A stretch of 64,000 nucleotides of DNA, from contig WBVU01000019.1 of NCBI GenBank assembly GCA_009192285.1, positions 1,013,182 to 1,077,181 of the forward strand. The letters run 5' to 3'. Position numbers and translations under genes: made by a program. The first letter of the stretch is position 1. Each line of letters starts with the position of its first letter. Origin of the DNA: Morchella semilibera. Its lineage: Eukaryota; Ascomycota; Pezizomycetes; Pezizales; Morchellaceae. This document shows positions 1 through 64,000 of the stretch, in pieces. Below the pieces are notes generated by a model. It searched no databases. It worked only from the letters and a program-made list of their open reading frames with translations, and was not told where the DNA came from.

Positions 1-30
1 AATTGCTACCACTAAAAACCACTACTTGAG

Positions 31-98
31 TGTCCCGGTGACTTAGCATCGAGTCCGGCAGTTTACTAGGCGAACCGCTGTTGTAATCTTTGGGATTA
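31..98 (+). mobile_element. Truncated LTR fragment
   Basis: Begins with TGTCCCGGTG and follows, with substitutions, the 5' end of the LTRs at 1461 and 3542 (the GCATCGA...CCG...GTAG...CGCT pattern). Similarity stops where a 137-bp MITE begins. It is a decayed piece of the same LTR family. Confidence 0.5.
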
Positions 99-235
99 CA
101 TCAGCAAACTAAACTTGTGACTGGAGTCTCCCAACAGTCTCCCGGGTCTCCTGAGAGTCTCCTGAGACCCCTGCATATTTTTTCAGTCTCCTGTGGCTCA
201 GGAGACATCAGGAGACAAATGAAGTCTTGCTGATG
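99..235 (+). mobile_element. 137-bp MITE, copy A
   Basis: The element opens with CATCAGCAAAC and closes with GTCTTGCTGATG, giving short terminal inverted repeats (CATCAGCAA/TTGCTGATG). The interior is built of repeated GTCTCC/GGAGAC blocks and can fold into a hairpin. Copies at 505, 4770 and 33210 (reversed, shortened) share ends and interior. Copies A, B and C are all exactly 137 bp. It has no coding capacity. Confidence 0.85.
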
Positions 236-425
236 CATCTGTGCATATGAAATTTTCATAATTGGTGTTATTCCATATGCTATTCACCGACTTCAAAGGT
301 TTTGTTTTTGTGTTGGCTGAAAGGAATAGCGTAATATATACTACTGGTCTATATCAAATACGTGAAGTAATATACATTCATTGATAGCAATTAATAATAG
401 TTTGTCAGTAATCTGAGTTAAAAAT

Positions 426-1191
426 ATGACGGAGTAACCCAACACAAAGTAGAAGATGACAATGATGATGCAGAAGGACTCGAGAAGCACAGACAGCACA
501 ACAACATCAGCAAATTCAACTTCTGACTGGAGTCTCCCAACAGTCTCCCAAGTCTCCTGAGAGTCTCCTGAGACTCCTGGATATTTTTTGATTCTTCTGA
601 GGTTCAGGAGACATTAGGAGACAAATGAAGTCTTGCTGATGAAGGACGCCAACGAAGGCAGAAGCCACATTGGTTAAGGACAAGTACAAATACCAACAAA
701 GGCAAAGGCAAAGGCAAAGGCAAAAAAGCGCAGGGTAGGAAAAGTGAGGACCGGATGAACCTCAACGAGAAGGATCAGAGGTACTATGGATTTCCTCTAC
801 AGAGGATCGAATCTTGGGTGCGAGGAACTATGGCTTAAAGATAGGACTATATTCCTATTTACCGAGATGAGATGAAGACGAGAAAGAGAGGAAAGAAAGA
901 AAGAACTAAGGAAAACATCTATCCCCGCTATTTAATATTTCTCCTTCACCAGTCCAATATGACTCACACATTAGCTTATAGAAACCTATAGAAATCTATT
1001 GCAACCACACCTCATATTCTTCCCCACCATTTCTTCTATTTACATTACCAATCCATTACGCCATCGAACATCCTAGAAACCAATGACAACACTCTCTCCT
1101 CAGCACACCCCTTCCTCGCTTAGCTTTACCTTAACATTCACAACAGCGCCCCGACTACTGAGCTCAGAACCGATGCCAAAATGCTGGGACA
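426..1191 (-). mobile_element. Solo LTR, reverse orientation, carrying a MITE
   Basis: The reverse complement matches the LTRs at 1461 and 3542 over their length: it starts TGTCCCAGC and ends in GGTTACTCCGTCATA. It contains the A/G-rich stretch GGCAAAGGCAAAGGC, the counterpart of the pyrimidine-rich GCCTTTGCC part of the other copies. A 137-bp MITE (505-641) interrupts it, so about 629 bp is LTR. No clear target duplication was found. No internal retrotransposon sequence is nearby, so this is a solo LTR. Any ORFs in it are incidental. Confidence 0.75.
505..641 (+). mobile_element. 137-bp MITE, copy B, nested in an LTR
   Basis: Same CATCAGCAA...TTGCTGATG ends and GTCTCC-rich interior as copy A. 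It is flanked by AA on both sides. Comparison with the uninterrupted LTR at 3542 shows it split the LTR, consistent with a 2-bp AA target duplication. Confidence 0.85.
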
Positions 1192-1460
1192 GTTTGCTGA
1201 TGTCCTTGTTACCATATTGGAAGGTTTTGTAGATTGAAATTGTATAATTCTTTCTGCTATAGCGAGACATGTATCGGAAATGCATCGGAAATGCAGCAGT
1301 ATATACATTATATAAACAGGAAACGTGAGCTTTGCATAATGAATCTATAAATGCATCTCATAATATATCAATAATGCATAACAGTCTCATTTTGCCATAA
1401 CCTGTAGATAATCTAACAACGCAAAAATATGTTGAAGATCTGAACTTGTGCAATATTTTT

Positions 1461-2092
1461 TGTCCCAGCGTCTTGGCATCGATCCCGATAATTCGGTAGT
1501 CGTAGCGCTATTGGGACGGATGGAGTTAGGTTAAGCGAGGATAGGGTGAGAGGAGGTGGGGTTGTCCTCATTAGGTTCTATGAAGTTCGATAGCGTGATG
1601 GATTGGTAATAGAATTTGACGAAGTAGTGGGGAGGAATACGAGGTGTAGTTGCGACGGATTTCTATGGGTTTCTATGAACTGATGTATGAGTTATAGCAG
1701 ACTAGTGGAGGAGAGGTGTTAAATAGCGCAGGAAGACTTTTCCTTTAATTCTTTCTTTCTTTTTTCTCTGTCTCGTCTTCCTGTTATCTCGGTACATGGG
1801 AGTATACTCCTATTCTCATGCCATAGTCCCTCGTTCTCGAGATCCTGCCCTCTTTAAGAGGAAAACTCATAGCACCTTTCCTCGTTCTCGTTGAGGTCCA
1901 TCTGGTCCTTAATCTCTCTGTCCTGTGCCCTTGTACCGTTGCCCTTGCCTTTGCCTTCACCAGTGCCCGCGCTTGTGCTTGCCCGGCGTTGTCCCTGTCT
2001 TCGTCGGTCTCCTCATCACGTTAGCTGTGCTCTTTGGGTCCTTCTGCATCACCATTGTCATCTTCTACTTTGCGTCGGGTTACTTCATCACA
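1461..2092 (+). mobile_element. Solo LTR, about 632 bp
   Basis: Runs from TGTCCCAGCG to TTCATCACA, with the TGT...ACA ends typical of LTRs. It is alignable along its whole length with the copies at 3542 (+) and 426 (-). It is flanked by TTTTT and TTTAT, an imperfect 5-bp target duplication. Pyrimidine-rich blocks near 1735-1790 and 1920-1990 give spurious short ORFs. No gag/pol sequence is attached. Confidence 0.8.
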
Positions 2093-2440
2093 TTTATCCC
2101 TGCAAGTGTCCCCCTATCTAAGTTATGCCAGTGTGGATAACTTATACTTTATCTGCTTAATATCCGGCTTAAGGAGATAAATCATCAGGAAAATCATCAG
2201 TAAATATACATAGATCACCAGATTCACCTTTTACAGCTAAATGCATTACTTGATGCATTACGTGTCATTCTTGTGTGGGTATGTAACAAGTGATACAGTA
2301 ATTCTTATGGTAGTTTCTACTAGCCAGTTGGTTGTGGATAACTCCTATTATTGTTCCATTTTGTAGCTGCAACTTGAATCAAAATCTGTAGGGAATCAAG
2401 TTTGAGGTAACTACTACAATTTTAGTATTGGGAGTTCATC
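2093..2440. other. Intergenic, no recognised feature
   Basis: AT-rich sequence between a solo LTR and a pogo element. I see no ORF, repeat or RNA gene. Confidence 0.5.
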
Positions 2441-3128
2441 TACCGTCGATACTCGATAAATTCGCTATCATTGTGGTGCAAAGGGGGTTTCCCACTTAGG
2501 GAGACTGGCTGAGACATGCGAGTAGGTTGGGGCCTGAGGCGCGTTTATAGGACTTGAGTCGATTAGCAAGAGCACTTTTGCAAGTTAGGAGATGGTTCAC
2601 TTTCCACTATTCCTGCCCATTCATGATGCCGGAATCTGAGGGATCTCATTGCCTTCCAGATACTAGTACTAGTAGCGGGTTAGGTACTAGATCAGTAACC
2701 CGAAATGGTCCAAAACCAAAAACTATCAAGAATCAGGTCCTTAAGAAAGTCAAACCAATCCGGAGACTAGAGAGAACTTGGAGTCAGCAACAGAAGCTTC
2801 GTGTTTCAGTTTTCCTCCACCATCATCGTATTTCTACCAATACTCTAGACTCTTTCAAGCTGCCAAGACAGAAGGAAGCTAGCGAGGTGTTTGGGGTACC
2901 CCAACGTACTATCAGTGAGTGGGTTAAAAAGAAGGGGGAACTTGAGAAAATTGGGATTGGTTCCATTGTGAGAAGTCTAAGAAATACAATAATTTGCAAG
3001 TGTCCAGAACTGGAGACAAAACTCTATCAGTTATTTTTGGAGCGTAGGAATAAAGGACAATCAGTACGGAGGGGATGGTTTAGAAGATATGCAAATGCTC
3101 TTTTCTATCAACTCTATAATAGCAATGA

Positions 3129-3236
3129 TCTACTTGCTGCTACAGGTGTCTCGCTTGCTGCTACAGGTGTTTTGCTTGCTCTTACAGGTGTCTCACTTGC
3201 TTCCACAAGTATTCCGCTTGTTGCTACAGATGTTTT
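3129..3236 (+). repeat. 21-bp minisatellite inside transposase relic
   Basis: About five tandem copies of a 21-bp unit close to CTTGCTGCTACAGGTGTCTCG, diverging along the array. They sit in frame between YNSNDL and FCNGWFEAF, where relatives have no such stretch, adding a repeated LAATGVS-like peptide. The array expanded within the transposase, before or after its death. Confidence 0.75.
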
Positions 3237-3541
3237 TCTGTTTTGCAACGGTTGGTTTGAGGCTTTTTTAACAGGTTTTCGTATTCCTTTGAAATGTATC
3301 ACCAAGAAAGCACAAGGCGTCCCTGAGGAGTACCAGAAATTGTTAATTGACTAGTTAAGGTTCAACCGCTGTAAACCACAACTCCGATCAGGTTTCTGGA
3401 TGAAAATTATTCTTAATAGAGCAATAAACCGATATCTTTTGAGCAACATATGCAATCTTGACGAGACTCCTCTCCGTTTGAATATCCTAGTGGACGTACC
3501 TATGATTTAGTGGGTTCAAGGACAGTTTAGGTGAAGGAAGA

Positions 3542-4162
3542 TGTCCCAGCGTCTTGGCATCGGTCCCGAAAGTTCGGTAGTCGAAGCGCTGTCATGATTA
3601 TTAGGGTAATGTTAAGCGAGGAGGAGGTATGCTGAGGAGTGGGTGTCATCATTGGGTTCCAGCAGGTTCGATGGTGTGATGGATTGCTAATGTAAATAGG
3701 GGAGATGGTGGGGAGGAATACGAGTTGTGGTAGCGATGGGTTTCCATGAGGTTCTATGAGCTAAAGTGTGAGTCATAGCGGACTGGTGGAGGAGGGGTGT
3801 TAAATAGCGGAGGTAGAAGTTTTCCTTAGTTCTTTTTCTGTCTCGTCTTCCTGTTATCTCGGTACATATGAATCTACTCCTATTTCTAAGCTATAGCCTC
3901 TCGTACCAAAGACTCGATCCTCTAACAAGAGGAAACCCATAGTACCTCTCATCGTTCTCGTTGAGGTCCATCCGGCCCTCACTCTCCCTGCCCTGTGCCC
4001 TTGTGCCTTTGCTCTTGCCTTTGCCTCCATCGGTGCTTGTGCTTGCGCCTGCCCGGTGTTACCCTTGTCTTCGTCGGTCTCCTCGTCGCTTAGGCTGTGC
4101 TCCTTGTGTTCTTCTGCATCATCATTGTCATCTTCTTCTTTGCGTTAGGTTACTCCGTCACA
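3542..4162 (+). mobile_element. Solo LTR inserted in pogo element, with target duplication
   Basis: 621 bp from TGTCCCAGCG to CTCCGTCACA, flanked on both sides by GAAGA (3537-3541 and 4163-4167), a perfect 5-bp target duplication. Removing the LTR and one GAAGA rejoins transposase homology upstream (TYDLVGSRTV in one frame) with SGWDKRQAS downstream, which fixes the borders. It is the best-preserved copy of the LTR family in the window. Confidence 0.92.
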
Positions 4163-4769
4163 GAAGACTAGAAGTGGTTGGGATAAGAGACAAGCAAGTT
4201 TAGTCTTGTGTGTCTTCGAGGATGGTGTAAATCGTATCCCACCAATTATTATTTTCCTCGGAAAACCACATGTTCATTTAAAAGAGACCCCCAATTATCA
4301 TCCAGGTGTTATCGCTGAATTCAAAGATACAGCATATTTGAAAGACACCCTCTTAAGTATATAGAACTATACTTATTACCAGTTCTTGGTGGACGTTCCA
4401 CGCTATTCACACTCGATAGATGCACTTCCCATTATACACGTCCAGTATTGGACCTATTCCGGCAAAACAAAATAATTCCTTCACTTATTCCTCCTGGGTG
4501 TTTAAATCTATTACAACCTCTCGATATTTCTATCAATAAACTACTTAAACAACAAATACAAGAGCTTACCAATGAGGCCATAATTGATTGCGAGAGTATA
4601 GAAGATTTTCAAAAGTGGACAGTTAGTCAGCGGAGGGTGCTTACAACATGGACTGTTGGAGATGCATAGTATCAGTTTTGTATCGAGAAAACAAATGTGA
4701 TTATTGATTCCTGTAGGAACGTTTGCCCGGACTATCACTTCCCACTGACGGAAGTGAAGACTGGGCCTT

Positions 4770-4906
4770 CATCAGCAAACTCAACTTGTGACTGGAGTCT
4801 CCCAAAAGTCTCCCAGGTCTCCTGAGAGTCTCCTGAGACCCCCGGATATTTTTTGAGTCTCCTGAGGCTCAGGAGACATCAGGAGACAAATGAAGTCTTG
4901 CTGATG
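4770..4906 (+). mobile_element. 137-bp MITE, copy C, with 2-bp TT target duplication
   Basis: Same family as 99-235. It lies inside the transposase relic between GGGCCTT and TTAAAC. Deleting the MITE and one TT restores a continuous reading frame (GSEDWA then LNIKGFAGIEIGDWR), so the target duplication is TT. It contains the near-perfect palindrome GTCTCCTGAG-G-CTCAGGAGAC. Confidence 0.9.
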
Positions 4907-5155
4907 TTAAACATTAAAGGTTTTGCTGGGATCGAGATTGGGGACTGGAGGCGTGACTCTACTGTGGGGGATGCTCTCGCTGAAGTATCAGAGGACAATG
5001 ACTCTAGCGAACAGATAGAGTTTGTAGCGCATGAAGAGGAATATAATAAGCAAATATAGGAGCCTCATATCTCGGCATGTCTCAGCCCCTGTGATTTTCA
5101 TGATTCAGTTCCCTATTGGTAAAATAGTGATAGCGAATTTATCGAGTATCGACGG

Positions 5156-6051
5156 TAATTCCAAACCTTTTACCAATTGTGGATCCCACATCACTCAATT
5201 AATGCCGGGGCCCTGTAGATCAAGGGATTAGATACCAGCCTGAGCGCCTCGACCACCACCACCACCAGCACTACCAACCACACCACACCTCCATCTTCAC
5301 TTCCACCACCACCTCCTCGACCACTATATTGAAACACTGAACGTATTCCCTCGCACTCCGCCCCTGGTAAACGCCTATATAGCTTGCGTTTAGAACGCGC
5401 CCCGCTTCCCTAGAATCGAGTATAACTTTTGCGGGGCGCGTTGGGGACATATACTCGAGGTAGGCACCGGTCAGTTTTTCTCTATACGGACTCTACACTC
5501 GCTCTGACTCCGGTCCCGGAGTCTTGGAGCCATTAGAGGCCAGCAATAGCATTGATTCCTTGGCGTTAAATTGGTGCTGAGATGTCAAGGCAGAGAGGTA
5601 TATTGCCAGCTGTTTCTGGCAAGTTTTTACCTGATGAGAGGTACGGAACTTTCTGTTTTGTCTCAATCAAGTATCGGTAGAGAGGGCCTTTAATCTAAGA
5701 CCACCATTACTTTATCTATTTTCAAAACTTGTGGCTCACCATTCAAAATTCACTCAAGCTTGAAGCGGCTGTCGGCGGTACAAAAATTGACCCCCATCCG
5801 TGACGCAAAAGTCTTGAATCGACTCCGACTCCGACTGTATGTAGTGCTTTAAACTGTCGTCGTTGGATTTTGGTTGATCGCAGCGCCGTGACGTCAGAGA
5901 CGAAATGAGTGATGGCTCGGCTTGGCAGTGCCACCCACACCCAGCCACAAGCCGCCTCAGTGGTTTACCTGATTGCCAACACCCCTGCTCTTCATCGCTT
6001 CCCCTCACATACCTTCAATATATACCTACATGTACCTTCAATACCAACACC
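5156..6051. other. Intergenic region with inverted repeats, upstream of gene at 6052
   Basis: Contains a CCACCA-rich stretch (5245-5325), a perfect 12-bp inverted repeat (AACGCGCCCCGC at 5394-5405 with its complement at 5431-5442) and an interleaved 9-bp pair (TCGAGTATA at 5416-5424, complement at 5450-5458). The last 60 bases are pyrimidine/A-rich without G runs, like a fungal 5' leader, and end in CAACACCATGG. Confidence 0.5.
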
Positions 6052-8350
6052 ATGGTAATAACCCCCCCCCCCACTTCCCCCCGGGCTCTCTAGGCAGCTA
6101 ACATCTAGGAGAGTCCTCCTCTTTCCACCTCGGCCCATAACTACTTCCTCACCACCAAAGCTAAAGATTGGTCGATCCGCGACTATTTCACCCTCAACGC
6201 GCCCACCCTGAAGGGACCTGACGGCTTCGAGTCCCTCGTTCGCACATGGAAATCGTCCTTAACGTCATTCGCCAACGATTCAAAGTCATCATCCAGCCAG
6301 CGTCAAATAGCTAAAAGACTACTGGAGAATTACACCAAGAAGGTGCGTGTGAACATGGCCCCCCCTCCATTATCCTGCTGTTCCTGGTCTGGACAAGGCA
6401 AGGTTGTCTTTCATTAGAGAACCGAGTCATAAGTCCAGTGTCGGTGCGTTGAATGTGCTTGCGAAAGCCGATCAATGTCAAGGTTACGTCCCAACCCGGC
6501 CTGGTCCCACCGGGGCACAGATGACCTTCGTCGTCCGTCTGCTGTTCAAACCTCCCCGCGTTTTGCCTTGGCAACGCGGCTGTTGGTTACCCGGTGGGGT
6601 TGTCCATGCTGATCTTAACGTATCTTTAGGGCGATGACTTTCGAGAAGCGAGGATGATGAGGGCGATCCTTACGAATATGCCTGCCGCGCAACCGCCCAT
6701 CGTCGTCCACGGGGATAACGCGTTTAGCAATACGACCATCGTCCACGGGGATAACGCATTTGGCAATGCTTCCGTCAACTGCGCCCCTGTCGTCCCTCTA
6801 TCTACTCCCACCATCATAGGGTCTACTCCCACCGTACCCCAAACAAGGCAACCTACCCTCAAACGGAAGAGGAAGACGCCACAAAACACTTCGTCCCCCC
6901 CTCCCCCCCGGAGGTGATTCCACCATGTCTAGGTTTTCTCCCGCCTCGGCTAACTGCCTAGATTTGTTCAATTGTTCGGCGACGAATTCAACAGCATGCC
7001 AACCGACAAGAAATGGTTCCTCCCTAGTGGTGCTTGTGTCGAGGATACCCTCTACGAATGTTTCAAGGGCGACAACGAGGAGTCTGCCGCGCACTCCTGG
7101 ATCATCGATATCAAGGATAAAAATATGAAGGCCTGCTTTACCCCGCAGGACTGGCAAGCGATTTGCGATGCGATGCCTCCACCGCCGGCCCCAGACAAGA
7201 AAATGGTCCACTCGATGTGTAGATACATGGGTGTGAGTTTTGGTGCCTCGCCCTCCTATTACCTTGCGGGCATACTGACTGCCTAGATTAAAACTGCGGA
7301 CCAGCTGCAAGACTATCTTGACAATAACTCGCCGTTTGAACCCAACGAAGCAATTGCGATTACCCCTGACCAGCGCCGCGGGCGGAGATGGGCCGATGGC
7401 GTAATTCGAGCCTGGTTTGTCTAGCATATTGCCTAAATGTTTATCTCTAACATCCGCAGGTCTAATCTCCTTCAAGATCCCACCATCTTCGTCCGCAAGC
7501 ACAACGAAAACTGGTACACGTGCCGGTTCTGGACAGAAACAATTGATAAATGCCTCTCCACAATTGAGGGGAGCTACATGAGCCGGTACTCCCCTTCCCC
7601 CCGCATAATACCTCCGCGCTAACGTCAAAAGCGGGGAAACAAAGTCGATGTGTACCTCCAACCGCAAAAACTCACAACAGTCCGTGGCCGGCAAGCGCAG
7701 GCGCGTTGGCCACCTCTACGACGGCCTTCTCACCATCAACAGCCACGAAGTCGCCGTCGTCGAACACGGGCGCGAGTTTATCGGGGAGAACGGGAAGAAA
7801 TGGGGTTCAGATACATTGAAGGTCGTTAAGCTCCTCCATGACATGCTGTACGAGCTCCAATCCCAGGTGATCACTCCGGCGGTGTTCAGGCAGCTGCAAG
7901 TTGTCGGCATTGTCTCGGCTGGTATTATTCTCATCTCCTCACATTATTCCTGGCTAACGATCCAGAATGGCGATCCCGGATGATGAGGATGGCGTATGTT
8001 GGCGGACACATATGCGTGTTAACCACCGATGAAGAGCTGAAGGTGCCGTCGAATATCGCGGAGTTTTCGGTGCTGCATACGCAGCTTGTCGATCTGTGGG
8101 GCTATCGTGTTTGTCCCATTTTCCGAACACACGATAGGTACTGACGAGGATATAGGAACTGCTGAATAAGTGCTATCGCGACGTTATCAATGGTTCTCTG
8201 TTGGAGCCCGAGCAGCGCATGGAGCGGATGCTGATGTCGCCTGCGCAGAGGGGGATGAAGGCGAAAGTCATCCCGAGGTCCGTGGAGACGGATGGTGGGG
8301 GTGCAGGGGAATATGACGATACGGATGACAATGATGAAGAGAGTGGATAG
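6052..8350 (+). CDS. Unrecognised multi-exon fungal protein with weak nuclease-like core (557 aa)
   Basis: Nine exons join in frame: 6052-6054, 6109-6342, 6630-6913, 6962-7232, 7287-7414, 7460-7585, 7632-7921, 7966-8108, 8156-8350 (stop TAG). Introns are 45-54 nt with CTAAC or CTGAC branch sites, except the second (287 nt). Exon 1 is just the ATG (Kozak CACCATGG); an in-frame ATG at 5905 is an alternative start giving a 49-aa extension. The protein has a charged N-terminal part (KDWSIRDYF), a proline/basic linker (LKRKRKTPQ), a conserved-looking block around residues 192-230 (W192, then GACVEDTLYE and HSWIIDIKD), RKHNENWYTCRFW, and a C-terminal block KRRRVGHLYDGLL (D379), E388, E393, followed by LQVVGIVSA. 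The tail is acidic (GEYDDTDDNDEESG). From memory this layout resembles a large uncharacterised family in fungi whose C-terminal part looks like a PD-(D/E)XK-type fold. Here the usual ExK lysine is replaced by A390, so activity is doubtful. Coding seems intact: every phase matches and no stop interrupts. Function unknown. Confidence 0.7.
6699..6770 (+). repeat. 36-bp duplication within coding exon
   Basis: Two adjacent copies of a 36-bp unit containing ATCGTCGTCCACGGGGATAA / ACCATCGTCCACGGGGATAA produce a repeated VHGDNAF-N peptide in exon 3 of the gene at 6052. The length is a multiple of three, so the frame is kept. Confidence 0.7.
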
Positions 8351-8787
8351 GGAAGTTGAATAAATGAAATACTTGAACATTTTTTTATTGATGTGGGCCT
8401 TGCAGTTCACTGTGCCATTAGCTACGCCTATTGGCCGTTGATCTTTGTCCCTAGCTCCTAATGTACTTTCCCGTGGAACCGCTCTTCGCCATATCAGAAG
8501 AGTAAGCATACGCAAGCTATCAGACTAGATTATGTAGTATCTACCAAACCCCTCCAAATAACCATTTCGGGGAATAAAAGCCTATAGTGTATCTTTTGGT
8601 GCCGGACTATCATTTTTGCCCTTACCTGAATCGTTGCTTGTGTTGCCCACCGTTCTCACATCTTGTGCCCATCAGTATTCCTAGCTCACATTCTCTGACC
8701 AGCGATTCGTTTACGAAGATCGAATCGGACATTTACTTACTCCACATTTGCCCATCAGCCCCTGCGTAGCTAGGATGATGAGGAAGA

Positions 8788-8923
8788 CCCTGTCAAAACC
8801 CCATCCCCTATGCCCCGCAATCGTGTACCTCTTGCGCCCTCACCATATAATATCTAGAGGCCAGTTCGCATCACACATACAAAATACTGCCACGCTGGAC
8901 AATTACGGGTCGCATACAAATTC
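8788..8923 (+). repeat. Dispersed repeat, copy 1
   Basis: Begins CCCTGTCAAAACCCC and ends CGCATACAAATTC. It aligns along about 136 bp with 14141-14278 (shared AATCGTGTACC, CCCTCACCATA, GGCCAGTT, CGCATACAAATTC). Nature unknown. Confidence 0.7.
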
Positions 8924-9091
8924 CACGTATCTCCGGCACCTATGCTGGCAGGCACCTAGCCTCTGTGGCCTGAATCGGCCCGAGAAGATATCAGTAGCGT
9001 GAGAACCGTATTGATAACGCCGATCTCTTGGTTATAATCTAGGGAGCACATTCTGGATCATTCTGCCGCTTTGGGGTTTTAGTATCTTAAG

Positions 9092-9136
9092 CTAACCCTA
9101 ACTAGCACTAAATTAACCCTAACTGAACCCTAACTG
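9092..9136 (-). repeat. Degenerate interstitial telomere-like repeats
   Basis: Three ACCCTAACT-type units (CTAACCCTAACT, TTAACCCTAACT, GAACCCTAACT) interrupted by spacer. They match the fungal telomere unit CCCTAA but are not in perfect tandem. Confidence 0.5.
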
Positions 9137-9174
9137 GTATTGCCTAATTGAGTAGTTAGCGTGGGTCAAATCTT

Positions 9175-10260
9175 TCTTGCCATATACCTGGGTAGAGAAT
9201 AACGAAAAGAATCCTTGGGTTTTTCCTTCGATATTAATCTGGTGATCACTGTCCTCTGTTCCATACTTTTATAACACTCAAAAAACACTTCATTGATCTT
9301 GTGGAGTAACTAAGACCACCCGAGAAGAGAGACGAAAGGAACGACACAAGGTAGATTGAGGAGGGACAAGACGAAGAAAGGACAGTGGACGAGGCGAAGA
9401 GCAGCAGGGCAGGGAAAGTAAGGACCATATAAGGTACTTCCTAATTATGGGATTACCCTATGGGTAACCGATAAGGATGAGGAATAGTTCTCAGAGGGAT
9501 ACTAGAGACTCGTAGGCTTATGCGGGGGATAAGAACGCATCCTCTATGTACGAAGTTAACACGAAGATAAAGTAGAGAAGAAAGAGAGGAAAAGAATCAA
9601 AGGAAACCTCTAAGCCCTATATTTATAGCTATCTACCTCCTGACTGGTACAACCTGAACTTATACTTCGCATGATCTCTTGCTCACATCATAAGGACATT
9701 GATCCCTGTACCACAATTACAAATACATTAGGCCACCGAAACCCATAAAATCTTTTAAAGGATCGTCAGCTAACACTCTTCATTATACATGCTAACGCCA
9801 TCTCTAAGTAGTTCCTAGAACGCCGGGACAATTGAGTCTAGCATAGGCTATAGATCAGCGACTTTTTCATGTCTGGTCTGGTTGGTCCTAATTGATTTTA
9901 AGGATCTGCAGAGCATTTTGATAGAATCCTGCTGATTGTAGGTTGAGATATAGTCTTCCCATTCTATTTTGTCTTAAACCACTGAACGACCTCTTTCCAG
10001 CTGGGCTGGTTATTTAGATGTGCATATTCATTGTTGACCCACTCGCAAATCGCATGCTTCTCTGCTTTAGAGAACCCTTGTGTAATGAGGGGCGACATGG
10101 CTGTAGTGGGGGTGGTGAAAACGAGGAATTGTGGGTCAAGCATTGAAAAAAAGAGTAGTAAATCAGAATTGTAGAGCCCCATTTGCAAAAGGATTTCCCT
10201 AGATAACCCTAAGCTATTTATATCCGTACCATATACAGGTATCTTCCACGGTATTGTCAT
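9175..10260 (-). pseudogene. Second pogo-like transposase relic, split by a solo LTR
   Basis: Reading on the minus strand from ATG at 10260, a 98-codon open stretch ends in HAICEWVNNEYAHLNNQPSW and EVVQWFKTK. Past an in-frame stop (9964-9966) the same frame gives NGKTISQPTISRILSKC, the end of a CENP-B-type N-terminal DNA-binding domain. A solo LTR then interrupts (9297-9830). Beyond it RTVITRLISKEKPKDSF follows the expected order of the second helix-turn-helix part. The catalytic domain is not visible downstream. Several stops and frame changes make it dead. Confidence 0.6.
9297..9830 (-). mobile_element. Divergent solo LTR inserted in transposase relic
   Basis: The reverse complement starts TGTCCCGGCG, like the LTRs at 1461 and 3542, and shares their layout, including the GTTACTCC near the 3' end, but is shorter (534 bp) and diverged. 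ATTGA flanks both sides (9292-9296 and 9831-9835), a 5-bp target duplication. Transposase homology resumes on either side, supporting the borders. The 3' end (CTCCACAAGA) differs from the CACA of the other copies. Confidence 0.7.
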
Positions 10261-11338
10261 AGCTAACTCATCGTTCTAGCTTACCTAAAAAAAACTGGAC
10301 TGGCAGCCTCTACCCTAACTAAGAAAATATCCTTCTATCAGGTACCTTCATAGCGAGCTTTCTCTGTATCATGTGTCATTACCGGTGACAATGTCATTGC
10401 GGAATATCTGCTAGACAAGTGTTCCGACACCAATCTCATATCCTCGAGACCAGTCCAAAGGTTTACGCCCCTGTTCGCAACCTTGGGTAGATATATTGAA
10501 ACGCTGACAGTACTACTGAGTAGAGCGGATATCAACGGAAGGGGCGTTGAAATAGAGACGTTTCTGCATCTGGCATAGAAAATGAGAAAGTATGCCTAGA
10601 GTGCAGGGGACGTTGTCAACCTTGGTAGGATACCGTTCGATTCCCACCCCGGGAAATCGATCTTCTCGGTAGAGAGGTCGGCAGGCAGGCGGAGAGGTGG
10701 GTTCTGTGCTTTTGTTAGTCTTGGTCCTGGACCACGCCTCGTTATGGGCTGGGCTGTTGGGTTTCGGGAAGTGTGTTGGTCTATTCTCAATTGTTTGTTG
10801 GAACTGACTAGGGGATTGTGTCTCTGTACGGTTGGGCTACAGTTTGCTCCTTCCTCGCAGGAATTCCTAGTCTGTCCCCTCCCTTCTGGTCTTCCTGCAC
10901 AGGTCCGGAAAGGCGGAGTGGGAGGCCTCGCGGAGGTTGCGATATGCAGCCGGGAATGTATATGTAGCCATACTGGGGTGCTGTTTGTAATATGATCTGC
11001 GCTTGTTTTACGCACCGGGTAGCCATGGATCAATAATCGATTCTACACTAAACGAGACAGTGAGGAGTATGAAGGGTACAATTCAAATACTTCGTATATA
11101 TACGTTTGTGCTTTTATCCTTGGAACTCTTCATTTCACAAATTGTGTTGCGTTACCCTCCGGGATCATTCCCAGGAAAGCACTTTTCTGTGATACGTGTA
11201 GGAGGTATCGCTCAAGGAGTATTGGCCTACTTGATAAGTGAAGCAAGATTCTACAAAAGAGCATTGTAGAATTAGATTTTACGGGAAACACCATCTAACA
11301 CTAAGACTCCAAAGGTAATCACCAAAATTGGACCAAGC
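10261..11338. other. Intergenic, no recognised gene
   Basis: Several overlapping short ORFs on both strands, none with family resemblance. A perfect 9-bp inverted repeat (ATTCTACAA at 11248-11256, complement 11264-11272) could be a small hairpin or terminator-like structure. Confidence 0.4.
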
Positions 11339-12046
11339 CTAGCAACAGACATATATCAAAACGCCATAGCATAGTCCAACCTTCAACCAATTCAGGATTT
11401 CTTCCTGCTTCATGGTATCTATGCCAGCTGGCCCCCCAGAAATCCTTTCAAGGTCCTCCTTTTCAATACCCGTCGACGTGCCAGTCTGCCCTCCACAACC
11501 TTCGTAGCCTTCTCGATTGTTCTCTTCATCTCCCACCAGTACCTCCGGACAGCCGGCTCTCTCCAGACGTCCTTCTGACAGTACTCCACCTCCACTTGCG
11601 GGTAAGGTCTGGGGAGCTGCCTCGGCGATATCCTCCCCGCCGGGAGAATCTGGAAGCTCCTCCTGCAGAGGGTCGATTTCGTCCTCACCAATGTACTCGT
11701 CATCCGAAATATCCGAGCCACTGTCCGTGAGAGTAGCCTCCGCGATGTCCTCTTCATCATCCTTGTCCTCACTCTCGTACTCCCTCCAATCCCAACACGT
11801 CTTCCACCGGTTATTCGCCTCCAGAGCCATATTTCCCGCCTTCCGGCGAGAGAGAAATCTCAGCTTAACCTTCCGGTATAGTATAGCAAAAACCTGATCC
11901 CCTGCTGCTGTATAGTTGAGCTCTTGTCCGTTCTGGGTGGCTCGGGAGCCTCCAACTCCCGCAGCCACCGCTCCCCCGGTTCCAGCGGGTGCAACTAGAT
12001 TTCCCCTCCCACTCTGAGTCCGCCTCCTCGCCGCAGATTTAACCAT
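11339..12046 (-). CDS. Putative acidic protein, unrecognised (235 aa)
   Basis: One open frame of 235 codons on the minus strand, the longest unspliced ORF outside the gene island. The first 30 residues are basic and Gly/Ala-rich (VKSAARRRTQSGRG), then a region with KVKLRFLSRRK and WKTCWDWREYE. A strongly acidic stretch (ESEDKDDEEDIAEATLTDSG and onward, residues about 90-145) follows, with a Gly-rich tail. The final residues after ILNWLK look like read-through into an intron or 3' region. GC content is higher than in flanking sequence, supporting coding. Function unknown; it could be a gene, a gene fragment or chance. Confidence 0.35.
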   Translation of the reverse strand: MVKSAARRRTQSGRGNLVAPAGTGGAVAAGVGGSRATQNGQELNYTAAGDQVFAILYRKVKLRFLSRRKAGNMALEANNRWKTCWDWREYESEDKDDEEDIAEATLTDSGSDISDDEYIGEDEIDPLQEELPDSPGGEDIAEAAPQTLPASGGGVLSEGRLERAGCPEVLVGDEENNREGYEGCGGQTGTSTGIEKEDLERISGGPAGIDTMKQEEILNWLKVGLCYGVLIYVCC

Positions 12047-12851
12047 CGATGCATTATGGACAACCCGGTACCCAACTATGAGATAGAGATTAACCCTATT
12101 ATCGAACGTGTTATAGGATATCCGGGGTGTTGCGTTAAGAGTGTTGCGACTGGTGTGGAACTAGAGTGATAAGTTGTGAAGAGAGTCGGTCGGGTAACCA
12201 ACAAGGGTCTCGGTTAGATATAATGGGGTTGCGCCATCCATGAGGGGTGCGTCGCAATAGCATGGGTTTGTTGGCTTACGCGTTTTATCGCATGTGGGAG
12301 ACTCTCCCTGAAAAAGTATAGAAGCGGGGTAGGGTGCTTGGCACCTTTAACGTCTCATTGTATTAACGCCTTGGCTCCTGGAAGGTTACATGGTCGCAGA
12401 TAGTATGGGTTGTTTTAGGAAGCAACGCCGATGTATGGAATCAGGAAGGTGTGGCGAGGATAGAATGGTATTGAAGGAATTATGGCGTGAACTTAGATAG
12501 AAGACGCGTCTTGGCCTCGAGCCACTCATGTATAAATAGAAGCCTGATTTGCTGCCCTCGTCTTGTTGGAATCCTCATCCTTCAAAAAGTCAAGCGAGCG
12601 GAATCCGGTTTACAATATTACTTGTTTAAAAGATACAGAACTATTGCTTAGCAAAAGCCATATCCCAAATTCTTTCGGGATATCCCTTTACACTATATTG
12701 TACCCTATCCGATTGCTTACTCTACAAGCATACCACTGCTTCTTGACGAAGACTCTTCGCTTAAACAACTACTTTGTGTGATTGCTAGGTACGGATAGTA
12801 CACGGGCACTTGGTACGAGAATAAGAGAAGTAGCGATCGAAGGAAGTCGGT

Positions 12852-13176
12852 TATAACATAATCGTCCCCGGGAATCCACAGTGCATTCTCGCGCCTCGTT
12901 TATTGCCGCACCCCTGGACCAGACTCACAAGATCGAGATTAGCCCCGCACCCAACTATTTATTCGGGATTATTCTTACATACGAGGCGCAGATATCAAGA
13001 AATTCTCGTCCAAAAGTGACGTATAGTCTTTATAGACAAATGATGATGGATCGCTCGTACCATTCAAGTCATTCCTAGCGCCGCTTCCACCCTCGCCGTC
13101 GCCTTCACATCCACCTTCATCTTTACCTCTATAACATAATCGTCCCCGGGAATCCACAGTGCATTCTCGCGCCTCG
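12852..13176 (+). repeat. Direct repeat pair, 47 bp identical, 278 bp apart
   Basis: The segment 12852-12898 (ATAACATAATCGTCCCCGGG and on to GCGCCTCG) recurs at 13130-13176 without change. Each copy is followed by related GCCGCACCCC...GGACTCACAA sequence, so the duplicated unit is larger and partly diverged. Confidence 0.8.
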
Positions 13177-13199
13177 CTTAGCTTAGTGCCGCACCCCCG

Positions 13200-13470
13200 G
13201 ATCGGACTCACAACATTGGCCTAGCTCCGCACCTCGCTTATCTTAGCTCCGCACCCACCCATTTATATTGGTTAGCCCCCCCATTTTATTGGGATTAGCC
13301 CCGCACCCGACCATTTTAGCTCCGCACCCACCCATTTATTTGGGATTAGCCCGCACCCGACCATTTTAGCTCCACACCCGACCACTAATTCGGGTTTAGC
13401 CCCGCACCCAAGGTTCCGCACTCAACTAATTTATTCGGGATTAGCCCCGCATCCGACTATTTATTCCCAC
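13200..13470 (+). repeat. Degenerate short tandem array (GATTAGCCCCGCACCC type)
   Basis: Eight or so units of about 25-35 bp containing TTAGCYCCGCACCC followed by ACC/ACT-ATTTATT-GGGA. Units vary in length and sequence. A related unit also lies at 12930-12970. No coding potential. Confidence 0.7.
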
Positions 13471-14140
13471 ACATTGAATCCTGATCACTACATTGTATTC
13501 ATGAAAAATACAGTCTCGGAAATGGGGGTAAAAGTGTGCATAACTGTAAGCAGCATCGTGAGAAGAGTATCCTATCATACCATATCAATAGTCAATCTGC
13601 CATTCCACATACTGTAGGTTTCCCCAAGACGAATCACTCTCTCTCATTGTTTTAGTCCTTCAAAGGGTGACATGTTGCATCCGGCTCGTCTAAGCTCATC
13701 CAAAAGTGACATGTAGTCTTTACCAAGAAGCGACACGACGGAGGAAGCTAAACATGATCGGGACTAGTTCGTGCCATTACACCATTCTTGGCACTGTTTC
13801 CAGGTCTTAAGCACCCTAACCCCCACCTTAATCTTCCTTTCCATCTTCACCTCCGCCTCCGCCTCCATCTTCATCTCCACCTCCATCCTTACATCCATAT
13901 CTATCTCTATCTCGAATATCTCCTCCCCTATTCTGACGCCTATGCTAATTATAGGGCTTTCTGGTAGGGTGTCTTTAGGGTTAAGGTTAACAGAAAATGG
14001 CGAGGTACTTCGCAATGAGCAAAAGTCAATCCCAAGCTGACTGTACGGCAGCTTTTCCTTTGTAACAAGAGGGTAAGAGAGGCCGTACAGCGCTATTTAC
14101 CTCCAATTATATTACACATAGGACACTGCACGGTATCTTA
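13471..14140. other. Non-coding; pyrimidine-rich microsatellite-like stretch
   Basis: 13837-13920 is an imperfect (CTCCAY)n/(CTCCGC)n run that creates spurious ORFs on both strands. The segment around 13690-13720 (CCAAAAGTGACATGTAGTC) resembles 13010-13035 (CCAAAAGTGACGTATAGTC), so part of this region is another copy of the repeat upstream. Confidence 0.5.
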
Positions 14141-14278
14141 CTCTGTCAAAACCCCGTCCTCTATTATGCCCCGGAATCGTGTACCCCTTGCTCCCTCACC
14201 ATACAATGTTCAAAGGCCAGTTTGCGTCACATACTAACTAATGTTGCGCTGGATGACTACGCCTCGCATACAAATTCA
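14141..14278 (+). repeat. Dispersed repeat, copy 2
   Basis: Partner of 8788-8923: starts CTCTGTCAAAACCCC, ends CGCATACAAATTC, with moderate divergence throughout. Confidence 0.7.
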
Positions 14279-14746
14279 ACGCCCCCTCATCAGCCAAGCT
14301 CACCACCACACTCGCAAGCATGCTCGCCTCCATACCATAGAAGACACCCATCTATATAGCTTTCTGCCTCTATACTCGCTTCCACACCACCAGAGCCATT
14401 ATGAGCCACACGCACATGGCTCCCTGGCTCAATATTTCTTCTCTTCCAAAACTACAACCTCATGCAAGCAAGCCCCGACTGCGTGCGAAGATGTTTATCC
14501 CTCATCATTGAACAGGGCTGTGAATTTCCTGAATCCTTTAGTGTCGGCAGTTTCTCGAACTGACCATTACATTTGGGGCCGGAGGCCGCTCCTCACTAGT
14601 ATATGATAAAACCGTACGAACCAATAGATCAAGGAGCTCAGACTCTACCGGCTGTACCAACTGTTTATCTTGACAGTTTGAACCGGTTTCATATCTTTGC
14701 ATCCTCACTATGATAACAGTCCAAAAAAATAACTAGCAATGTTCTC

Positions 14747-14810
14747 GAACAGGGTGTTCAAGCCAAAGAACTGGGGTGTTCAAGCTCAGAAACCGGAGTA
14801 TTCGAGCCCA
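14747..14810 (+). repeat. Three 21-bp tandem units
   Basis: GAACAGGGTGTTCAAGCC, GAACTGGGGTGTTCAAGC and GAAACCGGAGTATTCGAGC follow one another at 21-bp spacing. The surrounding 14640-14945 is dotted with AACCGGTTT-like palindromes. Confidence 0.6.
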
Positions 14811-16700
14811 TAAACATGAGTTGTATGAACCGGTTTTGCAGCTTTCCAAACCGTTCGGCTCATGGATTGATGGCGGCAAGATCTGCACCAATTGTTCAGT
14901 TAAACGATTCGGTTAAACCGGTACCATATAACCGGTAAACAACTGTAAACCTTAGGACATGCCTAAATCTATGTCATGGGCACACCCATAGTGACGCCTA
15001 GGACACGCTCAAATTAATACCCAAAGGGACGACTAGAACACGACATTCACGGCTTCCGTAGGTAGGGCGGTGGGCGCACAGGCAGTCGGCGCAATCTGGG
15101 GTGGGTCATGATCTGTGGTTTAGCAGCAGATGCAAGCCTTTTCTCACATATTCACCTGCGCCAATCAAAGCTCAGAAGCAGGCTTTATCGATACGTCTGT
15201 CTGAACCTAATCAGTACTCAGAAACACGCTTTTCAATCCGAAGCTATGTTTGGAATCATTTTTTTTGATTTCTGATAAGCGCTCAGGAAGATGTATACTC
15301 ACCACTTGGAAACATGGGTTTTTTCACGACTAAACTGTACCACGATCTCCATCTCGAGCTCGTCCACTATTTACATTTATCTCAAGATCAATAATTCAAT
15401 TATATTTTTTTACCATTACCGAAGATAGTCTGAACAAAATATTGCATTTTAGACGTCATCTCCGTTTGTCTTACATTTCTTTCCAGACCTCGAAGTATTA
15501 TTGCCATGATTAACAGTTGTAATCCCCTCCATATAGCGAAACCGCTCGGTCTCACGCTTTGACAATTCTAGCTTGCTCCTCAACATGTCGTATTCCACTT
15601 CCAATACCAAATTCCTCCTACCAGAAGCTCATTTTTCGAGTTTTTGATTGATTATTTCAACCTCGGTTATTAATGCAGATCTCTCCTTGACCCGTATCTG
15701 GGATCAGCATTCTTGCATGTACCAGAACCAATCGTATGGCTATTTGGGCCTTCATCTATTACATCAGGAACCTTTAGACCTCCAAGGACCTTGACTAGCA
15801 TAATAACAAAGCCGGACACCTCGCCTTCCGTACTCTATATTAGTACCAGCAATTTGTTCTAGTGGTAAAATAAATAAAAACTTTGACATATGATTATCCA
15901 GTTTTGACCTTATAGGCGATATAGAAATAAAAGTGGAAGGGCTCAAAATTTTGAAGTTATGATAGTTGAGTTTATTGCTCATACAACCATCCATTATTCA
16001 TGAACGATATCTGGAGTTGCAGTATCACAGGGTGCATCTGAAAATTAATTGTTTTGCAAATTAACGTATCACGCCAAACCCTCCAGCCATGTATATAGGT
16101 AGGGTTCTGCGCAATGCACGAACTATTTTATAAACTCAGTCAAATCTGCTCCACTATCTCAGTAATCGCATACCCATACAAGTTTTTACAATCTGAATTA
16201 CTGTACCTGTATATATATGGCTTGTGCTCTGCCTTATACTATTACCACCAACTACGAGACCTCTAGACAAAGCAGATAAAGACTCTAGATCCTCGGCAAG
16301 TGCTGCAAAATGTTAGGTCAACATGCAAAATTACTGCTATTAAAATGGAATTACGCACTGATACTCTCTGAAGGAAGTGAAGCGTACTTCCAGTCCCTGT
16401 TTTGGGATTAGCGACAATACAAATATAGAGACTTATAGCTGTTAACGTTACCGACACCAACCTCGAAGACTATTTCTCGACACGGGATACAATAATTTTA
16501 AAGGGCTTTTTTCCTATTCAATCCCTTTTATTGCCTGTCGCAGTAATCAGTTTTAATTGCTTGAGTAGAGATAGAAAAATACTGGTACCATTTTTTCATT
16601 CAAGAATGGTCGAGATAAAACTGGCTCCAATCCGGTCATCATAGAAATAAATATTAGTCTTTTTCTTCCTGTCAGAACCTTCTCAGAAATATAACTTAAT
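14811..16700. other. Non-coding, no recognised feature
   Basis: AT-rich sequence with only short unconvincing ORFs on both strands. I recognise no repeat family, RNA or protein. Confidence 0.4.
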
Positions 16701-16718
16701 GAACAAATAAAATCTCCA

Positions 16719-17815
16719 GCCTAATTTCATATCGAGAGCTTGAGGTTTACCCTCGTCCCCTCTAAGTTAAATTAAGCCATCATGAGTACAAGACATTATA
16801 AACACCCAGCCTGATTCTGTTCAGGAGCTTGAGGTTTACCCTCGTCCTCCCAACATGAATCAAGCAATTATGGGTACATTGCGAATGCATTTGTATCAAG
16901 AGATTGTGGTCAACCCACGGCCCCTTATGCATCATGAAAATATTTTGAACTCAGTATTCATCGCATCACACTCTGGCCCGAATTAATTGAGAGTATGAGA
17001 ACTAGCCTCGGCCTCTCGATCATCATCAAGCATATATGACATGATTACTACCGATGCATATCCGATTATTTCTTTCGGGAGTAAAACATTCCCCCGGCTC
17101 TCACTATCTGCTCATATAGTGACGGGTACACCCAGCTAAAATCGATATCAAGAGATTGAGGTTTACCCTCGGCCCCTCAAATGTGATTTAAGCGATACGG
17201 GTTGAAAAAATTATTAGCCTGATTTGGTTGAGAGTGTGAGATCTAGCCTCGGCCCCACAATTACTTTCAAGCACCATAGCAATACCGAGCCTTATTCACA
17301 GAAAAACTGTGACGTATTTTTGAATCATATAAAAAACTTAACTTAAGTCAGCCTGAATTGCCTAAGAGTGTGACAGTTAGTTGCGGCACAATCCATTAGG
17401 GGATATCCGTCATAACATACCTTCGACTTGACCCCTACTTGATATCGTGTGCCTCAATAAATTGGAGTAAATGTAGTGGCTGGGAATACAACAGTCAGCC
17501 TCGACACATGAAACACTACCAAGTCATATCAGTTGAAGCATACCTTACTCTCAGCATTACTTTATGTCTCTTTCCAATGGCAATTGAAGTATATCTCGGC
17601 GGGATTGACTTATAGTAGAAGAGTTAGTCTCGATCATACTACGCGATATTAGAGCATACCCTAATCCTCGCCTCACTTTGTCTCTTCTGCCTATGGAAAT
17701 TTGACTACATCCAATCCTGACTGATTGAATATAACCGTTAGCCTCGTCACTTAATCGATTTCGGTTAGAGCATACCTTCACTCTAAGCATTACTTTGCCT
17801 CCCTTAACCATTTAA
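16719..17815 (+). repeat. Degenerate tandem array, about 80 to 116-bp units
   Basis: From 16719 to about 17400, units of 62-90 bp share GCCTGATT..TTGAGAG, TTGAGGTTTACCCTCG and TAGCCTCGGCC (starts near 16719, 16809, 16887, 16976, 17060, 17138, 17217, 17289, 17351). From 17414 the units lengthen to 116-123 bp, each opening with AGCATACCYT (17414, 17537, 17653, 17769; the last two intervals are exactly 116). Both parts retain the TTAGCCTCG core, so they look like one old satellite that changed unit length. Confidence 0.7.
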
Positions 17816-20084
17816 AAGTTGAAATTGAAATACCATCCATTACGGTAAAAACGGTTGCACCTTCATGATCAATGATACAGAGAATTCGCCGACTAACACA
17901 GTGTCTACTTCCTCGGCTATGCCTAGTACACGCCCCCCATAAACCTCTCTTAAGACCGTACAAACAAACATCACCCGAACTGGTCTCAACCTACCCCGAC
18001 TCCACCCTTTACTCTCTCACACTACTCATACATCTCCCAACCCTACGAAACTAGAAGTTTGATAAGGAATACTTTAATCACCATTTAAACATACAGCCTC
18101 TCTTCGCGTTTCTCTTTTTGACATTAATCATCGGTCGGAATGATTATCCACCACCGCTGTCATATGTACTGAGGCAATCTCATGAATCAGGTTTGTTTGG
18201 TTTCTTCTAGTCTGTTATACTTCACAGAGGTCTACAACTTATATACTCTTTGGTGCCATTGAAGTTCCTCTCAGAAGGAGGATCCATTATAAACAGCATT
18301 ACCAATCTCTCGACAAGCGATACAAATTCAGCAGTATCTGCAAGTACCGGGGTAGTTTTCTCTTTTGCTGGTGAAGCTGCCAACATCTCAGGTGGCCGTA
18401 TAGCTCACCGTATACCCGAAAGCTTCCTCAGCAACATGCCATTTATACTTTCGAGATAAGTGGGATGCTGGTTGATACTTTTCTCATTTACGGAAGTGTC
18501 ACCTCAAAAGTTGGCGGCATTTAATCACCAGTGAAAGAGATATGAAACCATAATACAACGGCCAGGACTTGTTACTTTACTGCAAGCGGTAGTTAGGGAA
18601 TAGTTAATCTACTACAAATACTTTTGCCAGAGCAGGTAAACAGAAACTCTCACTATTGGCCCCCCTGAAGTCAATCACTACTACTGATTACTTTGACACC
18701 AGGAGCTAACACTTCAATTTTACCCTTCTAGCCGGTTCAAGTCATATCTTGCAATAGCTACCACTCTACCGCTATGGAAGAACCCTGTAAATATATTTTC
18801 TATGCCCTTATCGCTCTCATCCACAGCGTTATAGGCAGTATTGATCATTTCTTCCAAAGCGTACGAAGGCTCGTCATCCGCCTACTACCACTCTTATTCT
18901 GAACTTTGGTACTATATTCCTCAACAAGGGCTCAATTCCAGCTAGGGTCTTACACTATTAATACCTTTGATTCCAAGCATCACATTAGTTCTCATCGACC
19001 TCACCCTATGGTCTCTATTATATCGGGTTACCTAAAGATTATGCTTCACGCTAAGGAGACAGCTGAATATCACCCGGTTGAGGGCTTGGCTTCTGTGCAA
19101 TATTGCTCGATATATTTCTGATGGTAGTGTGGTTCGAACCCTGATGCCGCCTAGTATCGTTGCCCGTAGTGATTTTACCCCTTTTTTCATACCGTACATA
19201 TAGTTATTTTACTTGAACGGGTAAGTAAGTAGGACATGATGGTGTAAAAATAGCATAAGCCACACCGCCATGTTCTACTCCGAGTCACCTACCCTTAATA
19301 CGGTAGTACATACGTAAAACCAAGAGTTAAACACTCCAGTAACATACGATTCTTTCGTTTACTTCACCTCTCTTTATATACTACCAAGAGAACCGATACA
19401 CCCACTCTATATCCTTAGGTCCGCGAACAATGTGAAGCATTCTGCCCCAACTCGACTTTCCGGAACAACAGTCAGTAACATGTTCAAATTTTACTGCATA
19501 GCTCATGCCCTAAAACCCACCAAAGAATACATCAAATAATTCTAGCCTGTACCTATAGTACATTGATTTTTAAATTAAATAAGTGTTGTTGTCTCACAGG
19601 GAATGTGTTTCCCAACTGGGAGCCAGGTAGTACGAACCAAATGTCCAGTAGTAACCGCAGGACTGGGAATGGGTCTATTCAACAGGTAAAGGTATACGTA
19701 CCCCTCAAGCGCACAGCCCACTTAAACGATTCCCTTTCAACCCCACTCCTTTCCTTGTAATCTACCACTCATAACACTCCCGAGCTCTATCTTCCGAAGC
19801 AATGTCTTAATTACCTACCGCTGCTTCAGTTACTCGTCATGGGCATATCGGTATCGTCTGTAACTATTACCACCCACCGGCATCTAGGAATCTATCTAAC
19901 CTCACAACAGACATCGGCCAAACACTCGCCAATAGTGTTGCACCACTGTCTTTGACTCCATATCGCATCCCAACTTTTGGTGCTCAGTTGCGCAAGGGGG
20001 CGGGCGGTATTGGCGCCCGCTGCGGTTGGGTTCGTTCCACCGAAAATTCCACTATTCTTCACCATCTCGACAACAATCAAACTG
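17816..20084. other. Non-coding, gene-poor
   Basis: Short ORFs only. An imperfect inverted repeat spans about 19225-19293: GTAGGACATGATGGTGT on the left pairs roughly with ACACCGCCATGTTCTAC on the right, possibly a decayed MITE. Nothing else recognised. Confidence 0.4.
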
Positions 20085-20235
20085 TATCCCTTAGGTTGTC
20101 AGTATATGCTGCCCCCCTAGAAAAAAAGCAAGCGTTGATAACAGATCTTGTTATCTCCATTATCAGGTAGTCGATCTCCCCTACAAATCCTAACCATCTG
20201 TTATAGGGGGCAGCATTGACAGCTTGAATAGGGAA
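20085..20235 (+). mobile_element. About 150-bp MITE (ATGCTGCCCCC family), copy 1
   Basis: Inverted ends: TATCCCTTAGGTTGTCAG with ATGCTGCCCCCCTA on the left, and TAGGGGGCAGCATTGACAGC leading to GGGAA on the right. Copies of nearly the same length and with the same ends lie at 50375-50523 and 53079-53229. No coding capacity and no clear target duplication. Confidence 0.75.
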
Positions 20236-23200
20236 TCTTCATGAGTACCGAGCTTTTCTTTTGGCATGGTGCTCAATGTTACAGGGGGAGGTTTTCCTGG
20301 TGGGTTCTTGAGTAACTGAGACCGTGATTTGGTGGATCTTAAAGAGATTCAGGGGGGATATATGGAACTGGGCGGAAATGTTGAATTGTTGGTATATCTG
20401 CAGATGTGGATAGCATCTTAGAATTGCTCATAAATAAATTTAACTGCTTTTCTCTTTAATTTGTCTTACCATGCACAAAAACATTAATTATCATCAAGCG
20501 GAAAGCCACCTCAAACTAGCTATCGAGGTTTATTTTAATATCAGGTCTTTGCCGGCCCTCGGTCGCTGCATATGCTTTACTCGATTATACGGACCGGTGT
20601 TAATGTAGTAATTCTTGTTTATACTTGTATGTATTTTATATCTTGCCTCCAGTTGAGCCGCACTAGCCAAGCATAAGTAAGACCCTTGTTCCACGGCTGG
20701 GGCTAGTACCACGCCAATTCCAACTACACCTCTCATCGATCCTTCTCTTCCCCATCACACTGACTAACATGAACACCTCCCACGACAGCCACCACCCTCA
20801 ATAAGCTCATCGTCGACACCCTCCCATTACCATTGTCTTCACTATGTCAACCGTAGTTAGATCCTGTATCTTATCCATCTACGCGGATCATGATGATAGG
20901 ACGGGGAGGGGGGGGAGTTGTTGGCGATGGTATTGTCGCCCTGGTGAGACTTTACGGCGAAACTCCCTCCAGCTTATCAAGGTCCCTCCTCAAAGCCTCT
21001 GTACGTCACCCCTCAATCCGTACTAGACTCTTGTCACGTCACTTCCTCGAATCTAACGAAAAGTACATTGTGTTTACAGCTCCTTCTAGTAAAGGTTTCT
21101 GCATGCGATCCTGCGCGCGCCACCTCACAATCACAGTGAGATTCTCGTCTCATCCATACACAAGAATTAGATGACACACCACGCTTGCTGCAAAACTCCT
21201 CCCAGCCTGCCAGAATCCACACACCGTGCTCTCAAGTGTTCACATTGGTCAGGTCAGTTATAATTTCTACTTGCAACTCGCTTACCGGAGTCCTCATTAA
21301 CATGATTCGAATTTAGATCTTCAGAGGTGTTGACCAACTTCGTGTAAAGACGCGAGATCTTTGTCCTACCCTATTGGTATAAACACTTGGCCCCGATCTG
21401 ATCACCGCGGCTAAACTATACGTGGCTAACATTTGATCCACAGGCTACAACCCGGAGTCATTCCTACATTCCATGTTCAGCACTCTTTGCCTCTCTCACA
21501 AATTATATTATTATCCTTTAGGTAAATCGAAACTGGGTCATAGTGATAATTTACGTTGCTAACACATTCCGCAAAACCCTATAGAGCCGCTTAAACTTGT
21601 ACATATAAGTTCCGACAGTCTCCGTTATCTCCCTGCGCAATTTGTCGTCATCACTCACTGATCAGACATATCTCAGTCTATGGCTCATTCTTTCGGTAAC
21701 TAAACCCCCAGATCCATGCGTTCAAGCAAAAATCAATAAGAAATCTCAGACTAACATTTAAATTTCATTCTAGCTTCAGATGGTAGATTCAATTCGTACA
21801 CAACATCGCCCCTTGTATCACATGATCCCGAAGTATTACTGCATCCAAGGATCCCGAAGGACTAGTCCTGGCCAAAATGTCGGTAAAGACTGTCCCGGCT
21901 CGGAGATTAGAGGCTTCTGTCTACCCCATAAGAGAGGCTCTGGCAAGTCCCGAGCATGAATATGGTGGTTGTCAAAGACAAGAACGATGACATCATCGTT
22001 CCTAAGCTTCCCGGCCATTCTATAGAGCCCTGTCTAGACCTCTCACGTGGGAAAGACGCAACAGACGACAGGTAAAGGTTCCTGTCCTTAAAAATCTAGC
22101 ATATACTGACGGATTGCCAAAGCAGAGACCTATACGTAGGTGACTGCCGTTGACAACCGGTAACGGCAGGGGGCGCCGCTCGAGTTGTGGTAGAGCCGTG
22201 GGCTATAGCCGATGGCGGAGGGTGGCGAAGAATTGCATATGACCGCAGTTTTCTGCTCTGTCATGGGCTCCGGTTTTATTTTAGCGCTGTTTCAGGTAGT
22301 TTCCAATTTTCTTTCTCCTACTTGTAAGCAATCGCTCCGTCGCTAAGTGTCGGCAGCCAGCAACATCAGGGGCTTATGGCAGCCCTCCTTAGTCTCGCGA
22401 CTTCTCGGTGTGGCCTCCCTGGAGCCGCTCGTGCACTGGGCTACTCTACCGCCCTCCCGCTTCGACACCCGAAAACGCACTACCGGGATCCTTAGGAAGG
22501 CCTTTATTACAAATTCAACTTCTATGATACTCATCACCATCGGGTTTTCTAGGGAGGTCGGGAGGCACGAGCTTATCTTTAACTCGGTTTGGCCGTACCC
22601 AGACCATTCCTGGAAGTTTCGAGTCTTGCTTGGCCGGATTGGGGGGGGGGGGGGTCCAGGCCATCAACCTTAGGCCGGTTGGTGCCTCTGACTGTCCTGA
22701 AGATGCGGTACTTCTGCCCGAAATTAAACGACTTCTATGTGTTTGTGACCACCTAGCGTATTAAGTATAAATTCATAAATAAATATCCCTATCTAGCGAT
22801 TTAATATACAGTCACAGCGTATCACTCGACACCTGAGTGACAGGTTATGACTAGGTGATTCATAAAATATCATTCGGCGATCGTTCTGCACAATCTTCTT
22901 GTTATCTACCACACAATTCTGGATTGTGTAATCTGCATCTCATATATCCGAACACCTTCCTGCTAGTACCTGGCATGGTTATAACAATCTCCTTTTTTTT
23001 TGATATATTAATACTTAAGTTCCTCCCATCACCTCTATGTTACAGGAACGTTTTCTCACCCAAACTTGCGGAAACTTGTTCTCGCCGCAAGTAAATAAAG
23101 AATTTCACCTCCTTAATACTCCGTCCTGGCCAGCCTCTGGGCGCTCTGAGACGGGACGCGATCTGTGCCTTATAATTCAATCACTAATATAGATACAGCT

Positions 23201-26200
23201 TAACAAACCGGTCCCGTAATGCCGATTGTTAATTACCAGCTTTAGCCGGTCCAATCTCACAATGACCCTCATATTCAGCACCCGATTAGGTCCAAGAGGC
23301 TCAGATAACGTAACGTATGAAAAGCTGGATTATCGGAACCTTTGCGAATGTAGGTTAGAATCGGCACTTAGAGATATCATGTCATTCCTTCCTCATTACA
23401 CACTTTTCTTCTAACCATATTATCTCCCTTCTTTCTCGCTTTAAGTAGTCTATGAATCAAGCAGCGGGTCAACCGAAAAAACCTAGGGAAGCACTCAATA
23501 ATCGCAGGTAGGAAGGCGAGCATCGACAGTAATAAATTATCTCAACTATGAAACATGTATTTATGAAACTCTGAACTCATAAAAGGCACAATTCGTGAAA
23601 CCCAGTTATAGAGAACATAGTCCTCAATGGAATTCGGATTTTTTTGCGAGCAAATGTTATTGAAGAATATTTCCCAGAACCACGCATTTATATGTCTTAT
23701 CTGATATATATTGTAAACCAAAAATGGGGAGAGAAGAAAAGAAAAATATTGTATTGAGCCTAGAGTTGATATCGGAGTTATAGAAGCTTTTTATATAGTG
23801 TATCGGTAAATATGGACCTGCGATAAAGTAAGTTGTTCAGGGCGTCTCCGGGTAATAAGTCATTGTATCCCTATAGTTATTTCTAGCAGCTTCACGTATG
23901 TACATGAATACCGATCAATCTTTGCACGAGCTTGCTCTATAGACAGACATTAAACCCAGTGGGTCCTTCGACACTTACACTATGTACAACCATGTATCCA
24001 CACTCGGTCCTCAATCACTGCCGTTACGATTCCCCCAACATCCGTCGATAGAGAGCAGGAAAAATTCTCTTCGTGAGGAAAATGGCCTCTTATATACTGG
24101 TACTGGTGATATGCCTGTTCGTGAGACTTGTTTTGTTGGTCAGTATAAATAGTAGAACTGCAGGACCCGTGCAAAATTTAAAAAAGAATTATGTACTCCA
24201 GGATTCTCGTGCATACCTGTTGGTATGGTGTCAAAGTACTTTTTAGAGGTGTATACAACACTCTTCAACAACTATACGGCATTAATGAATTAAACAAAAA
24301 AAATGACCAGCTGTCAGCCCAGCATCAAATAACTAGGTCTGCCGAGCAAGCGGTTGGATAACCAAGTGACACTTCATGATTCTTCACTTAGCTTTTATAA
24401 TTTTTTCTACCGTCGATTAGTTCGTATAACCATAGGTGCTGCGCCTGATAATAATTCTGGGTGGCAGTATTTAAAACTCGGAGTGTAACAGTCTTCGGTT
24501 TGCCCCCCATATCTTCTTTTGTCCTGTTTCTCTGTTTCTCCGGCGCCGGTTAGTCGAGCTTATCCCAATCCCTTGTCAATATTGCTATATTTTATTCTGC
24601 GGCAGTTCTCTCCCCCGCCCTCTTGTTGGCTTCCGGCTTTTCAGCATATTTAATTTAGATGACAGCCTACTTACTCCGGGATATGGAAATTGCATATCGG
24701 CTACCACCTGAAGATACCACGAGGAAATGCGACTCCAGTACTAGCAAAAGGTCAGGAGGACCACCGGCCTCTTGGCTAAAATCTGTGGTCCCACATATAA
24801 CTGGCACTGGAATGTTAATGTGGCAATATAGAGAAAGCCCCTAGTTTCCATGTAGGGGATAGGGTATCATACAAGGGCTCAGTAGGGCTATTCTCCCTGT
24901 ATGGTTTCGGCCATCAGTTATGTGCGAATGAATTCTGGTCGGGGTTAGTAACCCGAATAATGGATGAAAAATGGGAGAATTGGCGTTATATCCCGGGGTT
25001 CATAGTTCTTGAAAAGGGCCAGCATTTCTTCGGTGTTACCCTCGACGGTTGTAGCACTGCCGTTAGGGATCTCGTCGGGTACTAGGAGTACTATGTTAAA
25101 CAATACACCTGAGGGGTGGTGGGGTACTTTGTATTTCCGGAGACTGAAGAGTAATAATATCTTACTACTGCAGCGGATAGATCTAGGCCCCAGCAGTAGT
25201 ATGCGAACAAATATAATTTCTGTTATCTGTTGGATGGAGCTGGGTCGCAGGTATGGACAGGTAAGATAGTAGTTCTATTGCTCCGCGAAGAAGGCCGCCC
25301 AATCCCAAACGTAGTTGCTGAGTGATGAAGTACTACAGGAGAGAGGTTAATTCTTGGGGTAGGGGAACTAAATCCCGTCGCATGAGGGAGTATCGCAAAA
25401 AAAAAAACTGTCTCTATACGCACGAGAGCCAATGATCGTAGTCAAAAATACTGAGTAGGAAAGATAACATCTGTTGCTGAATGAATAATCGCCGGAGGAG
25501 AGAGGTCTGTTCCTATAGTAGGAAATATCGCGCTTTCGGGAATAATCACAGCAAGAGAGAACTATTCCTCACTTGAAAATTCCTTCGGTGACCGGACGAT
25601 TCCCTCGGAGGGGCAAGAATCTTAGAAGGGGAACTACCAGGAGTAGCAGTAGGTGCCCCAGCGGAAAGACTCGATAAAGGGCCTTTGATAAAATATCAGA
25701 TCTATTATAGTTAGGAAATACCCACCTCCTGATAATGCAAAAAGACCTCTCTCTGCGCCTGGTAACCCATCGTCGGCTTGTGTGGGGACAAAACCGCTCA
25801 CTTGAGCTTTGTAGCAGACAGTATCGCACCATTTACCACAATAATATAAGATCATGGGATATGAGACATTTTCCATTCTTTTCCCTCCATCAATTGAGCC
25901 ACTAGTCTGCCTATTATATTCCCGTAAAACCACAGCCCCACTCCCCAAAGCTCTCTAGATGGGTTTCTCAATGGCGAATATATGGGGTGAAGAAGGTATA
26001 GCTCTCAGCCAGATATAAATTATCCACGCCTCAGTAAGATTCCTAGGTTTTATGCTAGAAAGGTCTTTAGCCCTCCTCAAAATGCCAGAACTCATGGTTT
26101 ATGTATCCCATATTGAGGAAGTATATCGACAACCCATCAGAAATCCAATTCCGCAAAACAACAAATAAGTTTATGTGTCAATATATCACTTGGTGCAATC

Positions 26201-27342
26201 ATTCCGGGTAAGGCCTTTAGTTGTTGATATGTAATTGATGTATCTCTAGAGAGAGGGACGGATGTGAAGCGTAACCATTTCTTTTGCAAAAGGCCCTTAT
26301 TCTGCTGTTCTAGACGAGGTCTAGTGCAAGTAATTCATGAGTGGCACGACAGAGATCTGCATGTAAGCAATTGTATTATGTCTGTGTTCTGCCTGCCTAT
26401 TATGTGTAAAGAACTAGAAGGAAGTGTTTCTACTTGTTGTTGTACCCCTTCCTTCATGATCTTTCCCGGCGCCCAGAAAAACTCTTTGGAGGACTGTAAA
26501 ACCCTTCAGCTACCTTGGAATTCAAAGGTGATAGTAGGACTAAAAGGTAGTGGGTTCCTATACCGTTCGCGTATACAGGCTCCGGTTGAGGTACTGTAAC
26601 ATAGTGACTGAAGGAGCAATTTTCTTGTTCTGTGCCCGCTACAAGCATTCCTCCATAGAACCATCGGATGATGCAGAAGCTACTTTGCATTAATTCGACC
26701 ATTTTCATATCCACCGCTGCATTTTTAGAGGTTGGGCTTACCGAGATTACCTCCTGGTAAACGAGCCGGGACAAACATGAATCCCCAGCCACAATACCAG
26801 AATCCGTTAGCGGGGTGTCCCCTCTCCTGCTCTTGATGTTCTTGGGGACAGCTTAAAGTACATACGGGAGTGAATCAATGTTTCACTATCAAGGGGGCGC
26901 GACACGAGTGATGCAATGGTTGTGTGAAGCACTGCAGCTGTCGATGGCCACTGGTGTGAAGCATCCTAGAGCCGGACGCGTCTGGTAATCAACCATTAGA
27001 GAGTTTAAGCCAAAAAAAGATCAGCACCGTGCTCAGACAAACGCTGTTTACAGCTGTGCTCTCACGGCTGCACTTAGAGTACCGTACCGGAGGCCTCCGC
27101 GGGCAGCGTTGAAAGTATCATACCTACTATCGATGGCTAGTCGATGCTGATCTGGTATGTAGGGTGCGCGTAGCAAACACAACGCGTAACACCACCATCC
27201 TTTGCCCTCGTTCTTTGTCCTTCATCATCACCCTTCATCCTTACCTTCGCCACAGACCCCATCACCAATCAGCTGTTGCTAGATTTTATCTAGTGAGCAT
27301 TACCAGCAGTGTATTGATTTTTAATCTTTGACTCTGGTACCA
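20236..27342. other. Long gene-poor stretch
   Basis: Seven kilobases without a convincing gene. Visible small structures: CTGCCGTT/AACGGCAG hairpin (22145-22172), a G14 run (22641-22654), two related GGAGAGAGGT-containing segments (about 25326-25382 and 25483-25533), and a segment at 27105-27160 with a partial copy at 30905-30960. ORFs such as 24659-24844 or 26264-26599 have no family resemblance. The last 150 bases (27195-27342) are pyrimidine-rich (CCTTCATCATCACCCTTCAT), like a fungal promoter/leader for the gene at 27343. Confidence 0.4.
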
Positions 27343-28633
27343 ATGGACAACGCAACCTTCCTGACAGCAACAATGAAAACAAAGGGTGGTGTTTTGAAGT
27401 CACCTCCTTACCTTAACACTGGACAAAAGAGGTCCGACTGCCTGAAACCACCACATAGCTCCGACATCATTAAGGATCAATTTGAGCCTTACAAAAGCCG
27501 GCTGCTGGATTCTACTAAGGCATTTACCTTGACTTCCGATCGCCTTTTGGAAAAAAATATCGACAAGTGGATGTCTCTATCTGCATCCATGAAGGAAGCC
27601 TGCGAACAGGCAAGACAGAGGGGTGAAGAGACTTTTAAGCAAATAATTGGCGATAAAGGTAAGTCTTTTATAAAATTCTTAATTAATCTTTTACTAATAC
27701 ATATCAGGGAGTCTTATTGAAGTGTTTTTTGACCTCGACGTATCTCTTCCACCAAACAAGCAAGGTACTCTTATTCAGAAATCACTACAAGAGATTGATG
27801 AAATAATTTCAGACTATACGCTTATTGGTATTCCGGAGACCCCTGGTTCCTTCTATATTGCTCTTGACGGAAAATACAAACGGATGTTTATTTATTTCAG
27901 CAAAGGGTACGAGATGGTTTATGGACCTACTATTGGTCAATGGGTGGTAGATTCTACTACTTATAATATTGAGGAATATTCCGCCATTCACCCCCCTAAT
28001 ATTCCTGGTCCTAAAGACAAAAGGCATCGTGATTACGAACATTGGCTTCTTAGTCACCCTCATCTTTGCTGGGCTCCATGGTCTAGAGCTGGCGTTTATC
28101 ATTGGGGATCATGGATGGAACAAGGTCACAACAAAAAGGGTTCTTGCATTACTAGTGACTCTGGTAATGTTCCTCTACACGTTAAACCAGTATTGATTGA
28201 TTTATTTCAATCCTTCGGAAATATCACCAGAGCTAAAAGGATCTTATTGGGAGCTGTTGATAAAGACGTTAGAGATTTCTGTCAAAAAATGATTGCTGAA
28301 TATCCTGCTAATAAGAAAATGTTTTGGGCAACGGATGAAAAAGAATGCTTTTCATTGAGAGCTTGCTTAGTCAACATCTTTACTGAACCTCATTATGATG
28401 GTGGTGATCTGGATGATGGTTGGGCGGTAATGTCACCTTTAGGGAGTTATCGCGGTGGAGAGCTCTGCATTAGGGAGATGAAAAGAAAGTTTATTTATCA
28501 ACCCGGCGGGGTTGGTTTTATTAGGGGTAGTAAGTTAGAGCATTGTACTAAAAGATGGGAGGGTCAAAGGTACTGTCTGGTTTCGACTGTACACGAAAGT
28601 TTGAGGAAGGAATATTTAAATAGTCAAAATTAG
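27343..28633 (+). CDS. TET/JBP-like 2-oxoglutarate/Fe(II) dioxygenase (413 aa)
   Basis: Two exons, 27343-27658 and 27708-28633 (stop TAG), joined over a 49-nt intron with GTAAGT donor, TACTAAT branch and CAG acceptor; the phases fit (a glycine codon is split). Residues 1-106 form a charged, probably helical N-terminal extension. The C-terminal half holds the double-stranded beta-helix core: H334-x-D336 in EPHYDGGD, then GWAVMSPLGSYRGGELC, PGGVGFIRGS, H384 in KLEHC, and R393 in EGQRYCLV followed by VHESL. H334, D336 and H384 would bind iron and R393 the 2-oxoglutarate. The pattern (GGELC...PG-V-F-RG--L-H...G-RY--V---HE) matches the TET/JBP-like oxygenases expanded in fungi, some of which oxidise 5-methylcytosine and are linked to transposons. 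Substrate here is unknown; a general 2OG oxygenase is the alternative. It looks intact and is the first gene of a co-oriented island with the helicase. Confidence 0.85.
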
Positions 28634-28881
28634 GTAGAGTCTTTGTAATGGCTTTAAATATAATTCCTATTCGAAATCATACATTATATCCCATATACTG
28701 AAGCTAATAATTAATCCAGTAGTTCAATTGGGTCAGGTCCTAGCCCCCAACAGCCTACCCTAGTTCCCCCTCAATTATGTCCTCAGGTTGGGAGACGCGG
28801 CCGTCACGACAATCTATAACCAAGTATTATAAGATCTAGATTTAACTAGGTATTATCATCCCCCTTAGGATATACAGATTA

Positions 28882-29021
28882 GACAACCTCACGGGGGTGT
28901 GGTCAACACGGGGGTATATTCCAAGATATGGAAACCAAACGAGGAGTCAATCATACATCAATTCGGAGTATTTAAAACCTACCGTACCCCCGTACTGACC
29001 ACACATCCTCGTGAAGTCGTC
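28882..29021 (+). mobile_element. 140-bp TA-flanked MITE, copy 1
   Basis: Imperfect inverted ends of about 35 bp: GACAACCTCACGGGGGTGTG leading to ACACGGGGGTA on the left, and TACCCCCGTACTGACCACAC to CGTGAAGTCGTC on the right. TA flanks both sides (28880-28881 and 29022-29023). A longer relative is at 30620-30860. The TA duplication points to mobilisation by a Tc1/mariner-type transposase. Confidence 0.75.
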
Positions 29022-29493
29022 TATCCCTCGGACGGATGAAAGTGGAAACCCTTGTTTACTTCTGTTGTTACCCTAACAAGCAATATAATTCCTTTACTCA
29101 GTGGTGCGCAGTCCAGGTCGCGAGTTTGATCACTTTCATTCATCCAAGGGATACAGCGGAAATTGTTAAGGAGGAGCTAAAGCGGCAGGTCAGCATTGCC
29201 GGCTCAAGGGGGGGGGGGGTAGCAATTGACACACATGAAAAGTGGTAACATGGCTTTTCCTTAAGACCAGCAAAGCATTTAGCATAAGCTACCTGTCGTC
29301 CCCATTTATTTCCAAATCTACATACCAACGTAGTCTTCCATAGGTTCCAAGCCTACCAATCCCCATATTTTGAGGAAGCCAGATTCCGGGGATCCTCACA
29401 GCTTTTCGACTCAAGGTAGGCTAAAACCTCCCTATATTATTCACATTAAACGATCTAATATGTGTTAAAATTAACCACGCACTTACAGCCACA
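29022..29493. other. Intergenic, upstream of coiled-coil gene
   Basis: Contains a G12 run (29208-29219) and short ORFs without support. The 60 bases before 29494 are A/C-rich and suit a leader. Confidence 0.4.
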
Positions 29494-29862
29494 ATGCCCA
29501 CCTCACTCAAGAAACAAAACAAAACCAATGGCCGGATTCACATTGATGAAGGGCCAACCCACCATATCATCCGTGCTCTGGCCGGTAGTCAGCGGAAACC
29601 TATTTCTGTCAGAAAACGATTCAAGGTTGTGTTTTCAAAATTATGCACTCTACGGAAGCAAAACATGAATTTGGAAAAGAAAAACTCGAAACTCCGCCAG
29701 CACAAAGCCCTATATGCCGAAAGGGTCAAGATGTATCAACAGGAACTTGATAGACGCGACAAGAACCTACGCAGTGCAAGAGCAACCGCACAAATATACC
29801 GGGACCTTTATTTCAGGTTACAAGGGTCTATGTGTCCTGACTTTGCTGGTAAAAGAAAATAA
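29494..29862 (+). CDS. Small basic coiled-coil protein (122 aa)
   Basis: Single-exon frame with a good start context (CACAATGCC) and stop at 29860-29862. The first 50 residues are basic and polar (TSLKKQNKTNGRIHIDEG, then SVRKRFK). Residues about 54-105 form a likely coiled coil (LRKQNMNLEKKNSKLRQHK, VKMYQQELDRRDKNLRSARA) with leucine/methionine heptad spacing. Not recognised as a named family. Composition differs from the surrounding chance ORFs, which favours a real gene. It sits between the oxygenase and the helicase on the same strand; a DNA-binding or scaffold role would be a guess. Confidence 0.55.
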   Translation: MPTSLKKQNKTNGRIHIDEGPTHHIIRALAGSQRKPISVRKRFKVVFSKLCTLRKQNMNLEKKNSKLRQHKALYAERVKMYQQELDRRDKNLRSARATAQIYRDLYFRLQGSMCPDFAGKRK

Positions 29863-30619
29863 CTTGCCATTTATTCATCCTTAGCTAGTCATGTACTGAC
29901 AAAACCAGCGGAAAATCTAGTTAATTCCGAATTTCTATGAACTATGGTTGGGATGCCTTGAACTGGAGTAGTTTTGGGGGTCAACTTCAACCGCTAATGA
30001 CTTTCCGTAACCACACACACCCTAATATATTTTTCTCTCTGTTATTCCATAGTCCTCTACAATCTGACAGAGCCGGATCAACTCTACCCTCTGCTGTAGC
30101 GGAGCTATCGATCTTCTAAAGCTGAGTTCCTGGCGGGAGGCATGTGCTTATGAATTAGCGGAGGTTCAAGGACAAAAGCTTTCCTATCTGTTCAAATACA
30201 AACCTATGTTATCCCGTAATGACACATCACCCTCTGATAATAGAAGAAAGAGAGACCGAGGTTGGCGTGATTAGGGAAACGCTGTGTATCCCTTAGACGG
30301 TTAGTCTAGGTTGAAACATTAAACTAACCGGATAACCGTTCTATGGACGCATTAGGGCGTATTGGCCAACAACCTCTGAGTCTAAATATTTAGTTCTTGG
30401 CAACCGGTTTTTTGTGTGGATAGCTCACCAAGGGCTCGAAATTTGAACAAATATGAGTGTGGCCAACACGCTCTATTGAATGTTTATACTAGCATTGGGT
30501 AACTTAACACACGCTTGAGACGTTCCAGCCTCAATGCGAGAATACACATCTGCGGCGTTGATTATAGAACGATCACTAGATATAGTTAGTTTTATATTTA
30601 GATTCGGACTCACCATCTA
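29863..30619. other. Intergenic
   Basis: No convincing ORF, RNA or repeat seen. Confidence 0.4.
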
Positions 30620-30860
30620 GACTCGCTCACGGGTGTGTGGTGACCACGGGTGCGTGGGGATCTTTCTGCAGATCTGTCTCAACATGGTGAGTACCAAAAT
30701 CAATGTGCAAAAATTCATAATTCAAGACCATGAACTACCCAAACCTCATACGCTATTTCGCATCTCGTTTTTATAAGTTTAGCTGTCCTGTGGAAGGAAA
30801 CAAAGTAAAAATTCCCACGCACCCGTGGTCGCCACATGTGCACACACCCGTGAGCGACTC
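30620..30860 (+). mobile_element. 241-bp TA-flanked MITE, copy 2
   Basis: Inverted ends of roughly 45 bp: GACTCGCTCACGGGTGTGTG then ACCACGGGTGCGTGGG on the left, CCCACGCACCCGTGGTCGCC to CACCCGTGAGCGACTC on the right. TA on both sides (30618-30619, 30861-30862). It shares the CTCACGGG-GTGTGG end core with 28882-29021 but is longer and better preserved. Confidence 0.8.
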
Positions 30861-31927
30861 TAAAGGATAGTCTGTATTCATACTGTACCAAAGGTCTCTG
30901 TGCACAGCGTTGAAAATGTCATACATGCTACATCCGGCTAGTACACGCTCATCTTTTTGGTGCCGAGTTTCCCTCTCCCCTGCTTGGCTTAAACTCCGGT
31001 ACTCAACTGCTATTGAATACACAGAAAAACCCCGCCAAGGCTACCCTTTTGTATTACCTACATGCAATAGTGGCCGGTCCGGGAACGCCAAGAATTTACG
31101 AGTACAGTGGAACCTCTATGGTAGCGTGTTATTGGCCCCAAACAAGACCTTCTATCATTATTGGAGTCTTTATCCACACCACTCGAAGGTTGAAAGATGG
31201 GTTCCGAGGCAAAATGACCGGGGGTCGAATTCACAAGCCACTTGGGGGAACATAATGGGATTCAGGGTTAGGTATTTTCATGCAATGGGCTCTTAGCAAC
31301 CGCTGCACCCACCTTGCAGAGCCTCATGTATGGCCAACATGTAACGTTGTTCTACCACAAACCTCCATCTCCATCTCACGCATTACATCAATACTAACCT
31401 CAACTCCTAACGCAGAAACTCGGAAATCTATCTCCGGCCAGGAATTATCGGCTTAACGATTGGTTGAACGGTGTTGATGTATTTTGATCGAGTAATGGTT
31501 CGGAAACTGACCTGTTATCTTAGGATATACGACATGATCTTGACACAGTCGCTATCGATCAAAGCAATCATGGCCCTTAAAAACAACACGACGCATCAAT
31601 TCCCACTCCCTAACGAAAATTATTCTGACCACCTACATTCCTCTACCTCAGTCCACATACACAACTTATTTTCTGAACACCTACGATAGAAGCCGAAGTA
31701 GCATACAAACATACGCAGTTTATCGCCGGGGCGTTAATGACACTTACCACTCTTCAAAAGAACATTATGCCCTTCCAAAATCGACACCATTTCTTTTATT
31801 CTCGTATACCTGTCCGCCAAATAGCAGTAATTTCTTTGGCCACCTATATGTCCCCCGATAGTATTTAATCCTCCGTTGAGCACCCTTCCTTCCTCATCAC
31901 ATCAGTTCCAACTGTGCTTTCTTCACG
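30861..31927. other. Intergenic and helicase promoter
   Basis: 30905-30960 partly repeats 27105-27160 (shared AGCGTTGAAA, TCATAC, GGCTAG). The last 70 bases are pyrimidine-rich with a TATTTAAT box at about 31862-31869, 60 bases before the start codon, plausibly the promoter of the helicase gene. Confidence 0.45.
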
Positions 31928-34900
31928 ATGTCTGCCAACTACAGCTGCACCAGATGCCATCAAATCTTTGAAACCGCTCCGGCTTTAAATAACCACAAAA
32001 GGGTATGTTATCCATATCTTATCCGGCCTTTCTAACTCTTATATAGACACACCAAACCACTGTTATCACCAAGAGCCTTGATAACCATGAGGTTACAATC
32101 TTTCGAGATCCTGTTTCCGACCTCTTCCGCTGCATTTGCGGTACCGCGACCTCCCGAGCTGAGGCCATGAGACGACATTTATCCAGCAATAATCGCATTC
32201 ATACACCCTCTGCCGACCTTACACCACCTGAACTTAATCAGCCCTTATCTACTGCGCAAGCTCTTTCCAATCACTGTTCTAATGAGACTCGTTCCTCTCA
32301 GTCCGAGTACCCCATTTCCAATAGCTCCTTAACCGATTATCAGTCTCACTTAACCGTACGTGGGGGGCCCACACAACCCTCCGCCACTACCGCAAGCAAT
32401 ATTCAGGTAACATCCATGCCCATCTCCGACCCCGGGACCGACTTTCCACCTACGGCCAGCTCTTCAACTAGCCAAGACGAACAGGATTACTCCAGTGATT
32501 ATGAGTCTGGTCGTCAATCCCTTGAGAAGCTTTTTAATCTCAGGTACCTTGATGAGCATGGCGTTATAGTTTGTCTTCAGTGCCTAACAGGTAAGATCTG
32601 GGAGAGTTGCATATTGAACTCTTACTAATATTTTCTAGGAGTCAACCCCTTACATCTTGTATCTCATCTACAGAAACATGATTTCACGGGCCCAATTCAA
32701 ACCACAGTCAACAATTACTTGAGTATGGTCGATGCTAAGCCATTAGCTGATGTACGTAACCCACCGCCAAACCAACCTGCAATCTCCTTACTTAAGGTAT
32801 ATAATGGTTTCATTTGCCACCGTTGCCAATATGCGTGCGGAGCTGATATGACGATGAGAAAACATTCAATGAAATGTAATCCTGACCAAGGTCCAAGTCT
32901 TTATGGACGGTCTGCCGTGCAGTCATTCTTCTCTGGCGTTGGAAAGACATTCTTTGCAGTACAACGTGTCCATGTTGGACTTCAACCTCACGATCAATTG
33001 ACTGAAGAATTAATGAATAATGCTCATCAATTATATGAGACCTACCATGAACAGAGAAAGGAAAACACTCTGCTCGGGAATTATAGTGCCCCTGAACAGT
33101 CACCATATCTTGAGCGCACAGGCTGGTTGTCACACTTTGCCGGTACTGATCTTCTTAAGGTTCGTTATCTTCCCTGTTTGTGGCATCTCCAACTTGTCGC
33201 ATCTTCCAGCATCAGCAAGACTTCATTTGTCTCCTGGTGTCTCCTGAGCCTCGGGAGACTCTCAGGAGACCCGGGAGACTGTTGGGAGACTCCAGCCACA
33301 AGTCGAGTTTGCTGATGATGTACTAATTTTCTTAAGGTTCGCGCCCATGCCTACAATTTACCGTCAAAGGCACAAACAACCATAGTCATAGAAGCAGTTC
33401 ATAAAGTCTTCAGTCTGTGCCGTGAACATTTCAGAAAAACTCATATTGGAACTAGGAGGTGGATGTCCTCTGTTAGCCCAGTTGAGTGGGCGCCCAAACC
33501 GTTTGATCTTGTCAAGGCCAAAACAACTATTGTTTATGAAAAGTGTTGGGTAGCTATGATTATCTATATCATCAGCATCAATGGAGGCGGCGATGCCCCT
33601 GCCCTTACTGAAGCGCATTCCAAACTATTTTTCTTGACGGATGAACAGCTAAAGTGGATCACATCTATCAACTCCCAACTCTCAACAGCTTCGGTTGATG
33701 ATATTGAGCCCCTAATCTTTGGCCTAAGCGTTTCACTTATCTGCCAGCATTTCCAAGAAGAAGGAGAAGCGTCTTGTTTAATGAGTCATACACTATCTGT
33801 TCTTGGCATTGATCTCAATTCAGGCAGCTTCCGGACAGCTTCTCAATATTCCAAGGATTTGGCTGCGATACTCTATCTCTCCCGACTCATAATAATGAGA
33901 CACGCCCATGAAGAGTCCATAGAGCCCTTCGCTTTGCAGACGTATGATATATTTGTTGGGATACACCACGCATATCTCACTCCCACAGGTCTGTCTCCTG
34001 TCGCTGAAGTCATTAACCTCTTGGCATGGACAAGGAAGTTTGGAGCCGACGAAACAAAGCTTCCGGATATTATGTGGAATATCGATGAGCAAGATGGGGA
34101 GCATTCTCTCATATATAGAGGCGATATTATATATGTTGATCGATTTCGTACCATGCTGATGAAACAGGTTGAAAAAGCCAAACTCATCCTTCAGGAAGAC
34201 TTTGGATTATCTTCAGATCATCTTACTCGAACAAAAATCCGTCAAATCAAGGACGATCTCACAGAACATGATACTGGATACAGCTTTTTAACTGACCCTA
34301 GAAATGAAAAAATCTTTAATACGGAAGGCAGAAATCCGCTTGATCTCATATTTGAAAACAGCGCCCTTCAACGTCAATTATTGAGGGTTGTTGACTCGAA
34401 GATATTATGGCTTACCCATGGAGTACGTCAATTGATCAAGTCATCTGAGCGATTTTTGGAGCATATTTTATTATTACTACACGGAACAGGAGGACAGCCA
34501 GCAAGAGCTACTGAAATAATGCAATGCCGTTGGGCAAATTCCGTCTTCGCGCATAGAAACATGTTTATCTGCAATGGATATTTGATGTTCGTCACATCAT
34601 ACTATAAGAACATAAAAACTATCGGTAAGTACATGTCTCTAACCTTAATTCATATTGATGTCACTAATACCCCTAGGGTGGTCTAAATTTATCCCTAGGT
34701 TTGCTCACCCGGATGTGGCTCCCCTCTTTATCATATACCTCCACCGTGTGTTACCGCTTATTCAATTCCTTGCACATGTCAACGGTCTTGATATGGCCCG
34801 TGATCTTGACTTGGATACGACTCCTAAATACTACATCTTCGCTGATCATTTTGAGCAACAATGGGACTCAACAAAGCTTACGGTGGTACTTGCCCGAGAG

Positions 34901-37455
34901 AGTTCTCTGTTTTTCCAAGATACTAGTATCGGTACAATTGACTATCGCCATGTTGTTATCTTGATTAGTCGGCGCTATATGCGGCAGCCATTTGAAGATG
35001 AAGAAGATGAAGACGAGAATGATCTTCAAGCATCTCATTGTTCCGCTACTGCTGATAGAATCTATGGTGTCCGTTCCGATATTCTCAAAAACTTAAGCGA
35101 ACACTCTATCTCCATTTTCAGTCACATATCTCTTCTTTGGCATCGTTTTCTGCAGTCCCCCCAGTCATCGAAGTATTGGCAAAAACAATCAGGCTCATTT
35201 ATACAGCATTTACCCCCCGATCTTGAACAATCCCCTGCTAAAAGACAAAGAATTAGAGAGTTCTCAGCCGATATCGAAAATAGACCTCTGTCACCACCGG
35301 CTACCGCGCCCGTTACAAGCATTCCCGCAGATCCATCTCAGTCTAGAATTGTGATTGAAGTAAACGAGGACCCCCTAACTATTGATGATAGAGCCAGTCT
35401 TATGATACGCATGCTTCATGGTCCGACTGCCCGATACAAAACACTCGAGCAGAAGCAAGGCTTGCACCATATTCTTCAGGGAACGACACCTCTCTTGGTT
35501 ATCCTACCTACTGGCGGAGGAAAATCTCTTCTCTTTGAAGCTCCAGCTTGTGAAAGGTCTCGAGGTGTCAGTGTTGTTGTTGTGCCTTTCATCGCATTAA
35601 GGCAAGATTTAGCAGCGCGCGCTACCGCTGCTGGAATTACTTCGCAGGTTTGGGCAGGACATCTTGAAAGAGACACCCCGTTATTATTTATCACTGTCGA
35701 GGCGGCAACCCAGAAGACGTTTCATCATTATATGAGAACTCTAATATGCAGAGGGAAACTTTCTAGAATTTATTTCGATGAGTGCCATATGATAATTACA
35801 GAATCAGGCTTCCGTGAAGCATACCAGCAACTATCATGGTTTACCAAACTAGATATACAAATTGTTTTTCTAACGGCAACATTACCCTTCTACATGGTTG
35901 ACCATCTCAAGACTTCGATGCTCCTTGATGATGACATATCTATAATTCGTGCAAATACTAACCGACCCAACATAGCGTACAAGGTTGAGTTTGTTACTTA
36001 TAGTACACAGATGACAAGGATTTTAGAGATACAGCGAGATTGGAAGGGTACCAACAATGATCGAGTCCTTATATATACACGATCTATATTAGATTGTCGG
36101 CTATTATCTGCAGCCTTGGGGTGTGGCATGTATTACGCCGGTAAGTATTCTTGTATCATTTTTTAAAGTTCAAATTCTTACATTCTCAGATCATGCCGAC
36201 AAGGAAAGAGATATGAGAAATTGGGTAACAGGAAACTCATCTCCGTTCCTAGTCTCAACCACTGCCTTGACAGCAGGCATTGATATATCTGCTATTCGAC
36301 TCGTCATCCACTACAACGCTCCTTACAACTTTATTGACTTTGCGCAATCAAGTGGAAGAGCTGGCCGTGATGGAAAACCTGCGGTCTCACTATGCGTCTT
36401 ATCTTCGCTAAACAGTTTTTCTCAAAGCGAGGCAAACCAACAAAACGTCATAGCTCTTAAAGAGTATCTATCGACCAAGAATTGCAGACGCATAGCTCTC
36501 AACCGCTTTTTTGATGGTCAGGAAGCGAAATGCAATGCCGAACAAGATCAATTATGTGATATTTGCGATGCTCAGTCGCAACCGGTAACCCCAGCTTCTA
36601 CCGCATCATTGTTCAGCTCTTCTCCCGCGACAACTCCATTTTACACACCTAATGGCTCTCCAATCCCGCACAGCTCTTCTCTGATTCGCCAACAACAGGC
36701 ACCATCTCAACTGTCACATACTACTCCACAACTTGTAGAGCCCAGCAGCTCACATTCAGGATTCACTCCTTCTTATATGTCTGCCCCATATATTCCCCCG
36801 CAAGGTAACATACCGCGCCCAGACCCAGTCGTCCCACAGACCCCCGGATATCATGAATCGAACTGGCTGCGGGTACAAAAGGTTCTTCCTGTTATACAGG
36901 CATCTTGCCGGTTCTGTTGGGTGGACAGAGCTGATCCGAACATCAATTTATTATCACATTCTACTGAAGATTGTCGTCGCTATTTGCATCTACAATGCGA
37001 CATTATAAAGTACATTGTCTATTCACTCCTCTTATATATTATATTTCTAATTAGAAAAATAGTTGCACATGGACTGAATATAGGCAATGGCGCAACACTA
37101 TCAAATTCCAACAATATTCTGCTTGTTTTTCTTGCGGTTTACCCCAAAAGATTTGTCCGCATGGGGTACCATGCACTTACGATCGACACATCATCTCCGC
37201 CACAGCATTTATGGCCCAGTTCCATGAACCATTGAAAACCCGAGTCTGTGAGCTGATGGGAGTAAGCGTGGAACAGTTCACCTCTGCAGACTACATGGCA
37301 TGGGTCGGACTTTTGGTCCCTCGCTATCTAGGCACAAAGGCCCCAAACATGATGAGAGTATTTGTTGAGTCTATTAGACTCGTTGAAGTATGTTTTACGC
37401 CCTCCTTTCAAGCCCAATCGCTAACCTATTCTAGGATTCTAACTCTCTACCCTAA
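31928..37455 (+). CDS. TLH: Telomere-linked OrsD zinc-finger/RecQ helicase (1685 aa)
   Basis: Eight exons join in frame: 31928-32002, 32047-32590, 32639-33159, 33337-34624, 34677-36140, 36190-37009, 37063-37387, 37435-37455 (stop TAA). Introns are 44-53 nt with CTAAC/CTAAT branch sites, except the third (177 nt), which hosts a MITE. N-terminal zinc fingers: a C2H2 finger C7-C10-H23-H27 split by intron 1, a degenerate one (C54, C56, H69), and C201-x2-C204 to HLVSHLQKH split by intron 2. The OrsD (DUF3505) region follows (GFICHRCQYACGADMT, C266/C269). The RecQ core has motif I PTGGGKS (K1092), motif II DECH (D1177-H1180), motif III FLTATLP, and motifs V-VI TTALTAGIDIS and SGRAGRDG (from S1352), then cysteines of a RecQ-type zinc site (CNAEQDQLCDIC). 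A C-terminal Cys-rich part reads CFSCGLPQKIC. Family members lie next to telomeres in many fungi and unwind DNA 3' to 5'; a role in chromosome-end recombination is proposed. All catalytic motifs are present, so it may be functional. Confidence 0.9.
33210..33317 (-). mobile_element. 137-bp-family MITE, copy D, inside helicase intron 3
   Basis: Reverse-orientation member of the family at 99-235: CATCAGCAAGACTTCATTTG on the left, GAGTTTGCTGATG on the right. It is shortened to 108 bp by loss of the central TATTTTTT part. It lies wholly inside intron 3 (33160-33336): donor GTTCGT before it, branch TACTAAT and acceptor TTCTTAAG after it. Without the MITE the intron would be about 69 nt, near normal. 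Confidence 0.85.
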
Positions 37456-38239
37456 ATATCCAGAGTTTCTATATATACTTTCATGTATATCTGTTTCGCT
37501 TTCTATTTCCATTCTTGCTTTACAACTTGAACATTTTCCTTGGCTGTCTTTGTGTTTCACAGAATAACTTTAAGATCCAAGATGACGTGGTTATTCTATT
37601 TTATACCTACATGTATTCAGTTTCAAGCTATGTGTCTTCGTCTACCGTATATGAATGGCTTAATTAGTAACAAAAATAGAGCTAATGTTTGCCTCTTGTT
37701 TATCTTGTGCTCCCAACTCAATTCGTGACTGAACTCTATGTATCGCGCAACCTCTCTACCAGGCCTCCATGTAAATTTCGGCAAACCACACCAAACGTCG
37801 TCGTAAAGCTCTTGTACCGGAGAAGTTGTCTGCCAGGTGTGTTTCCCTTTATCCCCGCGTGCCGTTTGTTTCCTTTGTTACTTTTTCCTTTGTTCTTTTT
37901 AAATCTCTGATACACAATTACTGGGAACATAAGGTATACCACTTTGCCCCCCTCCAGGGGTTTCGAGAGGTTGATGGGGAACAGGTCTTATCTTCTAGAT
38001 CCAGTCCTGCTTCGATCCATCCACTTCTACCTCCTCCACGTGGTTTTGTGCATCATACCCGTCGCCCTGCGCTCACTGTCCCGCGCCGTATATCATCATC
38101 AACCCTATCCAACTCGCAGATCTGTCGCTTATAGTATTCGGTCATTTTCCCGCTGCCCTACTGGTCGCGGCTTATTTCACTCTTAGCCATGGCCCATCAA
38201 TCAAGGGCCAGCGCCAATTGTAGTGGTTCTGTTCCACGG
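37456..38239. other. Helicase 3' flank, no recognised gene
   Basis: Several overlapping + strand ORFs rich in leucine, serine and phenylalanine from T-rich sequence; none convincing. The coding similarity of the helicase ends at 37455. Confidence 0.4.
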
Positions 38240-38282
38240 TTTTTATTTTTTTATTTTTTTTTTTTTTTTTGGGGGGGGGGGG
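38240..38282 (+). repeat. Composite poly(T)-poly(G) tract
   Basis: T-rich run ending in 17 T (38254-38270) directly joined to 12 G (38271-38282). Its inverted counterpart, C12 joined to A21, is at 41332-41373. Confidence 0.9.
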
Positions 38283-39559
38283 TGTTAGGTGGCAATGTAA
38301 CACAATCACGCCAACCCTGCGCCTGAGAGTAGTTCGTAGACTCCCGTCCCTTTTTCTATATTGACTTGGAATCTACATGATATATATCAAATACTGCACG
38401 CAACCCATAGATTTGACAACCCCTAGGATACGATCCAAAGCACGCGACTATAGATTTCACAAGATTAACTCTCGTTCAGCTCGATTAATGCTTATATCGA
38501 TTCTCCCAGAGGAGCGCTGCCTTTATTTCCCTATTTTCTAAGCTTTGTTAATCACACTTAGCTATCACAACACCTCCCGCACCCGGGGTTTGATGTAGGG
38601 GCATAGTAATCTGATGGACTTGAGTTTTGAGGGATGACTTAGATTATATATACAGATACACTTGTTAGTATACACTCTAAAAGGGCAGTAATTAATACTA
38701 GAATAAACCTGTGTTATAGGAATAATACTCTACCAATACCGAATTCTTACCACATTACTATACGAAATTAATACCCTCTGTAGTTTAAATATATAGCAAA
38801 AATACCAGTTTCCGTTCAATAGGCTCCCCACGGGACTAAAACTTTGTAATCATATAACCGTTTTGTGGATCAGGTGCCGATTGTCCCTTGGATGAGCTGT
38901 ATCGGCGAGTAGGAGTACGGAGCACGATCTGATGTTCCACGCTTTCTCCTGATATTAGAGATTCAAATCAAAGCGAACGTATATTTCTGTCTTTGGGAAT
39001 CACTACTAAACAACTTGTCATACGATACACAATGATGGGGGGGGGGGGGCAAACAACACATCCTCCCCACATCCCACACAATTCGATAACTCTGATGCCA
39101 ACGACCGCTCCCAGCTGCAGCCTGCACCAATCTCAATCCACTGCGCTTGCCTGTAAATCACCGAGAGCCTCGGTAAAGCCGGGGTATAACATTTCCCAAC
39201 AGATTCCCATCGCTAGAATCATATCATGTAGCCCCATATTTGACAAGCTGGATGAGATATATTTTCGTCTCCTGATAATTATTTACTTGTCTAGATTATC
39301 ATCAACGACTCGCTATAAACATACGCTCGGGATCGGAAGTATGTATCCTTATAATGGATTAGAGACCTTAGGCCAAGCATCAATTTTGAGAAATGCTGTT
39401 GGCCCACCAAGCAAAAAGATCCCTGCAACTAGTAATTTTGACCAAAAGATGGTTTTTATTATAAGCGTAAGAAGATGTTAGCAAACGGCACTCGCGAACC
39501 GGCAAGTTGTATCCTCATTACGAGAATATCACTATATCGAATTTTCTCAAATTGAGACT
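38283..39559. other. Non-coding, no recognised gene
   Basis: A G13 run lies at 39037-39049. A 162-codon ORF (38993-39481) reads through that run and has no family resemblance, so I do not call it. The segment near 39522-39536 (ATATCACTATATCGA) matches the terminal motif of the MITE at 54150. Confidence 0.4.
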
Positions 39560-40745
39560 CTACTGTGCCCCAATCGAGTCATTACTGAATACCACACGAT
39601 CTGGAAATGGGTAGTTGGCCCTGGATTTTCCAGAGCAAATAAATATATAATCTCCGTTTTCCTTTACATTTACTTTGGAAGAGCAAACCGGTCCTCGGAT
39701 ATTATTCAGAGCTCTAACTATCCATTGGTTTATGTTCCTTGGACCTCAATCTAAGCCATAACTCCACCCTCCAATATTTCCTTCGACTCCATCCCAGCCT
39801 CTACCACACTCGTAAATCAGCCCACGCAGTTTCCATTTATATATATTTGGAGAGCTCTCTAAACCAAAGCCCTCCCATTTTGGAGTCCACCTACCCCCCA
39901 GGTTTCTAGCTCCACTATACAAATTCACTGGCTGCTGTTGTGGGCGCTGCTAATTAGATAATTTTGTTTAGCCTCTACTTTAGGATATGACAATATTCGA
40001 TAGTTCCCCTCCCCCAAAAAAGAGGTAAACAGTTAGGAACCCCGGGAATAAGGAATAGGTAACTGAAGTAAGTCTCAAAAGCTAAAAATTATACTTTTAG
40101 TGGTAGAAATCCTTTTCATACTGGCAATTTAGGACCCATACCGAAAATACGGCCAATCAATGACAAGCTGCATTCTGGGTCCCGGAAAGCCCCAAATCCA
40201 CAAGGATTACTAGGTGCCTTAGAATCGTATAGATCAGCCCACCTGATGCGACCCCATCCCTCCAACAGATCGCCCTGCCAAGATGAGAAATATCGTTCCG
40301 TTACACTAGGGATTCTCCAGACCAAAGCTTCTGGCTTATTCTCTAAAGATGGCATCTAGTTTGTATTCCCCCCGCGCGACAGACGTTTTTGAGTGGGGGA
40401 ATCTGGAATGGGTGAGCTAGGGAAGGGAACCTAAAGAGACGAAGGTATTGGATTTTAGTTAGGGGAACTTACTTTCTACCGTTTGTCTGGAGAGAGCCAT
40501 TCTTATTCTATGATATTTACTTTGTTGTAGCGGTGGGTGGAGAGGCGTTCCGGGGATAAAATTACGTAGCCAAAAAGTCTGTACTCAATTAATGAATTAA
40601 TAAAAAAAGCTCTTTTGGATGATATTTTATTTATCTGAACCCGCTGACCTTGCCCTATTCCTACGAATCTTGTATATGGACCGTCACTGGTGTTCTTAAA
40701 CCTCGGCAACCACCAAATTCCCTGACCCCTACCGCCATAAGATCT
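39560..40745 (-). pseudogene. Possible decayed gene, unrecognised
   Basis: On the minus strand several open pieces have protein-like composition. About 40745-40503 gives GIWWLPRFKNTSDGPYTRF. 40355-40116 starts with ATG after a CT-rich leader and contains WRIPSVTERYFSSWQGDLL and NPCGFGAFRDPE. 39928-39746 has GARNLGGRWTPKWEGFG and IYECGRGWDG. Beyond a stop, NINQWIVRALNNIRGPVC follows. Candidate splice sites exist between some pieces, but no full model holds together. It may be an intron-containing gene of an unknown family or a dead one. Chance cannot be excluded. Confidence 0.25.
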
Positions 40746-41331
40746 CGGTTTCTATATGTTTCTACCCTATGTGCATCTCAGGGTGTATAAACAATATGTG
40801 CTTTGTCCCATACCATGTCCTCTGGGCGTGAGGGCCAGCAGTCCTAACGAGCTCACCTGCGCCCTCCCCAGCTCCAAGCTTTTAAAATCCACCACTTTAT
40901 TACGACTTACACCCCCTTAGCCAAAATCCACACATATATACCGGCGGTGTGAAACAGTCAATCGTGTTTGTTTTTTCTGATTGGAGGATCTCCCGTGATG
41001 TTTCAAGCGTTCGTGAGGCCTGCCCATCCAAAAGCTCCTAGTATCCAACCCGGAAGCATGAGCCTAGATATTATGCTGCGCCATGGGCACCGCGGGTGGC
41101 GATTATGAGTGTCTCGTATATTATTACCGCGTACGCTTCTCTACATATCCATCTACCACAAACAGCTATCCACAGAGAAACCGTCGAAGGCTCGGCCAAA
41201 CCTCATTCCCAGCTATTCACCTAATTCAGGTTAGAAAAACCTTAGTCTCACTTATTTTACGATGCCAAAAACAATTACCTACCTTGGGACCCGCATTTGT
41301 ATCAGTGCCTTTCCAGGCATCCGCCTGAACT
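40746..41331. other. Non-coding
   Basis: No convincing feature. 41083-41328 is open but has no family resemblance. Confidence 0.35.
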
Positions 41332-41373
41332 CCCCCCCACCCCCCCCCCCCCAAAAAAAAAAAAAAAAAAAAA
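41332..41373 (-). repeat. Composite poly(C)-poly(A) tract
   Basis: C7-A-C13 (41332-41352) joined to 21 A (41353-41373). Reverse-complemented it is T21 followed by G13, the same order as at 38240-38282. The outer flanks also share GTAGTGGTT (38219-38227 and, inverted, near 41388-41396). Confidence 0.85.
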
Positions 41374-44300
41374 GTAGCAAAAAACCACTACCGCCTAACG
41401 TGAAAGGCCATTCTCTCGCCCTATGACTGAGCGCGTCTTAAGCTCGGTTAGACGTCCTAGATAGGTTTATACCCGCATAATAGTGTGTCCGCAATAACAG
41501 AATAGCAACATGCTAATGGGAGAGACCGTTGCAAAATGTAGCCAAATACCCTTCCATGCAAACCCCACTGCAGTCCGGAAAATTCTCTTGCCATGCGCTG
41601 ATCACACATCTCATAGGGAAGCGTTGTCTGACACTTATTTTTCCCATTCCAATATTTTCAAGCGGTGAACGTGGAGCTATCCTCCGAGTAATCTGTTCTG
41701 GGGTGTAAGGTAATGACCTCATGTATCTCGCTCAACCGACCAGGCAAACCTATAGCCCAGAAGTTGAATTGTCTTAGGAATCCCAGAATCAGTCCTGATT
41801 TTGTTATTCCAGCTGACGTTAGTATATATCCATGCATTCAAACTTTGGGCCCCATACCATGTTCAGCGCACAAAGGCCCAAATCGCAATGGTGTGGAGAG
41901 TTATGAAGGGTGAAAGACACCCTCTATGATGAGCGCATGAAGGGGGGGGGGGGGTACTGGGGATGTAGAGTGTTGAAGGACAGCGAGTGACGTCACTAAA
42001 GCATCGAGACTAGATCTTACAAAGCAATCTTTCAGCCGCACCTACACCCGGCAGGGTTCTTTCTTGGCATTTCACTACAACATTATCTACTAGAAAAGTT
42101 GATAACCCACGACATGCGACCCAACTTTGACCTTAACGAAGCAACAATTGGTAAAGAGAATACAATCACGTATGCATCTAAATAAAAGAAACTAAGGTGG
42201 TTGCGAATTCACTAAGATCACCCAATAGAGAGGTTTCGCAAGTCGTGTATCTTGTTTCCACGGTGACCGCAGGGATTAAGACGCCAAGTTAGTACAGGAC
42301 GAGATACGGACTCTAAATGCTGCACGAAGTTAGTGAAGCATTAATACAGACTTTATTCAAGTCAACAAACCTCATTGGACCGTTCATGCCAATAGGTACT
42401 CTACAGACTATGACGCAACCCAGGGTTCAGATTAAATCTGATTATTTCTCAGGCCCCCCGCTTGATGCTGGATTCGGTGGTTGGTTGATTCGGATTCTAG
42501 ATTATTCCTACACCTATTTTCATTAGCGTGAGCTCAAATCTACAGTATATTCCCTGAGGGGTGAATGGTACGATTCGGGAGAGGGGGGTGGGGCAGTGGT
42601 GCACAGGACATGATATCCCAGTCCCGCAACCCTAACCCTCAACCTCAACTTGTCACTGCGAGTTTCGATAATCTTGTTTATTTGTCCCTACCTCTTTCTC
42701 AAAAGTAGTGTGATTTAATTCTAGTTCGCCAAATATCAGGATATTCACATCACGTTTATACCACATCTTTATTTGTTCTAGAGCGCTGATCAAGGCCCGT
42801 AATAGCATTAGTAAAGGTGGTAGAGTATCTAGATCATTCTAAAACCAAAAGGTATAATGCTCATCATCAACAGTCTCAACCACACTCATATATACTCGCC
42901 GCTGCCCATTCTATCAACCCATATCCAAGCCGACCACACCACTACCAAAACATCCGATACTGCCTCTTGAATACTACTCTACCCAGTTTAATATCATACA
43001 CCCTTTTAACAACTAGTACAGCTACCTATTAATGTATAACACAACGCCTAACTCCGTTCGAAACTATCTAGAAGTAGACGAGAACTGATATAAAGTCAGG
43101 TTGACACAGGTTCTGGGCCGAGGTTCGGGCTTGTTCATCGGTCACACGACATTCTACAGCCCGATAAATGGACCATCGCCTCCAACAAATAGCCAAGGCC
43201 TACATAAGTCACCTCCGAGCCTCTAAATTCAATACTAACCAACATAAATTAAACGTCCACTCTATTCCGGGCTATTTATCACATAGCTCATCCTAAATCT
43301 CCCAGGTTAAGGCAATGGAGCTGAAAAGACGACTATATTCTAATCAGCTTGGTTCCCTACAAAACCTCTACATCCCCAGGCCCGATCTAGTAATGTCAAT
43401 ATTCCTCTCTAATTCCTAGACTCATCTTTTACGTGCCCCATAGGCCATTTCAGACGTATCGATTTGTGTATTCATCTCATGTTACTATTGTAGCTAACTA
43501 TTGCATATAGTTACTCGTTTCGACTTGGCCTTATTCCACATTCCCCTCTCTGGGTAAATCATCTCTTACCGCATCATTATGAGCATCTTAGCCCACTGGC
43601 ATGCCTCGACAAAGCATGCCCGACCACAGGTTCCCTTCAATCCAATATTACCTAGATACTAACGTGCTGATCACTTCAAGAAAATTTAGTTATCCAAACA
43701 ACCGAGGAAATCCCGAGAATTGACTATAATATGTTTTTTTCGGTGGATACTGCCTAGTAATAAAGTTGACTTCCGATCTGGAGCTTTTATTACTTTTATC
43801 GACCTCAAGGTATACAAGGAGATACCACAGGGACCCACGGGGTGAAGATGGACCCTGTCTGTGGTGGCCAGGGATTTGATGCTAGTGATGGGTATGAGAC
43901 AAGTTATCTCGACACGTGTGGTAAAACAAGACGAGACATGAAGCAACAAAACGAGACAAGGCAAAGCTATTCATAGAGGCTTTAAGGTCAGTCCTCAGGC
44001 TTTTTCGGCCTTTTTCCACCACCTAATATATTGTTAATATTAACTCCCAGCTCAGGGTTAGGGTTACTTTACTGGCATGACAATGAAGACTTGAGACTTT
44101 AGATAATACAAGGCACTTCGAAGTCTCATCTATCTTGTCTCGTTCCTATTACTATTTGAGTCTACCAGAGTTAGGTTATGGACCCCATGACAAATTACCA
44201 CAAACAAAACCATCAGGCAGGATCCGTCGTTAGTACGTGCGCGACTGTACAATATCAAGTTAATGTCGGGAGTCTGACACCGGTCTCAGGGCGGATCCGG

Positions 44301-46126
44301 ACTAGATCAACCTAGTGAGTTTATGAGAAAGTATTTCATCGACATGGTAATTACTCCAATCAGTACTAATAGTGTGCCCGCAAAGGCTCGAAAAATTGAC
44401 TATCTACGACTAGGGGTTATCCCATTAACGATTACCCGGCGCAGATCAGGTCTGCTATTATTAATTTCGATTTCTTATACACAACTAGTCATGGCGGTAT
44501 TTGATCCCCGAAACCCTCATCTGCTTAATCTACCTACTAAATCAATCCCATTTAGTATCAACTAGCCTAGTCTACTTTTGGTATTAACAACCAAGATATG
44601 AAATCTGGGGAAAGTAGCGCTACTGCGCGCATGTATTAGACTACACTGGGTGACAATGCCAAGTTATTTTTTATATGCAATGGACCCCGGGCTTAAGGGA
44701 TACTCGGATAGTAAGCGCGCCATTCGTGAACTTAAGGCAAGCGTAATTATTACCATACGAGTGGCCGCAAGCAATTAACGAATGAGGGCGCAGGAGGGGC
44801 GGAGGCGTGATTGGCTGAATTCCAGACGGAGATCCACTATCCAATCCTATAACGGAAAATTGGTTAGGTTGGTTAGGGATTATCTGCTTAACTATTGTTA
44901 GTTAGGGTAAATCATGTTTGCTAATATTAGTTTTGGTCTTCCATTTTCCAGTTAGGGCGCATAACTACAGTCGTTCCGGCGAATCCAGCTCTATTACGAG
45001 TGGGCTAATACTCAGTCAGGTCAGATGGGTCGGTGCTTTGATTTACCCATTTGCCATCAAGCCGGGCTCGCCATTGACCCCGGAGCGACTGTACCCAGCT
45101 GTCCTGATAAGAGTAAAGCAGGCGTTCCGGATATAGACCTCATCACTCAATACCATCTTTATTCCAATGGTTACTTCCCTTTAATACGGTTCACTAATCT
45201 TCCATAACGCACGGCAACCCCCGACCTACCTATACCGTTATTCCACTATTCCGGGTGAGCCCGTAAAATACGGATTATCCTAGCACTAAAGGTATGTTTC
45301 ACTCTTCTGTATAGCACAGATTCGGGAATCTATTCATCTCGGATCTATATCTGACAAAAATAGGATGGCTGTTAATACCACATCTGCACCCTTCTTATGT
45401 ATGTTAAGGGTTAGTTTGGACTGGAGAATCAATTTTCTCCATTTGCTACAAGTACCCAGTTAGCCCCGTTTGTAACACAGTTAAGCCGCGCGCAGTACTT
45501 GCGGTGTGATTAATTATTGTCTCTCACGCACGATGATAGTTCAAGTGGGATCCGGGATATAGTTGTTTTTGGGTGGGGATATGGCCGTGGCTTGACTTTA
45601 ATACAGCCGGGCCGAGCTAGTTATTGTGATTCTGTAGGGTCTGAAGTCTAGTGGGGTTGAATGGTTGCCTGTGCGATAATAGTAATTAGGACAATACTTG
45701 ATTTCACCCCAAGTACCTTGACATTGTTATTTTCTTATTCTGCCACAATAAGATTCAACCCTCCCCGGCCCGGGCTAGGCATTACCCAAGCCCCGCGGAC
45801 GCCTCCGTAACCATTCAATCACATTCCGTGATTCGACTTTCGCTTTTTGCAGTGATAACGTCGCAAAGTATAAAATGAGTTCCTTTGTGACTTATCCCAG
45901 TGTCCGGACCCATACCCCTAAAAGCCTGACTCGTGTGATGTGACAGAGCAAGATGGCTCAGAGCTAGAAACCCTAACCCAGGATGGCAACCATTCACTGA
46001 GGCCGGCACAGCTGGAAATAATCCTTACCTGAAAATAACCTGTACCAGTCCCTTAACTGGGTGCATGAATTAAATAACTCTAAAGTAAAATGTAGCGGGT
46101 AATTGCAAGCAGACTGGGGAGCACTC
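41374..46126. other. Gene-poor stretch
   Basis: Only short ORFs on both strands (for example 44323-44565, 45025-45207) without family resemblance. Includes a G13 run (41942-41954) and isolated TTAGGG/CCCTAA motifs (near 42631, 44056, 44870-44905). No RNA gene recognised. Confidence 0.4.
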
Positions 46127-46243
46127 CGCTGTTCCCTTCATGAGTCTACTGCTGTTCCCTAAATTAATGTAAACGAAGAAAAAAAATACCGCTGTCCCCT
46201 AAAGTTTGCCTATGTTCCCCTCAAGGACCGTTGTTCCCTAAAA
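46127..46243 (+). repeat. Short imperfect GCTGTTCCCTAAA repeats
   Basis: Five occurrences of a GCTGTYCCCTAAA-like motif at irregular 20-40-bp spacing (near 46127, 46149, 46189, 46210, 46229). Confidence 0.55.
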
Positions 46244-47367
46244 TATATCAGTTCGTGGAGTAGGTGATTGAATTGAGGGGGGGGGGGTGAATTCTACCAT
46301 TAGATCAACTCGTGGTCGCGAGTTGGCCCACCCTATTAAAGAGTCTCACACTCTATATCAAAAAAATAGAAACAGCTATTCTCTATAATTTGCGTCTGTG
46401 CGCGTTATAGGAAAGAGATTTCTCACCGGTTCTCTCAACCCAGATACACACAACCAATGAAGACTCCACCCCACCCACTGCCTGTCCCCCCTAGATTTAT
46501 CTTGAAAAATTTAGTTAAATAAACGGAGGCAAGACAACATTCTGAGACTCGTCGGTTATAGCCGATGGCTAACGCAAAGCATGAAAAGAACTCGCTAACA
46601 TTGGACACATTCACATCCAACTCAAAACACCCCTCCCACCCAACCAACAGAAGAAAAAATAACTAACTCAATAACAAGGCTCGGCTAAAACGAGTTAACC
46701 TATGGTGCCATACTCATCCTTGTCATTTTGGACCCTCTGTACGGTTAGGAATTCCATGTTGGAAGTGGCTACGCCAACTCCGCGAAAAGATTTACTTGCA
46801 AAGTTTTTATTCGGTTGCTACAGCTACAGCAATAAGAATTTGGCAAGTAAAGCCCAAGGCCGAGTGACAACCCATGATCCAACTTCTCCGTCATCTATTT
46901 ATTCGTACATGCATGCAATTTTTCGGTTATGGGGACCTCCAAAAGATAGGTAAAGTAAAGGTAAGAGTAAAGAAACGCCCCTTATCTTCCCCAACACTGG
47001 CCAACCTGACGCGCTCAGTGTCTCGAGCCTCATCATTTGCCAAGCAAGCGTTCCTTCCGCTTCCATTCAATTTCACTTTCCTTTATATCTCTTTCCCTTG
47101 TGAAGTTAGTAAAAAAAGTACATGTATTTTTTCGGTTCTGGTCTCTTCCAGGCTTCCCCCCCATCATCATTGCCGCTCCACCAACTTCCCTGTCAAACAA
47201 TAGAGGCTTTACGCGAATAGATTTACGGAGGTTAGGGTTAGCGCTAGTCAAATTGTCGGAGGGTGGGGCTGGCCCCTTTTACACATAGTTTTTAATGTCT
47301 CCCAGGGGAATAGAGTCGTTAACACACCAAGACTTTAATGCATGCAGGGAGCCTTGACGGTAGTATT
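46244..47367. other. Non-coding
   Basis: G11 run at 46277-46287; short overlapping ORFs only. Confidence 0.4.
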
Positions 47368-47554
47368 TATCGCCTGGGCGGATGAAACTTGTCAAATTCG
47401 CGACCTGGACCGTGCGCCCTTAGTGTAAGGGCTTTTTTCCGGTTGCTAAGAACAACAGAGCCAATCACGAATTCACAACAATTACCATAGAAGGCTAGTG
47501 ATAGCTGAAAGAGGGAAGTCGCGAATTTGACAAAAGTCATCCGTCCGAGCGATA
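47368..47554 (+). mobile_element. About 187-bp MITE (TTGTCAAATTCGCGAC family), copy 1
   Basis: Inverted ends of about 38 bp: TATCGC..GG.CGGATGA leading to TTGTCAAATTCGCGAC on the left, GTCGCGAATTTGACAA to CCGTCCGAGCGATA on the right. Interior shares GACCGTGC and a TAGCTGAAAG-GGG block with 47871-48046. No coding capacity. Confidence 0.8.
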
Positions 47555-47870
47555 GCTCCAAGAGCGCTACATACTTTGGAGTTTCCGATTTGGTACTTGG
47601 TTGCCCCCCCCCCCCCAATATTCATCTTTGATAGCGAGCGATACCGCTTATCGGGGCTGATCACTAACAGTTCCGTTCGCGTTTTCTTTTCTTGAAAATC
47701 CGAGTCACAGCCTGTCACTCGCTTTACCGATCTCAAGACACCTTATCACACACAGTGTCCCAATATTTTCGCCTCCCCAGTTGGATATGGTGTGGCGTGT
47801 CTTGGGGTGACATGTAGGTCGGTTGGGGCGCGCTCGGCCGCTCCGTTTGCCTATGAACCAATAAGAGCCT

Positions 47871-48046
47871 TGGACGGGTGAAATCCTTAAATTCGTGACA
47901 TGGACCGTGCACGCACTTACTAAGTGTGTTTGTCTCTAAGTGTGGGTAATAATGATAGAAGGCAATGAGAAATTAGTATCAGTTACAACAAAGGGCTAGT
48001 AATAGCTGAAAGGGGGATGTCCGAATTTGAGGATTTCGTCCTTCCA
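47871..48046 (+). mobile_element. MITE (TTGTCAAATTCGCGAC family), copy 2
   Basis: Inverted ends TGGACGGGTGAAATCC.TAAATTCG and CGAATTTGAGGATTTCGTCC. It shares ATGGACCGTGC and AATAGCTGAAAGGGGGA with copy 1, 500 bp away in the same orientation. Confidence 0.75.
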
Positions 48047-48977
48047 GGGGTATAAATGGGTATAATACTGTTCCACAAAGTCTTAACGCTTGTTACATGC
48101 AAATTTAGGTAAATGGCATCACTTATCCCATAGTCTATAAGTAAAATGCTGACCCCCTCAGAAAAAGTAAATTTAGTGTGGCTTTACGAATAGATCTTGT
48201 CATCTTTCTTACCTAATAATAATATCCCATACGATTTAATTCCGCTATTGTGGCGAGGGTGGGGGGTGGGGGGGTCGACCTAAGGCGCACATACCACTAC
48301 CGTTAATAATCTACTATCCCTGTATTTCTATGTGGTAAGCCCGAACCGGAGCGAATTGGCGAATCAAACTTCGTGGATTTATGCAGGTGCACGCCTCTTC
48401 TCACACGGAATTGAGATTTAGGGAGGCGGAGATAGTGGATTTGTCAAGAAGCAGCGGTATTTGATTGCCAGTGACCTATCAATGACCCCCTCCAATCTGG
48501 GTCCTAAAAACCTCTCCGGCCCCGACCCCCCCCAAAACCCAGCGACCCCGGGCGGCGGCCAACACTGGACAGATCTATCACTCCTCTCATAGCCGTGCTC
48601 TAATCGCGATTCCTCCACCCTTTCCCGTACATTAATTCGGGCCCCGCCTAATTCGTATTGCTACAAGGTTGGTGTGATCCAATATACTCTTCATTGACCA
48701 GTTAGCATTTGCGGTACCTCTGTCCCCAGTGCTTGGTGAGGATATGCTGAACGGAGTTACTGTGGGCGTCACGGAATATCACTCGACTAGCTATGCTCTG
48801 TTCTTGCATTATCCTAATTTTTATATTGAGCCCGCGGGTAGATGGAGAGGTACTGAATCATTGCTAGCATGTGGTAATTGTAAGAGAGGTTAGTATTGGT
48901 ATATATTTGTAGGATGAGTCATTAGATATCACTCGAATTGACCCAGTGCAGCTTTTTTTCTTTTTTTTTTTTAGTTA
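48047..48977. other. Non-coding
   Basis: No convincing gene. The poly(T) run at 48955-48972 borders the element that follows. Confidence 0.4.
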
Positions 48978-49448
48978 GGCGCTTTCTGCCGCCACAAGGC
49001 CGTAATAATCAGCTTCTCTGCTCAGTTAGTTTCCTGAAAGCTGATACTTGGGACCTCTACCACCTAAACACCGGCCGCCAGACCTGTAGCCAAGGAATAT
49101 TTGTATGTGAAGTCTCGCTCAACAGGGAGCTTGCTGAGCCAGGAGACGGAGTAAGTGGTTGTTAGCAAAAAATGATTGGTACTCGTCCCTTTATGACATT
49201 TCCGGGTCCAAACAATGCTGCATACCATACAAAAGGAGGGAACTTGGCAAATTTTTGTGTGCATGCAATAGCAGTCCTGTTTGGATATATCATAGAATTA
49301 GTAGTAGCTAAGAGCCAGAATCGGAATTTCGAACACCTTTTGCATATAGAGTTAATGAATTATGCCGAGAGGCAGAAATAACGCTGGCGGCAACTCATCC
49401 TCTTTTTCCTTTTTTCTTTTGTTTTTTTGGGTGGTGGCAGAAAGTGTC
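48978..49448 (+). mobile_element. Possible 471-bp inverted-repeat element
   Basis: GGCGCTTTCTGCCGCCAC at the left end pairs with GTGGTGGCAGAAAGTGTC at the right end (16 of 18 positions). T-rich runs lie just outside the left end and just inside the right end. Internal ORF 49172-49381 has no family resemblance. Single copy in the window, so the element call is tentative. Confidence 0.4.
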
Positions 49449-50374
49449 TATTAGCTGCATGCATCCCCATCGGCTATGACTGTCGGCAGAGTTATTCGTT
49501 TCTTTTGCCTTAGCACTGATTTTGTTCATTGTTCTGTTTCATTGTTTTGCTATTTTCATTATTAAATGGGGAGGAAGAACTACGCTGCCCCTGGTACAGG
49601 AGGGTGGGCTTTTGCCATAATCCCCGGGTTGATGCATGTATGAGGTGTGAGTAAAATAAAATAAATAATCGGCTGTAGTAAATTAATGAATAAAACAACT
49701 ACAGCAGGTCGTCAATATATGGGGATATTCCCGGTACTAAACCAGTCGCAACTCGATATGCCAGATCCCTTGCTGTCCCGCATAAAATGTTGGGGGTTTT
49801 TAATTTTCTTACTGCAAAAAAAATTTGTTACTTGCCATCCGTCATAGCGAGGTGCGACTCTACGTTTACTTCCGGAGCAATAGCGGGCCGCAAAAAATGA
49901 CGAAACTATAGACCCCAGCTGATCGTGGTGCTTAATTCCTTCCCGCCGCCATTGCTTGTTGTCCTAGGCGCCCCTGCTCGTCGTTCCACCAGTCTCGTCG
50001 TAGTTCCAAAGCCGAATGTACCGTAGATACTCGAAAAATTCTTTAGCACCGTTTGCACAATAAAAAGTACCCAGAGTGCTATTTTTTTTTTTTGGCTTGC
50101 TAAAGGGCAACAACGCTAGCGAAGTAATCAAATATTTATGGTAGCCCAAATGACCTCGTTTATTGGTAAATAAAACAAGGCGCTAGACAGGGGAATCATC
50201 CGATTTACTCTACTTTCTGTAGTTATGAAAACCCCACGAGCACCATACTAGTAGTTAGCGGCTGTACCGCAGCACCTTTAACACTTCATGGGAGATGTTG
50301 CACCCGTATCACAAGCATAACTTTGATCCTAAACTTAAAATTATTTCACTCGCGTGTTATCCTTCTCTTACACC
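49449..50374. other. Non-coding
   Basis: AT-rich; no recognised feature. Confidence 0.4.
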
Positions 50375-50523
50375 TACCCCTTCGTTTGTCAATTGCTGCC
50401 CCTATAATAGAGAAATTATATTTTTATGGGGGAATAGCGGGATCTGCTGGTAAAGCCACACCAGGTTTTTTTTTTTTCCTTTTTTTTTTTAGAGGGCAGC
50501 ATTCATTGACAGACAAAGGGATA
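50375..50523 (+). mobile_element. About 150-bp MITE (ATGCTGCCCCC family), copy 2
   Basis: Left end TACCCCTTCGTTTGTCAATT then GCTGCCCCT; right end GAGGGCAGCATTCATTGACA then AAAGGGATA. It has the same length and end motifs as 20085-20235 and 53079-53229. T-runs occupy part of the interior. Confidence 0.7.
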
Positions 50524-50584
50524 ACCGAGTTAAGAAGAGCTCAGTGCGTTTGCCCCGCCGCAAAGCCTCTTTCTTATTACTATC

Positions 50585-50767
50585 GCCCGGCAGGCCGAGA
50601 CATGGACAAAATCTGGTGCACTACATATTTGTTGTCTTGGCATCGATTTCATCTTCTTGTGAGAGTTTCTATTATGAATATTACCTATTTTAATTCGGGT
50701 ATGACATGTGCCTTGTTTGTATAAACTGCACTGCACTAGGTTTTGTCCATGTCTTGGCCTGCCAGGC
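50585..50767 (+). mobile_element. 183-bp MITE with about 38-bp inverted ends
   Basis: GCCCGGCAGGCCGAGACATG and the following GACAAAATCTGGTGCA pair with TGCACTAGGTTTTGTC and CATGTCTTGGCCTGCCAGGC, with four or so mismatches. Only one copy is present, 60 bp after another MITE. No coding capacity. Confidence 0.75.
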
Positions 50768-50874
50768 AATACTTTCCGGAGAAGTGGCGAAGCTGGTGGC
50801 CGGTCGGGGGTTGGAGGTAAAGGGGCCGGTGCGCTATTGTTGCATTTAGCTGATCGGTTCGTAATTGACCCGAA

Positions 50875-51300
50875 TTTTCATTTTCAAAGTGAAAGGGAAA
50901 CTCATGCAGGTAAGATTGCGTCCGCTTCTGTAGCTGACATGCCACTTTCTGATAAATACTCAATGCTAAATATTCCGTCCCCGGGTATTTTTCAGCCCGC
51001 TGCAGCGTTTGTCGATAGTTCAATGTGCTAAGGGCAGACGCTTAGCTGCATGTGAAAAACAGGACCAACTGAAAGCCTCTATTAGGGGATTTCATTTTCA
51101 AAGTGAAAGCGGAACCCACGCAGCCTGTATCTGCAGCTGACATGTCACTTCCTGATAAATACTCAATGCTTAATGTTTTGTCATTTAGTATTTCTCAGTC
51201 TGCACTTGCAGGATGCTCTGTTTGTCGAACTTAGCACAGGCTCTTGGCCGTAAGAGTTTCTTTTTCATTTTGAAATGGAAAATAGGGGTTAGCTGAGAGC
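50875..51300 (+). repeat. 214-bp tandem duplication
   Basis: TTCATTTTCAAAGTGAAAG occurs at 50876 and again 214 bp later. Both copies continue with AGCTGACATG, GATAAATACTCAATGCT and TTTGTCGA blocks and end near GCCTCTATTAG. A third, partial start (TTTCATTTTGAAATGGAAA) follows at about 51266. Confidence 0.75.
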
Positions 51301-53078
51301 CTCTATTAGAGTCTTTTAGTCATCAACGAACAAAAAATTATTTATCCCCAAGACCCCCAAGACACGCAAGCTGGATGCAGCTAGGATGTGATATAATATT
51401 TTCAACTACAAGACTTGAGGGTACGCATGGGGATATATTCAATCCTGATGCCTATGATTTCCTCCTCAGAGTACATGTGAGCCCTTATGTGCGCTAGGGG
51501 GTAAACACATGCAGCATAGCCTTGAGAATTAATGATTTCTGGCTCGTTGCCTTTCACACCCGTGGCTAACTATTGTCCCAGGCAAGACAGTGATCTAAAG
51601 CTACAAAGTTTCCACTGCGGCCACTAAGCATCATATGCTCTCACTCGGTTGCTCCGCTTGACGAACCCTAACCCTACCGGCGCATGACATGAAATTTCAT
51701 TTATCCAAGAGCGTACAATATAGGAAAGATGCCATAATCCAAATAGTTGGTTTAGTTATTGGATGACTTCCCGAGAAAATTTAGATTCCAGAATCTGAAT
51801 CTGAACAGAGGGGGGGGAGGGGTCGGTTCAGATTTCTAAACTTCAGAAACCTGGAAAGCAGTAATATGATTGGTTGTTCGTGAGCCTAACTAGAAAATCT
51901 AGGTTCTTTTCCTACGGGAAGTCATCCATTATCTTAGGTTCTTGAGTTGATTCATGAGACCTGATTGGAGGATCACTGAGAATCCAGTCATATTATATCA
52001 CTCGATTTAACCACTTTCCTAGAGAACATGTTCGGATCATGACCTCTAGGAGACTTGATATAGACTATATATACACTATAGCGCAAACTACTAGTGGAAG
52101 AGCCGTTTTCACTCACCTCTCCTACCCCCAATTAAATAGCTCTTTATGCAACTTCGAACAACAGTCCGGTTATGATCCATAACCAAGCGGCGAATTAAAT
52201 TCTTGTTATTGATCCCTTAGCTAGTGCCAGGCCATTATCTCAAGACCCCGTATCTATCCCAAAATATTACGATACGTCATGGTACATGTTGCATTGATGG
52301 ATGAGACGTGTTGCCGCCGTAATGTTCCGACACTTTCCGACGCGAAGGCTCCTATCGTGACTCTAAATAGCCCTGTTCCTTTTAATTGTCTTTTGATAAT
52401 CTAGCGTAATAATCTACAGATGTTGAGGCATATCTTGGGGTCTCGTACACTAGCATTGCCTGTATAAGAAATGAAACAAACACGTAATCCGTGAAGTTCT
52501 TCGACTTGCTAAGTATATGAGAGATTGGAAAGTAAGTGAACGGCTTATCCGAGCGCTTTTGACAGAGGTACTCGGGGTTACATCTGTGGCTTGGGGTTTC
52601 ACAAATTCAGAATATCCGGCTAGTAGTTTTGTGGGAAGTCGCGCTGTCCCCCACTTGTCACAGATAGCCGCGCAGTATTATAAGATCTTGGATACTGGAA
52701 GGTCAGTTCGGTTTTCTTGAGAGTAATACCAGGTACCGACCGCATTAATGAATTAAACAACAAAAAAGAAGTAGCGATCGCGGGCCGAGTGATTGGTTGT
52801 GATCGAGGGTTTGGTATAGCCCTGCTCGAAAGGTCCTGGCACCCGACTATATTGTGTCTGTTTATGAATTCTAACCCACCAACAACCATTTCTCCTGCGC
52901 ATACTCAAAAACTGTTAGGTATGGCTGCAACGAAGATATTGTAGCTCTTTGTTATAGTCACGGTAATGGGAGAATTAGAAAATAGAAGAAACACCCTCGC
53001 ACTTTTGACCCGGGGTGCCAGGACCTTTCAAATGGGGCTGTACATGAGTTTTTTTCCTTCTTTTTCCCAAGTCACTCA
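51301..53078. other. Non-coding
   Basis: Includes one GAACCCTAACCCTA telomere-like motif (about 51664). ORFs at 52517-52720 and 52717-52944 lack family resemblance. Confidence 0.4.
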
Positions 53079-53229
53079 TTATCCCTTAAGATGTCAATGC
53101 TGACCCCCAATAATACGGGGCCGGAATTTTTATGAAGGATCAATTATTTGATAAGGGAGGTAACAAGATCTGTTAGCGACTTTTGCTTTCTTCTGGGGGG
53201 GTCGGCATTTACTGACAGCTTAAGGGATA
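53079..53229 (+). mobile_element. About 150-bp MITE (ATGCTGCCCCC family), copy 3
   Basis: Left end TTATCCCTTAAGATGTCAAT then GCTGACCCCC; right end GGGGGGTCGGCATTTACTGA then CAGCTTAAGGGATA. It has the best-matched pair of ends of the three copies. Confidence 0.8.
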
Positions 53230-53289
53230 GTTGGCTCAGGCAGGAGGCTGAATATATCCAGGGGCCGCAGTATTGAGAGCGACAGCCAT

Positions 53290-54575
53290 AACCGCCGGGC
53301 TCCCGGACTGAGTGATAGCCCGTAACTGAACATCCAAGATTTTATTTATCGCTGGACCATTTATCATCATCGCCCACATGTAACTATGCGTAAAGGATTT
53401 AGTATCGACCAGGACTAGGAGGTAACAGACTGGGGATGGTTATTATGACTACCAGCTTCTGGAAGCGAGTGATTGCGTGTGACCGAAGATATATTTATGA
53501 TCTCTGCTGTTGCTAAACGGTTCATGATTATTATCCGCTGCAATTACGCAGAAGTATAGTAAGGACTAGTTTCAGGGCGTGCAGGATTAGAAATGCCGGA
53601 CTTTTAGACCAAGTGATGGCTTATGATTTCAATATAGGTCGGTGAGTTGTAGTTAAATTATTTACTATAATCACCTACTGTTAGGCGACCAGGAGCTCCT
53701 AGCAGCCCCAATCTAGAAGGTGCAGGATTGAAAAGCCAGTCACGCCGCGGGTTACTGAACCGAGTGATCACTTATGATCGGAGCATCAGACTTATATTTT
53801 TTTTATTTATTTATTGTCAAATAGTCGTTTGTTTCACTACTAACTACTACGCATGAGAGTATTCAATAAGCACTAATCCGCGGGGGCATGGGGCCGGATC
53901 AACTACGGGTTCTTTAACCGATTGATGGTTCGTGTTTTGGATATTGTTGTTTGTCGTTTATATTGCTAAATCACTTGTAATAATACTTTACGTCTACATA
54001 AGAGCTCTAATTTGTCCCACGCCCAGTTTGCAGAAGTGAAAACGACTTTCATCACCGCGTGGTTGAACCGAGTGATGGCTGGTGATTCCAATATTTGATT
54101 GGGATTTAATTGTCACTAAATCAGTTATTATGATCATCTAATGCTATAACCGAGTCTCGATATAGTGATGAGGCCGGGACCGGAAAACGGCATTCTTATA
54201 ACAATACCATCACTATATATAAGAAATGAAGAAGAGCCAACTTTTCTCTTCTACTAAAGATTTGGGACCGGAAAAATTCATCGTTATAAGGCGAATATCC
54301 CTATAACTAGTATCACTATATCGAGAGTCGGCTGTACGTTTAAAAACCTGTAGTAAGGACTAAATCTAACAGGCGCAGGGTGGAAAATTACTATGATTCT
54401 CTCAGGACATGAACCGAGTGATAGCTTGTGATCTCAGTATTGATTTAGACATTTGTTGTAAATAGATTGGGACTACGTCTGAGAAACTCTAACAGCGACT
54501 AAACCCGCTGGATCAAAGCGAGTATAATCTCCGGTATGTCCGGCCTATTGATGGTTGGTGATTCGGTGTTGGTTT
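53290..54575 (+). repeat. Degenerate tandem array, about 150-bp unit
   Basis: A core close to GAACCGAGTGATGGCTTGTGAT recurs near 53310, 53466, 53611, 53758, 53916, 54066, 54412 and 54545. Spacing is 133-158 bp except for the 346-bp gap that holds the MITE at 54150. Other unit parts (GGTGCAGGATTGAAAA-like, ACTAAATC, TTTATT) also recur. It is an old satellite with heavy divergence. Confidence 0.7.
54150..54331 (+). mobile_element. About 180-bp MITE (TCTCGATATAGTGAT ends) inside tandem array
   Basis: Ends CCGAGTCTCGATATAGTGAT and ATCACTATATCGAGAGTCGG are inverted copies with one mismatch. Insertion explains the one overlong interval of the surrounding array. Interior GGGACCGGAAAA occurs twice. 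A single-ended relative lies near 39522. Confidence 0.7.
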
Positions 54576-55081
54576 ATTTTCTTATTTTCTTCATTTTGTT
54601 GGTCGGTTTAATTCTCTGAATATCAGTTCGTGATTACTAAAGCATTCAGTACAATTACATATTGCTCTATTATAAACTAAATCCTCGGGACATTGGATCG
54701 AGACTGCCGCGCTTATGGCATTGCCCAATACCCACCCCTGTGCCACGATAATATGTAAAAATTGAGTATAGTAATTTAGAAAACCACGGAGACGTGAATT
54801 TCGGGACGCTGGCCGTGGTTGTACCGTCAACCGACATGATATGCCATGATATGCCGTCCCTTGGTTTTTTCCCTGGTGCCCTGTCGTGCCAGCCATCACT
54901 GCCGTTAGCTTCGGCCGCCTGCGACTATCACATTCAATCTGTAGCACTCTGTGGGACGCGCCATTTAAATTCTTCCACATTTAGGGATTGGGCGCACCAA
55001 CATGAAGGCCCGAACCAGCTCCTGTAAGGCGGCTGTGGGTCCTGGGCTTGGTTCGTCAGTAACACAGGTTATTTGACTTTA
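54576..55081. other. Non-coding
   Basis: Overlapping ORFs on opposite strands (54591-54980 minus, 54794-55027 plus); neither shows family resemblance. Confidence 0.35.
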
Positions 55082-55265
55082 CCTCTTGAACGGATGAAAC
55101 TTTCAAACTCGCAGCTCGACCTTTGGGCTAACTCTAACTTATGTAGTTGACAGCGATTTTTGATTGGGTCTAGGCTTATTCTCAAGAATTAGGAATAATG
55201 AATATACCTAACCCAGTATGTACACGGTCCCGGCTGCGAATTTGACGATTTAAAACGTCCAAAGG
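55082..55265 (+). mobile_element. MITE (TTGTCAAATTCGCGAC family), copy 3, diverged
   Basis: Left end CCTCTTGAACGGATGAAACT then TTCAAACTCGCAGC; right end GCTGCGAATTTGACGATTTA then AAACGTCCAAAGG. Same design and size as 47368-47554 with more differences. Confidence 0.6.
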
Positions 55266-56890
55266 ATAGCAGGTACCATTACCTGGTTACTTGGGTGTCG
55301 GTATCGCAGACTAAAAAAAAGCATATGTTGGTGTGCTTTGTTGGGCCTGAGAATGGGGGAGTTGGCGGTTACTCTGTACCCGCTGAAGTATGTCGCATGG
55401 TAGTCAGCCAGCAACCGGGGGTGCTCGGATTGGGACCTACTATCTTTCCGGGACGAGAAAACTACGTAAATTACGAATGTCGAACTATAGGTTGTAGGTG
55501 AAGGGGTCGGTGCGTATTTGTTTATTTGTTATCAATTCGCCATTAAACATGGATCGTAATTGCCCTTGGGAAGATTGTACTCTATTTTTCGCAAGTAATG
55601 GAGGAAAAGGGTCTGGGGCCATATCACATCTCATTCTGGGTATGGCAAGTCCGGTACCCTACATTATGATTGAACTCGCCTTCAGGCCGTGAACGCCCTG
55701 AGGTGTGCAAACCTTGATCATCTTTCGATATAAAATCACCCGGCTAATCTATAGGTCTCCCACAGTTTTACAGGGCCGGGGCTGGCAGTAGCATTGCCTC
55801 GTGTTCTCGTGCAGAAGGGGGAGACTCTGGCAACTGCGCCTACGGGTCTTCCGAGCCATAAATTGAAGATCAAAAAACTGATCTTGTATACATACCCCCA
55901 CCTACTATGTTACGGAGGTAGTATTTGAGAGCGGGAGGTAAATTTGTCGGTGTGTTTGTCAGTCCGTAACCCAGGGCCTTTCGTTTTATCATTAACCTTT
56001 GCATTCTACACGTTAGTTAGGCCCTCAGTCTAGTCTCGGAAATTGATTATTAGCCTTTGGGCGGCCAGAATTACTCTAGATCCTGGTTCGTTTTGGTTGT
56101 TGGGAGGATCGATTAGGTAGGTCAAGGTAATCTGGAGCTAAAGCCTTTGTAAGATGGCCTAATAAGTCCTTCCATTGCCGACATTCCTCTTTGAAGACTA
56201 TAGGTCGAGCAATCGTCTCTGTCATTGGTTCTGCCGTTGACATTCATAAGAAATATAGCTATACAAACAGTTAATAAAAGACATGTTGCTAGTGTTGCTA
56301 CTTTGAAATGATCCGATTGTCTAAGTACTTCATTATTGCGGCTCTTCTCATTTGCAAGCGGTTAGCGCAAGGCCGCTCCCCTCTCTAGTCCTATCAAATG
56401 GGCTATGCGCTAACCTGGACGAAGCTTGTATACGTCGTTGGTATATTTGATAATTAATAAAGCCCAGAGTAGTTTCAGATGTGACGTAAGTATATCGTTT
56501 ACCCGCATCAAATGTAGCCGCCCGTGTCGACATGACTTTACTAGCTATTGAGGAAATGTACGAAACAAACCGCGTGATTTAGAAAAACTATTCGTCCTTT
56601 CACCAGTTTGAAAATGATCTGAACGTGGCGGTAGGGGAAGAGTATGGGAGGCAAAGTTCATACAAGCAGTGGAATAAAACTGGTTGACTCGAAGCAGCTG
56701 AGAATGATTAGGCACGAGAGCTAGTTGAAGGTTTAATGTCTATGTTAGTAGAGGAAGGAAATGTACGCCAGGTTGATTGAGTAAAGTGAAACGAGATAGT
56801 TGAGGCAGGGACGATATCGGGCGGCACGATAAATATAGTGTTAGCGAGTTAGGGAGATGGTGAATCAAAGACCGCTTGGAAGCAGGATGG
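55266..56890. other. Non-coding approach to satellite
   Basis: No gene recognised. From about 56600 the + strand becomes purine-rich (AGAATGATTAGGCACGAGAG), and a piece near 56804 (GAGGCAGGGACGATATCGGG) resembles part of the satellite unit, so the boundary is gradual. Confidence 0.4.
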
Positions 56891-59800
56891 AGGCAGGGAA
56901 GAATATCAATTCGGTGTCACCAAGTTAGGCACCACAGTGGGTGCAGGAGTGCTTTTGCTTGAGGCGGGAGTTGCTTTCGGTGTCCGCTCGCACAGGTTAG
57001 CACGTCGAAGACGTGCGAAAGCAACCGTTAGTTGGTCAGGGGGTTAGGGGGTCAGGGGTTAGTGCACAGAGCAAAAACGAGGGGCAGGGACAAGACGTCG
57101 ATTGGGTGTCGGCAAGTTGGTCACCACAGTGGGTGCAGGAGTGCTTTTGCTTGAGGCGGGAGTTGCTTTCGGTGTCCGCTCGCACAGGTTAGCACGTCGA
57201 AGACGTGCGAAAGCAACCGTTAGTTGGTCAGGGGGTTAGGGGTCAGGGGTTAGTGCACAGAGCAAAAACGAGGGGCAGGGACAAGACGTCGATTGGGTGT
57301 CGGCAAGTTGGTCACCACAGTGGGTGCAGGAGTGCTTTTGCTTGAGGCGGGAGTTGCTTTCGGTGTCCGCTCGCACAGGTTAGCACGTCGAAGACGTGCG
57401 AAAGCAACCGTTAGTTGGTCAGGGGGTTAGGGGGTCAGGGGTTAGTGCACAGAGCAAAAACGAGGGGCAGGGACAAGACGTCGATTGGGTGTCGGCAAGT
57501 TGGTCACCACAGTGGGTGCAGGAGTGCTTTTGCTTGAGGCGGGAGTTGCTTTCGGTGTCCGCTCGCACAGGTTAGCACGTCGAAGACGTGCGAAAGCAAC
57601 CGTTAGTTGGTCAGGGGGTTAGGGGGTCAGGGGTTAGTGCACAGAGCAAAAACGAGGGGCAGGGACAAGACGTCGATTGGGTGTCGGCAAGTTGGTCACC
57701 ACAGTGGGTGCAGGAGTGCTTTTGCTTGAGGCGGGAGTTGCTTTCGGTGTCCGCTCGCACAGGTTAGCACGTCGAAGACGTGCGAAAGCAACCGTTAGTT
57801 GGTCAGGGGGTTAGGGGGTCAGGGGTTAGTGCACAGAGCAAAAACGAGGGGCAGGGACAAGACGTCGATTGGGTGTCGGCAAGTTGGTCACCACAGTGGG
57901 TGCAGGAGTGCTTTTGCTTGAGGCGGGAGTTGCTTTCGGTGTCCGCTCGCACAGGTTAGCACGTCGAAGACGTGCGAAAGCAACCGTTAGTTGGTCAGGG
58001 GGTTAGGGGGTCAGGGGTTAGTGCACAGAGCAAAAACGAGGGGCAGGGACAAGACGTCGATTGGGTGTCGGCAAGTTGGTCACCACAGTGGGTGCAGGAG
58101 TGCTTTTGCTTGAGGCGGGAGTTGCTTTCGGTGTCCGCTCGCACAGGTTAGCACGTCGAAGACGTGCGAAAGCAACCGTTAGTTGGTCAGGGGGTTAGGG
58201 GGTCAGGGGTTAGTGCACAGAGCAAAAACGAGGGGCAGGGACAAGACGTCGATTGGGTGTCGGCAAGTTGGTCACCACAGTGGGTGCAGGAGTGCTTTTG
58301 CTTGAGGCGGGAGTTGCTTTCGGTGTCCGCTCGCACAGGTTAGCACGTCGAAGACGTGCGAAAGCAACCGTTAGTTGGTCAGGGGGTTAGGGGGTCAGGG
58401 GTTAGTGCACAGAGCAAAAACGAGGGGCAGGGACAAGACGTCGATTGGGTGTCGGCAAGTTGGTCACCACAGTGGGTGCAGGAGTGCTTTTGCTTGAGGC
58501 GGGAGTTGCTTTCGGTGTCCGCTCGCACAGGTTAGCACGTCGAAGACGTGCGAAAGCAACCGTTAGTTGGTCAGGGGGTTAGGGGGTCAGGGGTTAGTGC
58601 ACAGAGCAAAAACGAGGGGCAGGGACAAGACGTCGATTGGGTGTCGGCAAGTTGGTCACCACAGTGGGTGCAGGAGTGCTTTTGCTTGAGGCGGGAGTTG
58701 CTTTCGGTGTCCGCTCGCACAGGTTAGCACGTCGAAGACGTGCGAAAGCAACCGTTAGTTGGTCAGGGGGTTAGGGGGTCAGGGGTTAGTGCACAGAGCA
58801 AAAACGAGGGGCAGGGACAAGACGTCGATTGGGTGTCGGCAAGTTGGTCACCACAGTGGGTGCAGGAGTGCTTTTGCTTGAGGCGGGAGTTGCTTTTCGG
58901 TGTCCGCTCGCACAGGTTAGCACGTCGAAGACGTGCGAAAGCAACCGTTAGTTGGTCAGGGGGTTAGGGGGTCAGGGGTTAGTGCACAGAGCAAAAACGA
59001 GGGGCAGGGACAAGACGTCGATTGGGTGTCGGCAAGTTGGTCACCACAGTGGGTGCAGGAGTGCTTTTGCTTGAGGCGGGAGTTGCTTTCGGTGTCCGCT
59101 CGCACAGGTTAGCACGTCGAAGACGTGCGAAAGCAACCGTTAGTTGGTCAGGGGGTTAGGGGGTCAGGGGTTAGTGCACAGAGCAAAAACGAGGGGCAGG
59201 GACAAGACGTCGATTGGGTGTCGGCAAGTTGGTCACCACAGTGGGTGCAGGAGTGCTTTTGCTTGAGGCGGGAGTTGCTTTCGGTGTCCGCTCGCACAGG
59301 TTAGCACGTCGAAGACGTGCGAAAGCAACCGTTAGTTGGTCAGGGGGTTAGGGGGTCAGGGGTTAGTGCACAGAGCAAAAACGAGGGCAGGGACAAGACG
59401 TCGATTGGGTGTCGGCAAGTTGGTCACCACAGTGGGTGCAGGAGTGCTTTTGCTTGAGGCGGGAGTTGCTTTCGGTGTCCGCTCGCACAGGTTAGCACGT
59501 CGAAGACGTGCGAAAGCAACCGTTAGTTGGTCAGGGGGTTAGGGGGTCAGGGGTTAGTGCACAGAGCAAAAACGAGGGGCAGGGACAAGACGTCGATTGG
59601 GTGTCGGCAAGTTGGTCACCACAGTGGGTGCAGGAGTGCTTTTGCTTGAGGCGGGAGTTGCTTTCGGTGTCCGCTCGCACAGGTTAGCACGTCGAAGACG
59701 TGCGAAAGCAACCGTTAGTTGGTCAGGGGGTTAGGGGGTCAGGGGTTAGTGCACAGAGCAAAAACGAGGGGCAGGGACAAGACGTCGATTGGGTGTCGGC

Positions 59801-62800
59801 AAGTTGGTCACCACAGTGGGTGCAGGAGTGCTTTTGCTTGAGGCGGGAGTTGCTTTCGGTGTCCGCTCGCACAGGTTAGCACGTCGAAGACGTGCGAAAG
59901 CAACCGTTAGTTGGTCAGGGGGTTAGGGGGTCAGGGGTTAGTGCACAGAGCAAAAACGAGGGGCAGGGACAAGACGTCGATTGGGTGTCGGCAAGTTGGT
60001 CACCACAGTGGGTGCAGGAGTGCTTTTGCTTGAGGCGGGAGTTGCTTTCGGTGTCCGCTCGCACAGGTTAGCACGTCGAAGACGTGCGAAAGCAACCGTT
60101 AGTTGGTCAGGGGGTTAGGGGGTCAGGGGTTAGTGCACAGAGCAAAAACGAGGGGCAGGGACAAGACGTCGATTGGGTGTCGGCAAGTTGGTCACCACAG
60201 TGGGTGCAGGAGTGCTTTTGCTTGAGGCGGGAGTTGCTTTCGGTGTCCGCTCGCACAGGTTAGCACGTCGAAGACGTGCGAAAGCAACCGTTAGTTGGTC
60301 AGGGGGTTAGGGGGTCAGGGGTTAGTGCACAGAGCAAAAACGAGGGGCAGGGACAAGACGTCGATTGGGTGTCGGCAAGTTGGTCACCACAGTGGGTGCA
60401 GGAGTGCTTTTGCTTGAGGCGGGAGTTGCTTTCGGTGTCCGCTCGCACAGGTTAGCACGTCGAAGACGTGCGAAAGCAACCGTTAGTTGGTCAGGGGGTT
60501 AGGGGGTCAGGGGTTAGTGCACAGAGCAAAAACGAGGGGCAGGGACAAGACGTCGATTGGGTGTCGGCAAGTTGGTCACCACAGTGGGTGCAGGAGTGCT
60601 TTTGCTTGAGGCGGGAGTTGCTTTCGGTGTCCGCTCGCACAGGTTAGCACGTCGAAGACGTGCGAAAGCAACCGTTAGTTGGTCAGGGGGTTAGGGGGTC
60701 AGGGGTTAGTGCACAGAGCAAAAACGAGGGGCAGGGACAAGACGTCGATTGGGTGTCGGCAAGTTGGTCACCACAGTGGGTGCAGGAGTGCTTTTGCTTG
60801 AGGCGGGAGTTGCTTTCGGTGTCCGCTCGCACAGGTTAGCACGTCGAAGACGTGCGAAAGCAACCGTTAGTTGGTCAGGGGGTTAGGGGGTCAGGGGTTA
60901 GTGCACAGAGCAAAAACGAGGGGCAGGGACAAGACGTCGATTGGGTGTCGGCAAGTTGGTCACCACAGTGGGTGCAGGAGTGCTTTTGCTTGAGGCGGGA
61001 GTTGCTTTCGGTGTCCGCTCGCACAGGTTAGCACGTCGAAGACGTGCGAAAGCAACCGTTAGTTGGTCAGGGGGTTAGGGGGTCAGGGGTTAGTGCACAG
61101 AGCAAAAACGAGGGGCAGGGACAAGACGTCGATTGGGTGTCGGCAAGTTGGTCACCACAGTGGGTGCAGGAGTGCTTTTGCTTGAGGCGGGAGTTGCTTT
61201 CGGTGTCCGCTCGCACAGGTTAGCACGTCGAAGACGTGCGAAAGCAACCGTTAGTTGGTCAGGGGGTTAGGGGGTCAGGGGTTAGTGCACAGAGCAAAAA
61301 CGAGGGGCAGGGACAAGACGTCGATTGGGTGTCGGCAAGTTGGTCACCACAGTGGGTGCAGGAGTGCTTTTGCTTGAGGCGGGAGTTGCTTTCGGTGTCC
61401 GCTCGCACAGGTTAGCACGTCGAAGACGTGCGAAAGCAACCGTTAGTTGGTCAGGGGGTTAGGGGGTCAGGGGTTAGTGCACAGAGCAAAAACGAGGGGC
61501 AGGGACAAGACGTCGATTGGGTGTCGGCAAGTTGGTCACCACAGTGGGTGCAGGAGTGCTTTTGCTTGAGGCGGGAGTTGCTTTCGGTGTCCGCTCGCAC
61601 AGGTTAGCACGTCGAAGACGTGCGAAAGCAACCGTTAGTTGGTCAGGGGGTTAGGGGGTCAGGGGTTAGTGCACAGAGCAAAAAACGAGGGGCAGGGACA
61701 AGACGTCGATTGGGTGTCGGCAAGTTGGTCACCACAGTGGGTGCAGGAGTGCTTTTGCTTGAGGCGGGAGTTGCTTTCGGTGTCCGCTCGCACAGGTTAG
61801 CACGTCGAAGACGTGCGAAAGCAACCGTTAGTTGGTCAGGGGGTTAGGGGGTCAGGGGTTAGTGCACAGAGCAAAAACGAGGGGCAGGGACAAGACGTCG
61901 ATTGGGTGTCGGCAAGTTGGTCACCACAGTGGGTGCAGGAGTGCTTTTGCTTGAGGCGGGAGTTGCTTTCGGTGTCCGCTCGCACAGGTTAGCACGTCGA
62001 AGACGTGCGAAAGCAACCGTTAGTTGGTCAGGGGTTAGGGGGTCAGGGGTTAGTGCACAGAGCAAAAACGAGGGGCAGGGACAAGACGTCGATTGGGTGT
62101 CGGCAAGTTGGTCACCACAGTGGGTGCAGGAGTGCTTTTGCTTGAGGCGGGAGTTGCTTTCGGTGTCCGCTCGCACAGGTTAGCACGTCGAAGACGTGCG
62201 AAAGCAACCGTTAGTTGGTCAGGGGGTTAGGGGTCAGGGGTTAGTGCACAGAGCAAAAACGAGGGGCAGGGACAAGACGTCGATTGGGTGTCGGCAAGTT
62301 GGTCACCACAGTGGGTGCAGGAGTGCTTTTGCTTGAGGCGGGAGTTGCTTTCGGTGTCCGCTCGCACAGGTTAGCACGTCGAAGACGTGCGAAAGCAACC
62401 GTTAGTTGGTCAGGGGGTTAGGGGGTCAGGGGTTAGTGCACAGAGCAAAAACGAGGGGCAGGGACAAGACGTCGATTGGGTGTCGGCAAGTTGGTCACCA
62501 CAGTGGGTGCAGGAGTGCTTTTGCTTGAGGCGGGAGTTGCTTTCGGTGTCCGCTCGCACAGGTTAGCACGTCGAAGACGTGCGAAAGCAACCGTTAGTTG
62601 GTCAGGGGGTTAGGGGGTCAGGGGTTAGTGCACAGAGCAAAAACGAGGGGCAGGGACAAGACGTCGATTGGGTGTCGGCAAGTTGGTCACCACAGTGGGT
62701 GCAGGAGTGCTTTTGCTTGAGGCGGGGAGTTGCTTTTCGGTGTCCGCTCGCACAGGTTAGCACGTCGAAGACGTGCGAAAGCAACCGTTAGTTGGTCAGG

Positions 62801-64000
62801 GGGTTAGGGGGTCAGGGGTTAGTGCACAGAGCAAAAACGAGGGGCAGGGACAAGACGTCGATTGGGTGTCGGCAAGTTGGTCACCACAGTGGGTGCAGGA
62901 GTGCTTTTGCTTGAGGCGGGAGTTGCTTTCGGTGTCCGCTCGCACAGGTTAGCACGTCGAAGACGTGCGAAAGCAACCGTTAGTTTGGTCAGGGGGTTAG
63001 GGGGTCAGGGGTTAGTGCACAGAGCAAAAACGAGGGGCAGGGACAAGACGTCGATTGGGTGTCGGCAAGTTGGTCACCACAGTGGGTGCAGGAGTGCTTT
63101 TGCTTGAGGCGGGAGTTGCTTTCGGTGTCCGCTCGCACAGGTTAGCACGTCGAAGACGTGCGAAAGCAACCGTTAGTTGGTCAGGGGGTTAGGGGGTCAG
63201 GGGTTAGTGCACAGAGCAAAAACGAGGGGCAGGGACAAGACGTCGATTGGGTGTCGGCAAGTTGGTCACCACAGTGGGTTGCAGGAGTGCTTTTGCTTGA
63301 GGCGGGAGTTGCTTTCGGTGTCCGCTCGCACAGGTTAGCACGTCGAAGACGTGCGAAAGCAACCGTTAGTTGGTCAGGGGGTTAGGGGGTCAGGGGTTAG
63401 TGCACAGAGCAAAAACGAGGGGCAGGGACAAGACGTCGATTGGGGTGTCGGCAAGTTGGTCACCACAGTGGGTGCAGGAGTGCTTTTTGCTTGAGGCGGG
63501 AGTTGCTTTCGGTGTCCGCTCGCACAGGTTAGCACGTCGAAGACGTGCGAAAGCAACCGTTAGTTGGTCAGGGGGTTAGGGGGTCCAGGGGTTAGTGCAC
63601 AGAGCAAAAACGAGGGGCAGGGACAAGACGTCGATTGGGTGTCGGCAAGTTGGTCACCACAGTGGGTGCAGGAGTGCTTTTGCTTGAGGCGGGTAGTTGC
63701 TTTCGGTGTCCGCTCGCACAGGTTAGCACGTCGAAGACGTGCGAAAGCAACCGTTAGTTGGTCAGGTTAGGGGGTCAGGGGTTAGTGCACAGAGCAAAAA
63801 ACGAGGGGCAGGGACAAGACGTCGATTGGGTGTCGGCAAGTTGGTCACCACAGTGGGTGCAGGAGTGCTTTTGCTTGAGGCGGAGTTGCTTTCGGTGTCC
63901 GCTCGCACAGGTTAGCACGTCGAAGACGTGCGAAAGCAACCGTTAGTTGGTCAGGGGGTTAGGGGGTCAGGGGTTAGTGCACAGAGCAAAAACGGGGGGC
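56891..64000 (+). repeat. Subtelomeric 192-bp satellite, about 37 copies
   Basis: After one diverged unit (56891-56935), a 192-bp unit repeats nearly unchanged to the window end (for example GTGCAGGAGTGCTTTTGC at 56941, 57133, 57324, 57516). Each unit contains GGTCAGGGGGTTAGGGGG then TCAGGGGTTAG, which embeds the telomere-like GGTTAGGG. It also has two overlapping perfect inverted repeats: GTTGCTTTCG with CGAAAGCAAC (56970-56979/57016-57025 in the first unit) and GCACGTC-GAA-GACGTGC. Single-base indels are rare up to about 62.7 kb and frequent after it. The 60-90-codon ORFs in it are satellite shadows. It continues past the window. Confidence 0.95.

Follow-up and report, generated by a model that had tools for sequence, protein, structure and literature searches.

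Why should a gene for a TET/JBP-like oxygenase lie beside a telomere-linked helicase near the end of a Morchella semilibera contig? Telomere-linked helicases, such as the subtelomeric tlh of S. pombe, have been known since the 1990s, and we know of no agreed function for them. The window analysed here is the final 64 kb of contig C16 (1,077,181 bases), in which the initial annotation had noted these two genes and a small one between them as a possible subtelomeric module, as cargo of a large mobile element or as chance neighbours.

Genes of the window and the end of contig C16

All three genes are intact and co-oriented on the + strand, with exactly the borders first given. The oxygenase gene (27343..28633, +; 413 aa) has two exons (27343-27658 and 27708-28633) separated by a single 49-nt GT-AG intron and contains no internal stops. 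The small coiled-coil-looking ORF (29494..29862, +; 122 aa) has itself as its sole genome match at E ≤ 0.001. The telomere-linked-type helicase gene (31928..37455, +) comprises 8 exons and 7 GT-AG introns, encodes 1685 aa with no internal stop and carries a dispersed-repeat copy (33209..33317) within its intron 33160-33336. The MITE reported from the gap between oxygenase and helicase was found as a MITE-like dispersed repeat at about 29043..29166, upstream of the coiled-coil ORF (38 of 44 repeat matches fall there), and the gap from the oxygenase stop to the helicase start measures 3.3 kb rather than 2.9 kb. It was broadly right to call the trio the only dense coding stretch: outside it, the window holds three ORFs of at least 200 aa, at 2554-3354 (+; sub-threshold Pfam matches of helix-turn-helix/Tc5 type, best E 0.005), 6798-7694 (-; no Pfam match) and 11339-12046 (-; a sub-threshold Pfam match). 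No tRNA (bacterial settings) or Rfam features were found in the window.

A 192-bp satellite with G-rich telomere-like stretches (56909..64000, +) starts 19.4 kb beyond the helicase stop, in keeping with the roughly 20 kb first estimated, and runs to the last base; all 37 genome matches reported for its unit fall at this end of C16. It is terminal in the sense of the assembly only, because the contig stops within the satellite, and the telomere repeat is not reached at this end. At the opposite edge, positions 1..9 (+) are the tip of a decayed second copy that lies nearly all to the left of the window, where a 5' piece of the oxygenase (-697..9) adjoins an inverted helicase piece (-1378..-696). 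A strong RIP-like CpA signature was not seen in the decayed copy, which has an excess of C>T/G>A changes alone (114 versus 51 reverse transitions).

Sequence comparisons identify the putative product of the first gene as a TET/JBP-type 2OG-Fe(II) oxygenase. On its own it matches CcTet in the PDB at E 3e-4, and its profile (A3) matches four PDB sequences at E ≤ 0.1, all four of them TET proteins (CcTet at 5e-8, Naegleria TET at 4e-4); the Pfam Tet_JBP model scores it at 18.2-18.8 bits and does not reach the cut-off of 34.9. A conserved R binds 2OG in TET/JBP enzymes. In alignment with CcTet, the motifs HYD, LEHC and GQRYC provide the H-x-D, the distal H and this R, the iron ligands of the triad being assigned from PMC12730594. 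PE-type enzymes have H-x-E in place of H-x-D (Kojima 2025, PMC12730594) and AG-type (CcTET-like) enzymes are defined by the equivalents of Gly331 and Asp337 (PMC12730594); the window oxygenase, with HYD and with D and A at the latter two positions of the CcTet alignment, is of neither type. Compared with three paralogues (dN 0.27-0.33, dS saturated), it is, as judged from these substitutions, under long-term constraint. A single-sequence AlphaFold model of the oxygenase was useless (mean pLDDT 32).

In the helicase, Pfam finds OrsD (6e-15), Helicase_C (1.8e-13) and DEAD (1.8e-12), with RecQ_Zn_bind below cut-off, and the order along the protein is OrsD region, recombinase-like block, DEAD/Helicase_C core and RecQ zinc region. 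With OrsD, a DEAD/Helicase_C core and multicopy subtelomeric occurrence, it is a telomere-linked RecQ helicase.

Helicases and oxygenases are paired above chance

The helicase match extends from the OrsD region through to the core at six loci, one in the window (C16) and one each on C6, C4, C3, C2 and C1; exon-by-exon checking of the gene model covered the window helicase only, and C2 has a stop inside its match. A gene for a 2OG-Fe(II) oxygenase of the TET/JBP or JmjC class lies within 5 kb of five of the six, within 2.5 kb of four and within 15 kb of all. The pairing exceeds chance, is tail to tail at four of the six loci as read from ORF ends, accommodates two oxygenase classes in one slot and is biased towards subtelomeres. 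The tail-to-tail gaps are 0.3 kb at C4 and 1.2 kb at C6, where the neighbour is of TET/JBP type, and 0.9 kb at C3 and 0.5 kb at C2, where it is JmjC-type (KDM2/7-like). The TET/JBP-type oxygenase of C16 is the exception, lying upstream of the helicase in the same orientation, and the C1 helicase is 13.6 kb from its nearest oxygenase, which is not convergent with it. An interior relic on C20, consisting of a decayed helicase start and a convergent decayed JmjC gene, repeats the helicase-JmjC pair.

What survives of the initial proposal is a pair rather than a trio. A subtelomeric module gains support from the oxygenases within 5 kb at five of six loci and from the five of six helicases that are in the outermost 60 kb of a contig; the oxygenase neighbour recurs, but in two of the five cases it is JmjC-type and not TET/JBP. 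The order and orientation of the window were not found at the other five loci, the four adjacent pairs there being convergent, and a fixed trio is further contradicted by the closest paralogues of the window oxygenase, on C5 and C11, neither of which has a helicase match nearby. Oxygenase homologues lacking helicase neighbours were what the initial annotation had named as refuting evidence, and they count here against its narrow version.

The neighbours at C2 and C3 appear to be JmjC oxygenases by profile comparison: all 12 PDB matches of their profile (A2) at E ≤ 1 are KDM2/KDM7/PHF8 proteins (best 9e-5), and the HxD motif is HVD, formed across an intron. Single-sequence support is poor, in that a search with the C3 ORF by itself puts lectins at the top (0.0026) and JmjC proteins only at 0.5, the Pfam JmjC model gives 0.033 for the C3 neighbour and nothing for that of C2, and the second half of the latter alone has three matches, all JmjC, at best 0.12.

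P values for the pairing are post hoc, because the JmjC class was brought in once the loci had been inspected, and with the window excluded, four of five helicase loci have an oxygenase at P 1.2e-7 under a uniform null, or at P 4.5e-4 (46 ends) or 2.2e-3 (30 ends) when the null is restricted to 60-kb ends. TET/JBP genes alone, again excluding the window, are found at two of five loci (P 0.012-0.027, subtelomeric null). When six fragments (C16-left, C20:1483030, C20:3983949, C23:2443298, C4:549992 and C1:1177682) are added, 7 of 12 helicase-like loci have a TET/JBP or JmjC gene within 5 kb (P 4.9e-11, uniform); the weak core matches C1:254323, C1:978968 and C18:506689 were judged to be other helicases and not counted. 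The oxygenase loci, merged by hand and including fragments, number at least 24 for TET/JBP and at least 20 for JmjC, totals that are lower bounds because the searches score best candidates only and in which the near-identical contig pairs C9/C10 and C21/C22 count twice.

A shared address could by itself bring such genes together, as subtelomeres gather multicopy, fast-moving families (helicases, TET, JmjC) that would then be neighbours with no functional link. Of the at least 44 TET/JBP and JmjC loci, at least 18 are no more than 60 kb from known contig ends, zones that together cover about 5% of the genome, and end-located oxygenases at C14, C9/C10, C21, C7 and the C5 end have no helicase match nearby. 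However, conditioning on the subtelomere still leaves P at 7e-5 to 5e-4 for five of six loci within 5 kb and at 4e-4 to 2e-3 for four of six within 2.5 kb, and the convergent arrangement repeats, also in the interior relic on C20. We consider this explanation somewhat unlikely. The one interior helicase, on C1, has an interstitial telomere array about 23 kb away. The helicases are only about 30-46% identical to one another and so give no sign of recent bursts.

The recombinase-like block and the search for element boundaries

Between OrsD and RecQ, all six helicases share a conserved block that resembles tyrosine recombinases, in the window at 34504..35065 (+), from the first Arg (aa 770) to the Tyr (aa 939) and including the intron 34625-34676. 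The recombinase-like residues R, K, R-H, H and Y are invariant in all six and the H-to-Y spacing is 9, as in XerD (the C4 row was read by eye), but none of the six has the first H of HxxR. Searched against the PDB, the block profile gave two matches at E ≤ 10, the better being Integrase 3nkh (E 0.02, in register). With hhalign, comparison with six E. coli recombinases gave E 0.056 for the whole block and 0.011 when trimmed, at a probability of 1-4%, against 0.38-0.53 for three unrelated control profiles; the score exceeded 100 of 100 shuffles, and global mode fails. No recombinase match to the blocks was found in Pfam, PHROGs or NCBIfam, the last of which returned an unrelated glycosyltransferase (7e-4) for one of the six. 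The helicase itself may carry a recombinase (DNA-joining) domain, with weak support from databases.

This block lends something to the earlier suggestion that the genes are cargo of a mobile element, but the flanks fetched around the six helicase loci showed neither common terminal repeats nor target duplications, and mobility is for that reason inferred. An inverted repeat at C4 (2,415 bp, 99.9%) was rejected as an element terminus: its inner end cuts the 5' coding region of the helicase, no flanking duplication was seen by eye and no such repeat was found at the other loci. Likewise, a 142-bp sequence that the C6 and window oxygenases share on their upstream side was discarded as an att site, being a dispersed repeat with 17 matches. 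Coiled-coil-looking ORFs were seen by eye upstream at three of the six helicase loci, with unconvincing similarity, and no like ORF was noticed upstream at C1, C4 or C6, against a conserved third component. In 500 heptad-preserving shuffles the fractions reaching the observed scores of the ORF pairs were 0.032, 0.496 and 0.012, and homology across loci is unproven.

A possible anti-silencing module and its relatives

Our preferred reading, to which we give an even chance, is that helicase and 2OG oxygenase form a recurring and mostly subtelomeric pair with one representative in the window, the pair being an element-like module with an anti-silencing oxygenase. Such a module would consist of a large OrsD - tyrosine-recombinase-like - RecQ helicase and a TET/JBP or JmjC 2OG-Fe(II) oxygenase. 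The helicase protein would recognise, then recombine or unwind, chromosome-end DNA, and its action would spread or maintain the module. In a silenced subtelomere, the TET oxygenase is predicted to oxidise 5mC and the JmjC oxygenase to demethylate histone lysine, which would keep the module expressed. In the manner proposed for TET-carrying DNA transposons, the oxygenase would act as an interchangeable accessory against silencing, but joined in this case to a telomere-linked helicase. Because helicase and eraser are paired and the helicase has a possible recombinase domain, these could be telomere-loving mobile elements with their own anti-silencing enzyme. More tentatively, and we think rather doubtfully, telomere-linked helicases might be fused tyrosine-recombinase/RecQ mobilisers of an unrecognised class of chromosome-end element, each with an interchangeable eraser (TET/JBP for DNA, JmjC for histones). 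Together, the recombinase-like block and the repeatedly recruited methylation eraser suggest a testable idea, that of self-preserving chromosome-end elements opposing subtelomeric silencing. If true, the sharing of one slot by two unrelated oxygenase classes would be convergent recruitment and a strong hint of function.

Work by Iyer in 2014 reportedly underlies the study of TET-carrying fungal DNA transposons. In these TET+ elements a TET/JBP gene accompanies a DNA-processing protein and an anti-silencing role has been proposed (Kojima 2025, PMC12730594). The partner there is a DDE or Helitron transposase, whereas here it is an OrsD-RecQ helicase, and the window oxygenase differs from theirs in having H-x-D, not the PE-type H-x-E, and in lacking the Asp337 equivalent of AG-type CcTET. 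As TET genes ride many fungal DNA transposons (PMC12730594) and the subfamily of the window oxygenase is dispersed in the genome, the gene could be a passenger from one that landed near the helicase. This is very improbable, given that none of three other ORFs next to the oxygenase that reach 110 aa (26264, 26454 and 30910) has a transposase match in Pfam at E ≤ 0.1, a search that a decayed or shorter transposase could escape, and that the JmjC neighbours would go unexplained.

It is also improbable that the pair is a host telomere-maintenance module, with a helicase for recombination-based end maintenance and an oxygenase that opens subtelomeric chromatin for the benefit of the host. The intact window genes and the long-term constraint on the oxygenase agree with this, and telomere-linked helicases of other fungi are discussed as end-maintenance or survivor-related in the portions of PMC10532341 and PMC4522978 drawn on here, but interior and decayed copies, varied oxygenases in the slot and the recombinase-like block fit an element better.

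For the element-like pair, the portions of three bodies of literature drawn on here offer partial parallels. Fungal TLH helicases (Ustilago UTASa/UTASb, Agaricus bisporus var. burnettii RecQ) are multicopy and subtelomeric with a RecQ-type core, and OrsD is noted for UTASb (PMC10532341, PMC7473861); the window helicase is alike in all four respects, whereas the oxygenase partner and the tyrosine-recombinase-like block found here go without mention in those portions. Starship elements combine DUF3435 tyrosine-recombinase captains with cargo (PMC12134995, in the part drawn on), a similar idea of recombinase plus cargo, but here none of the six blocks matches DUF3435, no boundaries were found and the recombinase-like block is fused to the helicase. 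In Mycosphaerella graminicola, the portion of PMC4522978 drawn on describes not such a pairing but a repeat family confined to subtelomeres, in zones where RecQ genes are also present; the family carries a DNA methyltransferase domain in place of the oxygenase seen here. In both fungi a DNA-methylation enzyme is amplified in RecQ-holding subtelomeres.

Helicase loci and their oxygenase neighbours

The genome searched, probably fungal judging by its gene content and intron size, comprised 56.8 Mb in 23 contigs, with the window as the terminal 64 kb of contig C16. Its oxygenase gene (27343-28633, 413 aa after GT-AG splicing) and its telomere-linked-type helicase gene (31928-37455, 8 exons with GT-AG introns, 1685 aa) contain no internal stops. 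The helicase has OrsD (6e-15), DEAD (1.8e-12) and Helicase_C (1.8e-13) domains; both OrsD and a RecQ-like helicase have been reported from Ustilago chromosome ends (PMC10532341). Matches running from OrsD through the helicase core were found at six loci (C16, C6, C4, C3, C2 and C1), five of which lie no more than 60 kb from a contig end; the interior sixth, on C1, lies ~23 kb from an interstitial telomere-repeat array. The telomere repeat is the 10-mer TTAGTTAGGG, for which a 30-mer query gave 251 matches versus 0 for the reversed control. Among the matches listed, which cover C1 to C5 only, arrays are placed at the C1-C5 contig ends and interstitially at C1:1462166, C1:4005228, C1:5770041 and C2:4063791.

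On C6 and C4, a TET/JBP-type gene is convergent with the helicase; measured between ORF ends, the distance is ~1.2 kb on C6 and ~0.3 kb on C4. The C6 TET/JBP domain scores 53.7 bits, above the Pfam cut-off; that of C4 scores 14.5 bits, under the cut-off, and is aligned by the oxygenase profile A3 at E 8e-7, motif residues included. C3 and C2 have another kind of convergent neighbour (~0.9 and ~0.5 kb away), which reads D-x-H-V-D once the exons are joined over the intron. All 12 PDB sequences matched at E≤1 by a profile of these two neighbours belong to KDM2/KDM7/PHF8 (best 9e-5). Searches with single sequences speak against a JmjC identity: the C3 ORF gave lectins at the top (0.0026) and JmjC proteins at ~0.5, the second half of the C2 neighbour gave JmjC proteins in 3 of 3 matches (best 0.12), and Pfam JmjC was sub-threshold for C3 and without a match for C2. 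We call these neighbours JmjC-type oxygenases. The closest JmjC gene on C1 lies 13.6 kb from the helicase in tandem orientation, and C4 has a further JmjC gene at 16 kb, plus a JmjC fragment 3 kb upstream. The interior of C20 holds a truncated helicase start (E 1e-17); convergent with it, at a distance of 0.1 kb by ORF ends and 0.6 kb by matches, is a JmjC gene carrying in-frame stops.

Taken together, a TET/JBP- or JmjC-type gene lies within 2.5 kb of the helicase at 4 of 6 loci, within 5 kb at 5 of 6 and within 15 kb at all six. With the discovery locus left out, the count of 4 of 5 has P 1.2e-7 under uniform placement and, with everything confined to 60-kb ends, P 4.5e-4 (46 ends) or 2.2e-3 (30 ends), values that overstate the case somewhat because the JmjC class was added after inspection. 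Also without the window, the TET/JBP type alone gives 2 of 5 (P 0.012-0.027, subtelomeric) and the JmjC type alone 3 of 5, including one fragment (P 0.003-0.008). The initial annotation had grouped oxygenase, coiled-coil protein and helicase as one subtelomeric island; this exact trio does not recur at the other five loci, coiled-coil-looking ORFs being seen upstream only at C16, C3 and C2, with no convincing mutual similarity.

The C4 pair is enclosed by an inverted repeat (C4:2677083-2679497 and 2690987-2693401; 2,415 bp, 99.9% identical) that ends within the helicase coding sequence. Features match at near-identical coordinates between C9 and C10, C21 and C22, and C12 and C13, as if two haplotypes were both kept in the assembly.

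The window oxygenase and its paralogues

A single-sequence search matched the window oxygenase to CcTet (E 3e-4), with the H-x-D, distal H and R all aligned, and the four PDB sequences reached at E≤0.1 by the five-sequence profile A3 (window, C11, C7, C21 and C6) were all TET enzymes. Because its Pfam Tet_JBP score is under the cut-off, the protein is regarded as a divergent TET/JBP member. According to PMC12730594, PE-type TET/JBP proteins are marked by H-x-E, and Gly331 and Asp337 are features of CcTET. The PE-type class was ruled out for the window oxygenase, which has H-x-D rather than H-x-E, and its alignment to CcTet shows no equivalent of Asp337. An Asp is kept 5 positions past the first iron His, where CcTET has Gly331. 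In conventional TETs this position reads 5mC, and PMC12730594 agrees with this.

Compared with three paralogues, the window oxygenase has dN 0.27-0.33 and saturated dS. Two of the three carry an in-frame stop, H-x-D is altered in the paralogue at C5:1367833, and the C11 paralogue (L012, C11:879252-880034) has an open frame and is probably catalytically dead, since both iron-ligand histidines are lost. Decay therefore also occurs in the oxygenase family. At the end of C5, a broken window-type copy (L013, C5:1876391-1878688) borders directly on the telomere repeats.

A recombinase-like block in the helicase

An alignment of the six helicases from OrsD to the helicase core contains invariant P-A-R-x-x-E, K, F-I-P-R-F, R-H, H and Y, the last two spaced 9 residues apart (in the window protein, R aa 770, K 804, R-H 900-901, H 930 and Y 939). 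The catalytic residues of XerD (R148, K172, R247, H270 and Y279) have the same order and the same last spacing. A profile of the block gave two PDB matches at E≤10, the top one, with E 0.02, being an integrase whose alignment falls on the R-H box. With hhalign, the first Arg box aligned to six E. coli recombinases with a score of 23.3, versus a maximum of 19.5 for 100 column shuffles and 11.7-14.6 for three unrelated profiles; against a recombinase, the hhalign probability was only 1-4%, and global alignment fails. Also against it, none of the six blocks has the first His of HxxR, and Pfam, PHROGs and NCBIfam returned no recombinase match to the block (one unrelated NCBIfam match, 7e-4). On balance, a tyrosine recombinase-like domain inside the helicase is somewhat more likely than not.

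Proposed role of the pair and minor features

The most economical reading is that helicase and oxygenase form an element-like pair. The recombinase-helicase protein would act on chromosome ends, and the oxygenase would take off silencing marks (5mC in the case of TET, methyl groups on histones in the case of JmjC), which would let the pair stay expressed in silenced subtelomeres; the anti-silencing idea is taken from Kojima 2025 (PMC12730594). The strongest functional hint is the occupation of one slot by two unrelated erasers. No termini, target duplications or recent copies were found around the helicase loci, and mobility of the pair is something we infer. In the library searched, no paper was found that joins TET, dioxygenase and telomere-linked helicase, and among the papers listed on tyrosine recombinases, TLH, OrsD, Cryptons, RecQ and subtelomeres, no title or abstract opening presents such a combination. 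The papers listed as naming both JmjC and a telomere-linked helicase were heterochromatin papers, mostly on fission yeast, or a review. Within the limits of this search, the single parts are of known kinds and their combination looks new.

Between oxygenase and helicase lie a MITE-like repeat, with 38 of 44 matches of the genome search falling there, and a coiled-coil-looking ORF of 122 aa whose sole genome match is itself. A 192-bp satellite (56909-64000) closes C16, and all 37 of its reported matches lie at this contig end; its unit contains G-rich telomere-like stretches with the strand sense of right-end telomeres. A dispersed repeat of ~140 bp occurs at 98-237, 504-644, 4770-4906 and 33209-33317, the last within the third helicase intron. 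The ORF at 2554-3354 (266 aa) has sub-threshold helix-turn-helix matches of the Tc5/CENP-B type and is perhaps a transposase remnant. Left of the window, a 5' piece of an oxygenase is adjoined by a decayed, inverted helicase piece. In the decayed copy, C>T/G>A changes outnumber the reverse transitions (114 versus 51, with the direction of change assumed), which is compatible with decay of methylated DNA.
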